Shown here piece by piece: positions 1 through 64,000 of a stretch of 64,000 nt of DNA; position 1 is the stretch's first letter, and every line of letters starts with the position of its first letter. The DNA comes from Porphyra umbilicalis (lineage: Eukaryota > Rhodophyta > Bangiophyceae > Bangiales > Bangiaceae), in NCBI GenBank assembly GCA_002049455.2, contig KV919062.1:1-64000 (forward strand). The letters run 5' to 3'. The position numbers and the translations under genes were made by a program. The notes under the pieces were generated by a model. That model saw only the letters and a program-made list of their open reading frames with translations. It searched no databases and had not been told where the DNA came from.

Positions 1-2239
1 CGAGCACCAAAGCGGGGCACCACCGCCCGCACTTGAAGCTCACCGTGCGGATGCGCTCGGTCGTCGAGTAGCCCTTGCCCGCCGCCACCCTGCACGTCGC
101 GGATGCGCACGGAGCGGTCGACGACGCGGAGGCCGCCGCCACCACCTCCCCGTCGGACCGCAACACGCGCAGCAGCAGCCGCGGCGTGCCGGCGAGCCCG
201 TCGGGGGTGTAGCGGAGCACCAATCCCGCCCGCCCCCGTCGCCATACGCGCCGTCCACGTTTACGTCCTCCTCCCCGTGGCGCCACAAGGAGCCGCCAGC
301 GGCACGTTGGCACCCACTCGTACTCGTGGTCGGCGCCGTCCTTTTGGATGTCGTCGACGATGAGCACAAACGGGGTGGCGCCCTTGGCAAACGCCACTCC
401 GGAAGGCGCGCGCCACGGGGTTGAACACGGAGAGGCTGCGGTGCGGCCGAGGTACGACTCGGAGGCCTCCAGCCCGGCAAGTACGGGTCCTTTTCATACC
501 CAAATGGTGCGGCCGAAAAGCGTTGTTGATGCACGCGTACGGCGCGGTGCACCGCTGCGAGTAGGCATACGCGTACTTGGCGTCTGCCGCCGCCACCGTC
601 AGCGACCGCCCGTCGGTCATCTCGTTCCACACTGCCGGGAAGGACGGCCACAGGTTGCGGCCGGCGCTGTCGCCCCCCCCGACTGCCCGACGCCGTCAAT
701 AAGCACCGTCGAGTGGCCGACATTTCACGTCGGCCCGCGTCTGGTCGATAACCCACGGCCGCCCGCCCGCGTACAAGTACCACGAGTTGCGCGCCGCGTG
801 CACGTGGCTCACGCGGTACGTGTCGACGCGGGACTCAAAGTTGAGCGTCACCGCGTCGGCCGCCCACGACGCGCGGACGGTGAGCTCCCCCTTGTCGCGG
901 TCAAAGTGAGTCAACGGCATGCCCTTGGATGCCGCCACCGCCGCCGCGCTACCCCCATTCCCCGGTTGTCCGACGCAAAGACAGCGCACATAAACGCTTC
1001 GCCCGACGTTGGGATCTGCACGGGCCACGAATTGGCCAGCTGGTGCTGTGCGAGCGCGTCGTCCCCATACAGCCAGGCCATGATGCACTGGTAGCGGGGG
1101 CGCTGCCCGACGGCAAATCGTCATGGTGCCGCCCGTCCCAGTTGCGCAGCGGCGGCGTCAGCGGCACCTGCGCGTTGAAGAAGCCAAAGAGGCCGCGGTA
1201 AAAGTGGTGCCCAGCCGGGGTCGGTAAAGACGTTAAAGCCGCGACGCGCAAAGATGATGTTGCTCGGCAGCGCCCAGTACCACCCCATGGAAAAGTAGCC
1301 ACCGCTCTCCGGGGGAGGCCGCCCTCAGTGATCGTGTTGGCGACAAACTTGCGTTGGATGTCAATGCCGATCGGCAGCGTCGTCCTCCACAGGTCCCCCC
1401 TCGTCGCCCCCATCGCCCGTCTCTCCCTCCATCGCGTGGGCGAGGACGTGGATGTGCGCGTGCCAGCCGACGTGGTTGTAGTTTTGCACCCACGGGCCGC
1501 CGCTGAAAGCCACCCGTCCCGTACTCCCGGCGCCCACGGATCATGGTGCCCATCAGCGTCACGCACGACTTGCGCTGGGCGGGCGTCATGGCCCCAGCCA
1601 ACATGTCATAGGCAATCCCCAAGTCGGGGCGACGTCGTGGAGGAAGCCCTGCGCCTCGGCCGGCGCGTACACCGCTTGTGGAGGGTGCACGCCGACGCCA
1701 GGGCCGTGGCGAGGCGGGTCCGGCCAAAATTGCCGCCCTCGACAATGAGCGACACAAAGCCCGCGGCTGCCAGCTTGCCGTACAAGCCCTCTCGCCCTTG
1801 GCCCGCCGACGCCACGTTGGACCCATACAGGTCGACGGTGGTGATGTCGATGGCCAAGTCCCCCACCGCCAGCCGCTCGTACACAGGCGCGACCGGGCCG
1901 GTAAACAGCGCCGGCGGCCCGTACGGATAGCGCTTCTCCAGCGCGTCGCGGGTGAAGAGGAAGCTCGTCACGCCCAGCAGGCCAGACGGGTCCTGCCCCC
2001 CCAGCGCGACATCGTGAAGCGCCAGCCGCGGGGGAGCTCCCCCTCCCGCCCTTGGAGCGACGGGCCGAGCAGCTGCTGCCGCATCGCCGGCAGGTCCGCC
2101 GCCGTGAAAAGAGCCGCGGGTGCTCGCCCGTCGGGGGGAGGGCGGAAAACGAGCGGGGCGCGTTGCGGGAACGCCCCTGCCACATGGGGAAGGAGGGGGA
2201 GTACTCCCCACCGACGAGGCGAGGAGGGGGGTCGGGGGA

Positions 2240-2715
2240 CCCGCTTGGAAGCGGAAGCCGTCCACCTCGGGCGTCGCCGTGGCGCTCGGTGTCGGCGTGG
2301 CGCTCGCAGAGGCGTTCGCCGTTGCGCTCGCCGTTGCATTGGCACTCACGGTGGCGTTTGCGTCCGTGGCGCTCACGGTTGCGTTCGCCGTTCGAGTGGC
2401 GCTCACGGTTGCATTGGCCGTTCCGGTGGCGCCTGACTCCGCGCTTGCCGTTGCGTTTGCCGTCGCCGTGGCACTCGACGTTGCACTTGGTTCAGCGCTG
2501 GGCGTCGCGCTGACCGACACGCTTGGCGCGGGCTCCACCGTCGCGTCGGCCGAGGGCTCGACCGCCGAGGACGGCGTCGGCTCAACGGTCGGGGAAGCCT
2601 CGGGCTCGACAGCAGGGGAAGCCTCAAGCTCGACAGCAGGGGAAGCCTCGAGCTCGACAGCAGGGGAAGCCTCGACCTCGACAGCAGGAGAAGCCTCCAT
2701 CGTCGGCACTGCCAC
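2240..2715 (-). repeat. Short coding repeats (ASPAVELE, 24 bp; SATATANAT type)
   Basis: Two further low-complexity arrays sit between the PTLP stalk and the lyase-like domain. Positions about 2580-2700 hold four to five near-identical 24-bp units, read on the minus strand as ASPAVELE. Positions about 2280-2560 hold a degenerate Ala/Ser/Thr/Asn tract (ATANATVSAT style). Both stay open on the minus strand in one frame (1606-2715), which supports their being part of the same extended linker. Confidence 0.5.
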
Positions 2716-2929
2716 CGTCGGGACGACAGCGGCTCGGATGGCGGGATCTCCACCAGCTCTGCCGTGGCCACCGGCTCTGGCACCGTGCTTGGTGTCGGCA
2801 TCGGCTCCTGTGTCGCGGGTAGCGCAGGCCCCTCCGTAACCGGCAGCGCCGGTTCTTCCGTCGGGAGAAGAGTAGGCGCCGTAGCGAGGGGCACGGTCGA
2901 TTCTGCCGGGGGAACAGTCGGCTCCTCCA

Positions 2930-3890
2930 CCAGTGGCAAAGTCGGCTCAACCACAGGGAGAAGAGTTGGCTCCCCCACCGCCGGCAACGTCGGCTCCTCC
3001 ACCAGCGGTAACGTCGGCTCCTCCACCCCCTGGCAACGTTGGCTCCTCCACCCCTGGCAACGTTGGCTCTTCCACCCCTGGCAACGTTGGCTCCTCCACC
3101 AGCGGCAATGTCGGCTCAGCCACTGGGGGCAGAGTCGGCTCAACCACTGGGGGCAGAGTCGGCTCAACCACCGATGGAAGAGTCGGCTCAACCACCGGGG
3201 GGAGAGTTGGCCCCCCACCACTGGCAACGTCGGCACCTCCACCACCGGCAAAGTCGGCTCTACCACAGGGGGAAGAGTTGGCTCCTCCACCACAGGTAAT
3301 GTCGGCTCCTCCACCACCGGTAACGTCGGCTCCTCCACCACCGGCAACGTCGGCTCCTCCACCACCGGTAATGTCGGCTCCTCCACCACCGGTAACGTCG
3401 GCTCCTCCACCACCGGCAACGTCGGCTCCTCCACCACGGTAATGTCGGCTCCTCCACCACCGGCAAAGTCGGCTCAACCACAGGGGGAAGAGTCGGCTCC
3501 ACCACTGGTAGCGCCGGCTCCTCGACCACCGGTAACGGCGGCACCTCCACCACCGGCAGAGTCGGCTCAACAACCGGGGGAAGAGTCGGCTCCTCCACCA
3601 CTGGCAATGTCGGCTCCTCTACCACCGGCAAAGTCGGCTCCACTACCGAGGGAAGAGTCGGCTCCTCCACCACTGGCAACGTCGGCTCCTCCACCGGCAG
3701 CGTCGGCTCGTCTGCTGGGGGAAGAGTTGGTTCCTCCGCAGGGGAACGGGGCAGTTCCGCAGCGGGGGGAAGCGTCGGTTCGGCAGTAGGTGGAAGCGTC
3801 GGTTCGGCAGTGGGAGGAAGCGTTGGCGTTGGCGTCGGCGTTGGCGTTGGCGTTGGCGTTGGCGTTGGCGACGCCCCCGTGACATCGGAC
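2930..3890 (-). repeat. 24-bp minisatellite encoding a PTLPVVEE stalk
   Basis: A tandem array of about 24-bp units reads on the minus strand as variants of the octapeptide VEEPTLPV (VEPTLPPV, VEVPTLPV and similar). It ends near 3830-3880 in a short (GGCGTT)n tract that reads as Pro-Thr dipeptides. It lies N-terminal to the lyase-like domain on the same strand. Pro/Thr/Glu-rich arrays of this kind are usual as extended, O-glycosylated spacers of wall or secreted proteins. On the plus strand the same DNA reads as SSTTGNVG repeats, so the coding strand is chosen by context. Confidence 0.65.
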
Positions 3891-4379
3891 AGCCCGTCAG
3901 CCGGCGGCCCACCCCCGCCTCGTCGCCCGCCGCCGCGGTCGCCGCCGGCGCCCGGGCGGGCGGGTGATGCTCACCCGCCGCCCAATAGTCTGCCCGCACC
4001 GCCGCCCACCACAACGAGGACGTGCCGGCGGGCGCGCCCGACGGCGAGCCGCCCACGGAGGCGGGCGCCCGGGGCGGTGCCCCCCGCGGCGGTGACCACC
4101 GCCACGGCGGCGGCAGTGACGGCGCCCGCCAGCAGGCAGGCAGCCGGGGCGGGCAGCGTGCCCGCCGCGGCGACGGCGGTGGGGGCCATGGCGGCGCCCG
4201 CCGTGGGGGGGGGGGGGGCACCCCGCCGCCTCGACGGGTGGGAGGTGGGCGGCTCGCCCAGAACCCGGCGTGACGGGCCGATGACGGTGGCGCCCCGCGG
4301 TGCAGGTGGCGGAGGGGACTAGCGGCGGCGGGCGCTGCGTCGACGGTCCGCGTCATCCCCTGCCGCGGCGGCGGGGCGG

Positions 4380-4482
4380 CCGCTATAAAGCCACCACGGT
4401 AGTTGCCGCATCGCGGCCGACGACGCCGCCGCCACCACCGCTGCCGATGCTGCCGCTGCCGCAGCAGCCGCCGCCGTCGGCG

Positions 4483-4519
<37 letters not shown>

Positions 4520-5875
4520 GTGCGGGGCGGGCGGGCGCCGTGCCAAGCCCGTCACCCGCCCACCAACCCGCCCGCCCGCCCGCCCGCCGCCCGCCCGCCC
4601 TCCGCCCCGCCCTCCCGCCGCCGCCCACGCACACCCCGCCGCCATCCCGCCCGCCACCCGCCCACGCCGCCACGGGAGGCCCGCCGCACGCCCGTCGACG
4701 CCCCCCCACCAAGATGGCGGCCGCCACGCCACCACCGCGCGGCGGCGGCGGCGGCGGCGGCCGCACCCTCGGCCGCGCCGGCACCCCCGGCCACACCCGC
4801 CACGCACGCCGCCGACCGCACCGACGGCGGGCGGCTCAATCACGGCGCAGCGGGGGCGTGGGCACACCCCACCCCCGGCGTGGGGGCGACAGGCACACGC
4901 CGCCGCGTCCGCGGCGGGCGCCGGCGTGGTCCACCCGCGGCCACGCTGCCGGCGCAGGGGGGCGGCCGGTCGGCAGCGCCACGCCGCACCGCGCGCGGCG
5001 CCCGCCTTGCAGCGCCGCCGTCCATGCGGCCGCGCTTGCCGTGCGTCTCCCCCACCCTCCCCCCCCGCTCTCACCGCAGCGCCACCGCCCGCCGGGCGGC
5101 CACCACGCGGCGGCCGACACACGGCCGGCAGACCGCCACGCCCGGTGCCGCCCCGCCAGCCACCCCCAAACCAGCCACCCGCCGCCCGTCGCCCGCCGCC
5201 CGCCGCCGGCCCGCCCGCCGCCCGCCCGCACGTCGACCGCCCGCCACGGGGCGCACACGTGGCCCCGCCGCCGGCGGGGCGGCGCAACTGGCACGGGGGC
5301 GGGGCGACTCCCCCGCCCCCCTCCTCCCCCCCCTTCCGCCCCCCCAGCGGTGGCGCGACGGGGGCCATGTTGCGGCGGCGACCGCTCCCCAAACCCACCA
5401 AAAAAAAAAAAAAAAAAAAAAAAAGACGGGGAGCGGGCGCGCCGACGCGCCCGCAGGCGGTGGGGCCGACACCCCCCCCCCCCCGCCGTCGCAGGCACAC
5501 CTTGCGACCGCTCGTGGCACCCACCGCCGCGGCGCGGCGGCGGGTGCGCAGGCGGGGGGCGGCGGGGGGAGCGGCGGCGGCGGCGGCGGGGCCGCCTAAC
5601 GGGCGCCCGGCCGGCGCCGCGTCGCGGGCCAGTCAAGGACAGCGCGTCGGCAAACGGCGGGAGAGAAACAAGAGGGGAATGGGCGGGGGGGGGGGGGGGG
5701 GGGGGGGGAGAAGAGAGATGGGCAGTGGCACACGGACGGCGCGGCGTGCGCCTGCCGGGGCGGGCGGGCGGTCGCGCGGATGGGCGGGGCGGCACACCCC
5801 CGTTGCGGTGGGTGAGCCGACGCTCAACTTTTGGGTTTGGGGCCTCTGCTGCCTGATGTTCGTTCATCTTTCAGG
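4380..5875. other. GC-rich low-complexity tract, no supported gene
   Basis: This stretch is dominated by CCG/CGC runs, a poly-A run (5400-5424) and a long poly-G run (about 5686-5708). Several long frames are open on both strands, but all encode Pro/Arg/Ala-biased peptides with no recognisable domain. They are best explained by base composition. The part from about 4985 is repeated downstream (see the paired repeat). Confidence 0.5.
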
Positions 5876-7125
5876 CGCTTGCCTGGGTTTTGTCGCTGAC
5901 ACTTGCACCGCCAACCGTCTTGGCCGTGTGCCGGCCCATCGGACGGCGCTTCCCCCCGAGACCGCAGCAGATCCGCTAGCGGGTCTGCTGACGCCGTCCC
6001 ACCTCTGTGGGCGGTGCCTGCCCCCACCTCGTCCCTCCCCACCCCACAACCTCCCCCTCACTCCCTCCACCCCGCCACCCTCCAAACCCGCTGTATGTCC
6101 CATTCCCTGCTGCGTGCGCTTCCCGACTGGGCACAGCCACGGGTCTGCACACGCTTTCCCACCCCGCCGCGGCCGCGGCGCGCCCACGGAGCCACCTCTG
6201 CTCCGCGTGCCGCCCCCACGCCCCATTTCCCCCCGCCCCCTTCCCTCCCTTCTGTCCCTCCCCCCCCCCGCCGACCCCATGGACACGGGCACCACCGCCG
6301 TTCTTGCCGCCACCGCTGCCGCCGTCACCGTCGCCGCCGTCGCCACCTCCCGCTCCGCGTCGCGCACCGTGTCGGCGGGCGTGCGCGCGGCGCCCGCCTT
6401 GCAGCGCCGCCGTCCACGTGGCCGACCGTCTCGTGTGTCTCCCCCATCCCCCCCCGCCCTCACCGCAGCGCCGCCGCCCACCGGCCGGCCACCGAGTGGC
6501 GGCCGGCACAGGCCCACCGGCGCGCCACGCCTGCTGCCGCCCCGCCAGCCACCCCCAAACCAGCCACCCGCCGCCCGCCGCCTGCCCGCCCGCCGCCCGC
6601 CCGCCCGCCCGCCCGCCCGCGCGTCGACCGCCCACCGCGGGGCGCAGACGTGGTCCCGCCGGCGGCGGCGACGCGTAATGGGCGCAGGGGCGGGGCGCCC
6701 CCCCCTGCCCCCCCCGCCTCCCCCCCCCCCCCAAAGGGGGGCGCCGACGGGGGCGGGTCGCGTCGGCTGCCCCTCCAAAAAACACACACCAAAAAAGGCG
6801 GTGAGCGGGCGCGCCGACGCGCCCAAAGGCGGTGCGAGCGACACCCCCGCCCGTCGCAAGCACCCCTCGCGACCGCCCGTGGCACCCCCCGCCGCGCGGC
6901 TACGCGTGGGGCGGGCGTCGGCGGCGGGGGTGCCCCGCACACCCCTGCGGGCGGCGCCGCGTCACCTGCCCGTCTGGAACAGCGGGTGCAGAAAAAGGCG
7001 GGAGGATGGAAGGGGAACATGCGGCGGGGAGGGCAGGGGGGGGGGACGAGAGAGGTGAGTGGTGCCGCACAGACGGCGCGGCGTGCCTGCCAGCGCCCGC
7101 CGCCCGGCCGGCCGCGCAGTGGGGC
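4985..7125 (+). repeat. Diverged tandem duplication, copies about 4985-5810 and 6388-7125
   Basis: The two halves share ordered blocks. These are CGCCCGCCTTGCAGCGCCG (near 4998 and 6398), CCACCCCCAAACCAGCCACC (near 5160 and 6550), GAGCGGGCGCGCCGACGCGC (near 5430 and 6803) and GACGGCGCGGCGTGC near both 3' ends. Spacing between matching blocks is about 1.4 kb. Copy 1 carries the poly-A and poly-G runs, which copy 2 lacks. The arrangement looks like an old tandem duplication of non-coding DNA. Confidence 0.5.
5880..6395 (+). repeat. Dispersed block B, copy 1 (upstream region plus short exon)
   Basis: About 500 bp closely match 40500-41130 in direct orientation. The match begins at TTTTGTCGCTGACACTTGCA and ends in the reading frame starting with ATG at 6279 (MDTGTTAVLAATAAAVTVAA). 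Here the match stops after about 38 codons, where the sequence joins the duplicated GC-rich block. The conserved pyrimidine-rich DNA before the ATG could be a promoter or 5' leader. A short hydrophobic start peptide is shared by both copies. Confidence 0.55.
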
Positions 7126-7214
7126 TGATTAGACCGTGTGCCTTACGGATCTGCTGATTCCGTGTTGCAGGCTGTTGCAGGATCTCCACAGTTTGCCAAA
7201 TGGCTGCAGAGGAC

Positions 7215-7349
7215 TACAGTGCGTTCTCGTTATCAGAGAATCGTTTACAAAAGAATATGGGTCGCGAGTCTTCCATTCCAGTCCGTGTGGGCCACTTTTT
7301 CTTCATATTGAGCCGAATCAGCTGTCTCTTATAACGAGAACGCACTGTA
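7215..7349. mobile_element. MITE with TA-flanked CAGT termini
   Basis: Perfect 19-bp terminal inverted repeats read TACAGTGCGTTCTCGTTAT at 7215-7233 and its reverse complement at 7331-7349. The outer TA on each side fits the TA target duplication of Tc1/mariner-pogo type elements, leaving a 131-bp element with CAGT...ACTG ends. It has no coding capacity. It is clearly less GC-rich than the surroundings. Confidence 0.75.
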
Positions 7350-8749
7350 TTCACGTACTAACTGAAAGCGCGTTCGCGAAAACACCCTGGACTTGCGGAA
7401 CGACAAAACCTTTTTCACACGGCGAAAGATAGACCAGAGAGTCACGTACATCTGTTGAGGGTGCGCTCTGACAAGTGGGCAACGCCGCTCAGACACAAGG
7501 CCACCTACACCTCGCCACTGTCTCGCCACACCATAGGAGCCTCCATATATTTTTCCACCCCTTTCTCACCCACACCTCAGGGCGGCCACGATGGGAGCCC
7601 CGTACAATCGCCCGTACGCCATCTCCGCCGCGCAGACCACGTGCGTGGATGGCGGACCAGCGGGGCGACCGCGGCGGGCGCCGACCCCCCCCCCATCCCG
7701 TCTCCAGTCGTTCCCACCCACGTGGTGCGAGAGGTAAGCCTTGCACCCCCCGTGTCGACGTGGCGCTCGGCGCCGGCGCCCGCCGCGCCACCGCGCCCCG
7801 ACTGAGCCGCCGTTGGCGGCGCGGCTGCGCGTGCGCGGCGGTGGCGACGCGCCGCTACCGCGGCGCCGGCGCGCACCCGCGCGGCGCCTCGGTGCGGGGG
7901 GTGCCTCGGGGTGCGCCCGACCGGGGGCCCCTGCCCCATCGGCTGACGGGGCGGCCGCCGCGTATCTGCCCCCGCTGCCATGCGGGGCGGGGGGGGGGGC
8001 CGACACTGCAGCACCGGCGACCATCGGGGCGGCCGCCACAAGCCGCCCCCACGCGCGCATACGCGCAGCGTCGACGGGGGGCACCCGCTGGCGGGGGCGA
8101 GGACCAGCGACAGCGGGGGGCAGGGTCGGGCGTGCCCCAATCCCGGCCGGACCCCACGCGATTGGGGGGGGGGGCCGAAGCCAGCGCCACCGCTGCCGTG
8201 CGTGGTCCGACGGTGCCCTACCGCGGACGGCGGTGGGCACGCTCGCTGGCCGGGCGCCGCCCCGGCAGTCGTGCGTGACCGCTCCGGCGGCCGCCACGCG
8301 ACGGGCGGCGGCGGCAGCGACGCCGCTGCCGCCGCGGGGGTGCCCGCGTAGCCTTTACGGCAGCGGCGGTTGCGCATCCGACGGCGGCAGCTGCGCGTGG
8401 CGGCAGACAGACGACGCCCACGCGCCGCCATCACGGGGGCCACAACCGCCGCCGCCGCCGCCGCCGCCGCTGCCACCGCCGCGGCCGCCGGTCGCCCCGG
8501 CGTGCGGGCGCGCGTCCCACGCGTGGTCGTCCACCGCCCACCGCCGCGTCGGCGGCGGGCGCGGCGGCAACGCATTCAGCGGCGGTGGCCGCCGCCCCCA
8601 CCCGCCGAACACGGATGTGCCGCGCGTAGTACGCGGCGCGTGGCTGGGCGGCCGCGAAAAGAACGGACACACCCAAGTGGGGGGGACTGCGGTTGGCCGT
8701 GTGGGGGCTCTGCAACCCTACACTGTACTTTCTTGCAATTCTCGCCGTG
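7350..8749. other. Mostly GC-rich DNA; possible short first exon at 7590
   Basis: From about 7590 to 8690 the sequence is GC-rich with frames open on both strands and no recognisable domain. One pattern deserves note. A TATATTTT sequence (about 7547) is followed by ATG at 7590 and an open frame that runs into GAGAG|GTAAGC near 7733, a good splice-donor shape, so a small first exon is possible. No matching downstream exon could be identified. Positions about 7361-7390 share the 30-bp sequence around GCGAAAACACCCTGG with about 42234-42263. Confidence 0.25.
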
Positions 8750-8885
8750 TACAGCCGTTCTCTCAAAAACCTCGCACGCCAACTGTTGCACCACTCTGAC
8801 AAATCGGCCTCTGCGACCCCGTGAAGGCCGATTTGTCAGAGTGGTGCAACAGTTGGCGTGCGAGGTTTTTGAGAGAACGGCTGTA
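8750..8885. mobile_element. Fold-back MITE, 61-bp perfect arms
   Basis: Positions 8750-8810 and 8825-8885 are perfect reverse complements (61 bp each) separated by 14 bases. The ends are TACAGCCG...CGGCTGTA, again compatible with TA duplication and CAG...CTG termini. Transcribed in either direction this would form a long perfect hairpin. It contains no gene. Confidence 0.8.
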
Positions 8886-9006
8886 TCCACAGTGGGAGGC
8901 AAGGGCGATCACAGCAATTTTAAATTCTGTGCTGTGAGCTGCTGTGAACTGCTGTGACTTGCTCTGAGCGATTCTCAGATCCGATCATTCTTTAGCGACG
9001 CGCCAT
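8886..9006 (+). repeat. Dispersed repeat, inverted copy at about 42327-42445
   Basis: The stretch running from CACAGTGGGAGGCAAGG through the CTGTGAGCTGCTGTGAACTG tract to ATTCTTTAGCGACGCGCCAT is over 90% identical to the reverse complement of about 42327-42445. It contains a short internal repeat of CTGTGA(A/G)CTG units. It directly abuts the fold-back element here but not at the other site, so the two repeats are separate units. Confidence 0.65.
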
Positions 9007-9343
9007 ATGCATATTTTCACGCCCGTCTCACTGCAAGCACAAGCCCGAGGTTCTTCGTTTCGCTCTGCGCCCTCGTTAATTTTCCTGGTGGCCTTGTTCC
9101 CGCCTCGGCCGTTGCCGCCTCCCACGCACCGGTGCGCGCGGTGCACCGCGCGGGCCGCGGGGCACACCCCCAAATCGTCGCTGCACGGGGAAAACCAACA
9201 GATCGCCGAAAAAGATGTTTGTTGCCCAACCAGACGGACCAACAGATCGGCTTTTGTTTGCATGTTGCCAAACAAAGCCGGAACAGAACGCCATTGTGTT
9301 CGCCGATACTGTTGACCTCTCTCGAGGGGGAACCATGCATGTG

Positions 9344-9638
9344 CTAGTGTCTATTCTACTGGCCGCCTCATTTGAGCCGATTCCCCTCATTTGAGGCTGT
9401 TTTCGATGCCTCTCTGTGACCATGTTCCCGGCCTCGGCTGCTCTTTCTGAGAATATATCTGGACTCGGCGTTGTCCACTCACCTATGGGCCAACTCGGCG
9501 GCTGTGTACGATGAAAACTCGGAGGGGGTGCCCCAGACACCCCAAAAAGGGCGCCTTTCCAGGCCATATGAGAGGGAGCCTCATTTGAGCCTCATCTGAG
9601 CCTCATTTGAGCCTCGGGAGCAGTAGAATAGACACTAG
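9344..9638. mobile_element. MITE, 295 bp, 18-bp perfect inverted ends
   Basis: CTAGTGTCTATTCTACTG at 9344-9361 is matched exactly in inverted form at 9621-9638. Subterminal CCTCATTTGAG motifs recur in inverted orientation inside both ends (about 9367-9395 and 9571-9614). The flanking duplication is either TA or CTAG; both are palindromic, so the exact element edge is ambiguous. No coding capacity is seen. It is not a CACTA-type end, because CACTA reads inwards only on the wrong side. Confidence 0.7.
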
Positions 9639-9639
9639 G

Positions 9640-10640
9640 CCCTCATGAGCGTAACATCCCCAATCCGGTGCCTGACGAAGAACCAAGAGAGGTCGCATCT
9701 CTATGCATACTTAAATATCCAACTGTCGACTAATGCATGCTCGCATCATCAAACATATCCGCAAGTTTGGTAAAAACTCCACAGCGTTGTTGGACGAGCG
9801 GCATCGTGCAATCTCCACGTGAGACCTCACCGTGGGAGGCTGCCTTGCACCTCGCGCTCCCAGCTACCCACGCCCCGCGCACCGTCGTCACCCATGTCGT
9901 CTTCGCCCACCTGAGGCTACCGCCATCTTTCTTGCAACACGCTGCCGCTTTGCCGCCCTCCCCCCTACGCCACCATTCCGTCTCGTCCCACTGCGACTCC
10001 TCGCCCTTGCCTCGCCTTCCCACCCGCTCTGTGGACGCATCCCCTCCATGAGCACTTCTCGACGCCAAGCGTACGTTCCATGCCACACTCTCTGCCCGCG
10101 AATGCCCCTCCACCCCAACCCCCCCGTGTGCTCCTCGTGGTCCGTCTCCTTCCCACCTCGACATGCACTGAACAGTTGTTGCCGCACGACCGTGGATCCA
10201 CGGTTCTGCTGGCTGGGTGGCTGCATATGACGTGAGCTTGGTTTGTTTTTGACGTTGCTGACCATTGAAGGACTGACTTGCTGCTGTGCTCAGTGTGTTT
10301 GTTAGTTGTCCTTCTGGGCACGGTGTTTCCTTCACATGGAATTGTTGAGATGTCTGTGTCCACCGGGCTGTTGGTCGTCGCGCTGAGCGTAGAGATGGTA
10401 GCGCGCAAAAAAAAAATGGACGTGGGTCTCTCGACACACCCTCGCGACGTGAAGTGCCATGCTAGAATCTGGTTGGCCGTGCACAAACAGCTGACAGTAC
10501 GTGTGCACGCGCCATGAAATGCAAAGCACTTAATAACCAGTCACAAATACATTGGTTGCATTAACCAGAACCCTGCAGAATTGTCAGACACTTCGTCACT
10601 GTGTTCCTGTTTCATCCAAAAAGTGTCGGCTTGTCGAATC
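9640..10640. other. Stretch without a recognised gene
   Basis: Base composition is more balanced here. A 235-codon frame is open on the minus strand (9730-10437) and shorter ones on the plus strand. None contains a recognisable domain, signal peptide or repeat, and no element ends were found. Confidence 0.4.
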
Positions 10641-10868
10641 TTTTCGTAAATGATCCCGACGTTGTGCAAGTCCGGCAGTTGCTATCTCGCCGGCAGTCAA
10701 GTCCTCGCAACTCCAACCTCTGTGGCCTCACCGGTCGACACCACGGAGCCAGAAAAACACTGCGGAGTGCCCCGTGCTGTACAATCCGTGGCACAGAGAG
10801 GCAGGTTCGTCTTCGGCGGACGTCGAGCTTCCCACATCTCTCTCTTGGTACCTCTGACACGTGCTGAG

Positions 10869-11074
10869 ATGGCCGAGCAGAACCACTTTATGCAAGCTGC
10901 CTATGAGATTGCACACCAATTGAACAATGGGGGCGGTGGGGGTAGCGACGATGAGGGAAGTGAGGAAGAGGACTTTGGTCTCGGGGCGATTGACCCCGCG
11001 CGCATGCACCCCGACGGCATCCCGGTTGTAGGAGTGCTGGCGTTTGAGGTAGAGTGCTCCCAGAGAGCCGCTCG
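10869..11074 (+). CDS. N-terminal part of Crypton-like recombinase gene, cut off by hAT-1
   Basis: The frame opens at ATG 10869 (MAEQNHFMQAAYEIAHQLNN), followed by a Gly run and an acidic patch (SDDEGSEEEDFG), and is interrupted after base 11074 by the left end of hAT-1. If hAT-1 and one copy of its target duplication (GCCGCTCG) are ignored, base 11074 joins base 14143. The frame then continues without a stop into the recombinase start at 14177, adding about 80 residues to its N terminus. The frame is also open further upstream (from 10650), but the ATG at 10869 gives the most protein-like start. As a free-standing exon it has no recognised domain. Confidence 0.6.
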
Positions 11075-11270
11075 CAGGGTTGCAAGTTTACGGTGTACTC
11101 ATCCGCTGAAGGTTTCATTTCAGTATAATTATAAAAAGGCTGACAGTATAGTTATAGAAAGCGTTTGTGGAAGACTTATGCGTTCCACGTTCCAATATAT
11201 ATATAATTTTATTCCGACCGTTTCGCCTGGCGATCTACCTTGTCACCGGCAATGGCGCGAGCTTACGGTG

Positions 11271-11400
11271 GCGCTGCGGGCAATGCCAGGCAGCCGTTTC
11301 GCGGGGGGGGGGGGAGCTGCAGGCAATGCCAGGCAGCCGTTTCGCTGGGGGGGGCGGCGCTGCGGGCAATGCCAGGCAGCCATTTCGCGGGGGGCGGCGG
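11271..11400 (+). repeat. Three 43-bp subterminal repeats of hAT-1
   Basis: The core CAATGCCAGGCAGCCGTTTC recurs at 11281, 11324 and 11367 (the last with one change), a regular 43-bp spacing, about 200 bp inside the left end of hAT-1. Repeats at such positions in hAT elements are usually transposase-binding sites; that role is inferred here from position. Confidence 0.65.
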
Positions 11401-11738
11401 CACTGGCTGTGTCGCCAGAGCGCGTTGTGGCTGGAGCACTGGGGGGCACAGCTCCCACCGGGCGCCCGTGCCTGCCCCGCACGCCACACTGCCCACCGCC
11501 TGCCCGAGCCCCCCTCCCAGGTGCACAGTGCCCATGCGCGGCCGTCGCCCACCGCCTACCCCTCCCCTCCACATAAGAGCGGGGGGCACAACAGGGGCCC
11601 ACTCCGCCCCACGTCCAGGCCACTCATCCCGCCACACCCGGACCACTCCCACCCCCGACGCCCCCGCCCCCCCCCTCCCCCAGCTCCACGCCAACCCCCC
11701 CCCCGCGCCCCTCCCTCCCGCCCCCCCCCCCGCGTGCC

Positions 11739-13936
11739 ATGGGGGCTGCCAAGGACCCCGTCTGGGCCTACTTCACTGCCACCGACGACCCGCGGCGCTT
11801 TGTGTGCAAGTTTTGCACCAAAACCCTCTTTGGCAATCCGACGATGCTCAAGAAGCACGTGGTCTCCAAGGTGTGCACCCCGCCGGCCGACGTGTACCGC
11901 ATCCTCCTTGAGCGGCTCGTCGGCAACCAGCGCAAGGACACCCTGGGCTCCAGCCGTCGCCGGGAGCAGCTGGTCGCCTTGACGCGCGACCGGGTGCATG
12001 ACGCGTCTGCGGGGGGGCCGTCCATGCACACGGAGAGCACTGGACGGGCGGGCGGTAGCGGTGCTGGTGTTGGTGTCGGTGGTGGCCCTTTGTCGCCGTA
12101 TGTGCGGTCGCTGTCCAGCAGGGAGTGCGCCGACCTCGACGCCCGGTGTGCACGGTGGCTGTATCGAAGTGCGCTCCCCCTGCGCACGACTGAGGCTCCT
12201 GCCTTTCAGGCCTTCTGCAAGGGGCTCAACGCGGCCTACAAGCCGCCGTCGCGCTTCTCCTTGGCCGGTCCCCTACTCGACCGGGAGTTTGCAGCGCAGT
12301 CGGTGCTGGTGGACGCGTTTGTGGCGCGCAGTGTGGCCGCTGGGGACATCATCATTGGCGGTGACGGCTGGACGGACCGGCAGCGCAACAGCATCTGCAA
12401 CGTCATGCTCTTCACCCCCGAGCCGCTGTACGTGGAGACGGGCATGTGGCCCGAGCAGCGGCACACGGCCGACAACACGGCGGCGTTCTTCATGAAGCGC
12501 ATCGAGGCGCTGGGCAAGAGGAGCGTATGTGCTTTTGTGTCCGATACGGAGCCCAAGATGCGTGCCGTCTGGGGCCGCCTTCAGGAGGAGTACCCCTGGA
12601 TGCTGATGGTGCCGTGCGCGGCACACTGTTTTGACCTCCTCTTCTCTGACCTGTGCAAGTACGGGGCGCTGGCGGACGCGGTGGCTTTTTGCAACCACAT
12701 GACCCAGTACTGGAGGAACCACAACCTCCCCAAGATGGTGCTCGAGCGGTGCCAGCGCGCCGAGTATGACGGCAAGGTCATCCAGCTTCAGCGGCCCGCC
12801 ACGACGAGGTGGAAGTCGCAGCTGGTGGCTGCCTCGTCGTTGGCGGACACCCAAGACGCGATGGAGAAGGCGGTCGTGGACGCCGCGTTCAAGTCACAGT
12901 GCCTCCGGGAGGGCACGACCGAGCAGAGGGGGGCGGCGGAGGAGGCGGCCAAGGCGGTGCGGGACGAGGGGAAGTGGGGGGCTCTGACGTTGCTGGTCAA
13001 GTTGCTACGGCCGCTTGCCGCGGCGCTCGACAGCGGCCAGGCGAACGGTCGCGGGCTCGGGTCTGTGCGCCGTAGCTCCACGAGGTGGAGGCGCACTTTG
13101 GCAACTTTGACTACGACGTCCCCGGCCGGCGGGGCGACGGTGGCGACCGGTTGCGCTTCAAGCAGCACACGCTACGGTGCCTGCAGGAGCGGAAGCGGTA
13201 CACGTTGCGGCCCATCCACTCTTTGGCGTACCTGCTTGACCCCCGGTACACCGACGCGGCAGAGCAACCTGACGCGGCGGAGGCCACCGAGGCCTTTGCG
13301 CTTCTCAAGGAGCTGGCGGCGGCGCACGACGTCAAGGTAGCGCTGGCGCTTCACGGTGTCGACGACGAGAGCAGCCTGCCCGCGTCGTATAGCCGGACCA
13401 CACAAGAGCACATCATGCATGAGGACGCGCAGTTCAAGTCCAAGGCGGGGGGGCGGTTTGAGCTGGACGTTGTGTGGGAGGTGTCCACCGTGCGTGACCC
13501 GCTGTGATGGTGGGTGACGTGAGGCAAGCACGTGCCGAGCCTCCAGGCCGTGGCCGTGCGCATCATGAAGGTACCGGTCGGGTTCGCGGCCGGGGAGCGG
13601 TCGTTTTCCAACGCGTCGCATATCCAGAGCCCCGTGCGCACGCGGCTCTCCCACGCGCGGCTGCACAAGCTGCTCTACATCTACTACAACTCGAGGGCAT
13701 TGCCCCATGTGGACGTGACGGCCGGGCTGCCTGTGACAGCTAGCACCGCCGGGAGCTCTGGCGCAGGCGGGAGGACGGGCCCGTGTGGGGATGTGGATGA
13801 CGGGTCGGAGCTGGAGGGCGTCGCAGGGGAGCCGTCATTGGGTGAGGCGGGGCTCCTTTTTGCGGAACAGTTGGAGGACGAGGAAGGGCCGATGGAGGGG
13901 GACGTTGGTGGGACGCAGCAGTCGAGCTCATAGTGG
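11739..13936 (+). pseudogene. hAT-1 transposase, one frameshift and two stops
   Basis: From ATG 11739 the protein starts with a BED-type zinc finger (CKFCTKT... then H/C ligands, residues about 25-50). It continues into a DUF659-like catalytic region (DGWTDRQRNSICNVMLF; later SDTEPKMRAVWGRL and PCAAHCFDLL). The C-terminal hAT dimerisation motif (VPSLQAVAVRIMKVPVGFAA, then ERSFSNAS) lies at about 13535-13620. The frame is lost between about 13060 and 13085. The continuing frame then meets two TGA codons, at 13505-13507 and 13520-13522, beside the conserved Trp-Trp pair. The open frame ends at 13934-13936. The element therefore cannot make full-length transposase as read. An unrecognised intron around the stops is an alternative, but no good splice sites were seen. 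Confidence 0.85.
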
Positions 13937-14176
13937 GGGCGGGCACGCGGGCCGCCCAGGAGGCCGATTTTAATTACAGTACTTAAATCGGACTTTACAT
14001 GAGTAAATGGAAAGCAACTACCAACACGTGGTGCACACGTTGCATAAGTATAGTCTGCCGATCCATGGTTTGCATTAATACAGTGAAAATTTCATGTGTA
14101 TTAATCCGACTATAATTATCCCCTCTCAACCCTGGCCGCTCGACGTGCGTCTTCAAACAACGCTGCGTCCTTTGCG

Positions 14177-15691
14177 ATGACTGAGCATTCGTGGTCCGCC
14201 AATGATCGTACTGCGGCCCGCTTTCTTCGCTTCCTGGTACTCGCGTACGGACAGCACGGGAATGGCGCTGAGCCGCCGGAGGAGCAGGCCACTCGCCTTG
14301 CCTCTGTGCTGACGGAGGCTTTGCCCTTCCGCCTTCGCCGCTTTTTTTCTCTACTGCGGGAGGGGGGGCGTCCGTTCCTGGTCGGCGGCAAGGGCACCCC
14401 TCTGTCAATGGCTACGATTGCAAACATGGCCTCGTCACTCGGACACTTTTACGCGAAGGGTTCCCGCGATTTCGCTGGCCGGATGCCCTACGTGTCCGGC
14501 TGCCGCCAGCGCACGGAAATGTACAAGGCCATCCCCCTTCTGTCGCGGTCGGACGTTCAAGTCGCGGCGGGGGAGACCCACCAAGGCAACCCTCTGACTG
14601 ACGAGGCGGTCGCCGGCTGGGTGTCGGGGTCGGTCAAGCGGGCCACCCGGCTGGGAGAATCGGCAGCGCAGACGCCGCCGGTGACTCCCGACACGATGAA
14701 GTCGGCCTTTTTCCTGGCCACGGAGGGGCTAGATGACGGGGAAGCGGACCACCCGATAACGACATTGATGGTGGAGCGGCTGGTAGTTTTTGTCATCATG
14801 GTGTTCTCGTGGTGCACGATGCTGCGCCCCGACAACTTGCTGGGGCTGTGCTGTCGTGATGTGTCGCTGGCACCCAACGACGACGGCGGCAACTGGGCGT
14901 TTATGCAGCAGCACGGCCACCCGCGGTGGGTGCGGGTGCGGTACTCCCAGCTTAAGACAAACGTGGCGGGCACGGCGCCAACCCCGGCCTACTACTTTTG
15001 GTCTTCCATGGCTTCCGACGCCGAAATGCGGGCATCGGCCGAGTTCGACTCTGTCGGCGTTTGCGTCCGCTGCCCGTGGACCTGGTGCAATCTTCCTTTT
15101 TTCACCTACTTGTACATCCGGCTGCGGGAGGCGGCTCCCGGGTTCTCTATGAGCGCGCCAGGGCCTTTCTTTGTGACGCCCGTTGCTGGTGTTGGGGGCG
15201 GATGGGGAGCCATGAGCCACACGCCGGTCACCAAGGCGTGGTGGCAGACACATCTGGATGCCTTCGTGCTGGTGTTTGACGCGTCGCTCAGCGCCAGAGG
15301 GGTGGGGGGGCTCTACGGGTTTCGTCGTGGGGCGACGCAGTTTTGGCTCGCGTACTCAGGTGACGTGGAGATGGTCATGCGCATGGGCGTTTGGAAGGCC
15401 AACTCAACTCGCTTTTTGTTTTACGTGCTGAACTTTCGGTGCAGGGGGACCATCCGAGCTCGAGTGAAGGACTGCTTCCGCGTCGAACGCCAAGACCTGA
15501 TGGTGCGCATGGAGAGCTTGGTGGAGACTTTTATGGCTTGGTTTGAGGATCGTGTGGTGGCCCTTATCGACGAAGGCCATGGCAACTTCTTTGCTGGCGG
15601 GCTGGGGTTGGAGGTCATGGACAAGTTGATGACGTTAGTCGACACGCTCCTGCGAACTCATGCGGGGATGCTCGACGGAGAAGTGGCATGA
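14177..15691 (+). CDS. Crypton-like tyrosine recombinase (truncated at N terminus by hAT-1)
   Basis: A 504-residue open frame shows the tyrosine-recombinase catalytic pattern. Arg217 lies in SWCTMLRPDNLLGL (box I). Y380-G-F-R383 lies in LYGFRRGATQFWLAYSGD, the HxxR box with the first His replaced by Tyr. Trp406 is at the [H/W] position in RMGVWKANS. The nucleophile candidate is Tyr416 in RFLFYV. These enzymes cut and rejoin DNA through a covalent phosphotyrosine. There is no reverse transcriptase nearby, which argues for a Crypton-type element rather than DIRS. ATG 14177 is 43 bases downstream of the right end of hAT-1. The intact ancestor frame started upstream at about 10869, so this ORF lacks about 80 N-terminal residues. 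The remainder is uninterrupted. The substitution in the HxxR box may reduce activity. Element boundaries were not found. Confidence 0.75.
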   Translation: MTEHSWSANDRTAARFLRFLVLAYGQHGNGAEPPEEQATRLASVLTEALPFRLRRFFSLLREGGRPFLVGGKGTPLSMATIANMASSLGHFYAKGSRDFAGRMPYVSGCRQRTEMYKAIPLLSRSDVQVAAGETHQGNPLTDEAVAGWVSGSVKRATRLGESAAQTPPVTPDTMKSAFFLATEGLDDGEADHPITTLMVERLVVFVIMVFSWCTMLRPDNLLGLCCRDVSLAPNDDGGNWAFMQQHGHPRWVRVRYSQLKTNVAGTAPTPAYYFWSSMASDAEMRASAEFDSVGVCVRCPWTWCNLPFFTYLYIRLREAAPGFSMSAPGPFFVTPVAGVGGGWGAMSHTPVTKAWWQTHLDAFVLVFDASLSARGVGGLYGFRRGATQFWLAYSGDVEMVMRMGVWKANSTRFLFYVLNFRCRGTIRARVKDCFRVERQDLMVRMESLVETFMAWFEDRVVALIDEGHGNFFAGGLGLEVMDKLMTLVDTLLRTHAGMLDGEVA

Positions 15692-16640
15692 GCTGCATCT
15701 CGGAGACAGTACGTGAAGTGTGGACCAGGGCAGCTCTTATTCAAGGTACGCTCCTTTTGTCTGTCTCGAAACGCAGGGGTGGGGGCGGGGGAGGGTTGTC
15801 GGTGCCTTGTCCCTCAACTAGAATTTGGGGAAGCTGGCTGCTGTCGCACCCAAGTCGAGGGGAGGACCTGGGAGAGTTTCGGGGTCCAGGAAAGAGAATT
15901 GACAGCTGGAGGCATTGCCGCGGTGGCTCGGCCAGTAGCAGACAGCTGACCTTTCCTCGTCGCTTCGCGGCGCATTTCTGTCTCCATTCTTCCGTCTGCT
16001 GCTTGATCCTGCTTTCCGCTATCAGTGGGTCGCACATGTGCGTCGAGCGACAAGGAGGGTGGGGTCTCTCCGTAAGTTAGATGTTCCGCCTCGGCGTCCA
16101 AGGTCACGCCGCGGCGGAGCGCAACGCGGCGTGACCGAGTGAGCGGCGGCAGTAGGGACGTTTTGAGGAAGGTATAATCTGGCGCACACGGGGCGGTGGG
16201 GTGTGATACGGCTTGTCTTTGAGCGTTAGTTTTCTTTTGTGATAGGGTGGTCTACGGAGACCATGTCTTGGGATGGGCAACGTCGTACACGTACGTGTTA
16301 GCGGTGACGAGGGGCAGCAGCGGCGGCACCGCTACGACCCCGACGACGGCCACGGCGCGCGACGGCGGGGTGCCGGCGGGGCGGCCGTCTCCGCCGCACC
16401 TTCCCTCCCCCTGCGGTGCCTCTTCTCCCGCCTCCTCCGCCACGACGCAGTCGATGGTTTGCCCTTCCCATCCTCAGGTGGCGTCGCGTCGTCACCCCAT
16501 CCCCCCTCTGAGGTTGGCCGCGGCCACCGGCTACACGGCGGCTTCATGGCGGCGGCGTGGCGCGCCCGCCCCCGCGCCGTCGACGCGCGAGGCAGGCGGC
16601 GGGGCGTGCGACGCCGCGGTACAGCTGATTGTGCGGACTT
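15692..16640. other. Region downstream of recombinase; one 12-bp-stem hairpin at 16102-16136
   Basis: No gene is supported. GGTCACGCCGCG (16102-16113) and its exact inverse (16125-16136) form a 12-bp stem with an 11-base loop, about 410 bp after the recombinase stop. It could belong to the 3' end of the Crypton-like element, but nothing else marks the boundary. Confidence 0.35.
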
Positions 16641-16644
16641 GCAG

Positions 16645-16968
16645 ATGGCTGTCGAGGCAGCGTGCGAGGTCTATGCGCACGCGTCTCTGCCGCCGCCGGT
16701 CGCTGCGAGAAACGTCGATGGCCCACCGGGGTGGTTCCTTCGCCACCCGATGCCGCCACTGCCCCTAACGCAGCTGCCAGCGCCCGTCACCGCCCGCCGC
16801 GGCCGCATCGTGGCGGACCTCTGCCCGCCAATGATGCGAGACGGCGACCTCGACGCGTCCGCCTTTGTCGAGGATGAGCCAGACCCGTTGCCGCAGCACC
16901 ACCGACGCGGTCTGCATGCAGCTGCTGCCGGCGCCGAGATTCTCGGGCTCTCGCGTCAGTTGAGTGCG
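16645..16968 (+). CDS. Probable first exon of bZIP gene
   Basis: An open frame begins at ATG 16645 (MAVEAACEVYAHASL; the frame is also open further upstream). It ends with LGLSRQLSA directly at a strong splice donor, GCG|GTAAGG, at 16968/16969. Without splicing it would stop at 16999-17001. Joining to a CAGAG|GAC acceptor at 17158/17159 keeps the frame into the bZIP-encoding exon. The intervening 190 bases are mostly (GGC/GGT)n. The join is inferred; the acceptor is not a strong one. Confidence 0.35.
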
Positions 16969-18256
16969 GTAAGGGGATTGGAGGGGGAGGTGCGGGACTA
17001 GACCACCGAGTGGCGGCGGTGGTGGCGGTGGCGGTGGAGGTGGCGTTGGCGGTGGCGGCGGGGGCAGTGGCGGTGGCGGCGGTGGCGGCGGCGGCGACCG
17101 CGCGTGTACGGTCGGCAGCGGCTGCCCTGTGCCCCCATTGTCTGCCGTTTCGGCAGAGGACGCTTCTGGCCAAGGCCCGCCCGGTGGCGGCACGGGCAGT
17201 TGCCGCCGCACCCCTGCTTTAACGTCGGGCACCGACGGCACGGGTGGCAACAAGGCGACGACCAGTACCGGCGGTGGCGCTGGTGGTGGCAGTGCCGGCG
17301 GCGACGGCGGCGGCGGCGGCGGCGGTGGCGGCAGCGACAGCGCCGACCCGCTCGCCGCCGCCACGTCGGCTGCCGGCCAGCAGGCGCTCGTGGAGAAGCG
17401 GCGAAAAAACTGCGAATCGGCCAAACGCTTCCACCGCGTCCAAAAAGAGCGGAGCGCCGCCAAGGAGGCGGCGGTCGCCGGCGTCTCTGCCGACCTGACC
17501 GTCACGCGCGCGGCGCTCGCGGCTGAGCACCGAGGCGCGGTGGCGATGCTCGCCGACCTCCGACGCGCCGACGCGACCATCACCGCCCTCCTCCACGCGA
17601 AGTGCGTGTGTGGGGCGCTCGAGAGCGTCGCCCACGGGGGGGGGGGAGGGGGGGTCGCCGACGTTGGGCGCCCGGGACCACCGCCACCACCGCCGCCGTC
17701 GCTGCAATCGGCGGCGGCGTCGGTGGCAGCGGAGGCGGCGGCAGCGTCTGCGGGGAGCGGCGGTGACTGCTGGGCGGCGCCAGACCACACGCGCAAGCGC
17801 GTGCGGGATGCCATGGCCATCTCCTCCCTGCTCACGGGCGGCGATGAGGCGGCGCCGCCGCCCGCGGGGCGGCCATCGTCGTCGGCCGGTGGCCTCAAGG
17901 CCGAGCCGTCTGCCGCCTGCCGCCAGCCAGCCCACCCGCGGGCGGCGGTCGGCTTTGGGGGCCTCGCCGCCTCTGCCATTACTGCCGCTGAAGCGGCTGC
18001 CGCACGGAGCGTGGCGGACCGCGTCGGCCACCCCCTCACCGTCCGCACCGCGCTGCTGCTGCACGCGCCAGACGGGGTGGTGCTCGCCGCGAGATCCGGA
18101 GGCGGCGGCGGCGGTGGGGCGCTAGAGAGTAACCAGACCCGCTGCCGCCACACCGCCGACGCGGTTTGCGTGCGGCTGCTGCGCGCGCCGAGATGCTCTG
18201 GCTCTTGCGTCGGGCGAGTGCGGCAAGGGGATTGGAGGGGGAGGTGGGGGACTAGA
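16903..18256 (+). repeat. About 100-bp repeat pair, 16903-17005 and 18150-18256
   Basis: The block from CCGACGCGGT to GGGGGAGGTG(C/G)GGGACTAGA occurs twice in direct orientation, about 88% identical, 1.25 kb apart. The upstream copy contains the splice donor GCGGTAAGG; in the downstream copy the same place reads GCGGCAAGG and cannot be a normal donor. This looks like a local duplication of the exon-1 end into the 3' part of the gene. Confidence 0.55.
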
Positions 18257-18508
18257 ATTGTCACGGGCGGCAAGGCCACTACCCCCCGGACAGGCTGCGG
18301 CGCCGCCACAGTCATAGAAGCAACCAGTGGGCTCCCGAGCCGACGTCTGCGGCCGCTGCGCCGTCGCAGCCGGCCAAAGAGCGCACCCATATGCAACCAC
18401 CGTCGAGACGGGCGCCTGCGGCGGCCGCGTGGCCTCCCGCGGCAGCACGGGATGAAGCGTCGCGTGAGACAAATCCGCGCTTCACCGCGCGCGAAGCGCC
18501 GCCTCTGA
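17159..18508 (+). CDS. bZIP transcription factor-like protein, main exon
   Basis: After a Gly-rich stretch the frame encodes a basic region at about 17391-17470 with EKRRKNCESAKRFHRVQKER, matching the bZIP pattern N-x2-SA-x-R-x2-R. A heptad register follows: taking the Leu in SADLTVTR as position 1, positions 1, 8, 15, 22 and 29 are Leu, Leu, Ala, Leu and Ile, a short zipper with one weak position. The remainder is Ala/Gly/Pro-rich with a KRVRD motif and low complexity. bZIP proteins bind DNA as dimers in the nucleus. The start is uncertain: no ATG lies between the presumed acceptor and the basic region, so an upstream exon is required. The C-terminal part beyond about 18130 is a repeat-derived segment and may not be coding. 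Confidence 0.5.
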   Translation, partial: DASGQGPPGGGTGSCRRTPALTSGTDGTGGNKATTSTGGGAGGGSAGGDGGGGGGGGGSDSADPLAAATSAAGQQALVEKRRKNCESAKRFHRVQKERSAAKEAAVAGVSADLTVTRAALAAEHRGAVAMLADLRRADATITALLHAKCVCGALESVAHGGGGGGVADVGRPGPPPPPPPSLQSAAASVAAEAAAASAGSGGDCWAAPDHTRKRVRDAMAISSLLTGGDEAAPPPAGRPSSSAGGLKAEPSAACRQPAHPRAAVGFGGLAASAITAAEAAAARSVADRVGHPLTVRTALLLHAPDGVVLAARSGGGGGGGALESNQTRCRHTADAVCVRLLRAPRCSGSCVGRVRQGDWRGRWGTRIVTGGKATTPRTGCGAATVIEATSGLPSRRLRPLRRRSRPKSAPICNHRRDGRLRRPRGLPRQHGMKRRVRQIRASPRAKRRL

Positions 18509-19558
18509 CATCGGTGCTGCCGACAGTAAGCACTACGCCCGTAGCGGCCTCGGCTGCGCCTCTGCACGCCGACAACGACATTGGCAGGCCCCCTTGGGAT
18601 GGGTGGGCCAATCCGTGTGCGTCGACTGGCAGTGGCAACACTGTCGGCGGCGGTCGCCACTGCGGCAGCAACACGAGCCGGACCAGACAAACGCGCGGCG
18701 CGTGCGGTACGGGCGGGACGGCCAGTCCGGCTTGTGGAGGTACCCGCCGGGTGCCGAGGTAGTTGCCGCTGCCGTTGACATGGTCCCGCACGGTATTGTC
18801 GCAGTCGCAGCCCGCGGCAGGGTGGACCCGGTCAACCGTAGGGCTGTCACCTTCGGCGCCAGCACGGTCGCCGCCCGCGTCCGGGACGTCTCCATCCCCG
18901 ACTGGCCCGTCCGCCTCGGCGCCGGGACGGTCTGCATCCACCTCATACTTATACACGCTATATTTCTGTTTTGTCTAGGCATCGGCCGTACGAGCGACTG
19001 AAGGGCTGCCGGAGTCCCGGCCGACGCCACAGGGACCAACTGGCCGCCGCTTTCCAACGGCTCCATCTGCAATAAAGCCCGCACAATCCACGCCAATGAC
19101 CGCAACACGGGCAGAGCAAAAGCCTTTTTTTGGTGCTACGGCCGAGGAGAAATCCGGCAGCCCGGCCACGCTGTATGCACTGGCGTCGGCATGCCGTACC
19201 CCGCCGTTTGCCTCGACACCAGCTGCAAGAAGGAGCTGACAATGTCATGCCCGCTCCCACGCCACTGCGAGACCGTCTGCCTTTAAAATCAGAGTCCGTT
19301 CGTGAAAGCTGACATCGTCACCTCTTGCCCCTGCCTGCTCATTACGTGGGTGCCTTCGAAAAAGTGAGTGTGCTTTATCAGTTTTCGAAAGCATGGCGCA
19401 CTGCAAAACCGAGAGGCTTGCTTGACATCTCGCAGCTTCCTGACATCCTCTTTTCCACCAGCAGCAACCTCCAGCACGCCCCCCGGCCGTCATTGTATGG
19501 GTATTGTATGGGTAGACATCCCTTTGTGCCCCCCTCCCTGACGTCTATCCCCATTGTC
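18509..19558. other. No supported gene
   Basis: Short frames are open on both strands but without recognisable domains or element ends. The stretch separates the bZIP-like gene from the oxygenase-like gene and probably holds the promoter of the latter. Confidence 0.35.
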
Positions 19559-20895
19559 ATGGCTGCTTCTGGTTCGGAGCGCAACCGCCGTTGCAAGGAG
19601 AGGAAGCGTCATGGCCTGGGCCCCGCGACTCGCGGAGCTCCGCGCATCGTGACAAGCTCTCCCTCGCGAGCCACTGCCCTTGCTGCTGGTCGCGAGTACA
19701 AGGCGAGAAGTCGAGCCGTTGCTCGGGCGTCTGAATCTCCTGTTTTGCTTTCTGGTCATCCTGATGCGTCCGCCCAAGCCCCCTCCACGACGGTGCCCAC
19801 GACCTCGTCAACGACAACTGTTCAAGTCCAAGATGGCCCTGCGGACGGTCCTGAGGTACAGGCCGACGTCCTTCCCCTAGTTCATGCCGTCCAGGGTCTC
19901 GCCACCGAGATGCTCCGGGCCGCAGTGGACACCGTCCCCGCGGCAGGCAGCGCTCGTGTTCTCCCGGGCAGCCGGCCGCGGGGCTCGGCGCATGCTCTCA
20001 CCGCTCCTGCCCCACCCTCATTGTGTTCACTTGACGCCTACATGAGCGTTTTTGGGGAGAGTCGACAGGACCTAGAGACCAACATGGTGCGAACCGCTGA
20101 TGCAACTATGTGCGCGGAGCGGGGAGCCTCCGTAATGCGGGCTTCGGCGTGGACAGTCGGCGGCCCATTCGAACTTGCGCGGCATGCCCTGGGATTGGAG
20201 GGTCAGGGCTACTGGACGTGCAGCTTGAGCCTCCATTCGGCGGAGATGGCCAAAGTCGGCGCTGAGTTGAGATCTCTCCTGGACGCGGGGCTGGCAACTA
20301 CTATCTTCAACAGCACATCGGTGCGGACTATTGCCAACCAGGGACGGCGAGCGGACCGCGGTAGGGGCATGATGCCACTTACTCCCGAGTCGCTTGCTAC
20401 CATTGGCGGCGCCTCCGGGCTGTCAGCCGCGGTAAATGCGTTTGCCGGGCTGACCTGCTTCCTCTCCACCGCACTTGGGTGCCTCTTTGAGCACCGCAAG
20501 CCGGTCGTGCTGGTGTCGTCTCCTGGTGCAAAGCAGCAGCTCCCACACACGGACGACACTCCCCCCTTCATCATTTCGGACCCCCCCCCCTTCTCGGAGC
20601 CCTTACGGCTGTGCAGCCGGGCACACGTCTCCGGATTTGGCCCGGCTCCCATCGCGCTGTACTCGCCGGTAAGACGACCGGAGACGGACCAGGGGAGCTC
20701 CTAGACGTCAGCCCGCTTGATTGCCTTATTTTTCGTGGGGATATCGTGCACTGTGGGGTGCGTAACCCCTCCTGTCTTCCCCAATGCCGCTTACACATGT
20801 ATTTCGTAGCTGCCGGCGTCAAGGAGACGGTGGACCTGGACGGCACGAACCTCCTACCGCGGTGGTCAGGTCGCCGACATCACCAGCGGTGGTAA
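19559..20895 (+). pseudogene. 2-oxoglutarate/Fe(II) oxygenase-like gene with one frameshift
   Basis: From ATG 19559 (MAASGSERNRRCKERKRHGL) a basic, disordered N-terminal region leads into a globular part. The double-stranded beta-helix iron motif appears as His-Thr-Asp (PHTDD; codons at 20546 and 20552), a distal His in FRGDIVHCGV (codon 20749) and an Arg in CRLHMYF (codon 20788) suited to binding 2-oxoglutarate. The frame changes inside a run of ten C at 20581-20590. Upstream reads in one frame and the segment LTAVQPGTRLRIWPGSHRAV onward in another, ending at 20895. A homopolymer error or a real 1-base indel are equally possible. Enzymes of this fold hydroxylate or oxidise many substrates, including nucleic-acid bases; the substrate cannot be told from sequence. 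Confidence 0.5.
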
Positions 20896-22605
20896 GGTGG
20901 AAAAGCGCCTTTTCTATGAGCAAGATGCGTGTTTGGGCCCTTGAAGTGGGACGGGGGGGACGGGGGATGGACGTGGGCATGTTTTCTTTTTTTTCTTTCT
21001 GCACCACATGACGGTCGCCGCATTGCCCATCGAGCAGCTCCCAGTGAAACGCATCAGGACCCTTCCACCCGCCGCCTCTGCCACAGGCACCACCCGAACC
21101 GACCGGGGCAGTGAACGCAGCAGCCACCAGAGCCCCCACCCGCACCATCCGACTACGTCTTACATGCCCCCCAGAAATGGCCCGCACACCACAGCAACGG
21201 TGGCGACAACCCACCGCAACGAATAACAAGTGACTCCGAGGAGCTCCTAAAAGAGGCCTTGAAGATACTTGATGTCTTGCAGCAGTGGAGAATAGCCCCG
21301 CTGTTGTGTGGACTCTTGCAAGCACAACCGCAGTTACAGTGGGCAGCGACAGTGGCCGTGCCCGTCGGCAGGACTGAAGATTTCACAGCTATCTGGGCGG
21401 TAGCGGGCATCCGTAGTGACGCTATCTCCAATGGCAGTGGTGCCTCGGTGCGCTGGAAAAAGTGTAAAGACGGGGTGGCCTACACTGCCCCCCTTCGGCA
21501 GCAGCGGTGCCAAAGGCCGACGCGTTGCCCAACCCCGCTCGATGACTGCCAGCAACCGGCGCCTCGTGTCTCGCCGTCACCCCTACGCTGTCGCTTTGAC
21601 CTGATACGAGAACGCGGTCGTCGTCGGCGCTCTTATCGTGGCGGCGGCAATCTCTAATGAGATTGCCGCCACCCTTCCTCAGCCCCCGGCCAGGCCCGCG
21701 TGCGCCGGCATAGATGCCGCCAGAATCAACAGGAAAACCACCCCGATGCGCACGCGAGGCGCGAACGAGTGTAGGAGCACGCTCTGGCGGTTCGAGACAC
21801 GCCGCAAACGTGCAACGGCGTCTGACTTCGAGGCACGAGGGCGGGGGCCTCGTTGGTGAGCACTGCCGCATAGAGAGCTTCCGTGACCGCCCAAGATGCG
21901 AGGGTGAGAAAGAGGGTGCACGAGACAGCAGTTAGTACGAGCGAAGACGTGGCGCCTGTGGGGTTGGGGGCGGCCACCCCCGCCGCCCTGGGTGGAGCCT
22001 GCCGTCGCATCGGCGGCGCGGCGGCCACACCTCCGCCCGCCTCCTACCCGTAACCTCCACGTCCCCATTCAGGCGTCGCACGCCGGGTCGCGGCCTCCCT
22101 CTTGCGGAAAAAGCACCGGAGCGCCCCTGACAGTTAAGACAGGACGAACGTCCCGTGACCATTTCGGAGGGTCTGACGCATGGACCTGCCCGCCCTCTTT
22201 CCCATCCGCTCCCCCGCCCACGATAGCCCCCGATAGCGGCTCGGCATCTCCTCCCGAGGGCGACGGCCGAGACGCAGCGACAACGGCCGCCGACTCGCAG
22301 CTGCCACTCACCCCGACCGGCGGTGATAACGAACGGCCATGCCACCCCCCCTCGCGCAGACAGTAAGTGGTCGACAGAGGTGGTGGCGGCCGTGGCGGTC
22401 AGCCACAGATTGGCGAGGCGGAGGCCAGCCGGGGGAAAAAGAGAGCTGCAGTACCGCCCATCGACGACCCTGCAGCCCCCCGTCGTCAGCCGTCTACATC
22501 ACCTTCGCCGCCGCCGCGGCGGCCCCCCCCCGGCCGGCAGCACGCTCGCCGCGGCCCGTCTCCCACGGCGCGATGGCGGCACGACCACGCTAGATCCGCC
22601 TAAGG
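20896..22605. other. No supported gene; small hairpin near 21644-21670
   Basis: No domain-bearing frame was found. GGCGGCAATCTC / GAGATTGCCGCC at 21644-21655 and 21659-21670 form a tight 12-bp stem with a 3-base loop. From about 21950 the sequence becomes GC-rich and low-complexity. Confidence 0.35.
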
Positions 22606-23325
22606 TTGGTGCCACCTCGGCTCCAACCTCGACATGCGCTCCGACACCGCGGGCGCGCCGCTGGTACCGCAGCGACGAAGAGGGAATCGACGAAGGCGGT
22701 GGTCGAACGCCTCACCGCCGCCGCCGACACCGCTTCTGTCGCTGCCGCCGCCCCTGCCGTGGCACAGTGGAGCACCGACCGTATCCGCAGCGCTCCCAGG
22801 CCGCTGCTTGGACCGCCTCATTATGCAAGCAAGGGCCTGACTTTCATAATACAATATGATTGGACAGCCTGGAAAGAGATGAAATTTTCACATATGATAC
22901 TTTATAAAACGGGCAAAAGCTCCGCACAGCCGAATGTGCTGCACCCTCGCTGGTGCCGCGGGGTCGGCCGCCGACCAGTCCGGCCCCTACACGCTGCTCC
23001 CTGCCGCCGCCGCCTGAGCCACCGCATCGTTCACTCTCCCCTGAGACATGGTGCCTACGACAGGGACGCTTCCCCGCCACCGGATGATGTTTGCTCCGTG
23101 GCCACCGGCCAGTTCTTCCTCTACAGGGACCGCACCCTCTTCTCGGTCTGCGTGTACAACCCAGCGGCAAAGTCGTCGACGGCCGACGCCCAGCCGCCGG
23201 TGCCCCTGATTCATTTTGGAGCCAGGATGGGCGCGGACGGGTGCCTCTGGGAGAAGGTGGCGGTGGTGTTTGGGAAGCTTTTTGCGGCCAGCGAGTGTAC
23301 TCGTCTGCGTCTCAGAGCAACATGA
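22606..23325 (+). CDS. Unrecognised open frame, 239 codons
   Basis: The C-terminal half (GQFFLYRDRTLFSVCVYNPA and PLIHFGARMGADGCLWEKVA) looks more protein-like than the surrounding GC-driven frames, and the middle has balanced composition. The N-terminal part is low-complexity and the listed start is not firm. No family is recognised and there is no support from neighbouring structure. It could be an exon of a larger gene or chance. Confidence 0.2.
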   Translation: MVPPRLQPRHALRHRGRAAGTAATKRESTKAVVERLTAAADTASVAAAAPAVAQWSTDRIRSAPRPLLGPPHYASKGLTFIIQYDWTAWKEMKFSHMILYKTGKSSAQPNVLHPRWCRGVGRRPVRPLHAAPCRRRLSHRIVHSPLRHGAYDRDASPPPDDVCSVATGQFFLYRDRTLFSVCVYNPAAKSSTADAQPPVPLIHFGARMGADGCLWEKVAVVFGKLFAASECTRLRLRAT

Positions 23326-23668
23326 TCAATGAGATTGACGTATGTCTGGGGGGGGAGGGTGAGACAGAGGGGGGAAGATGGCGTCGTCTTCTACAGTATA
23401 TGCGGCACCTGATGGAATAGTGCTCGCGGGTAGCTTGAGCGCTAGGCGTGGCTGCTGGCGGGTTGTTGGGGGCGATTGGTGTATCCCGTCAATGAGTGGT
23501 GTGCTGACGCTCCGCGATTCTTGGTCGTAACCTTCATTACCTGCCCTCTATGCTGCGTTTTCCGATGCGGCTGTCGTCCTTCTTCCCTTTTCTTCCCTGT
23601 GGCCTCTCCTTCCTGCGTGCATGCCTGCTCTCCCTCCGCGTCTCTAGCACTTTCAGGATTTGAATGTG

Positions 23669-24262
23669 ATGATCGTTAAAGGGCTGCCTACCACAGAGCG
23701 CGGGTCTCCCAACACCCCCACTCGCCGCGCCGCCTCCGCAACGGCCGCCCCCGGCGCGGCGCTGATGCTCGCCGGTGGGGAGGGCCACGGCGAGGCGCCT
23801 GCGACGACCAAAGTTTTCAATGCGGTGCTGGTGTCGACGCCCACGACCGTCGCCACCCCCACCTTGACCACACGCGCGCCTGTGGCGTCGTTCGCGCCGG
23901 ATACGCCGGTGACAACCTCACAGAAGCCGGCCGTCAGTATCGGTACGTCGTGCGTTTCGGTTTCTGCCGCAGTGCTGACCACTGTAGGACTTATCTTAGT
24001 CACGTCGCTCGCTGCGGGTGCCGATGTGATGGCGGTGATGCCCAACGGAGGTGGCCGCAAAGCTACGAGTTCGGTCATTGCGCGTCACCAGGGGCGCACG
24101 TGGAGCATGCTCGCGTTGTGGGCGTGGCAACTTCGGCGAGCAGGTCGCAGGTTTCGCCGTCGGCGAGCCACCAGGTGCGCACCTTTGATGGCTTTACGCT
24201 GCTTGCGACTCTGTACTGGGCCGTCGAGCACGTTCGTACGGGCGGGGTGCTGCCGGCGTTAG
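23669..24262 (+). CDS. Unrecognised open frame with one hydrophobic segment
   Basis: Starting at ATG 23669, the frame has a Thr/Pro/Ala-rich first half and a plausible membrane segment (CVSVSAAVLTTVGLILVTSL), followed by an Arg-rich tail that probably reflects a missed exon end. The opposite strand is also open here (23653-24078), so coding status is doubtful. No family is recognised. Confidence 0.2.
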   Translation: MIVKGLPTTERGSPNTPTRRAASATAAPGAALMLAGGEGHGEAPATTKVFNAVLVSTPTTVATPTLTTRAPVASFAPDTPVTTSQKPAVSIGTSCVSVSAAVLTTVGLILVTSLAAGADVMAVMPNGGGRKATSSVIARHQGRTWSMLALWAWQLRRAGRRFRRRRATRCAPLMALRCLRLCTGPSSTFVRAGCCRR

Positions 24263-24785
24263 GGTCCGCCCCGACCCCTGCAACGGTGTCCAACTGCATC
24301 AGCCGTGGTCGCTGCCGTATTCGGCTGCTGTCCCCGGCGTGGCGCGTGCTCCTGCCGAGGCCGCCGCCGCCCGTGCCACGGCCAGACATGAGCAGAAGAG
24401 TGAATAGACGATGGTTTTTCTCCCCGGAGACGGTGCTCTGCCAGGTGGGACTGGTGCTCGTGCGGCAGAGGGGATGAAAAAAGAAAACGAGAGTACGCAA
24501 GAGTGCGGCGGCCTGCCCGCGATGCACAAGTCCTTACATTGGACAAAAGGAGGAGGTACTCATGTCCCGTTTTGATGCGACCCGATTTCACTGTCAAGAA
24601 ACTTGAAGTAAGCATTACGAATAACTCCGGCGCTGTGATTAGAAATGTGGTACCACGGTGTACAGGGCAACGGCCATCTACCCCTTGACGCGAGCGTCAC
24701 TGTACCACTTGCCGCAGCACGAGTCTTACGTCGTGGGCGAATCTGGGACACGGAGCTAGGGAAGGCATATGTCCAGCCACGTAGT

Positions 24786-24868
24786 GACATTTCCAGGACA
24801 TTTCCGTGTCGTTCCTCACGGCCTCATTTCCCGCATGTCCGGAAATGGAAATGTCCCGGACATGTCCC
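24786..24868. repeat. Left subterminal motifs of hAT-2 (GACATTTCC family)
   Basis: Within the first 110 bp of hAT-2A, GACATTTCC occurs at 24786 and GGACATTTCC at 24797, with the inverted GGAAATGTCC at 24847 and a palindromic CCGGACATG/TCC cluster next to it. The same array is present in hAT-2B. Position and multiplicity suggest transposase-binding sites (inference). Confidence 0.5.
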
Positions 24869-25209
24869 CACGTGTCATGCGCCCCCCTCGATCCTGTGCC
24901 TAAAACATGGTCCATAAAACACGACCAAGGGAAGGCTCTCTGGGCCTGTTGGCGATCAGCGCCGAAGTGCCCAGCAGGGGATCAGCCGCACAGTGTGTGC
25001 TCAGTGTTGAGACCTCTGCAGGCAGATGCAGGCACGCGCTGCCCGTCAAGGTCTCGACGGCGGCGGCCTTCACCGCGACTCGTGGTAGCTCTGCTTCCTG
25101 TCCCCACTCCGTCATACCATTGTACGCGTGTGCTCCTTGCTCCTCCCCCCTACCTCCACCCCGCCAGCACGACTCCCCTTTCCCCCAACCCCCGTTCGGA
25201 TTTCTCGGG

Positions 25210-27411
25210 ATGGCGCCCCCCCCCAATGTCAAGCTGGACCCTGACAAGGCGCGGAAGTACGTGACGACGGACGGCAACAGGATGAGTTGTGGGGCACCAG
25301 ATTGCCACTTCAGCAGGTACAAGAACATTACGCGGCTCGCTGTACACCTGTACACGTGCCCTAAGGCGCGTGCATGGAAGCCAGCCATCCTGTCTGATAT
25401 CGTCGTCGCGGGAGGGACCGGTGCCGCCGGTGGGGGGCCACCAGCCGTACAACAAGCAACCCCCCAAGAGTGCCTCAACTTTGCTATATCAATGTTCCGT
25501 TCGTGCATGCCGTTCGACCAGTTTGACACCCCCCATTGGCGAAAGTCACTGGCGGGCATTTCGGGCGGGCGGTTTGCGGGGCCTGGGCATCGTCGGCGAG
25601 TTGGCGGGGCGCTTTTGCTGCAATCTGTGGCGGTCGTAGATGCAGCTGTGGGTGCTATCTTGGGCGGCGCGTCCACCGTGAGCTGCTCCATCGACGGGTT
25701 GGTGGACGCGACGGGAAAAGTCGTGTACAACGTAGTTTTCTACCTCCCCGAACCCTACTTTGTGGCGTCTTTTCGCCTAGGAGCTGAGGCGGCGACCGCA
25801 GAGAACCTACGCTCTCACGTGCTGGCGGCGTTGGCCACCCCTCTCGCCGCGCGCGTGTCGCGGTTTGACTTGTTTCCGGGCGCGGCGCGCCCCAGCCGCG
25901 ACGTGTACCTGGCAAGCCGCCAGCTGCTGGCCTTTTGCTCGGACAACCCGACGGTTATGCAGTCACTGCGGCGGTTGGTAGTTGACAGCGACATGGCGCT
26001 GTTTGCGTACGGGTGCGCGGCGCACGCCGCCAACCTCGTGGGTAAGGACTTAGCGGCGATTGAGCCGTTTCGCGCCGCCCGCATCAACGCGGTAATCATC
26101 ATCGTCTTCTTCACGCGGAGCACGCGTGCAATGGCCATGCTGTCGGCCAACGTGCAGCAGCTGCGGACGGCGGGCGAGCGCGTGCCGTACCTGCAGACGT
26201 ACAGCAGGACGCGCTGGGTCGGAGAGACGACACCGATTGCGTCTGTGGTAGGCAGCATTGGCGCCTTGCGGAGAACGCTGTCGGATAACATTCACATCCG
26301 ACCGAGGGTCGCTATCCCTGCAGCCGTGACGGCGGCAGTGAACGAACCGGGCCCGCTCGCGGAGATGGGGCGGGCCCTTCCATTTTTGAAGATGCTATCC
26401 AAGTGCGTTGCTACTATTGAGGCGGACAGTGCCCCTCTGTCAACTGTTGCCGGTGTGTTTTGTGCTTTGCGCTTGTGCCTTTCCTCCTGCTTTTCTGACC
26501 TGCCAGTGGCAACTCGAACTGCCATACAGGCGTCGATTGCCGCTCGGTACAGTTTGATTCACGACCCGATGCTGGCGCTGGCTTTTTATTTGGATCCTTT
26601 TTGGGTGGGGGTGCGCATGCGGGGTGCTGCTTTGGAATGGAGTGGCAAGACGTTTATTTTTTTGCGGGAGGCGGGTTTGGATTGCTGGGCAGGAGACGAT
26701 GTCGAATATCGGGCCCGGCTGTCGGCTGACCTCGCCTCCTTTTTGGCGCACGTTGAGTCCCTACCATTCGGGTCTGATGGGGTGGGGGGGCATCCATGCC
26801 ACTGGTGGCGCCTGCACGGCGAGGCCTTCTCCACCCTGCGACCGCTCGCCATGCGCATCCTGCTGTTGCCTCCGTCGGCGGCGGGCGGGGAGCGGTCGTT
26901 TAAGGTCTTTAACCGGGCTTGAACGCGGCTGCGCAACCGCCTGTCGCCCACCAAGGCGGACATGCAGACCCGCATTGCGTTCAACTCGGCGCAGATGGAC
27001 CGCGCGGACGTTGTGTGCGCGTACCGGCGCACTCACCTGGAGCTTGACTTGTTGGTTAAGCTGGGGCTGACGCCTGTTGGTGCTGCCGCGGGCGAGGCGG
27101 CCGCTGCCGGCGGCGTGGCCGCCGCTGCGGGGGCCCTGGCGGGGGAGGCTGAGGTGGACGGCGGAGGTGCGGCGGCGGGGGACGGCGGGGCAGTCGTGGA
27201 GGGGGGGGGCCATGGTGAGAATGAGGGGATTGCCTTGGGGATGCAGGCGGACGCGGAAACCCCGGCTGAGGAGGAAGAGCCGCCTGTTGTTGAAGGGGAT
27301 GGAGCGATCGAGAATCTGGGCACAGAGGAGTTTGACACCGTTGTGCACAATGTGCTCGAGGGCTTGGAGAACGAGGGCGGGGTAGTTGGCGGGGTGGTGG
27401 GGGGGGCCTAG
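25210..27411 (+). pseudogene. hAT-2A transposase with single premature stop
   Basis: From ATG 25210 (MAPPPNVKLDPDKARKYVTT) the protein has a zinc finger (CGAPDC ... H ... C, residues about 23-50). A DUF659-like region follows (VSCSIDGLVDATGKVVYNVV; FAYGCAAHAANLVGKDL). The C-terminal hAT dimerisation motif (HWWRLHGEAFSTLRPLAMRI, then GGERSFKVFNRA) comes next, and then an Ala/Gly/Glu-rich acidic tail. The only visible lesion is TGA at 26920-26922, where hAT-2B has TTA (Leu). The stop lies within the dimerisation domain and removes about 163 residues. After it the same frame is open to TAG at 27409-27411. The frame upstream of the ATG is also open but shows no conservation. Confidence 0.9.
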
Positions 27412-28570
27412 CGTCGTCGGTGTAGCATTGCATCTGGCTTGACTGCTACATGCCTTTTCTTTTTTTTTTGATAATCTTGTTCCTTCTCCCAGGAACGAGC
27501 CACACCACACACCGAGCAGTCGAGCGGCGGCTGGGCCTCGCGCCCGCACCCGCCTCCCCCCCCCCCCCGTCCTGCACCCACCTCCCCACATAGGCTCCCT
27601 CGTCGTTCATCATCCAGTTCGTCGCGTCCTGCCCCGGCAGCCGTGCATGTGGTGTAGTATTCTTCCGCTTGCCTGATGGAGAAGTCGTCGCCGAGTTGTG
27701 GTGCCCGCTTGCATTTCCCTGGTGGCGGACCGATTGCAGCCAAGGAAAAAAACCGACACGTAGTGCCTCTGTTGTCGTAAAAGAGGGACGAAAGAAAGAA
27801 GGAACAACAAAGAGTGTCACACACATGTGGGAGAGGAAGAAAGAGGAGATTGCAGCCCATCGAAAACAACGCGAGTTGACAGGATGACAGTGCACCGAAC
27901 GAAGCCGCAGACACTAATCTCAATTAGCACAACAAGAGCGGGCGGGGCGAGTAAGGGGGGGGGGAGGGGTGGTGCAAGCCACTCACACACACGCACAAAG
28001 CAGCATAGGCAGATACGCAAGACAAAAGAGCACAAAGACGGCAAGAAGAGGACGCGATGAAGGACCCGGCACCTGGAACAGAAAAGCACCGAAAGAAAAC
28101 CAGAGCACCCGGTGCGACGACCACATGAGAGAGAAGGGCATGAACAAAACACAAACAAGACGAGAAGTGCTGGGGGATGGCAGCATAAGGGAGGCGGGGA
28201 GGGGAGAGGACAGGTGCGTCGACGGTGGAACACAGGCATGTGGCAGCCACAAAAAGGTGCAGAGCGAGACGAAGAGCAGAAGAGAATCAGACCAACATAT
28301 TGTCATATAGCCTAAACGATGGTAGTGTGGCTGCAGAGCCGGCGCAGAATATCGAGAAGAATGGAAGAGAGACGCTCTACCTCAAGGTCCCCTCGTGGTG
28401 GCGGTAACGCACGCGGACACATCACCACGGTGGCGGGCCGGGGGGGGAGGGATGGGGTAGGCGGCGGAGTCACCAATGGCAGCGGGCACGACAATGGCGA
28501 CGGTCCCGGTTTGTGGCGCGGTGGGGGCGCGACGACAGGTGCCATAGCGTGGGTCGGGTGACCCGACCGA

Positions 28571-28615
28571 GGTCACGGTCGGGTTACCCGACGGTCGGGT
28601 TACCCGACCGTGACC
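28571..28615. repeat. Right subterminal palindrome of hAT-2A (GTCGGGTTACCCGAC)
   Basis: Two tandem near-palindromes GTCGGGTTACCCGAC, themselves framed by GGTCAC and GTGACC, make a 45-bp inverted repeat with a single central mismatch. A third related unit precedes it at about 28556-28568. The same structure is in hAT-2B near 46582-46626. It lies about 170 bp inside the right end and differs in sequence from the left array. Confidence 0.6.
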
Positions 28616-28894
28616 TGACTCCACATCACAGGGCGCGCGCTCTCGTCGAGGCCCGACGCTCAGAACGCGTCGAACTGCTGTCCTGTTGCCGACGGAAAGG
28701 TAGCCCCAGTTTTCCGTGGAGTCCGACATTTGACACGACACGACAGGCTGGACAGTGTCGGCTCGAAATCATGCCTTCTCTACACGGAGCATAGCACACC
28801 AGTATAACGGTCTTCTCCTGACACAACTGTTCAGGCCACATTAATTCTCAACCGAAGCAGACGCAACGTTTGAAACCGGGAGGATTGATAACCA

Positions 28895-28976
28895 TTTATC
28901 GCATTCTCCTTGATTCGAACCCACTCGAATCCACGACTACTGAGCCAGGAATTTCCCCACTAGGCCACGAGGACCT
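28895..28976 (-). other. tRNA-like segment with A-box and B-box shapes (SINE or decayed tRNA)
   Basis: Read on the minus strand, GTGGCCTAGTGGGG resembles a pol III A box and GGGTTCGAATC a B box, about 40 bases apart as in tRNAs. The stems do not pair properly: the T-arm and acceptor stem mismatch. A functional tRNA is therefore unlikely. A tRNA-derived SINE head or a decayed tRNA would both explain it. A second GGGTTCGAATCC occurs on the plus strand at about 29035. Confidence 0.3.
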
Positions 28977-30924
28977 GTGATGCACACACGCTCGATCTTG
29001 CCACATTTATAGACCATATTTTGCATAGCGTGTCGGGTTCGAATCCTCCCATAAGATACACACGCTCTTCAAGCGGGGCGCCGAGCGGAAGGGCTGTCTG
29101 TAGCCGTCTGCCATTACGGCCGCCCCGTTTTTGTTGCGGGGCTGTCTGGTTGAGCAGCCGCGTTCACAGTGCTCACTTGCCAAAAACCCATCTAGTAAGG
29201 TATGCCAAACAGACTCCAGTTCGGCTCGCGACGGGCGTGGGACACGTGCGCGGGATTTTTCACCCCCGTCACCATGGCGGTGGAGCACCGTTGTCGAATG
29301 CGTTGCCACGAGAGGCAGCCCTGACGCCACTGAGGCGTTTATCGCCCACAGGGATAGAGGGTTTGGGCTGATGCGGGGAAGTAAGAATAGACTGTCTCAC
29401 CGCGGCAGCCGGAACACATGCTGTGCGGCGGGAGTTTTTGATGTTGGCACTGGTGTCGGTGCAGCGACGGCAGCAGGAGTAGAGCGGTGCGTGTCGGTGT
29501 CGGGCGCTCAGCGACCACCGGCGCTGGCGAGATGACAGTTGGCTGCTGTTGGGCAGCGGCCACGCTGCTCCCTGGTGGCTTTCACGCAGCAAATAGGTGA
29601 CCAGTGTTGTCATGAAGGGGGGTGGGACAAAGTACGGGCGCATTTTCGTCTTCCCCGGCCACCCCCCGGCGGCATGAGAACGGTGATCGGGCAGGCGCGC
29701 CCAGCCGCGCGGTAGCCACATTTTTGATGTTCTCCGGCTGGGAAAGTGCGCGGAATTGAGAGCTTAAGAGGCGGCAAAGCCACCAGGAACGGCGTGCGGG
29801 CTTGAGCGTGCAGCGGACTCGCGCAAGTGCCAGGCAGACGTAGGGCCGCTGACCGAAACGGCACATCAGGCGGGCCGGACGCTTCCGCTGGGCAACGAGC
29901 GCGTGTCAGCGTGCGGGACGCACTTATGGGAGACGAACGTAACACATAGTTCTTGGGCGGCACATGGGAGAAAGGGATTCGCCTGGGGGAGCGAAGGCGC
30001 CACCTGAGGGGTATGTGGATGAACGGTAGGAGGGTAGCCGGATGCGAGAGCAGAGAAAGGCGACCTTTATTCCGCAACGCCTCCTCCTGAGTGGGAGAAT
30101 CGCGCGGGTGGCTCGGCGCTGGCCTTCTATCTACACCAAAAAGGTGGCATTGAGCGTCGGGCGACTGTGCCCAGTCTAGCCTCGCGATGAGTCACTTCGC
30201 TCATTTGCCCTTGTAGCGGCCAAGGGTGCGCCGTGGGGGGCACTGCGCGCCCCTCGCGGTCGCGGAGCGGCGCGCATCAGAAAACGGGAAACCATTCATC
30301 TCAAATGTATCTTTCAAGACCATTTTTCGGCCGATTCGACTCTAGCGGTGTCAGTGAGCGGGGTGTGACATTGTCAGGTTTCATGTCAGCCACACTTTCA
30401 AACAGTTGCGGGCGGGGATGGAGCGCAAGGCGTGACGATGATAGATTGCTAGAGTGCTTTTTGGGGGTCGCGGCGGTGTCGCACCGCATTCTAACTTTCC
30501 CCGCACGTCACCGCATCCGACCGCCTGTCGCCAAGCCTACCGTCCTCCCTATGTCAATCGTAGCGCTTCTCGTGAGTCCGCCACGCAGAGGGCACCATCT
30601 CGCCCCCCATGTTCTCTCCCACGTTACTGGGTTCCGTGCACCCTCCTCGACCTCCCCCTCCACCGTCTCCTCTGCCGCCACCCTCGTACCCTTCGAACGA
30701 GAGTCGCCAGTAGTTTTCTGTGGCTGGCCTAATGTATCCGACCCGTGGTGCATCTGCGTCCGCCGCGAGTGCAACTGCTGGGTCCAAGCGGCGTTGTCGC
30801 CAGTGACCGGTGGCCTTCACTGCAGCTGCTTTTATTCCATTGAGGGAGACTGGAAGGGAAAATGTTGTGAAGCAACCAGAGAAAGAGGCGGAGAGTAAGA
30901 AAATTTACCGCACACACGTATTGG
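28977..30924. other. No supported gene
   Basis: Frames of 100-220 codons are open on both strands (for example 30233-30898 plus) but none shows a recognisable domain, and no inverted ends or duplications were found. Confidence 0.35.
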
Positions 30925-32220
30925 TCAAAGGTGGTAGGTTTCGCGCCAAAATGCTCGCGCGGCATCGGCGCGGGGCTTGAAGATGGGTAGGTGCAGCTTG
31001 TCACTCGCGACCGCTCGTCGACGCGACTTGTTTCTACCTTGTAGCGCCACACGCAGGGAGTAGTACGTAGCTCCTTCAAAGGGAAGCTCCGGTTTTCGAG
31101 CCGCGCTTGGGCGGACGTCCACCTTTTCAAAAGCCGACTCTAGCACCCCCCATTGCTTGGATGTGATGCTAACCGGGTGCTTGCCGTGCACGTACGTGGA
31201 CGGCAGCGTCAGGGCATGGTGCTCGGTGGCCAGCGCGTCGGTGGTCCAGGCCAGCATGCGCGCGTAGACGTTGTGTGCCTGCTTCAATGAGTTGAGCCGC
31301 CCACGCAGCGGCGACCCCGACGGTGTCACAGCTACAGCAGCATCGATAGCCGCCAATCCCGAGAATATTTCCGGGGAGGAAGGGTCAGGGTGCCCCGCCG
31401 ACACGACGGCCTGCAGCACCTCCGTCAGCGCGCCGCTAATTCCAGGCTGTATAGCCGCCGTGGGTACCGCCAGCGGGTACTCTGGCGTGGTAGGCAAAGT
31501 ACCCCCAGGAGGTAATGTAGGAGCGTACGAAGAGAGTGTGGGAGGAGCACCAATTGATGGGGAAGTAGGATGATGCCCTTGAGTCGAGGGGGAAGAGAAG
31601 CAGGGCACTAGCGTTGAAACGGAACACAGGGGTGGGATGGTGCGGTCAGAGGAAGGGGATTGAGCGTGAACAGGTGACGCCGCGCAAGCCACGACCAACT
31701 GGCGCTCCTCGAAGTCGAGGCGGCGGCGAGCAAGGTCCATGTGGTCCCGGTGCTTCTCCTTCTCAAACTCAAACCGGTCCCGAGCGAGGACCAACGACGC
31801 AGTGGTGCACTCGGGGGAGTTGGGCGCCCCACTCGAGGCAGATGGAGAGGGGAGATGAGCTTCGGGTCGGGGGTTGGGCAGGGGCGTTCTGTCAAGACCA
31901 GGAGCGTCTTGGGCAGCAGGCGGAGCGGCGTCCTCCTGCACCGCCGCACGGCGCATGGCGGCGAGGTCCCGCCGGAGACAGCGGAGCGGATCGACCCCGC
32001 CAGCACGCTGCAAGGAGTGCTTGAGGAGAGCTTTCACATTGTAGTCCCCGCCCCGAAGCAGCTCCGCGTTGTAATTGGCGATGAGCCTCGTCAGGTTGGC
32101 CATCGTGGGATGCGCGGGCAGATGTAGGTGGCGCCCCTGGCACAAGGTGACGAGCCCGGTGACAATGGAGGGGGTGGGAACAATAATGGGGTCGGGCGAG
32201 GACAGAATTCCCCCCTCCAT
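30925..32220 (-). CDS. Uncharacterised 431-aa protein with central coiled coil
   Basis: An intact frame runs from ATG at 32220 (MEGGILSSPDPIIVPTPSIV). A second Met follows at the start of MANLTRLIANYNAELLRGGD, which may be the true start. The order is an N-terminal helical segment, a Pro/Ser-rich linker, a charged helix likely to form a coiled coil (RDRFEFEKEKHRDHMDLARR), a second long Pro/Thr/Ser-rich linker, and a compact C-terminal part (STYVHGKHPVSITSKQWGVL; RDAARAFW-like end). No family is recognised. The length without stops in moderately GC-rich DNA, and the alternation of ordered and disordered parts, support a real gene. It could be an accessory ORF of an unrecognised transposon. Confidence 0.5.
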   Translation of the reverse strand: MEGGILSSPDPIIVPTPSIVTGLVTLCQGRHLHLPAHPTMANLTRLIANYNAELLRGGDYNVKALLKHSLQRAGGVDPLRCLRRDLAAMRRAAVQEDAAPPAAQDAPGLDRTPLPNPRPEAHLPSPSASSGAPNSPECTTASLVLARDRFEFEKEKHRDHMDLARRRLDFEERQLVVACAASPVHAQSPSSDRTIPPLCSVSTLVPCFSSPSTQGHHPTSPSIGAPPTLSSYAPTLPPGGTLPTTPEYPLAVPTAAIQPGISGALTEVLQAVVSAGHPDPSSPEIFSGLAAIDAAVAVTPSGSPLRGRLNSLKQAHNVYARMLAWTTDALATEHHALTLPSTYVHGKHPVSITSKQWGVLESAFEKVDVRPSAARKPELPFEGATYYSLRVALQGRNKSRRRAVASDKLHLPIFKPRADAARAFWRETYHL

Positions 32221-33050
32221 CGCCTACGTAGATAATGGGAAGGGGTGATGGAGGATGTCCGCGTGCTCCAAGATGGGGGCGGGGAGGACCACAGGAGATA
32301 GAGTTCGTCGGTACTACGATGGCACAAAGAAGGCACGTCGCACATACGCGGCATGGCGGCTCGGTAGTGGCCAGCTGAGAACGAGTATCACAAGGACAGT
32401 TGCATCGCGAGTAATTCACGCCTCTTCGTGGCGCGAAGCGTTCCCGGAAGACGACTGAGAACTGTTTTGTGAAAGTATGAGCCATGGGGTAAAGGTTTTG
32501 AGGTTTTTGACGGACTGGTTTCATATTGTGCACGCAACTCTATTGAGTGCACACTACCACGAGAATGTGTGCTCAACTATGCTGACACGCCTTTGAGATT
32601 AAATGTACTTGGCGGACCCCATTGCCTGTGTCCGCCACGTGGTGCTCACGTGCACAACGTGGACTTCACGGAGCGCCACGTGGACTTCACGGGCACTGAC
32701 GGGTGATCACATCTGGAAGGCCCAGCCCGAGGTGCAACGGTCAGCAGACCAAATCATCAAATCCTATATAGTTAAACTACAGCCAAAGGACTCTGGAATA
32801 CTTTACTTCATTGCGTCGCTTAAGACGCTGTCCTCTTAACCCGTGTAGTATGTCAATCAGAATCGACCCCCGATGATTTTCAGAGATTAAACCTCTAAAA
32901 TAGATCGTGGGGGCTGTTTCCAACGTCTGAGAGGGGGTAGAGTTGTAAATGATTTAGATCCAACTCCCCTCTCCAGACGCCATTGCGATGGGGCCACTTT
33001 CCGCGCCTTGTGCTGCTCATGTTCAATTTATCACCCGATTTGAAGCCATT
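32221..33050. other. No gene seen; short direct repeat near 32660-32698
   Basis: Relatively AT-rich DNA. ACGTGGACTTCACGG occurs twice, at about 32659 and 32683, separated by a few bases. TATATAG at about 32766 is TATA-like but has no convincing gene after it. Confidence 0.3.
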
Positions 33051-33058
33051 GTACCCTC

Positions 33059-34042
33059 TCAATTGCTCGGGGGGACCTCGCATTCACGCGATAAAACGGC
33101 CACGCATGCCATGTGGCGGGGCGGGGGGCAGTCAACGGCGGCGCCTATACTGGGTGCCGGCTGCCGGTCTACCGCCGCCGGCGTGCCCATGAGCGGCCGC
33201 ACCGCCGGCGCCGGCCCGCCGGCAGCCCAGGCGGCCGGCGTGGTGGCCGCGGCTGCGCGCGCCGCGGCCGAAAGGCACGGGGACATGGCGCCGTCGGCGG
33301 CCATTCCGACAGCCGAGCGGGCGGGGAGCGCCTGCGCCGCCGCCGCCACCACCACCACCGCCGCCGGCTGCCAAGCCGCGTTGTGCGGCGCGGTGCCGGG
33401 GGGGGCCGCCCCGTCGTTTGTGGCGGGGGGGAGCGACGTAGCGTCGGCACCCCCCCCGCCAGCACCAGATGGCCACCGGCACAGGGCACCGGGGCCAGTA
33501 GTGCGCGGCGCAGCGGTGGCGGAGTGGAGTGAGGCAGCGTATGTGTGCCACGCCGTGGCACCCCCTCCCCCACCAGCAAGGGCCGCCACGCGGTCGCCGT
33601 CGGCGGCGGCGGCTGCCAGATAGGCGGAGATCGCGACGGCCGCTGCCGCTACCTCCCCGGCCACCGACCACCGCGCCGCGCGCTGCGCCGTGCCGCAGAG
33701 GAGAGATGATCGGCAGGTAGTGACGGGGCTGGACGGCGCAGCGTCACTAGCACCGCCCCCGCAGGTGGCCCCCGCAGGTGGCAGCATGGTGGTCGCCCCG
33801 GTTGCGGGCGCCGCGGCCATACCCGCCTCCACCGAGGCCGGGGACGGCCACGCCACCGGCGCCTCCGTGCTGGAGCTCGCGGGCACTGGCGCAGCAGCGG
33901 CGGCTTTTTCCGCGTCTGAAAGTGGGTGAGAATAAGCCTCGCGGCCGTCGGCGGCAGTGGCGGCGGCCCTGTCTACGGGGATTGCTGCACCGCCGCAGCC
34001 CCCACCGCGGTACCAAGCACGGAACAAAAACGCCTGGCGCAC
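33059..34042 (-). CDS. Ala-rich open frame with hydrophobic segments, doubtful
   Basis: A minus-strand frame of 327 codons has no good ATG at its 5' end. Two hydrophobic stretches stand out: GEVAAAAVAISAYLAAAAAD and PAAVVVVAAAAQAL. A CTGCGGCACGGCGCAG sequence on the minus strand resembles a splice acceptor near 33684. It may be part of a multi-exon membrane protein or simply GC-driven. No family is recognised and the plus strand is also open over 32988-33623. Confidence 0.2.
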   Translation of the reverse strand: MRQAFLFRAWYRGGGCGGAAIPVDRAAATAADGREAYSHPLSDAEKAAAAAPVPASSSTEAPVAWPSPASVEAGMAAAPATGATTMLPPAGATCGGGASDAAPSSPVTTCRSSLLCGTAQRAARWSVAGEVAAAAVAISAYLAAAAADGDRVAALAGGGGGATAWHTYAASLHSATAAPRTTGPGALCRWPSGAGGGGADATSLPPATNDGAAPPGTAPHNAAWQPAAVVVVAAAAQALPARSAVGMAADGAMSPCLSAAARAAAATTPAAWAAGGPAPAVRPLMGTPAAVDRQPAPSIGAAVDCPPPRHMACVAVLSRECEVPPSN

Positions 34043-36199
34043 TTCTGGGGGTGGCCGCCCAGCCGGCTGACACCGGCCAGGGTGACCCAGGGGCGGCCGT
34101 CGCCGCTCCGCAAAACTCCCGCTAAGGTGCTGCGTTCTCGAGCAGCGCTGGGGCCGGTGATGGGGCGGCAGCGAAAGGTACGAGCCCTAACGCCTCCCGC
34201 GCATCCGCCCCCACCGGTGCCGTGATGCTGACAGCAGCGGTGGCGGCCGGACGCGGGACCGCTCGCTGCACCGCGGCCACCGACGCCGCGTGCAGAGGCG
34301 CATGTCGCCGCGCCGGGGCTGCCGCCCCGCCGTCGGCCGCAGTTGCCAGCAGGGCAACGGGCGGCTGTGATGGAAGCAGCAGCGGGCATCGCAGCCACGC
34401 CGCGGCAGCGGTTCTCACGCAATGCTCGCATGTGCGGAAAGGCACTGTTGCGGAGACATATCGGTGCAAAACAGCATGTTAATGTGGGTTTCAGTTCATT
34501 CTGACTGTATAGGCGTGATCAGGGACGTCACTTTACCCAGAGGAAACGATGAAGTCAAGTGCCGCACGACTTTTGTTTTTGGTACCCCACTGTCCCAAGA
34601 CGTGTTGCCCTTCCCCACTCGGCATGTCCATGGCATCCTCCAAGTTTTAGCAGACGTCCGACCCAAAAAGAACACCACGTCACAATCGACCGGAGAGCTC
34701 CAGTAGCATAGAGGACAATTCCTGGTCACGTTGGTGTGCTCAGAATAGTACAACAAGAGCTCCTTCTTGCTCATATGACTCCCTACCTGCTGCCCTTCAC
34801 GGGTGCCCCGCGACCGATGTGAGCTTGAAACGAAGTTGGTCCAAGTGAATCTTGTAGAATATTCTAATCAGGTCCAGTGGCAAAACATTTCTATTCAATG
34901 TCGAGACGATGTGCAGCCTGAGTACAGCACGACACAACCGCAGCTCCTTGCATAAAACTACCATTTACAGGCCTCAGAACGCTTGACGCCTGACCGACAC
35001 GGCTCCCAAGGCAGTGATCGTGCCACGAGACTTCAGTAAGATACATCGAGTGAAAGCTGTCATCTGGACAGTATCTGACTGTCTGTTGATGGTCGCTTTT
35101 CGGCCGATTAGCTACAACCTCTGGCGCAGGGTCTTTCCATGGGCCCCGTGAATTCGAGACGAGGGTCACTACCCGCACGCCGCCATGGTCTCACAGCCCC
35201 CCCCTCCCGATCCTCGTATACGAGCAAGTGATAGTTCATACGTTTGCACAATGGGGGAAGGACCTAGGTGGGGTACACACGTGAGTGGAAGTAGCATGAG
35301 GTCGCCATCGTCGTGCCCGCCGTTGTGGCGGTAGCCAGCCATGGGAGATGTATTTGGCCACCTGTTGTGGGATGCTCCGGTGGACCGGACCACCGCTGTG
35401 CGCGAGGCAGTGAGAATGAATAAGGAGCTCATTGCTGGAGTGTCCCAGATTGTACGTCAAAGCACTGCCAACACTGGCCAGTCCAATGGATCACATGCAT
35501 TTTTCTGGCACTGGCCCATCTTGTGAATACCGTATGTACCTTCTGTTCCTGCCTATAGCGATTTCCATTGCTTTTGGTTGGAAAGAGCACTACAGCCGGT
35601 CTCCCATACTGTTCTCTGTTCTTTCTGACCAGCTGGAAACAATACGGGAATTCTATGATCGCGCGTCTCTTCTTGTCTAGCAGGACCTCCTTGGCAGATG
35701 ACACGTCGGCCGCGGCCGGGTGGGCCGCCAGGCAGGAAAACACACAAAACGAGAAACACTTGTAGTGACGACGGGCTGTCAGTGGGGAGAAGGGCAGCCA
35801 CGGCCGCGGTAGCCGAGGAGTGGGGCGCGGTGCGGCACCGACACAGCACTGAAGGGGCGGTGGCATCGGCCACGTCAGGTCCTCGGCACGTTGTCAGGCC
35901 AGTGTGCGTCGAAATTGACGACCCGCCCGCAATGCCAATTTGCGCCCCCGAGCCCCCCCAGCACGCCGCTCAGCTCCCCCGACCCCCCACCAAACCAACC
36001 CCAAACCCCGCCCCCAACCCCCTCCCCAACCCCCCCCCAGCACCCCCCCAGCACCCCCCAAATCCCTCGAATCCCCCCCCCCCCCCCCCCACCCCCCCAG
36101 AGAGCCCCCACGATCTCTTGTAGCCCCACACAGGATCTCTTGTAGCCCACTGATCGTTGTGGGTCGTTTTTTTCGAGATACTAGGCCTCTTAACCTGCA
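34043..36199. other. No supported gene; C-rich tract at about 35950-36110
   Basis: After GC-rich DNA to about 34430 the sequence is balanced and shows no domain-bearing frame. Positions about 35945-36110 are a C/A-rich simple tract. Just after it, GATCTCTTGTAGCCC is repeated (36110 and 36133). Confidence 0.35.
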
Positions 36200-38533
36200 T
36201 CAAGACCGTCGAGCTCGTGTGTTCCACCCGTTTCTGGCAAAATCCCGCGATCCAGAGCCGCACAGCCGAACATTAATTGAAAATAATCGCGTTTGTTGCC
36301 TGCTTGTTCGGTAACGCGCGCCGGAATAGAATTGCGTTCTGTTGAGGCTGCCCCGTGCAGCGACGATCACACCGCCGCCGCCTCCTCGGGCGGTGGCTCG
36401 TGCCGCCGCCGCTTCCGCCGCGGCGGCCGCCGCCCCCCCCCCCTGCCTGCCCCCCCCTGTCTGGACCACGTGCATCCCCGTGCGCTGCCGGCGCGCCGCC
36501 ACCCCCGCCGCCACCCCCGCTGCGATTGAGAGCGCCGCATAGCACGCGGCCGTCCCCGCCGCCACCCATACCACCAGCCCCGGCCGAAAGCCCGTGCGGG
36601 CAACGACAAACGTCGTCTCAGACCGGACGATGAGGAGGCCCGTCAGGGTTCGGTCCTGCACCGCCGCATGACGGGCGTCATTGACCGCGGTGGGCACCTC
36701 CACCGCCACCTGGTCCCGCACTGTCCCCGCCCGCCAGGCGGCGCCCCTCACCTCCTCCACCGCCTGGTACACAATGCCCGCCATCGAGATCGCGCCCGTG
36801 GCAAAAACCAGCACCAACACCGCGGCGGCGCGACGGTTCCACCGGCGGGGCTCCACCGCCAGGACCGCCACCCCCAGCGCCTCAGGGAGGATGACAATGA
36901 CCGCGAGGAGGATGGCGGCGGTGGAGCTGGGTGCCCCGGGGGGGTCCACCCCAAACGCCTCCACGACGTACTCCTGCGCCAGCTCCCGCGCCACAGCGTC
37001 TACCTCCCCAAAGTCCTGTGGGGGGGTGCCCACGGAGTAGAGCCGCGCCTGCGCCTGGAACTTGCCAGCTCCGTCAGCAATCGTCGAGAGACACGAGCCG
37101 CCGAGGCTGCGGCCGAGCGCCACCTCATCTGAGGAGGCGGGGTTGATCTCCCGGGAGGTGGCGCCGGCCAGCCACGCCGGCCGCAGCGCCTCGAACGAGT
37201 GACCGATGTCGCCGCAGTCTTCCAACGTGACGTTCCCGTAAGGGTCCACGTCCCACCGAAAAACCAGCCGCCGCGGCAGCGCTGGTGACTCCGGCGCCCG
37301 ACGCCCATTGATTTTCCACGGCGAGGTGGGCACCACGCCCGGCAGCACGTTGGAGCGCTGATCTTCGATGATGCCTTCCAGCGGGGGGGTGCCCCCCACC
37401 GGGGGCACCCCACTGCACATCCGGCCGGGGTTGGTCAGGAAGGACCGTGTCGGCGACTGACACAATATGTAGGCGAGTGACTGCAACCACATGGACGGGT
37501 CTTCATTGTCCTTATCGGCCGTGTGGTTTCCCCCGAAGGCGTAGTGCCGGCTGGTGAGCGCACCCGGTATTGCCTCAGTGGAGGACCGCGGACGGAAGAG
37601 GATCAGCAAGCCGGAGAGGGGCCACGCGTGGACCCCCCCGTCAGCCGGGGGGCGTGAGAGCCACCCGCGGTCCACCATGGCTCGGTACCCCAGGGAGAGT
37701 ACCGCCGAGTCCATCATGGACACGGTCGCGCGGCTGCCGCTTTTGGCGGTCGGCATAGTCAGCAGCACCACCTTGTGTGCGTCATCCTCCTCATACTTCC
37801 CGGGGCGGCCCCAGTTGGACACTCCGCCACCCACCGTATCCACCGCTGCCGTGTGCGTGCAACCAGGATCCATGCACACCCCCAGCGTCAGGCGACTCAC
37901 CGCCAGCACGTCGTACAACCGTGTGACCCGGTAAACAGACCCAGCGTAGGAGTTGCGCTGGAGGGCAAGGGTGCGCCCGAGGGCGGCCTCGTACACCAGC
38001 CCGTGACGGGTGCTGGGGAAGAGGGCGTCGGTGGGGCCACCCCCGTCGCGGGCTTGCGGGAAGTACTGGGTGTCCTGCACGTAGCGGCCCCGCACCAGGT
38101 CCGCCGTCCTCAGCGTGGCAGTGCGGTCTTTGCGCACGACCTCTGACCCCACCGTGATGTTGCCGTCCCGCTGCCTGACGAGGCTGCCATTGATGGCGGA
38201 GAGGTCCCCCAACGGCACCGCGCAAGTGTGGGCCCCTAGAACAATGTGCCGGGTGACGTGCCGAGCGCCTGGGCCGGCGGACTTGTAGTCCAGCCCGCGG
38301 CTGCCATTGACCATCCGAGGGTAGTGCTCCTCACAATGGAAGATGGGAAGGGTGTGAAGATTGCCCCAGGAGGTAGTCGGCTTGGGGAACTCGGGGACCA
38401 CGGCGTGGCAAAGGAGGAGCTCGGCCCAGGTGGCGGCCCAGATCAGCAGCAAGAAACGCAACCACCGAACGAGGCGAACGTGGCCCCCAGCATTGCAGCC
38501 GCTAGGCCGAGGGCAGCGTCGGCGAGACACCAT
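36200..38533 (-). CDS. Large membrane glycoprotein, unknown family (777 aa)
   Basis: An intact frame runs from ATG at 38533. Residues about 20-45 are a signal peptide or anchor (WLRFLLLIWAATWAELLLCH). About 500 residues follow that look extracellular, with N-glycosylation motifs (NGSR, NGSL, NITV, NHTA, NVTL) and several Cys. Three membrane segments follow toward the C terminus: AAILLAVIVILPEALGVAVL, AAAVLVLVFATGAISMAGIV and LVVWVAAGTAACYAALSIAA. A Gly/Ala-rich basic cytoplasmic tail ends the protein. Its only neighbours are intergenic DNA, and no family was recognised. It is the longest non-transposon gene that is intact in the window. The last about 60 residues run through low-complexity DNA and the true end could be earlier if an intron exists. 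Confidence 0.7.
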   Translation of the reverse strand: MVSRRRCPRPSGCNAGGHVRLVRWLRFLLLIWAATWAELLLCHAVVPEFPKPTTSWGNLHTLPIFHCEEHYPRMVNGSRGLDYKSAGPGARHVTRHIVLGAHTCAVPLGDLSAINGSLVRQRDGNITVGSEVVRKDRTATLRTADLVRGRYVQDTQYFPQARDGGGPTDALFPSTRHGLVYEAALGRTLALQRNSYAGSVYRVTRLYDVLAVSRLTLGVCMDPGCTHTAAVDTVGGGVSNWGRPGKYEEDDAHKVVLLTMPTAKSGSRATVSMMDSAVLSLGYRAMVDRGWLSRPPADGGVHAWPLSGLLILFRPRSSTEAIPGALTSRHYAFGGNHTADKDNEDPSMWLQSLAYILCQSPTRSFLTNPGRMCSGVPPVGGTPPLEGIIEDQRSNVLPGVVPTSPWKINGRRAPESPALPRRLVFRWDVDPYGNVTLEDCGDIGHSFEALRPAWLAGATSREINPASSDEVALGRSLGGSCLSTIADGAGKFQAQARLYSVGTPPQDFGEVDAVARELAQEYVVEAFGVDPPGAPSSTAAILLAVIVILPEALGVAVLAVEPRRWNRRAAAVLVLVFATGAISMAGIVYQAVEEVRGAAWRAGTVRDQVAVEVPTAVNDARHAAVQDRTLTGLLIVRSETTFVVARTGFRPGLVVWVAAGTAACYAALSIAAGVAAGVAARRQRTGMHVVQTGGGRQGGGAAAAAAEAAAARATARGGGGGVIVAARGSLNRTQFYSGARYRTSRQQTRLFSINVRLCGSGSRDFARNGWNTRARRS

Positions 38534-39351
38534 GACAACATCCGCTGTGACCGACTTGCGCAGGTGGTGACGCTGTCAGGCTGCACACAGACCATGTCCG
38601 CCCGCGTCGATCCCCTGGGGCTGCGGTCTGCACGCCTTTGACTTCTTTGTGTAGGCGCCCGCTGGGGGCCGGCAAGCGCCACTGCGGACTATGACATTCC
38701 CTGGCACATCCCGCGCGTTGGTGGGTACAGGTCACCCAACGCGACGGGTCCTTCCTACCCCCCTGGCAGGGCCCCCACGGCTGGCGTGGTCACACAAGCT
38801 GTGTGTTCGTACACGTGTACGCACACACAGCTTGTGTGACCACGCCAGCCGTGCTGTGTACACAGCGGGGGCGCAAACGGATCAATACAATCAGTATCCG
38901 CTTTTATGGAACCGTTGGGCACTTTGTAGCCTACCCTCGGATTCACGAATGCTGCTTCCTCTTATTCAGATTGTGACCAATGAGGTGTCTTCCTGCCGTG
39001 CGACCCCTGTTTGCTGTGCTCTCGTGCGTCCGAGGCAATCGCGATCGTCCCAGTAATATGGCAGGGTGCCAGGTATCCTAACTGGGACGCAGGATATTGA
39101 CTGTATGGGGCTGGCCATGCAGTGCTGCTGTACACGCTGCCAAGCTGGATGGGCTGGCTCGAGGGAGCGCATGGACAAGCTGATTCGCCTCCTGCTGGCC
39201 ACGTCGATCAACCAATGATCTTCTCTTGCAGACGTGTATTTTGAAACGGGAACACACAGCATACTGTACACTTTAGGTATGCTGTTGCTGCTCTGGATCC
39301 GGCGTGGCGCCGCCCTGAGGCCGGTTCAACCCCTGTCGTATACGGTTGAGC
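38534..39351. other. Intergenic region with a 78-bp cruciform
   Basis: No gene is supported. The notable element is the palindrome at 38776-38853, listed separately. The stretch lies between the divergent membrane-protein gene and the duplicated promoter block. Confidence 0.4.
38776..38853. repeat. Near-perfect palindrome with 31-bp arms
   Basis: CACGGCTGGCGTGGTCACAC... at 38776-38806 is the exact inverse of 38823-38853. The 16-base centre contains its own palindrome, GTACACGTGTAC. It lies about 240 bp upstream of the membrane-protein start. It could be a fold-back element or a regulatory palindrome; no flanking duplication was found. Confidence 0.7.
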
Positions 39352-39820
39352 GATTCTCAACTGCAAGGGCCCCGCCACAGGGGCGAGTCAGCCTCGCGCG
39401 CCGCCTTTGCCAACGGCGCAGCGGCCGCTGGTTTGCGGTGGCATTGTCCCGTGGGGGCGCCCCCTCCCCCGCCGGTAGGGATGGGTTCGACCGATGGTGC
39501 CATGAGTTGTCGAATAAGAATGGCAGCCTGTGGGTGTCCCCCGTGGAGAAGGTCGTCGTGGGGGAGTGCATTGTTGCACGATTCTCAACGGCACGGGCCC
39601 CTCGACAGGGGTGAGTCAGCCTTGCGCGCCGCCCTTGCCAACGGCGCAGCAGTCGGTAGTGCGGTGGCGTTGCCCAGCGGCGGCACCCGCATGCTATCCC
39701 CCCCTCCCGGTAGGGATGGGCTCGGCCGATGGTGCGACGAGATGTCGAGTATAAAAGGGCAGCATAGGTGTCCCCCGGCGCAGAGGGTCGTCGTGGCGGA
39801 GTGCCGGGGGAGGAGAGGAG
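39352..39820 (+). promoter_or_regulatory. Tandemly duplicated 228-bp promoter block
   Basis: Two direct copies begin with GATTCTCAACTGCAAGGGCC-like sequence at 39352 and 39580 (228-bp period, roughly 80% identical). Shared blocks are GTAGGGATGGG, CGATGGTGC and GGTCGTCGTGG. The copy nearer the gene contains a canonical TATA box where the distal copy has GAATAAGAATGG. This looks like a promoter duplicated in tandem in which only the proximal copy kept, or gained, a TATA element. Confidence 0.55.
39750..39758 (+). promoter_or_regulatory. TATA box (TATAAAAGG) upstream of secreted glycosidase-like exon
   Basis: TATAAAAGG stands about 190 bases before the ATG at 39951 in otherwise GC-rich DNA. The best TATA match in the vicinity, on the same strand as the following frame. 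Confidence 0.55.
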
Positions 39821-39950
39821 AAGCGCCCACAAGCCACTGGAGCAGCTGCCGCCGCCGACGCTGAGAGCCACAGAGAGTCGGGGTTGGCCAGGGCCAAGGC
39901 AAGTGCGCGCCGTTGCTCCACCGGCGGCCGCCCGCTCTACCCCAGACGAC

Positions 39951-40265
39951 ATGCATTGGCGGCTCGTCGTGTCTCGCCGGTGGCTGCTCGCCGCCGTCGC
40001 CGCGGCCGCTTTCGCCGCCGCCGCTGCCTCTTGCACGGGGGTTCTGGCGACCGTCTCGTACCCTGAAAATGTCCCCGTCGGCGCTATGCGCCAGACACGC
40101 CCCACCATCACCATGGTTGGCGGCCAACTGCTGCTGAATGGGGAGCCGTTTACCATTCGGGGCGTCAATTGGAACCCAGTGCCCGGAGTCCCATTTGTTG
40201 TCAGAAAACAAACAAGACCTACATGCATACATCTGGAGAAAAAGGCACTCTTGGACCTGCTGTAG
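39951..40265 (+). CDS. Truncated secreted glycosidase-like protein (first exon)
   Basis: From ATG 39951 (MHWRLVVSRRWLLAAVAAAA) the protein has a basic N-terminal end and a long Ala-rich hydrophobic segment, a signal peptide or signal anchor. It then reaches GQLLLNGEPFTIRGVNWNPV. That short motif is typical of the start of the mature domain in GH2/GH5-like glycosidases (NGKPF-x-RGVN). The similarity ends near VPGVPFVV at about 40198, and the frame runs to a stop at 40263-40265 through unrelated sequence. Either a splice donor was missed there or the gene is truncated by rearrangement; the next kilobase is the dispersed block B. Function is inferred from one motif. Confidence 0.45.
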   Translation: MHWRLVVSRRWLLAAVAAAAFAAAAASCTGVLATVSYPENVPVGAMRQTRPTITMVGGQLLLNGEPFTIRGVNWNPVPGVPFVVRKQTRPTCIHLEKKALLDLL

Positions 40266-40499
40266 GCCGTCTTCTGGGCACTGGTACGCAGTATATTCCC
40301 GCTGTGCGTTTATCCAGGTCACGGAATCGGCGCGCACGACCCCGTGGGGAGGTCTCGAGTCTGGTCAACATTTCCGGCGGTGGTCAACATTTGACACAGC
40401 ACTGCTATGGCGTGGGTGGTCAGCTGGGTCGCACCCCCGTCTGGTGAGGCGACGCTCAACTTTGGAAAAGAGGGCCATCCGCCGCAACTTTCAGCCGCT

Positions 40500-41130
40500 G
40501 GCCATGATTTTGTCGCTGACACTTGCACCGCCAACCGTCTTGGCCGTGCGCCGGCCCGTCGGGCGGCGCTTCCCCCCGAGCGGGTCTGCCGACGCCGTCC
40601 CGCCTGTGTGGGCGGTGCGTGCCCCCACCTCGTCCCCCCCCACCCCACAACCTCCCCCAACTCACTCCCCCCCACCCCGCAACCCTCCCCACCCTTTTTA
40701 TGTCCCATTCCCGGCTGCGTGCGCTCCCGACTGGGCACAGCCACGGGTCTGCGCACGCTTTCCCACCCCGCCGCGGCCGCGGCGCGCGCACAGAGCCGCC
40801 TCTTCTCCGCCACGTGACGCCCCTCGCCCTCCCGCCCCCTTCTCTCTCTTCTGTCCCTCCCCCCCCCGCTTCCCCTCCCCCCCCCGCTTCCCCTCCCCCC
40901 CCCGCTTCCCCTCGACCCCCCGCTTCCCCTCCCCCCCCCGCTGCGCCGCTCCCCCCCGCTCTCTCCGCCCCCCCACGCCCCCCCCCCCCCCTCCCACCCC
41001 CGCCGCCCCCATGGACACGGGCACCACCGCCGTCCTTGCCGCCACCGCCGCCGCCGTCACCGTCGCCGCCGTCGCCACCTCCCGCTCCGCGTCGCGCACC
41101 GTGTCGGCGGGCGTGCGCGCGGCGGTGGCG
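40500..41130 (+). repeat. Dispersed block B, copy 2
   Basis: Matches 5880-6395 in the same orientation: TTTTGTCGCTGACACTTGCA start, then the CGGGTCTGC(T/C)GACGCCGTCCC region, then the ATG reading MDTGTTAVLA. This copy is longer in the pyrimidine-rich part (CCCCTCCCCCCCCGCTT repeats about 40855-40940). The repeated unit seems to be a promoter/leader plus first coding exon. Confidence 0.55.
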
Positions 41131-41247
41131 GCCGCGTCGGCGGCGGCGCTGCTCCTCCCCGCCCTCCTCCCAGTCGACGTGGCCGTCACGGTTGCGGAGC
41201 GGTGTGTGGCGGCCGAGGCAGNCGCGCCATTGAGGACGGGGCAATAA
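41011..41247 (+). CDS. Short hydrophobic N-terminal exon (MDTGTT family), partial
   Basis: From ATG 41011 the frame encodes a hydrophobic stretch (AVLAATAAAVTVAAVATSRS) and a second one (VAAASAAALLLPALLPVDVA). It then meets an undetermined base (N at 41222) and a stop at 41245-41247. The first 38 residues are identical to the copy at 6279. It looks like the membrane-anchored start of a larger protein; no family is recognised. The ambiguous base means the end is not reliable. Confidence 0.3.
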   Translation: MDTGTTAVLAATAAAVTVAAVATSRSASRTVSAGVRAAVAAASAAALLLPALLPVDVAVTVAERCVAAEAXAPLRTGQ

Positions 41248-42649
41248 TCTCGGATGGGGGGGGGGGGTGTCGCCGTTGGCCTGCGGCTGGTTCCGCTGCG
41301 GGGGGGGCCCCGGGATGCGGCCCCCCGCGCGCCCGTTGCGCGGAGCGTGTGGGTGGCGCGCGTTGGGCCATTGTCAATCTCGCTCGCCCGTGGGGGGGCT
41401 CTGCTGCATGCAGACGGAGCGTGCCCACGCGCTCCCCGTCGTGTACGTGCAAACGTAGCGTCGGTGCAAGCCGGGGCGTGCCGCCGCGGGCCGCCGCGGC
41501 CGCCCTCCGGCCGCCGCCCGTGAAGGTGCTACGGACGTCATGTGCGGACGACGGACGCCGACGCGGTGGAGCTCCGCGCCTGACGGTGGCGGCGGCGGCG
41601 GCGGCGGTGCCCTCGGTCTGCGGGCCGCCCGCGTGCGACGCAACGCGTGGAACCAAATGGTAGCAGGCATACACGTCCAAAGGAACACAAAGAGGACACG
41701 GAGTGTTGAACAGGAGCAAAGCACACGCTGGAGAGAGAAGCATGTCAAAATGTCCGTGGTCACACCGGTCCTCTAGAGAAAAAATGTCACATCACGTGCG
41801 GACAAAAGGACGGAAACGCCGCGGTGCCATGGTCGTGCAACAAGAAGTATTCGGCGCAAGTGGAGGGGGGTGGGGGCGGGTGCAGGAGGAAGGCACATGA
41901 CTGTAGGGAGGATGCATGAGAGCGTGGAGCGGGAGATACAGAACGTACGATAGGAGGAGGAAAAGCACCACCAGAGACGACGCATCCACAAAGCAAGTGG
42001 GATGACAAGGTCTGGCCGATGAGCAACGGGGGAGAGGGGGAGGGGAAGAGGGGGGGAGGGGAGGAGGGGGAGAGAGGGGGAGGCGGGGAGAGGGGCAGCG
42101 TGTAGCGAGAAGGGTGGCCATGGCATCCGTCCGACATGAAGCCGGCAACTAGGTCGCACATGCGGTGTGGGTGGCTGCGACCGTGCGGTGGAAGGCTTGG
42201 TGTCGCGCTGAGGTCCCGCCGGAGATAGGAACTGAAAGCGCGTACGCGAAAACACCCTGGCCTGGAGTTGTGCTGTGATCGAAGACAATCTATACGAGTA
42301 AGTTCTGGAGCATTATTTATGGCGCGTCGCCAAAGAATGATCGGATCTGAGAAACGCTCACAGCAAGTCACAGCAGTTCACAGCAGCTCACAGCACAGAA
42401 TTTAAAATGGCTGTGATCGTCCTTGTCTCCCACAGAGAGGGTGTAACTGCACGTCCCCGTGCGCTCCAAGCAAACTCATGCTCGTCCAATGGCATGCGCG
42501 CGTGCTCAGGCGGCCGAGCGGCCGCTGGATCGCGCTCGGCCACGCCCTGGCCGATCGTTCAAATTGACAATCAGGATCCAGGACCCCTGCGCTCGTCCGC
42601 CGCTGTCGATCTGACCGGATGCGCAGCACCCCAGAGCGTCGTATTCGGC
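41248..42649. other. No supported gene; contains dispersed repeats
   Basis: Frames are open on both strands without recognisable domains. Positions about 42234-42263 repeat the sequence at 7361-7390, and about 42327-42445 is the inverted partner of 8886-9006. The rest shows no element ends. Confidence 0.35.
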
Positions 42650-42769
42650 ACCATCGCCGCGTCCCCGTTGTGCCCCAGCTCACGGCGGCGCTTCCGGCGC
42701 CCCCACGGGGGCCCTGGGTGGGCCACTGGGGGCCGGTGCGGGCGCCGGTTTTTGGCGCTGGCTCGCACC

Positions 42770-45700
42770 TAGGGAAGGCATATGTCCAGCCACGTAGTGA
42801 CATTTCCAGGACATTTCCGTGTCGTTCCTCACGGCCTCATTTCCCGCATGTCCGGAAATGGAAATGTCCCGGACATGTCCCCACGTGTCATGCGCCCCCC
42901 TCGATCCTGTGCCTAAAACATGGTCCATAAAACACGACCAAGGGAAGGCTCTCTGGGCCTGTTGGCGATCAGCGCCGAAGTGCCCAGCAGGGGATCAGCC
43001 GCACAGTGTGTGCTCAGTGTTGAGACCTCTGCAGGCAGATGCAGGCACGCGCTGCCCGTCAAGGTCTCGACGGCGGCGGCCTTCACCGCGACTCGTGGTA
43101 GCTCTGCTTCCTGTCCCCACTCCGTCATACCATTGTACGCGTGTGCTCCCTGCTCCTCCCCCCTAACTCCACCCCGCCAGCACGACTCCCCTTTCCCCCA
43201 CCCCCCGTTCGGATTTCTCGGGATGGCGCCCCCCCCAATGTCAAGCTGGACCCTGACAAGGCGCGGAAGTACGTGACGACGGACGGCAACAGGATGAGTT
43301 GTGGGGCACCAGATTGCCACCTCAGCAGGTACAAGAACATTACGCGGCTCGCTGTACACCTGTACACGTGCCCTAAGGCGCGTGCATGGAAGCCAGCCAT
43401 CCTGTCTGATATCGTCGTCGCGGGCGGGACCGGTGCCGCCGGTGGGGGGCCACCAGCCGTACAACAAGCAACCCCCCAAGAGTGCCTCAACTTTGCTATA
43501 TCAATGTTCCGTTCGTGCATGCCGTTCGACCAGTTTGACACCCCCCATTGGCGAAAGTCACTGGCGGGCATTTCGGGCGGGCGGTTTGCGGGGCCTGGGC
43601 ATCGTCGGCGAGTTGGCGGGGCGCTTTTGCTGCAATCTGTGGCGGTCGTAGATGCAGCTGTGGGTGCTATCTTGGGCGGCGCGTCCACCGTGAGCTGCTC
43701 CATCGACGGGTTGGTGGACGCGACGGGAAAAGTCGTGTACAACGTAGTTTTCTACCTCCCCGAACCCTACTTTGTGGCGTCTTTTCGCCTAGGAGCTGAG
43801 GCGGCGACCGCAGAGAACCTACGCTCTCACCTGCTGGCGGCGTTGGCCACCCCTCTCGCCGCGCGCGTGTCGCGGTTTGACTTGTTTCCGGGCGCGGCGC
43901 GCCCCAGCCGCGAGGTGTACCTGGCAAGCCGCCAGCTGCTGGCCTTTTTCTCGGACAACCCGACGGTTATGCAGTCACTGCGGCGGTTGGTAGTTGACAG
44001 CGACATGGCGCTGTTTGCGTACGGGTGCGCGGCGCACGCCGCCAACCTCGTGGGTAAGGACTTAGCGGCGATTGAGCCGTTTCGCGCCGCCCGCATCAAC
44101 GCGGTAATCATCATCGTCTTCTTCACGCGGAGCACGCGTGCAATGGACATGCTGTCGGCCAACGTGCAGCAGCTGCGGACGGCGGGCGAGCGCGTGCCGT
44201 ACCTGCAGACGTACAGCAGGACGCGCTGGGTCGGAGAGACGGCATCGATTGCGTCTGTGGTAGGCAGCATTGGCGCCTTGCGGAGAACGCTGTCGGATAA
44301 CATTCACATCCGACCAAGGGTCGCTATCCCTGCAGCCGTGACGGCGGCAGTGAACGAACCGGGCCCGCTCGCGGAGATGGGGCGGGCCCTTCCTTTTTTG
44401 AAGATGCTATCCAAGTGCGTTGCTACTATTGAGGCGGACAGTGCCCCTCTGTCAACTGTTGCCGGTGTGTTTTGTGGTTTGCGCTTGTGCCTTTCCTCCT
44501 GCTTTTCTGACCTGTCAGTGGCAACTCGAACTGCCATACAGGCGTCGATTGCCGCTCGGTACAGTTTGATTCACGACCCGATGCTGGCGCTGGCTTTTTA
44601 TTTGGATCCTTTTTGGGTGGGGTGCGCATGCGGGGTGCTGCTTTGGAATGGAGTGGCAAGACGTTTATTTTTTTGCGGGAGGCGGGTTTGGATTGCTGGG
44701 CAGGAGACGATGTCGAATATCGGGCCCGGCTGTCGGCTGACCTCGCCTCCTTTTTGGCGCACGTTGAGTCCCTGCCATTCGGGTCTGATGGGGTGGGGGG
44801 GCATCCATGCCACTGGTGGCGCCTGCACGGCGAGGCCTTCTCCACCCTGCGACCGCTCGCCATGCGCATCCTGCTGTTGCCTCCGTCGGCGGCGGGCGGG
44901 GAGCGGTCGTTTAAGGTCTTTAACCGGGCTTTAACGCGGCTGCGCAACCGCCTGTCGCCCACCAAGGCGGACATGCAGACCCGCATTGCGTTCAACTCGG
45001 CGCAGATGGACCGCGCGGACGTTGTGCGCGCGTACCGGCGCACTCACCTGGAGCTTGACTTGTTGGTTAAGCTGGGGCTGACGCCTGTTGGTGCTGCCGC
45101 GGGCGAGGCGGCCGCTGCCGGCGGCGTGGCCGCCGCTGCGGGGGCCCTGGCGGGGGAGGCTGAGGTGGACGGCGGAGGTGCGGCGGCGGGGGACGGCGGG
45201 GCAGTCGTGGAGGGGGGGGGCGATGGTGAGAATGAGGGGATTACCTTGGGGATGCAGGCGGACGCGGAAACCCCGGCTGAGGAGGAAGAGCCGCCTGTTG
45301 TTGAAGGGGATGGAGCGATCGAGAATCTGGGCACAGAGGAGTTTGACACCGTTGTGCACAATGTGCTCGAGGGCTTGGAGAACGAGGGCGGGGTAGTTGG
45401 CGGGGTGGTGGGGGGAGCCTAGCGTCGTCGGTGTAGCATTGCATCTGGCTTGACTGCTACATGCCTCTTCTTTTTTTTTTGATAATCTTGTTCCTTCTCC
45501 CAGGAACGAGCCACACCACACACCGAGCAGTCGAGCGGCGGCTGGGCCTCGCGCCCGCACCCGCCTCCTCCCCCCCCCCGTCCTGCACCCACCTCCCCAC
45601 ATAGGCTCCCTCGTCGTTCATCATCCAGTTCGTCGCGTCCTGCCCCGGCAGCCGTGCATGTGGTGTAGTATTTTTCCGCTTGCCTGATGGAGAAGTCGTC

Positions 45701-46793
45701 GCCGAGTTGTGGTGCCCGCTTGCATTTCCCTGGTGGCGGACCGATTGCAGCCAAGGAAAAAAACCGACACGTAGTGCCTCTGTTGTCGTAAAAGAGGGAC
45801 GAAAGAAAGAAGGAACAACAAAGAGTGTCACACACATGTGGGAGAGGAAGAAAGAGGAGATTGCAGCCCATCGAAAACAACGCGAGTTGACAGGATGACA
45901 GTGCACCGAACGAAGCCGCAGACACTAATCTCACTTAGCACAACAAGAGCGGGCGGGGCGAGTAAGGGGGGGGGGAGGGGTGGTGGAAGCCACTCACACA
46001 CACGCACAAAGCAGCATAGGCAGATACGCAAGACAAAAGAGCACAAAGACGGCAAGAAGAGGACGCAATGAAGGACCCGGCACCTGGAACAGAAAAGCAC
46101 CGAAAGAAAACCAGAGCACCCGGTGCGACGACCACATGAGAGAGAAGGGCATGAACAAAACACAAACAAAACGAGAAGTGCTGGGGGATGGCAGCATAAG
46201 GGAGGCGGGGAGGGGGGAGGACAGGTGCGTCGACGGTGGAACACAGGCATGTGGCAGCCACAAAAAGGTGCAGAGCGAGACGAAGAGCAGAAGAGAATCA
46301 GACCAACATATTGTCATATAGCCTAAACGATGGTAGTGTGGCTGCAGAGCCGGCGCAGAATATCGAGAAGAATGGAAGAGAGACGCTCTACCTCAAGGTC
46401 CCCTCGTGGTGGCGGTAACGCACGCGGACACATCACCACGGTGGCGGGCCGGGGGGGGAGGGAGGGGGTAGGCGGCGGAGTCACCAATGGCAGCGGGCAC
46501 GACAATGGCGACGGTCCCGGTTTGTGGCACGGTGGGGGCGCGACGACAGGTGCCATAGCGTGGGTCGGGTGACCCGACCGAGGTCACGGTCGGGTTACCC
46601 GACGGTCGGGTTACCCGACCGTGACCTGACTCCACATCACAGGGCGCGCGCTCTCGTCGAGGCCCGACGCTCAGAACGCGTCGAACTGCTGTCCTGTTGC
46701 CGACGGAAAGGTAGCCCCAGTTTTCCGTGGAGTCCGACATTTGACACGACACGACCGGCTGGACAGTGTCGGCTCGAAATCATGCCTTCTCTA
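42770..46793 (+). mobile_element. hAT-2B: full-length hAT transposon, 4024 bp, exact TSD
   Basis: Starts TAGGGAAGGCAT at 42770 and ends ...ATGCCTTCTCTA at 46793. It is flanked by CTCGCACC at 42762-42769 and 46794-46801. It is nearly identical to hAT-2A over its whole length, including subterminal arrays and the 3' non-coding part. It is inserted in a GC-rich satellite array. Two length differences from hAT-2A fall in C and G homopolymers of the transposase gene. Confidence 0.95.
43223..45422 (+). pseudogene. hAT-2B transposase with two 1-base frameshifts
   Basis: Same domain order as hAT-2A. The C run after ATGGCG at 43223 has eight C instead of nine, so the normal start codon is out of frame with the rest. 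A G run near 44620 has four G instead of five, which breaks the frame before the dimerisation domain. The residue that is a stop in hAT-2A is Leu here, and the frame from about 44613 is open to TAG at 45420-45422. Both lesions are in homopolymers, so sequencing error is a real alternative. Confidence 0.88.
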
Positions 46794-48095
46794 CTCGCAC
46801 CGCGTGGGGGGAGGGGCTCGGGGGCGGCCTGGGGAGGGGGGTGCAGGCGCGCTTTTTGGCGCCGCCGCCGCTGGGCGGCGCTTCCAGCGCCCCCACCGGG
46901 GGCCCTGGGTGGGCCGCTGCGGGCCGCTGCGGGCTGCTGCGGGCGCCGGTTTTTGGCCCTGGCGCGCGCCGCGTGCGGGGGGGGCTCGGGCGCGGCCTGG
47001 TGGGGGGGCTGCTAGCGCGCGTTTTGGAGCCGCCGCCGCTGGGCGGCGCTTCCGGCGCACCCACCGGGGGCCCTGGGTGGGCCGCTGCGGGCCGCTGCGG
47101 GCTGCTGCGGGCGCCGGTTTTTGGCCCTGGCGCGCGCCGCGTGCGGGGGGGGCTCGGGGGCGGCCTGGTGGGGGGGCTGCGGGCGCGCTTTTTGGAGCCG
47201 CCGCCGCTGGGCGGCACTTCCAGCGCCCCCACCGGGGGCCCTGGGTGGGCCGCTGCGGGCCGCTGCGGGCTGCTGCGGGCGCCGGTTTTTGGCCCTGGCG
47301 CGCGCCGCGTGCGGGGGGGAGCTCGGGGGCGGCCTGGTGGGGGGGCTGCGGGCGCGCTTTTTGGCGCCGCCGCCGCTGGGCGGCGCTTCCAGCGCCCCCA
47401 CCGGGGGCCCTGGGTGGGCCGCTGCGGGCCGCTGCGGGCTGCTGCGGGCGCCGGTTTTCGGCCCTGGCGCGCGCCGCGTGCGGGGGGGGGCTCGGGGGCG
47501 GCCTGGCGGGCGCGCTGCGGGCGCGCGTTTTGGCGCCGCCGCCGCTGGGCGGCGCTTCCGGGGGCCCTGGGTGGGCCGCTGCGGGCTGCTGCGGGCGCCG
47601 GTTTTTGGCGCTGGTGCGCGCCGCGTGGGGGGGGGGCTTCGGGGGCGGCCTGGGGGGGGGGGTTGTGGGCTCAATTTTGGGCGCGCCTTTTGGTGCCGTG
47701 GCGGCCGCCATGCGGTTGGGCGATCACGCGCGCCCCCTGGCCGTTTCGTGCCGCACGGGGTGCTATTGTGTTCCTGTTGTGGTGCTCTTCGTCGATGGTT
47801 GGAACCTGCTGCTCGCAGTGGATGCGGCGTCGGCGCTGCATGCTTTCTTGCGGGCACCCGCATCAATGGCGGCTGGCGTTCGCCGTTGAGGCGGCCCCTA
47901 TTTAGGGCCCCTCGAGCCTGCCTACCGGAGCCACCACTTCGGCAACCAGCACCTGACACATTGCCCTGAGCCTTTCCCTTTGTCGGCCCCTCCTCCACTC
48001 CCTCTCCGCCTTTGCCTCGGTTTTCTTTCTCCTCTCTGACCCCTCTCCGCCCTCTTCCGTAACACCTGTTGTCGACGCCCCCCTTGCCCTCGATA

Positions 48096-51053
48096 ATGGG
48101 TCCGGCGGAAGCACCTACCAACGGCTCTCGGCGCCCAGGCGCTCCCGCCGTACGTGTCGTCTCCCCGGCGGTGCCCGCCGCCGTCGCTGCCCCCCGCCTC
48201 GCTCCACGCCCTACTACCCCCGTCGTTCGTGTCGTCGCCCCGGCGGTACCCGCCGCCGTCGCTCCCCCCTGCCTCGCTCCACGCCCTACCACCCCTGTCG
48301 TTCGTGTCGTCGCCCCGGCCGTGCCCGCCGCCGTCGCTCCCCCCCGCCTCGCTCCTCGCCCTGCCACCCCCGTGGTTCGTATCGTCGCCCCGGCCGTGCC
48401 CGCCGCCGTCGCTCCCCCCCGCCTCGCTCCTCGCCCTACCACCCCCGTCGTTCGTGTCGTTGCCCCGGAGGTGGCCTCGACCGTCGCGCCTCCCCGCCCC
48501 GCTGCTCGCCCTGCAGTCCCCGTCGTCGCTGCGGTTGCCCCGGCAGTGCCCTCCGCCGTCGCTCCCCTCCGCTTCGCTGCTCGCCCTGCCGCGCCCGTCG
48601 TCAATGCGGGAGCCCCGGTGGTGTCCATGCCCGTCGCGCCTCCCCGCCCCGCTGCTCGCCCTGCAGTCCCGGTCGTCGCTGCGGTTGCCCCGGCGGTGCT
48701 GGCCGCCGTGGCTGCCCCCCTCCTCGCTCCTCGCCCTGCCGCGCCCGTCATCGGGGCGGTTGCCCCGGTGGTGGCCACGACCATCGCGCCTCCCCGCCCC
48801 GCTGCTCGTCCTGCTGTCCCCGTCGTCGCTGCGGTTTCCCCGGCTGTGACGGCCGCCGTGGCTGCCCCCCTCGTCGCTCCTCGCCCTGCCGCGCCCGTTA
48901 TCGGGGCGGTTGCCCCGGTGGTGGCCACGACCATCGCGCATCCCCGCCCCGCTGCTCGCCCTGCTGTCCCCGTCGTCGCTGCGGTTTCCCCGGCGGTGCT
49001 GGCCGCCGTGGCTGCCCCCCTCGTCGCTCCTCGCCCTGCCGCGCCCATTATCGGGGCGGTTGCCCCGGTGGTGGCCACGACCATCGCGCATCCCCGCCCC
49101 GCTGCTCGCCCTGCTGTCCCCGTCGTCGCTGCGGTTTCCCCGGCTGTGACGGCCGCCGTGGCTGCCCCCCTCGTCGCTCCTCGCCCTGCCGCGCCCGTCG
49201 TCGGGGCGGTTGACACGGTGGTGGCCACGACCATCGCGCCTCCCCGCCCCGCTGCCCGCCCTGCAGTCCCCGTCGTCGGTGCAGGCGCTACCGATGGCGC
49301 TGTGCGAGCCCCAATGCCTGCCGCACCGGTGACGATGGCGACGACAGCGGCCGCCTCGGGTGGCTCGGCGCCTGCCTCAATGGCTACCGTGCCTGTCACG
49401 CCGGTGATGCCGGCCACCGCTGCCCCAGCTACGCCGGCGGATCGCGGGGCGGCGTTCGTGCACGACGTGTCGGAGGACCCGCCTCTGGGTGCGCGCTTCA
49501 GCCTCGCCGACCACGCTCGATCCCGCGCCCGGTCGCGTGCGGCGCGGGGCAGCCAGAATCCTGCGCTTCACAGGCTGTCCCGCTATGTGGCGGCCGTCAA
49601 GGGGGTTGGGCGGGTGGATGACTCCACGCTGCAGGCGACGGCGGCGATGGTGTCGGCGGCCAGCACTATCGAGAAGATCAACCCCGAGGTGCGACTGCTT
49701 GTCCACATGTCTGGGGTAGACCCGGCTGGCAGCGTCGCTTGGGCAAACATCTACGGCGCCGGGCGGGCGGTTGACTCGGACGTGCTACGCGTCATGTCGC
49801 AAGTGCACCAATTCATCCAGGGACGAGACAGCCTGCGCGGCATCACGTTGCCGATCGGCGGCGAGCCTGCCCGCCTGGTGGACGACGACTCGATTATCGA
49901 CGGGGTGCTGCCGGAGGGCATGACGACGAAGGACTACCTGGACATCATGACCTCAGCGGTGGATGCTGACCTTCCGCCGCCGCTGAGTATCCAGCGCATG
50001 GCGCGCCGCATGTCGCGCACCGCGGCGGGCTTGTCAATCGACAAGCTGAACTCGGAGAGCGACTCGTCCGGCTCTGAGGACTGGGTCCGGCTGCCCTTCA
50101 CCCTCGAGTCGGCGGACCCCCCACCGCCGTACCAGCCCTCCGAGAAGGCGTGCAGCTTCATGGAGACGCTGATGGTCGCCAACCACACGACGGCGCTGCT
50201 CGTCCGCCTCACTCTCTGGGCGGCCGTCGCCCACCTTACGGGGCGGGTGCAGACGCTTCCTCGCTACGTGACCGAGTGCACCGCACGATGGTGGCCGCAC
50301 AAGCTGCCAGCAGCCGTCGTCCACAACGATGAGCTCCCGGGGGAGCGGTGGCCAATTGGCGTGCTCGTCGACCGCCGGCTGCTGTCGGTGACGGCGCGGT
50401 CGCGGGACTACGGCGCGACGGGCGCTAAGCTGGTCACCCTGTTTGGGATCCCTGCCAACAAGGCGACCTGTACGCAAGACGAGGCGGTCGCGGCGATGCT
50501 CCTTTTGTGGGACAAGGAGCCGTCGGTGCACGCAACGATGCGTCAATGCCGCTTCCGAGCGGAAGTCGTGCAGCTGGGTCAAGACAACCTGGCGCAGGAG
50601 GAGGCGGCCGCTGCTGTGCAAAGGGCGTCGGCCGCCCTCGACGCCGCCGAGGCTGTCGAGCCCACAACTGTAAGTGCTGCCCCAACAGCGGTGAGTGTCC
50701 CCTCTGCTGCGTCGGTGGGAGCGCCCGTCTCCGAAGTGCCTCCCTTGGAAGCGGCCATCACGATTGCGCCTCGGCCCGCCGTTACGGCGTCTGCGTCGCC
50801 GGCGCCGGCGGCAGCAAGCAGCGGCGTTGCGTCGGCTGGGGTACTAGCAGCTCTCAGCGCACGCGCTGCATCTCGCGCCGCCGCCGCTGATGCGGCTGCC
50901 AAGGCCCCGCGCGCCACCCGTGGGAGGAGCAAGCGGGCGGCGGCTCCGTCCACTGCGACCGGCCCTGTCAAGCGCACTCGTTGCACTCCGACCGGGGCCG
51001 GCCTCAACGCCGCTGTGCAGCCGGGGGCCGCTAGGCTACCTCCTCGTAGGTGA
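48096..51053 (+). CDS. 985-aa repeat protein, possible KDZ-element partner ORF
   Basis: From ATG 48096 (MGPAEAPTNGSRRPGAPAVR) the first about 400 residues are 15 tandem 25-residue Ala/Val/Pro-rich repeats of the type PAVPVVAAVSPAVTAAVAAP. A Met/Thr/Ala linker follows. Then comes a globular region of about 350 residues (RYVAAVKGVGRVDDSTLQAT; MTTKDYLDIMTSAVDADLPP; LPRYVTECTARWWPHKLPAA). An Ala-rich, coiled-coil-prone tail ends in a basic nuclear-localisation-like segment (RGRSKRAAA, VKRTR). No family is recognised. It lies 3.4 kb upstream of the KDZ transposase on the same strand; KDZ elements can carry extra ORFs, so it may belong to the same element. That link is inference. Confidence 0.55.
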   Translation: MGPAEAPTNGSRRPGAPAVRVVSPAVPAAVAAPRLAPRPTTPVVRVVAPAVPAAVAPPCLAPRPTTPVVRVVAPAVPAAVAPPRLAPRPATPVVRIVAPAVPAAVAPPRLAPRPTTPVVRVVAPEVASTVAPPRPAARPAVPVVAAVAPAVPSAVAPLRFAARPAAPVVNAGAPVVSMPVAPPRPAARPAVPVVAAVAPAVLAAVAAPLLAPRPAAPVIGAVAPVVATTIAPPRPAARPAVPVVAAVSPAVTAAVAAPLVAPRPAAPVIGAVAPVVATTIAHPRPAARPAVPVVAAVSPAVLAAVAAPLVAPRPAAPIIGAVAPVVATTIAHPRPAARPAVPVVAAVSPAVTAAVAAPLVAPRPAAPVVGAVDTVVATTIAPPRPAARPAVPVVGAGATDGAVRAPMPAAPVTMATTAAASGGSAPASMATVPVTPVMPATAAPATPADRGAAFVHDVSEDPPLGARFSLADHARSRARSRAARGSQNPALHRLSRYVAAVKGVGRVDDSTLQATAAMVSAASTIEKINPEVRLLVHMSGVDPAGSVAWANIYGAGRAVDSDVLRVMSQVHQFIQGRDSLRGITLPIGGEPARLVDDDSIIDGVLPEGMTTKDYLDIMTSAVDADLPPPLSIQRMARRMSRTAAGLSIDKLNSESDSSGSEDWVRLPFTLESADPPPPYQPSEKACSFMETLMVANHTTALLVRLTLWAAVAHLTGRVQTLPRYVTECTARWWPHKLPAAVVHNDELPGERWPIGVLVDRRLLSVTARSRDYGATGAKLVTLFGIPANKATCTQDEAVAAMLLLWDKEPSVHATMRQCRFRAEVVQLGQDNLAQEEAAAAVQRASAALDAAEAVEPTTVSAAPTAVSVPSAASVGAPVSEVPPLEAAITIAPRPAVTASASPAPAAASSGVASAGVLAALSARAASRAAAADAAAKAPRATRGRSKRAAAPSTATGPVKRTRCTPTGAGLNAAVQPGAARLPPRR
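48135..49260 (+). repeat. 75-bp coding minisatellite with 150-bp higher order
   Basis: Fifteen 75-bp units encode 25-residue repeats. The first five are of one type (PTTPVVRVVAPAVPAAVAPP). Later ones alternate between PAVPVVAAVSPAV... and PAAPVIGAVAPVVATTIA..., giving a 150-bp higher-order period from about 48660 to 49260. Late units are almost identical to each other, so recent expansion is likely. Confidence 0.75.
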
Positions 51054-54000
51054 GAACACGTGCTGGTGTATGCTTTTCTCGCTGTTGATAGTGGCCTTAC
51101 GTGTGCGGCCGAGCCTCTGGGCGAGTGCCACAGGGACTGTTGTATGCCTCGCGTGTTTCTCCTTCGCTTTGTGCCTTTCTGTATTCGTAGTCCTCGGCAT
51201 ACTAGTTAGTACGTTGTCGCGTATGTATGTCTAGTGAACCGTTTGTCCTACCTTCTGCGTTTCCAAGCCCAAACCGCGGCGCTGTGTGGCGCATTTCTTG
51301 TTGCGTCGGAAGGGGAGGGTCGTGGGCGTTGTGGACGGCGAGTCGGGGGTCGCTCACACTGTTTCCGCCCCGCTAGTCGTCGCGCTTGCTGCCGCCGCCG
51401 CCATCGCCGGCGACATGGCGGGTGGCGGCGGCGTCGGCGGCTACAAGGAGACGGTCTTCAGGGAGGCGCTGACCTCCTGGACAAGGCTGTTGGCCGGGTT
51501 GTGGGCGGGGCTCCTGGCCGAGGTCATCGACAGTGGGAGTCACTAAATCCATGCAGGTGTGGGTGCGTGGATGAGGGGGGGGGGATGACCCGGCGGGCGG
51601 CGCGGGCGGTGCGGTTTTGGGTCCTGAGTAGGCAGAGTCGTCGGCTAGGTGACAGGTAGTGGCTAGCAATGAGAAAGGCACACGATGAGCGCTGCTTGGC
51701 ACGTGAAACTGAGGGTACAAGTATCTGCATCTGCAGCCTCATACTCTTGAGGCCAAAGTTTCGGAGGGCGAGTCACCATACCGTACCACGGAAACGATGC
51801 AGATGCACTGAGACATAAGCAAAGGGAAAAACACTACCGATGGCGGCTGGCTGCGGCCACGGCCATTTCTCCCAGCTGCCCACGACCAGCCCTGGCAGGG
51901 TAACACTCAAAGCCCCATCGCGCCGCCCATACCTGGAAACGTGGGGTAATGCCGCCCCCACATGCGCTCGCGTGCAGCGCGCGGGTTGACGGCCAGAGGG
52001 CTCCGGTTAGTGGGGCGCAGTGGGCGGGAACTGCACTGCGGGTGGCGAAACCGCCCGCGAGCGTGCCCGACTAGGCGGGGCCATGGGCAGAGTGCCGTGG
52101 GCGGTGAGGACAGGTGGCATGGGCCGGGTGTGTGCGCGTCCTGTGCGCAGAATGGCAGGGCAGGCGAGGCAGGAGTGGTGGATTGACTGGGGAGAGCGGC
52201 GAGGTCGGGTGGAGCGCACGGCTCGTGTGCAGGGCGCGCGCGCGCTTTCGTCGCCAAGCCGTTAGGCGAGTCTCGTGACGTTCTTGCCGCTTGTCCGAAC
52301 CGCTCCAAATGCATTGATTTGGGGGCCGGCTGTCGGGACAGCTGAAAGCCCGGCAGCATGCGGAATGGACAAATGGTCACGTGACATGGTGGCGGATGAG
52401 CCTGAGTCCTTCAGATCAGTGGGTGGCGGATGAGCCTTAATCCTTCAGATCAAAGGCTGTTAGTCAGTGGCGTACCATCCAGCGGAATTTCATTGGACAG
52501 CACATCGAATCGGCGCGACGATACGATGCTGCTCGTGATTGTCATTGTCATCCCCCCGACGACTGCAGCGAGCGGCAGCGCACGCGCCCCCCCCTGTCGC
52601 ATCGCCACGCAAGGGTGGCGCACGAACGCGCAGCACGAGTAGCGGCCCCGGCGCGCCGCGCCTCGCCCGACGACCAGCGCCCCCTACCAACAACTCGTCT
52701 GGTAGACGGCAACACAGCCGTGGCGTGGGCGCAGCCCCCCGGTGATTCTGGAGCACAAGCGTTGCGTGCATCACAGGTCCGAGATCCCGTGTGCGTGCGC
52801 TGCCGTCACAAAGATTCCCCGACGGGATACTGGTGGCGCCGACCATCCCGGTCGTGCCCGCCGTCGATACAGGACCACAGACAGGCTTCTGGTCGGCCTG
52901 CATCCTGCTGTGCTGCTCTCTGCCCCCCAGACATCCGATATCTGGGGTACGATAGCAGGCAGTCACCCACCGCTGTGCATGCGTCGGATGCGGCGGCTGA
53001 CTCCTAGCGGTATTGGACAGGTGGGTTCTTCATGTCCCCGTGAGCGCAACGTCCAATACCAAGTGTGTGCGGGAGCATCTTGCTTGTGGTGCCGTGCTGT
53101 ACAAAAAGTGTACTCACCACGTCATCAGGGATGAAGTAGGCTTTTGCTTACTTTCAACTGTATCGCGAACAGTATCCCTTGTGCAGATTGATAAACGTAC
53201 ACGTCCTCGGCCGCTTCGTCCTAGCATTGCTCGTGATGATGAGCACATACGGTGGCTGAAATATGACGCCGTAGGTCACACTCCTATAAAACTCTACTCG
53301 GATGCCTTGTTTGGCGTCGTCGGAATCTAGGCACAAAAGGGACAAGTGCCCTGTTCTTCACATCAATGAGCTGATACGATAGAAGAGAGCCACCACCTTA
53401 GAGCCCATCGCATTCATGACGAAGCCTGCCACACAAAAGATTTTGTACTCAGTAGAAGTGTCTGTCTGAGTTCTGCTCCACTGGGATGGCCACCAGCAAT
53501 GCGCACATGGTGCAGACTGGGTAACATGAACCTACCGTCCCATGCCACAACTGGCGTCTGTCGCATCACCTTCGAGGGCTGCTCACTCTAGGGTGATTCC
53601 CACGTGAATGTCACGTCATACCAACCTTCGCGCATCAGGTTAAAACCCAGCCCGGCAACGGCGCGGTGCCTCCCATGCCACCAAACTGACATACTCTTCG
53701 GCACATGTGCATGGCATCGTATCAAGAGTCCAACTTTGTGTGCCTTACCAAACCCTACGTGTCAGCGGTGGCGCGCTTTCAGCTCTATCACCCAGTACGC
53801 TGTGTTGACTCTTCATCAATGAAGGCTAGCTTGAACCGGTCCGGTAGCAGGGCGGTTGGGACTCTACTTTTCAACGACCACCTGTGTGGAGTGATTACAC
53901 TGCCCCGCGCCAGTGCCCATGGCGCGTGCTCCCTACGGCACTGTTTCCATCGTTTCACGCAGCAGGCGGCGCTGTTGTACTTCGGCTACTACGACCACTA

Positions 54001-54480
54001 CTGTAGTCATCGTACTACAGGCGGCCCGTCAGACTTAAGAAACCTGATACAGTGGATATGACCGGCCCGGAGATTACGGGAGATGCTCAAGAGAACGTAT
54101 TTGTTAGCTGTCATCGGCCGCATTCCAATCTCAACGAGGTCCAGTGGACGACGATCAGGGCCGTTTCTGACCCACGCAGGGGCCAACGATCTGGTGGTTT
54201 CCCGCCCACGTTCCACCCACTGTCACTCGCCGTCGGCCCCCTCGACGCTGTGCGCGGCCGACGCATCCCTGTCCCCCACGCCCCGTGCTTCCCGTCGTTG
54301 ATGCGACTCTGCGCGCTTGTCTTCGTGCTTGAGCCAACCCTGCTTCTGCTGTCTGTAGGTCGGACTCGACGTGCTTTCATTTCTGGGTCCCTCCCCCTCC
54401 CTTGCACCAGTTTTTGAGCCCCCCTCCCACCCACGTTTTCTTGGCGGATACCCGCTCCCCCTCCCCTGCAACATGCGTTA
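51054..54480. other. Inter-ORF region, no supported gene
   Basis: Short frames occur (for example 51286-51546 and 53013-53330 plus) but without recognisable domains. GGTGGCGGATGAGCCT(G/T)A(G/A)TCC is repeated in tandem at about 52389 and 52422 (32-33-bp period). From about 53030 to 54060 the sequence is less GC-rich and holds frames with stray stops on both strands. It may be a decayed gene, but I could not identify it. Confidence 0.35.
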
Positions 54481-54493
54481 CTGATTGAGCGCC

Positions 54494-56149
54494 ATGGACG
54501 GGGATGAGGATGATGCCGCAAGTCCCTTTGGCGGAGGAGCACCGCCCGGGGCCGGCGGGGACCCACATGTACCCCATTTGGCTTTGCGTCGGGTCGCCCT
54601 GGCCACCCCCTATATCGTGCCGCCCGGCCTACAAGCCGCCCTGCTGGAGGTGCCGCTGCCGCCAGCGAGGGCCGCCCGACCCTCAAGGGAGCGTCGCCGG
54701 CGTGTGCGCCCACGCCCCAACCTCCCTGCGGCGGGCGCTCCGGCAGTGCCTCGCCGCCGAGTACCCGGCACTCGTGCCGCGGCGGACGGGTCGTCGAGCT
54801 CTCCGCCTCCCCCTTCCGCTCCTGTTGACGCTTTCGGCACGGCCGATGGTGGGTCGTCGTCAGCCGAGTCGGACGCGGACACGCGTGACATGAGCGCTCG
54901 GGTCCTCGGCCTCATCGACCTTTACAAGGACCGCATGGTGCGGGAGCTCGCAGCGGTATTGACCGGCGAGACGAGGACGATGCTGGACGGGGGCACGCTG
55001 CTCCGCGTTGCGTGCGTCGCCGGGGGTGCGGCGGTCGCGTTGTCGGAGGGGGAGCGGGCCTACGTGACATGGTGCACTAGTGTGCATGGCGCCGTGATCT
55101 ACCTCTGCACCTGCGGGGGCCACGGCGGCGCCGAGTCGATCGAGGTGCGGTCGTTTGTAGGCACCTCCTCGACGTGCAGCCACGCTCGGGCGCTGAAGGC
55201 GTCATTCGACGAGCTTGCGCTCGCGGTCGGTGTAGCCGACGACTTGGGGCTGATCGACGCGTACCCGGTGCTCAACAACGCCGCTGTGGAGCCGTCGACC
55301 GAGTGTGCGGTCTACTTGGCGACCAAGACGGCGACCAAGATGGCCGTCTTTGCCGTACTGGACCAGGGGGCGTGGGCGGCCGTGCCTGTGCGGCGGCGGC
55401 TCGGCAAGAAGAGCAGAAGCAACAAGCGGACGCAGCTGCGCGCCGCCTGCACGCAGGTGAGCTGCGCCAAGCACCATTGGTGGTGCCCGCACGCGTCTGC
55501 TGCTTCCAGGTGGAGCACCGAGCTGCGCCTCGCCGCGGCATTGGCCGATGGGATGGGGGGCAACCCGCTACCTGACGGGCTCCATGACGTCCGCCTACCC
55601 GCCAGCGCGCCGTCAATGGCGCCCCTGTCGCCCAGTCAGCAAGGGGCTGCCGACGCCGCCTTCTCCGACGAGACGCGATGGCGCAACTCTCGCAACTTGC
55701 TCCCGTGTGAGGGGGAGGTGGATGACTGTTTGCTGTTTGACAAGGTGGCGGCGGCCGGCCGGTCTGGCGGCAGCCCGTCGTTCCTACCCGAGGTGCTTTG
55801 CGAGGCGCATTGCTTCGCCTGCGGTGCCTCGTACAATGGTGTGGGCGTCAAGAACACCGGCGCGGTTTTGCACACGCCCCGCGGCCGGATCTCCGTCTCT
55901 CTGCGTCAGTGGGTCTGCTCGTGCGGCAAGGAGGTCCCGTACGACGGGGCGCACGAGGCGCTCTTCGCGTCGACGTCCAAGACGGTCTTCACGCGCACGT
56001 TCATGGACGTCATGTCGCAGATGGTCTTCGCCGGACACAGTACGCTCTCGTCGGCCGCCTCGGTGCTCTGTTTTCTTTTGGAGGCCACCGACTCGCTCTC
56101 CGGCGCACCCTCTGGCTTGGCCCGCCAGACGCTCATCGCGGCGGCTCAT
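54494..56149 (+). CDS. KDZ transposase, N-terminal part (SWIM and CxC-like clusters), interrupted
   Basis: From ATG 54494 (MDGDEDDAASPFGGG) a disordered, Pro/Arg-rich N-terminal region leads to a SWIM-type zinc motif, LCTCG ... TCSHARALK (CxC...CxH, about 55106-55187). Further Cys/His clusters follow: QVSCAKHHWWCPHAS (about 55456-55500), LCEAHCFACGAS and WVCSCGKE (about 55797-55930). These resemble the CxC-type modules that precede Kyakuja-Dileera-Zisupton (KDZ) transposase domains. The frame is cut after base 56149 by a copia LTR; with the insert it ends at a stop at 56153-56155 just inside the LTR. Ignoring the insert and one CTCAT duplication, it continues in frame at 62118. These proteins are thought to catalyse DNA transposition. 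The first eight bases upstream are open, but there is no earlier ATG. Confidence 0.7.
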
Positions 56150-56522
56150 TGTTGAGCATGGCTCAGCAATTCCATTTGTCTATACTTACCCGGTTGAGCA
56201 TTGGGACTCAGTTTTGGGTATTTACCTATGCACTTGTTGTATGGTTTGTACTTGTGCGTACTTGCTTTTTTGGTCTCGTAGTGGGCACTCTCTGCTGGGG
56301 TGAGCTCGGGGGGGGGGACTTGTGTGGGGAGGTGCATGCCCCGTTCTGGGAGGTGCGCCGCGGCCCGCGCGCACTGAGAACTGAGGCACGTGGGTGTGCT
56401 CCGAGAGCGGGCTGCCCGACGACCTGTCCTGGGGCCGCCTGGGGTACATTAGGTGGCTGGACACGGCCCAGGACCTCTGCCATAGTAAAACAACGCACCC
56501 ACTTGACCACACCGACTTCACA
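56150..56522 (+). repeat. 5' LTR of copia element
   Basis: 373 bp, TG...CA ends. Differs from the 3' LTR by about eight substitutions and one G-run length change. It contains GTTGAGC near both the start and about base 44, and a G-run at about 56312. Confidence 0.92.
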
Positions 56523-56536
56523 GGTTATGGGCCCAG
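56523..56536 (+). promoter_or_regulatory. Primer-binding site for internal initiator Met-tRNA
   Basis: GGTTATGGGCCCAG immediately follows the LTR. It is complementary to the anticodon-stem/loop of eukaryotic initiator Met-tRNA (around CUGGGCCCAUAACC), not to a tRNA 3' end. This is the half-tRNA priming known from Drosophila copia and some relatives. Confidence 0.8.
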
Positions 56537-56678
56537 TGTCGCTGGTGGTCATCGTCGTCTTCCGTGCCGTTGTTGGCGGGACGACCTTGGTTGGGTTGCC
56601 GTGTGTTCCGGCGTCGGGCAGGTGGGTATAGCCTCCCACGTCGTCAGTGCCGCGCCTGCTGGCTTGGTTGTCATCGTC

Positions 56679-59600
56679 ATGTCGGAGTACGGCCGCTACG
56701 CTGGCCCTCGCTTCGCGCAGCTGGACGACGACTACAAGGTCTGGGCTGTGTACTGCCGTGCACAGATGATCAAGGAGAAGGTTTGAGCTGCGGTTGTGAC
56801 GGACCGGCCCGCGTCTGGGAGCGGTGCCAAGAGCGACGTTGCAGCTGAGGCGTGGGACCTCATGAACGAGTCGGCCCTGGCGACTATCCAGATGTCGGTC
56901 AAGCCGGTTCATCTTTATTCGGTGACGGCGGTCAGTACGGCCAAGGAGGCGTGGGATGCGCTCAAGGACATCTTTGAGGCGCGGGACAACGCACGCCTGC
57001 TGCAGCTCATGCATGAGCTGAGCAACCTCAAGAAGGGCAGCGACGAGAACATCATCAAGTACACGTCGCGCGCCAAGGGCATCCGTCAAGAGCTCTCCAT
57101 GCTGGGAAATCAGGTGGACGAGAACACGCTTGTCCTGCAGATCCTGTCGGGCCTTCCGGCCGAGTATGACATGATCAAGACCGTTCTGGAGAACATGGAC
57201 GGGAAGCGCAACCTCGCTGACGTGAGCGCCAAGCTGCTCACTGTGAAGCAGCGGGGGAGCCATGGGCGGTCGTCCTCGGCGACCGGCGTCAAGTCGCAAG
57301 CGTTTGCGGCAACGGCTTCTAAGAAGCCGTGGGACAAGCGCGCGGTCGTGTGCTACTACTGCGACAAGAAGGGGCACATGAAGCGCGACTGTCTCAAGAA
57401 GAAGGCCGACGACGCCAAGGGCAACAAGAAGCCAAATGGCGGGCGTCGTGAGGGTGGCGGTGGAGGTGGTGCACCTCCCCGCGCCGCATTGGCCTACGCT
57501 GCGTCGGCAGGCCAGGCCGGGAAGCTCAACGCTTCCGGGAGCACCAGCGGGTCCTCGACCTGGGTGTTGGACTCGGGTGCGACCAACCATATGGCCGCCC
57601 AGGACGCGGGTTTCACCGTCAAGACGACGGGGAGCGGGGCCAAGGTCACTCTCGCTGACGGCCACAAGGTGCCCATCAAGGGGCACGGATACGCGTCCAT
57701 GGACGTGGGGAAGGGAATCACCACGGCTCGCATGGTCCTCGATGAGGCCATGCTTGTGCCGGATCTGACAGACAACCTTCTGTCGGTCCGAGCGGTCGAC
57801 CGCTGTGGCGGTGCCGTGGTGTTCGTTGGGGACGCCTGCTATATCCTCAGTGATGGGGAAGCGGTGCTCGCGAGCGGAGTTTTGAGCAACGCGTCTGTCG
57901 TCGGCTCGGTCAACGAGTCGGAGAACTACGTGCTCAAGGTGACTCCGGTCACGGCATCGGCCAGAGCCGCCTCCACGCAAATGGACGGCGAGGCAGAGCT
58001 GTGGCACCGCCGGTTCAACCACTTGGGTTTCGAGAACCTCAAGCGTGTGGTTGGGATGGTCGATGGGATTCCATCGACGGTAGCCGACGCCAAGTGCGTT
58101 CCTGGTACGGTATGCGTGCCTCGTGTCGACGGGAAGATGGCGTGTTCTCCGCATCATCGCTCGACAACGACCACCACCAAGTGCGAGTTGGTTCACACGG
58201 ACGTTGATGGGCCGTTGACGGCGTCGCTGGGCGGCTCTGTCTACTTCGTGACTCTGATGGAAGACTCCACTGGGTTCATCACGGCGACGCCCATCAAGTC
58301 CAAGGGCATGGTTCCGGATGTCCTCAAGGCCCGCATCAAGCAGCTAGAGACCCTCACTGGGCTTGAGGTGAAGCAGGTTCGTCACGATGGCGCCAAGGAG
58401 TACGTGAGCCGCGACCTCCAAGCCTGGTATGAAGACAAAGGCATTACGTCTGAGAAGACGGCGCCGTACTCTTCGCAGCAGAACGGGAAGGCAGAGCGCG
58501 CCAACCGGTACATCATGGAGCGCGTCCGTGCGGCTCTTCTGGATGCAGGAGCGGAAGAGGAGCTGTGGGCGGAGGCTTTGTCATCCGTCATCCACGTGCT
58601 CAACCGATCCCCCAAGGCGGGTCAAGATGTGACCCCGCTGGAAGCCCTCACGGGGAGACGCCCCGACGTGAAGGGATTTCGGGTCTGGGGGAGCCGGGCA
58701 TGGGCTCTGAAGCCCAAGCAGCAGCAGCGAAAGCTGGAACCCAGGACCGACGTCGGCCGTTTTGTCGGCTACACTGTTGGTGGCAAGGCCTACCACATCC
58801 TAGAGGATGGCTCAAACAAGGTTTTTGAGCGCCGAGATGTGCTCATGGAGGAGACCTCAAGCAAAGCCATCAAGATGACCTCTGTCCCTGGCCCTGCTTC
58901 CACCCCTTTCCTGACCAGTCAGACGGATGGTGACAAGGAGGACGGCGCCATGGACATGCTGGAAGCGAAAGCCGCAAGCGGGGACGAGTATGCCTCGCAG
59001 CAGTCGTCAGAGAGCGACGTTGAGCCGGACGAGGCTTCCGGAATCGACGCAGAAGACGGAGATGACAATGACGCCGGCGAGGACGCGGCGGATCATGATG
59101 GACACGACGTGCTGTCTGGATCCACCACAGAGAGTGGTGACGACGGGGTGCAAGCACTCCGGCGGTAGAAGCGCAAGCCGGCACCCAAGGTTACCTGGTG
59201 GGAGCGTAACCCAAAGGCATACGCTGCAGAAGGACCCAAGGGCGGAGATCCGTCGGGATGGGACCTGACCAAGGCGCCAGCCAATGCGAAGGAGGCGCGT
59301 GCGCGATCGGACTGGCCGCGTTAGAAGGCGGCTGAGAAAGAAGAGTACCTCGCACACAAGAAGCTTGGTACCTGGTCCAATACCAGGAGCAGCAACAAGC
59401 GTAAGGCTGTCAAAACGCGGTACGTGTACGACATCAAGCACGATGCTGAGGGCAACATGACTCGGTACAAGGCGCGACTGGTGGCGCAGGGCTTCAACCA
59501 AGTGCCGGGGCGCGACTTTGATGAGACATGGGCACCAGTGCCGAGCTCGGCCACGACACGCGCGCTCTTCGCGGTGGCGGCGGCCAAGGACTGGGAAGTT

Positions 59601-60863
59601 CACCACGTGGATGTGAAGACGGCCTTCCTCAACGCAAAGATGGACAAGGAGATGTACATCAAGCTTCCGGTCGGAGCCGAGCCGGGGGAGGAAGGTGATG
59701 TCCGCCGTCTGAACCTGGCTCTCTATGGGACCAAACAGGCGGGACGATTGTGGGGCATCAAGCTTACCAAAGAGCTCAATGCCATCGGAGCGGTCCGGTC
59801 CAAGGTGGACCCGTGCCTCTACACGTGGAGCCACCCTGTGCACGGGCTTGTCTACATCCTCGTCTACGTGAACGATCTCATTGTGGCTGGAAAAAGCCTC
59901 GAAGGGGTCCAGATGGTCAAGGCCTCGGTTTCGGCGTCTTTCGACGTGCGCGACATGGGTGAGGTCAAGGACTTCATTGGCATGAAGGTCATGCGAGATC
60001 GGGCTGCCAAGGTGATCACCCTGAGCAATCCGGGGCATGTCAGTTCCCTGCTTGAGGCTTTCCAGATGGACAAGTCTGCGCCTAACAAGACGCCCATGGT
60101 GTCAGGTGCCAAGCTTTGCAGGACGGGGGAGAATCTACTGCCCGAGGGCAACCGGTACGCCGAGCTTGTTGGCTCGTTGCTGTACCTCTCCACGACGACG
60201 AGGCCGGACATTGCCTTTGCCGTGGGCGTGCTCTCCCGCTACATGTCATGCCCCGAGGAGGACCACATGCGCGCGGCCAAGGGGGTGCTCCGATATCTTC
60301 GCGGGGCTACGCGACTAGGGGTCGTGTACGGCGACGACAAGCCTCTCCAAGGGTACGTTGACGCAGACTGGGCAGGCGATATTGACGCTCGTCGGTCGAC
60401 GACGGGCTTTGTCTTCACCCTCAATGGCGGGCCGATATCGTGGACGAGCAAGCGCCAGTCGACCGTGGCGACGTCAACGGCCGAGGCCGAGTACGTCGCC
60501 GCCGCTATGGCGACCAAGGAGGCGCTGTGGCTGCGCAAACTTCTGTCGGAGCTGGGCGTCGACGGGGACGCCGTGCCCATGGGGGAGGACAACCAGGCGT
60601 GCCTCGCTTTGGTCAACAATCCCGAAGCCACCGGGCGTACCAAGCACGTAGACGTTGCCTACCACATGGTGCGCGACTACGTCGCGCGTGGGGAGGTTGC
60701 CTTCTACTTTCTTCCCAGCGCCGACATGCCCGCAGATGGCATGACGAAGCCACTGCCGGCCCCGGCGTTCACCACATTCCGGGGCGTCATCGGCGTTGGC
60801 TCGGATCTGGGCACTTCGGGGAGTAGCGGCACGCGGGCCCTACGTCCTGCGCCGCAGTGCTGA
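56679..60863 (+). pseudogene. Copia gag-pol, three in-frame stops and altered RT active site
   Basis: One frame spans everything. Gag (from ATG 56679) ends in a zinc knuckle CYYCDKKGHMKRDC (about 57351-57392). Protease has DSGA (about 57570). Integrase has the HRRFNH zinc part and the D, D, E residues in HTDVDGP, RHDGAKEY and NGKAERAN (about 58197, 58386, 58494). Reverse transcriptase starts with TRYKARLVAQGFNQ. RNase H has DADWAGD and SKRQSTVATSTAEAEY. Lesions are TGA at 56784-56786 (a Trp position by family pattern), TAG at 59166-59168, TAG at 59322-59324 (again a likely Trp) and YVND instead of YVDD at 59865-59876. At least three of the four fit single G-to-A changes on this strand. The product is not functional as read. 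Confidence 0.9.
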
Positions 60864-60962
60864 ACCCCCTCGGGGGGGGCGGCGGTTGGCGGCGGAGTGG
60901 CGGTGTCGGCGGCCCGGAACGGCTTCGGGTCGATTGGGCGGTTTACGGCGAAGTCGGGGGCT

Positions 60963-61637
60963 GGGCTGTATCAGTACAGCCCTCCTCGGAATCGGGATCC
61001 GATTGTCGGCGGGCTGTACTGATACAGCCCGAGTCGGATTCGTGCCGAAATTCGTCGATCAAGTCGACGTTTCGCCGATCGAGTCGGGGGCGGCCGGTCG
61101 AATCGATGTGTACCGAACGTTTCGTCGGACGATCCGATCAACATTGGACGACCGCGTCGATTCGATTTTCGGCTGGGCGGTAGCCGTTACGGCTGTACTG
61201 ATACAGCTCCAGGCCCTTGCATCGCTACGAAGGCAGCGGCTTGCGTCGCCTTTACGCCGACTGGGTGGCCTGCGGCGGTCGGGCGGTCGGCTAAGGGCTT
61301 CTCCGATGCTGTCCGCGTCGACCGAGGCGGACTTGGCGGACATCGTTTTTTTTTGTTTTAAGTGGCGGGGGGAGGGCTGTACTGATACAGCCCAGCTTCA
61401 TGCGTCTCTACCAAGTCGGCGGTTTGCGTCGCCTTTGCGGCGGTTGGGCGGCTTGCGGCGGCCTGGCGGTCGACTGGCGGGTGCTCTGATGCTGTCTGAG
61501 TCGGCGGTTGTCGACTTGGCGGTGGGCGGTTTTTTGGCCCACATCGCGTTTTGCGGCCAAGTCGGGGAGGGGGGTTCTGTATCAGTACAGCCCAAAACTG
61601 ATATGGCTTCCCGAGGAGGGCTGTACTGCTACAGCCC
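60963..61637. repeat. Six hairpins GGGCTGTA-N4-TACAGCCC between pol and the 3' LTR
   Basis: Near-identical 20-bp palindromes lie at 60963-60982, 61011-61030, 61191-61208, 61374-61393, 61575-61593 and 61618-61637. They have 8-bp arms and centres TCAG, CTGA or CTGC; the third and fifth have an end mismatch. The centre TCAG/CTGA shows that both orientations occur. The third and fourth head two about 190-bp diverged repeats (CTT(T/G)CG(T/G)CGCCTTT(A/G)CG region), so part of the array grew by tandem duplication. Confidence 0.75.
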
Positions 61638-61732
61638 GGGCCCGAGCAGCGGCGATCGGGAAGCCAAATCAAGCTGTAAGCCGCAAGCTGGGCTAAATTG
61701 CATCCGGACTCCGGAACCGTCACAATGTAATT

Positions 61733-61740
61733 GGGGGGAG
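61733..61740 (+). promoter_or_regulatory. Polypurine tract of copia element
   Basis: GGGGGGAG directly before the TG of the 3' LTR, the expected site of plus-strand DNA priming. Confidence 0.85.
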
Positions 61741-62112
61741 TGTTGAGCATGGCTCAGCAATTCCATTTGTCTATACTTACCCGGTTGAGCATTGGGACTC
61801 AGTTTTGGGTATTTACCTATGCACTTGTTGTATGTTTTGTACTTGTGTGTACTTGATTTGTTGGTCTCGTAGTGGGCACTCTCTGCTGGGGTGAGCTCGG
61901 GGGGGGGACTTGTGTGGGGAGGTGCATGCCCCGTTCTGGGAGGTGCGCCGCGGCCCGCGCGCACTGAGAACTGAGGCACGTGGGTGTGCTCCGAGAGCGG
62001 GCTGCCCGACGACCTGTCCTGGGGCCGCCTGGGGTACATTTGGTGGCTGGACACGGCCCGGGACCTCTGCCATAGTAAAACAACGCACCCACTTGACCAT
62101 ACTGACTTCACA
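61741..62112 (+). repeat. 3' LTR of copia element
   Basis: 372 bp, TG...CA ends, followed by the CTCAT duplication at 62113-62117 and then by the resumed KDZ transposase frame. Confidence 0.92.
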
Positions 62113-62117
62113 CTCAT

Positions 62118-64000
62118 CGGTACGCGCGTACCCTCATCGTGCCGGCAGTCCTCTTCCGCTGCGACAAGTGCAAGGTGCTCGGCGACTGGCCGTATATCGC
62201 CATCGTTGCTGACGGGAAGGTGCTTTCTATCCTTCGCAATCAGTCGCAGCCGCTCATCCGCGTGACGGAGGACGTGCGTGTTGTTCCGATGGACACCAAC
62301 CACGGGTCGTGTGTGCCGGTTGCTGCCATCCGGGGGGCTGTTCGCAAGCGCTTGTCGGCAGACCGCGGTGCTGTGGTGCGGCTCACCAAGGATGAGCACG
62401 CCGCGTTGTCGAGACTGGGGGAGGAGCTGCTCTCAGTTCCAGTGGCGCACGCGGTTGAGGAGCAGCACAGCTCCCCGCGCGCCGTCATGTGGGCAGCAGC
62501 CTTCCTCTTCTTTTCTTTCTACACAAACGATCAGGCGCACGAGTTGCCGGTGGTGGCAGGGGCCGCGGCGGGTGCAGACGACAACGCCGAGGCGGCAGGC
62601 ACAGACCAAGGTGCCAATGGTGTGCCGGCTGTTGGCGCACATGCCGGTGGTGTCAACCCTGGTGGCGGCGACGTGCCCATGGCCAACGCTGCAGCAGGAG
62701 GTGTCGCTGACGGTGTCCAAGGTGGTGAGGCTGCGGTAGCTGGTGGTGCTGCTGCTGGCGCCGCCGCCGCCGACGGCCCCATGGTCTGTTTCAGCCGGGA
62801 GGTGACCGATGCGTTCGGCGGCATGGCCGACAAGGGGCGGCTGGCAGATCAGTGGCGCGTCGTGCGGCGCTTCTTGACGACCTTTTTCGCGGAGCCGGTG
62901 CTCGGCGCCTTTGCCGGCCTGCGCAAGAAGCGCATCCAGCGGCTCGCCAAACAGCTTGTGCTTGGCAAGTCGGTCGCGGAGTGGCGCCCCAACGCCAAGG
63001 CCGTCGAGTCCGTAGGGGTCGTGTGGCCTTTTCTCCGGCTGATTGGAGAGGCCGATGCGGTCGACCCGCTGACGACCCGGGCGATAGGGGAGCTGCTGCT
63101 CTTCACGTGCGGCGTCGACGCCTACTGGGAGACGCTCTGGTGGCGGCAAGCGTCCGACGGCGCCAAGGCGTTTGAGGCGCAGTGGAAGGTGACGTCGCCC
63201 GACAAGTACAAGGCGTGGCTCGCCTCTCGCCCCGACATCGTGCCGTCCAATCCGTTGCTGGCGTCCAGCGTGCACTGTCGCGCCCGCGCCGTCGCACAAG
63301 CCATGGAGGTGCGCAGCGGCCACGTGTGGCCCGACTTGGAGCCTGTCCGCCCGTTTATCACCGACGGCAAGGCGGACGCCGTCAACGCGGCGCGAGCGGC
63401 CAAGGCCAGCGCCGACCGGGAGACACTGCAGGCGTTGCTGAGCAAGGAGCTCGGCGCGGACGATTGCCGACACAGCTTCCTCAACTCGGAGACGTTCATG
63501 CCGGGTATCGAGAACTTCCTTTGTCCCTGCGGCCTGCTCATTGGGTACGATTTCCTCGACCGCGCTGAGAGCCCGGCGCACGTGCTGGCATCGATCGCCC
63601 AGCGCTTCACCCTTCTACCGTCGGTCATCTACTTTGATACAGCTTGTCAACTGGCTCGCAATGCGTCGCGGCGCGTGCCATGGCTCGTCAACCGGTCGGA
63701 TGCGGCTTGCAGTGTGGATCGGGCGCACCACCAGAAGAAGCAGCACAAGTGCTCCACGGTGTTTGACGCCGACGCCTACCCGTCGCGGTCGGTGCGGCAT
63801 CGGACCGCATGCGCCGAAAGTCGACACTCACTCAACAAGGCTTTCAAGACGCACTTGGCGCATCTACGTCAAGATCACTTCATCGTGCAAATGCGGCTCC
63901 TGGGCGCAATGATCAACCTGCGCGTCAAGATGCGCAAGTCGCTGGGCAAAGAAACAAACCACCGGCGTATGTGCGCCTTCTTCCACGAGCACGTCCAGTC
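62118..64000 (+). CDS. KDZ transposase, C-terminal part, runs off right edge
   Basis: The frame with codons starting at 62118 is open for all 627 codons to the window end. It begins with the last Cys pair of the upstream cluster (FRCDKCKVL, about 62154-62180). It continues through an Ala/Gly-rich linker (about 62550-62780) into the KDZ core: CPCGLLIGYDFLDRAESPAH (about 63523-63580), IYFDTACQLARNASRR (about 63627-63675) and VDRAHHQKKQHKCSTVF (about 63715-63765). The Asp in FDTACQL and the Asp/His pair in VDRAHH sit where the KDZ fold places catalytic and metal-binding residues. It is separated from its own 5' half by the copia insertion. As it stands it lacks a start of its own in a useful place. 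Confidence 0.72.

Follow-up and report, generated by a model that had tools for sequence, protein, structure and literature searches.

Cryptons, as characterised in the survey by Kojima and Jurka (2011, PMC3212892), encode a tyrosine recombinase (YR), lack terminal inverted repeats (TIRs) and exhibit terminal direct repeats of 4 to 6 bp. A second gene, coding for a C48 peptidase, is found in some CryptonS elements, and the species table of the same survey comprises fungi, animals, oomycetes and a diatom. A tyrosine recombinase is also encoded, according to that source, by the DIRS, Ngaro and VIPER retrotransposons. The Starships of the Pezizomycotina, according to PMC12134995, possess a DUF3435 captain at the 5' end and direct repeats, and range in size from 15 to about 700 kb.

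Here we describe a predicted tyrosine-recombinase element in a 64,000-bp stretch of DNA from the red alga Porphyra umbilicalis (contig KV919062.1, positions 1 to 64,000; hereafter the window), which works like a Crypton and is laid out like a Starship; this is a likeness only, short of demonstrated membership in either group. In common with Cryptons as outlined in PMC3212892, it possesses a predicted recombinase of its own, no TIRs and short terminal direct repeats (the 4-bp CACA at both ends, in the window as well as in the related units C80, C140 and C11), and it has a second gene (ORF2), as some CryptonS elements do. It differs from them in its length of about 22 kb (nested elements included), in the dioxygenase-like rather than C48 peptidase character of the second gene, in the replacement of the HxxR motif by YxxR, in the lack of a match to a Crypton-derived Pfam model, and in its host, since red algae do not appear in the species table of PMC3212892. 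The term Crypton-like, used in the initial annotation of this DNA, is justified for the mode of action (a recombinase identified by profile comparison, 4-bp direct repeats) rather than for a placement among the Cryptons. With Starships, as described in PMC12134995, the element shares the recombinase gene at the 5' end, the direct repeats, the further genes behind, a size within their range (22,277 bp with the nested elements, core about 15 kb) and insertion into another repeat. On the other hand, it is not fungal, and the only cargo seen is one recurrent gene and the nested transposons; DUF3435 (PF11917) gave no match at E-values up to 10, a range in which most matches above about 0.1 are lost to the filters of HMMER, either to the window recombinase or to any of the 9 family members. 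The DIRS, Ngaro and VIPER elements, as presented in PMC3212892, have a tyrosine recombinase too, whereas no reverse transcriptase was found here in the 8 frames scanned wholly or partly, out of the 14 frames of at least 250 codons inside the element. A genome search with PF00078 was saturated by other retroelements (best 150 of 847 candidates) and has no bearing on the recombinase loci. Among the top results of a literature search, which had subscription papers and Repbase outside its scope, there was no report of a red alga with Cryptons or with large recombinase elements, nor of dioxygenases in such elements.

The features of the locus are collected in Table 1; other loci are cited by handles such as C85. 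The window has a G+C content of 65.3%, and contains also a Copia-type retrotransposon (56787–60863, its domains for gag, integrase and reverse transcriptase spread over two frames), another broken hAT-like transposase (43102–45422, with a weak DUF659 match and a dimerisation domain at E 2.2e-6) and a perfect 18-bp inverted repeat (9344–9638) with arms 259 bp apart and short direct repeats inside. Elsewhere in the assembly, C665 exhibits eight near-full-length and two partial phycobiliprotein matches, with one more on C128, i.e. a red algal plastid gene set.

Table 1. Coordinates of the predicted recombinase element, its gene, the nested transposons and the flanking host repeat in the window.
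Feature	Position	Strand	Remarks
Host repeat, left half (insertion target)	10290..10434	.	
Whole tyrosine-recombinase element	10435..32711	+	22,277 bp, nested elements counted in
Left CACA terminal direct repeat	10435..10438	.	
Recombinase gene, first 68 2/3 codons, 5' of hAT-1	10869..11074	+	Matched in 11/11 loci and in C37
hAT-1 left target-site duplication	11067..11074	+	GCCGCTCG
hAT-1 transposon	11075..14134	+	3,060 bp, TIR CAGGGTTG
hAT-1 transposase fragment (zf-BED, DUF659)	11739..13340	+	Pfam
hAT-1 transposase fragment (hAT C-terminal dimerisation domain)	13532..13933	+	Pfam; different frame
hAT-1 right target-site duplication	14135..14142	+	GCCGCTCG
Recombinase gene, remainder	14143..15691	+	Internal ATG 14177 (Met81 of 584), 504 codons
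Predicted catalytic positions of the recombinase	within 14143..15691		R (TMLRP), K (LKTN), Y..R (YGFRRG), W, Y (FLFYV)
Second gene (ORF2), dioxygenase-like	19559..20895	+	Frame disrupted within about 20560–20600
Probable second nested transposon, hAT-like	24545..28832	+	Approximate bounds; 672-codon frame 24904–26922
432-codon open frame	30925..32223	-	Without Pfam match
Subterminal repeats (three copies) close to the right end	32637..32690	+	Consensus ACGTGGASTTCAC, first with two mismatches
Right CACA terminal direct repeat	32708..32711	.	
Host repeat, right half	32712..32827	.	

The boundaries of the element were determined from the host repeat that it interrupts. A query composed of the joined flanks listed 33 pieces, all but one of which match the left flank (the window itself and C85 included). 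In all 10 copies read, the joined flanks align across the junction in one piece (83–90% identity, 1–15 gap positions) and the repeat resumes at window position 32708; on the left side, 9 of the 10 match to 10438, and C19 only to 10430. The host repeat is therefore continuous across the joined flanks, which places an element of 22,277 bases, inserted at CACA, between them. When the left terminus (CACACCCTCGCG) was read directly against the reverse complement of the right one (TGTGATCACC), no TIRs emerged, apart from no more than a short inverted motif in subterminal position, and the start codon of the recombinase is situated 434 bp inside the left end. The subterminal ACGTGGASTTCAC repeats probably serve as binding sites of the recombinase. 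The window-type right end was identified at six other loci (C80, C140, C11, C23, C26 and C146), and all seven right ends, including that of the window, finish in TCACA; the pattern ACGTGGASTTCACN{6,10}ACGTGGASTTCAC has 12 occurrences genome-wide, at seven loci, while the backward control yielded 0. The copy at C146 (50727–50759) may belong to another full-length element. C80, C140 and C11 are 1-kb units, 97–98% alike, with different flanks and with CACA at both termini; each brings together the beginning of the recombinase gene, a similar left end and the window-type right end. They are non-autonomous derivatives.

Could the 22.3-kb unit be a stack, i.e. a smaller recombinase element with unrelated insertions, whose outer edges split the host repeat by chance? 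Two transposons, hAT-1 and the probable second hAT-like element, are indeed nested inside, and C196 stops matching the window element at about 22204, no second full-length 22-kb copy having been read. However, the left end is common to C210 and C196, whose flanks differ, the right end recurs at the six loci listed above, both kinds of ends occur in the 1-kb units alongside the beginning of the recombinase gene, and the host repeat resumes at the same position in every copy read, all of which makes such a stack very unlikely. Position 22204 was considered also as the right end of the element itself and rejected, because the host repeat places the true end at 32708–32711.

The relationship of the 504-aa protein encoded downstream of hAT-1 to known recombinases is remote. 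No recombinase match was found in Pfam, PHROGs or NCBIfam at E-values up to 10, none of the 9 C-terminal family members matched in Pfam as a recombinase, the sequence search of solved structures gave no relevant match, and no relatives were found among viral contigs; PDB profile matches to uracil-DNA glycosylase (E 1.6 or worse) were dismissed as spurious. When the ten-member family profile was compared with a profile of XerD, Cre, lambda Int and FimB, the alignment, which spans the catalytic domain, scored 25.7. Shuffling the columns 150 times gave 12.4 ± 2.0 (maximum 19.5), and reversing the profile gave 12.4; the real profile beat 150/150 shuffles, and the result is the same with the C68 row dropped. 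An earlier version of the profile, with the C68 row in the wrong frame, scored 24.9 against a maximum of 20.0 (0 of 200 shuffles as high). The figures of hhalign itself for the profile pair are low (probability 5.6%, E 0.0068). R, K, R, W and Y of the family fall in register with the catalytic positions of the XerD/Cre/Int/FimB profile; all 9 C-terminal family sequences share K, R and Y without exception, while the first His of HxxR is replaced by Tyr in 8 of them and by Cys in one. On the basis of this profile comparison, we take the protein to be a divergent tyrosine recombinase.

The gene of this recombinase is split by hAT-1 in codon 69. Joining position 11074 to 14143 yields a frame of 584 codons that opens at ATG 10869, ends at 15691 and is free of internal stops, which bears out the split ORF of about 584 codons proposed in the initial annotation, and the ATG at 14177, 43 bases past hAT-1 and followed by 504 codons, was likewise confirmed. 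Its description of the frame as preserved holds only if the insert is skipped: the insert, i.e. hAT-1 with one duplication, comprises 3,068 bp, which is not a multiple of three, so with hAT-1 in place the frame is lost, and translation from ATG 10869 straight into hAT-1 meets a stop at 11574 after 235 codons. The genome search with 10869–11074 identified four places, namely the window, C85, C210 and C196. At C210 (6697–7527) and C196 (68402–68725) the base that follows the equivalent of 11074 corresponds to the base at 14143, so the hAT site is empty and contiguous in both; such an empty-site copy is what the annotation had proposed to look for. On the protein level, among the loci compared, 13 span the hAT site, and 12 of them are uninterrupted (C210, C196, C4, C6, C163, C68, C349, C212, C80, C140, C11 and C37), the exception being C85. 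Since uninterrupted relatives exist, the order of insertions, the recombinase element first and hAT-1 later, can be read directly. The residues of 10869–11074 are matched at 40–93% identity in 11 loci (in C68 in two pieces), and in C37 from residue 8 on, so that all 12 uninterrupted loci share the upstream region whose conservation the annotation had proposed to check.

Among the 11 loci searched, C210 and C196 alone match the 73 residues farther upstream (10650–10868), hence ATG 10869 is the likely, sequence-predicted start of the gene. The codon of Met81 at 14177 encodes Leu in 4 of the 9 aligned loci, therefore Met81 is not the native start in the family. A native start at 14177, with 10869–11074 being unrelated sequence that is open by chance, would agree with the good open frame of 504 codons from there and with the six distant relatives, four of which are similar only from about residue 68–82 on and two from 115–120, in a comparison that for the former four covers only 28–43 residues upstream of the match. 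Nonetheless, the uninterrupted match of the upstream residues and of the junction in 12/13 loci, the Leu at position 81 and the contiguous empty sites in C210 and C196 leave this possibility with next to no credence; homologues that start at the position of 14177 without similarity to 10869–11074, which the annotation had named as the finding that would speak against its own reading of a split gene, were not seen in the loci compared. In the distant relatives (C55, C182, C496, C568, C3 and C64) the match is split near residue 325, with two frames in 5/6, which suggests a putative intron absent from the window subfamily.

Elements of the hAT superfamily are marked by 8-bp target duplications and short TIRs. 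hAT-1 exhibits both, along with the BED, DUF659 and dimerisation domains (E 4.8e-4 for zf-BED, just under its Pfam cut-off, 1.4e-16 for DUF659 and 1.2e-4 for Dimer_Tnp_hAT), and nothing about it is unusual for the superfamily; the transposase of the window copy is spread over several frames. At least 75 pieces matching hAT-1 are present in the 83.8-Mb assembly (40 of 106 candidates scored), where one copy can yield two pieces. Both ends were seen in 13 of the 18 copies checked for ends, and 9 of these 13, the window copy among them, possess exact 8-bp duplications; of the others, two match at 7/8 positions and C324 at 5/8, and C85 has no duplication. The nearest siblings are 99% alike. The exact duplications in the window and all coordinates given in the initial annotation hold on re-reading of the sequence. 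The nested hAT-1 is of an ordinary kind but unusually well documented, with the insertion, the empty sites and the duplications all within one genome.

An assembly artefact as the source of the split gene has to be considered, since the assembly has homopolymer errors and since C85 (near 131065–132834) joins the left flank of the window to another hAT copy, similar to that of C324, and then to the right flank of C324. C85 was considered also as a second, shared hAT insertion, and this was rejected in favour of a probable misjoin of C302 and C324. The comparison of the overlaps (window 1–1600 and about 7.4–11.07 kb; for C324, 1,066 bp) revealed that C85 differs from the window flank nearly exclusively by single-base indels. 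Its hAT sides with C324 at 17/17 scorable differences between C302 and C324, never with C302, but it also exhibits 41 differences of its own, most of which are gaps. Past the C85 join, C302 runs on for about 11 kb and C324 for about 15 kb before ending. As it is C85 itself that looks like the misjoin, and as the window has two matching duplications and flanks that belong to a single continuous gene, an artefact at the window locus is extremely improbable.

The dN/dS of the window copy equals 0.12–0.16 in comparison with C4, C6, C163, C68 and C80, i.e. the protein was under purifying selection before the insertion of hAT-1. For the close copies the ratio is high (0.61 against C210, 1.23 and 0.57 against two parts of C196). 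If C4 serves as the outgroup, the window branch has 10 changes and the C210 branch 48 (4 of them stops); with C6 in this role the counts are 6 and 38, respectively. The few changes on the window branch suggest a recently active source and do not demonstrate selection after the insertion. They would fit also a tamed hAT-1, whose 3' end drives a working 504-aa recombinase and keeps the element mobile, as would the fully open frame from Met81 and the several distant relatives without similarity to the lost region in the sequence compared; but a recent insertion, indicated by the 99% likeness of the nearest hAT siblings, explains the open frame equally well, and conservation in the subfamily extends over the lost region, which renders a tamed hAT-1 very unlikely.

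Behind the split recombinase gene, ORF2 runs in one frame from 19559 to 20701 and continues in another to 20895. At 5/10 loci (C302, C196, C4, C163 and C68) a relative of ORF2 follows the recombinase gene with no change of strand, where the ten represent the close recombinase subfamily without the short fragments C485, C80, C140, C11 and C37; C6, C349, C210, C226 and C212 are absent from the match list. Relatives exist also at 20 places with no recombinase of the window subfamily nearby. H-x-D and RGDxxHxG are invariant in 5/5 aligned relatives, of which only C163 is beside a recombinase, and such an arrangement (H-x-D ... RGDxxHxG) is the pattern of Fe(II)/2-oxoglutarate dioxygenases, with the HxD...H metal triad and an Arg behind. 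The profile matches are not significant (DhiD, presumably a member of this dioxygenase class, E 0.034; AndA, E 0.49), and Pfam gave no dioxygenase domain in ORF2; the motifs point to a tentative resemblance to the Fe(II)/2-oxoglutarate dioxygenases. The domain scores of the second hAT-like element are under the cut-offs of Pfam, and a search for its ends found none; the hAT genes inside the element belong to the nested transposons. With two nested elements inside, the core of the recombinase element amounts to roughly 15 kb. The minus-strand frame close to the right end was not found in the other loci compared.

Altogether, the window very probably contains a recombinase element that is inserted into a host repeat at CACA, received hAT-1 later in its recombinase gene, and is non-autonomous in this copy. 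The element first entered the host repeat, leaving the CACA now seen at 10435 and 32708. By analogy with Cryptons, it would exit as a circle via recombination between the two CACA copies and re-enter at another CACA. hAT-1 later entered codon 69, presumably by the cut-and-paste mechanism known from hAT biology, with the duplication of GCCGCTCG that is visible on both its sides. Translation of a transcript that begins at the 5' end of the element itself would now stop inside hAT-1, and the part from Met81 on would keep the catalytic part cut off from the upstream region, from which it follows that this copy is most likely non-autonomous. The recombinase of the window copy is most likely dead; a shortened 504-aa enzyme from Met81 is at most conceivable, given the distant relatives that are similar only from about residue 68–82 or later. 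A recombinase produced elsewhere might still mobilise the window element, as presumably happened with the C80, C140 and C11 derivatives.

What emerges is a red alga with a family of recombinase elements whose ends are mapped, in which short non-autonomous derivatives occur and a second gene recurs. Perhaps red algae possess their own lineage of large recombinase elements, built like Starships (the recombinase first, CACA ends, genes behind and short derivatives moved in trans) around an unrelated-looking recombinase and joined by a recurring dioxygenase-like partner, which may aid the element through modification of DNA or chromatin; we offer this idea tentatively and regard it as rather doubtful at present. 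The defined ends, i.e. the CACA termini and the ACGTGGASTTCAC repeats, make both the action of the recombinase and a non-fungal origin of large recombinase elements testable.
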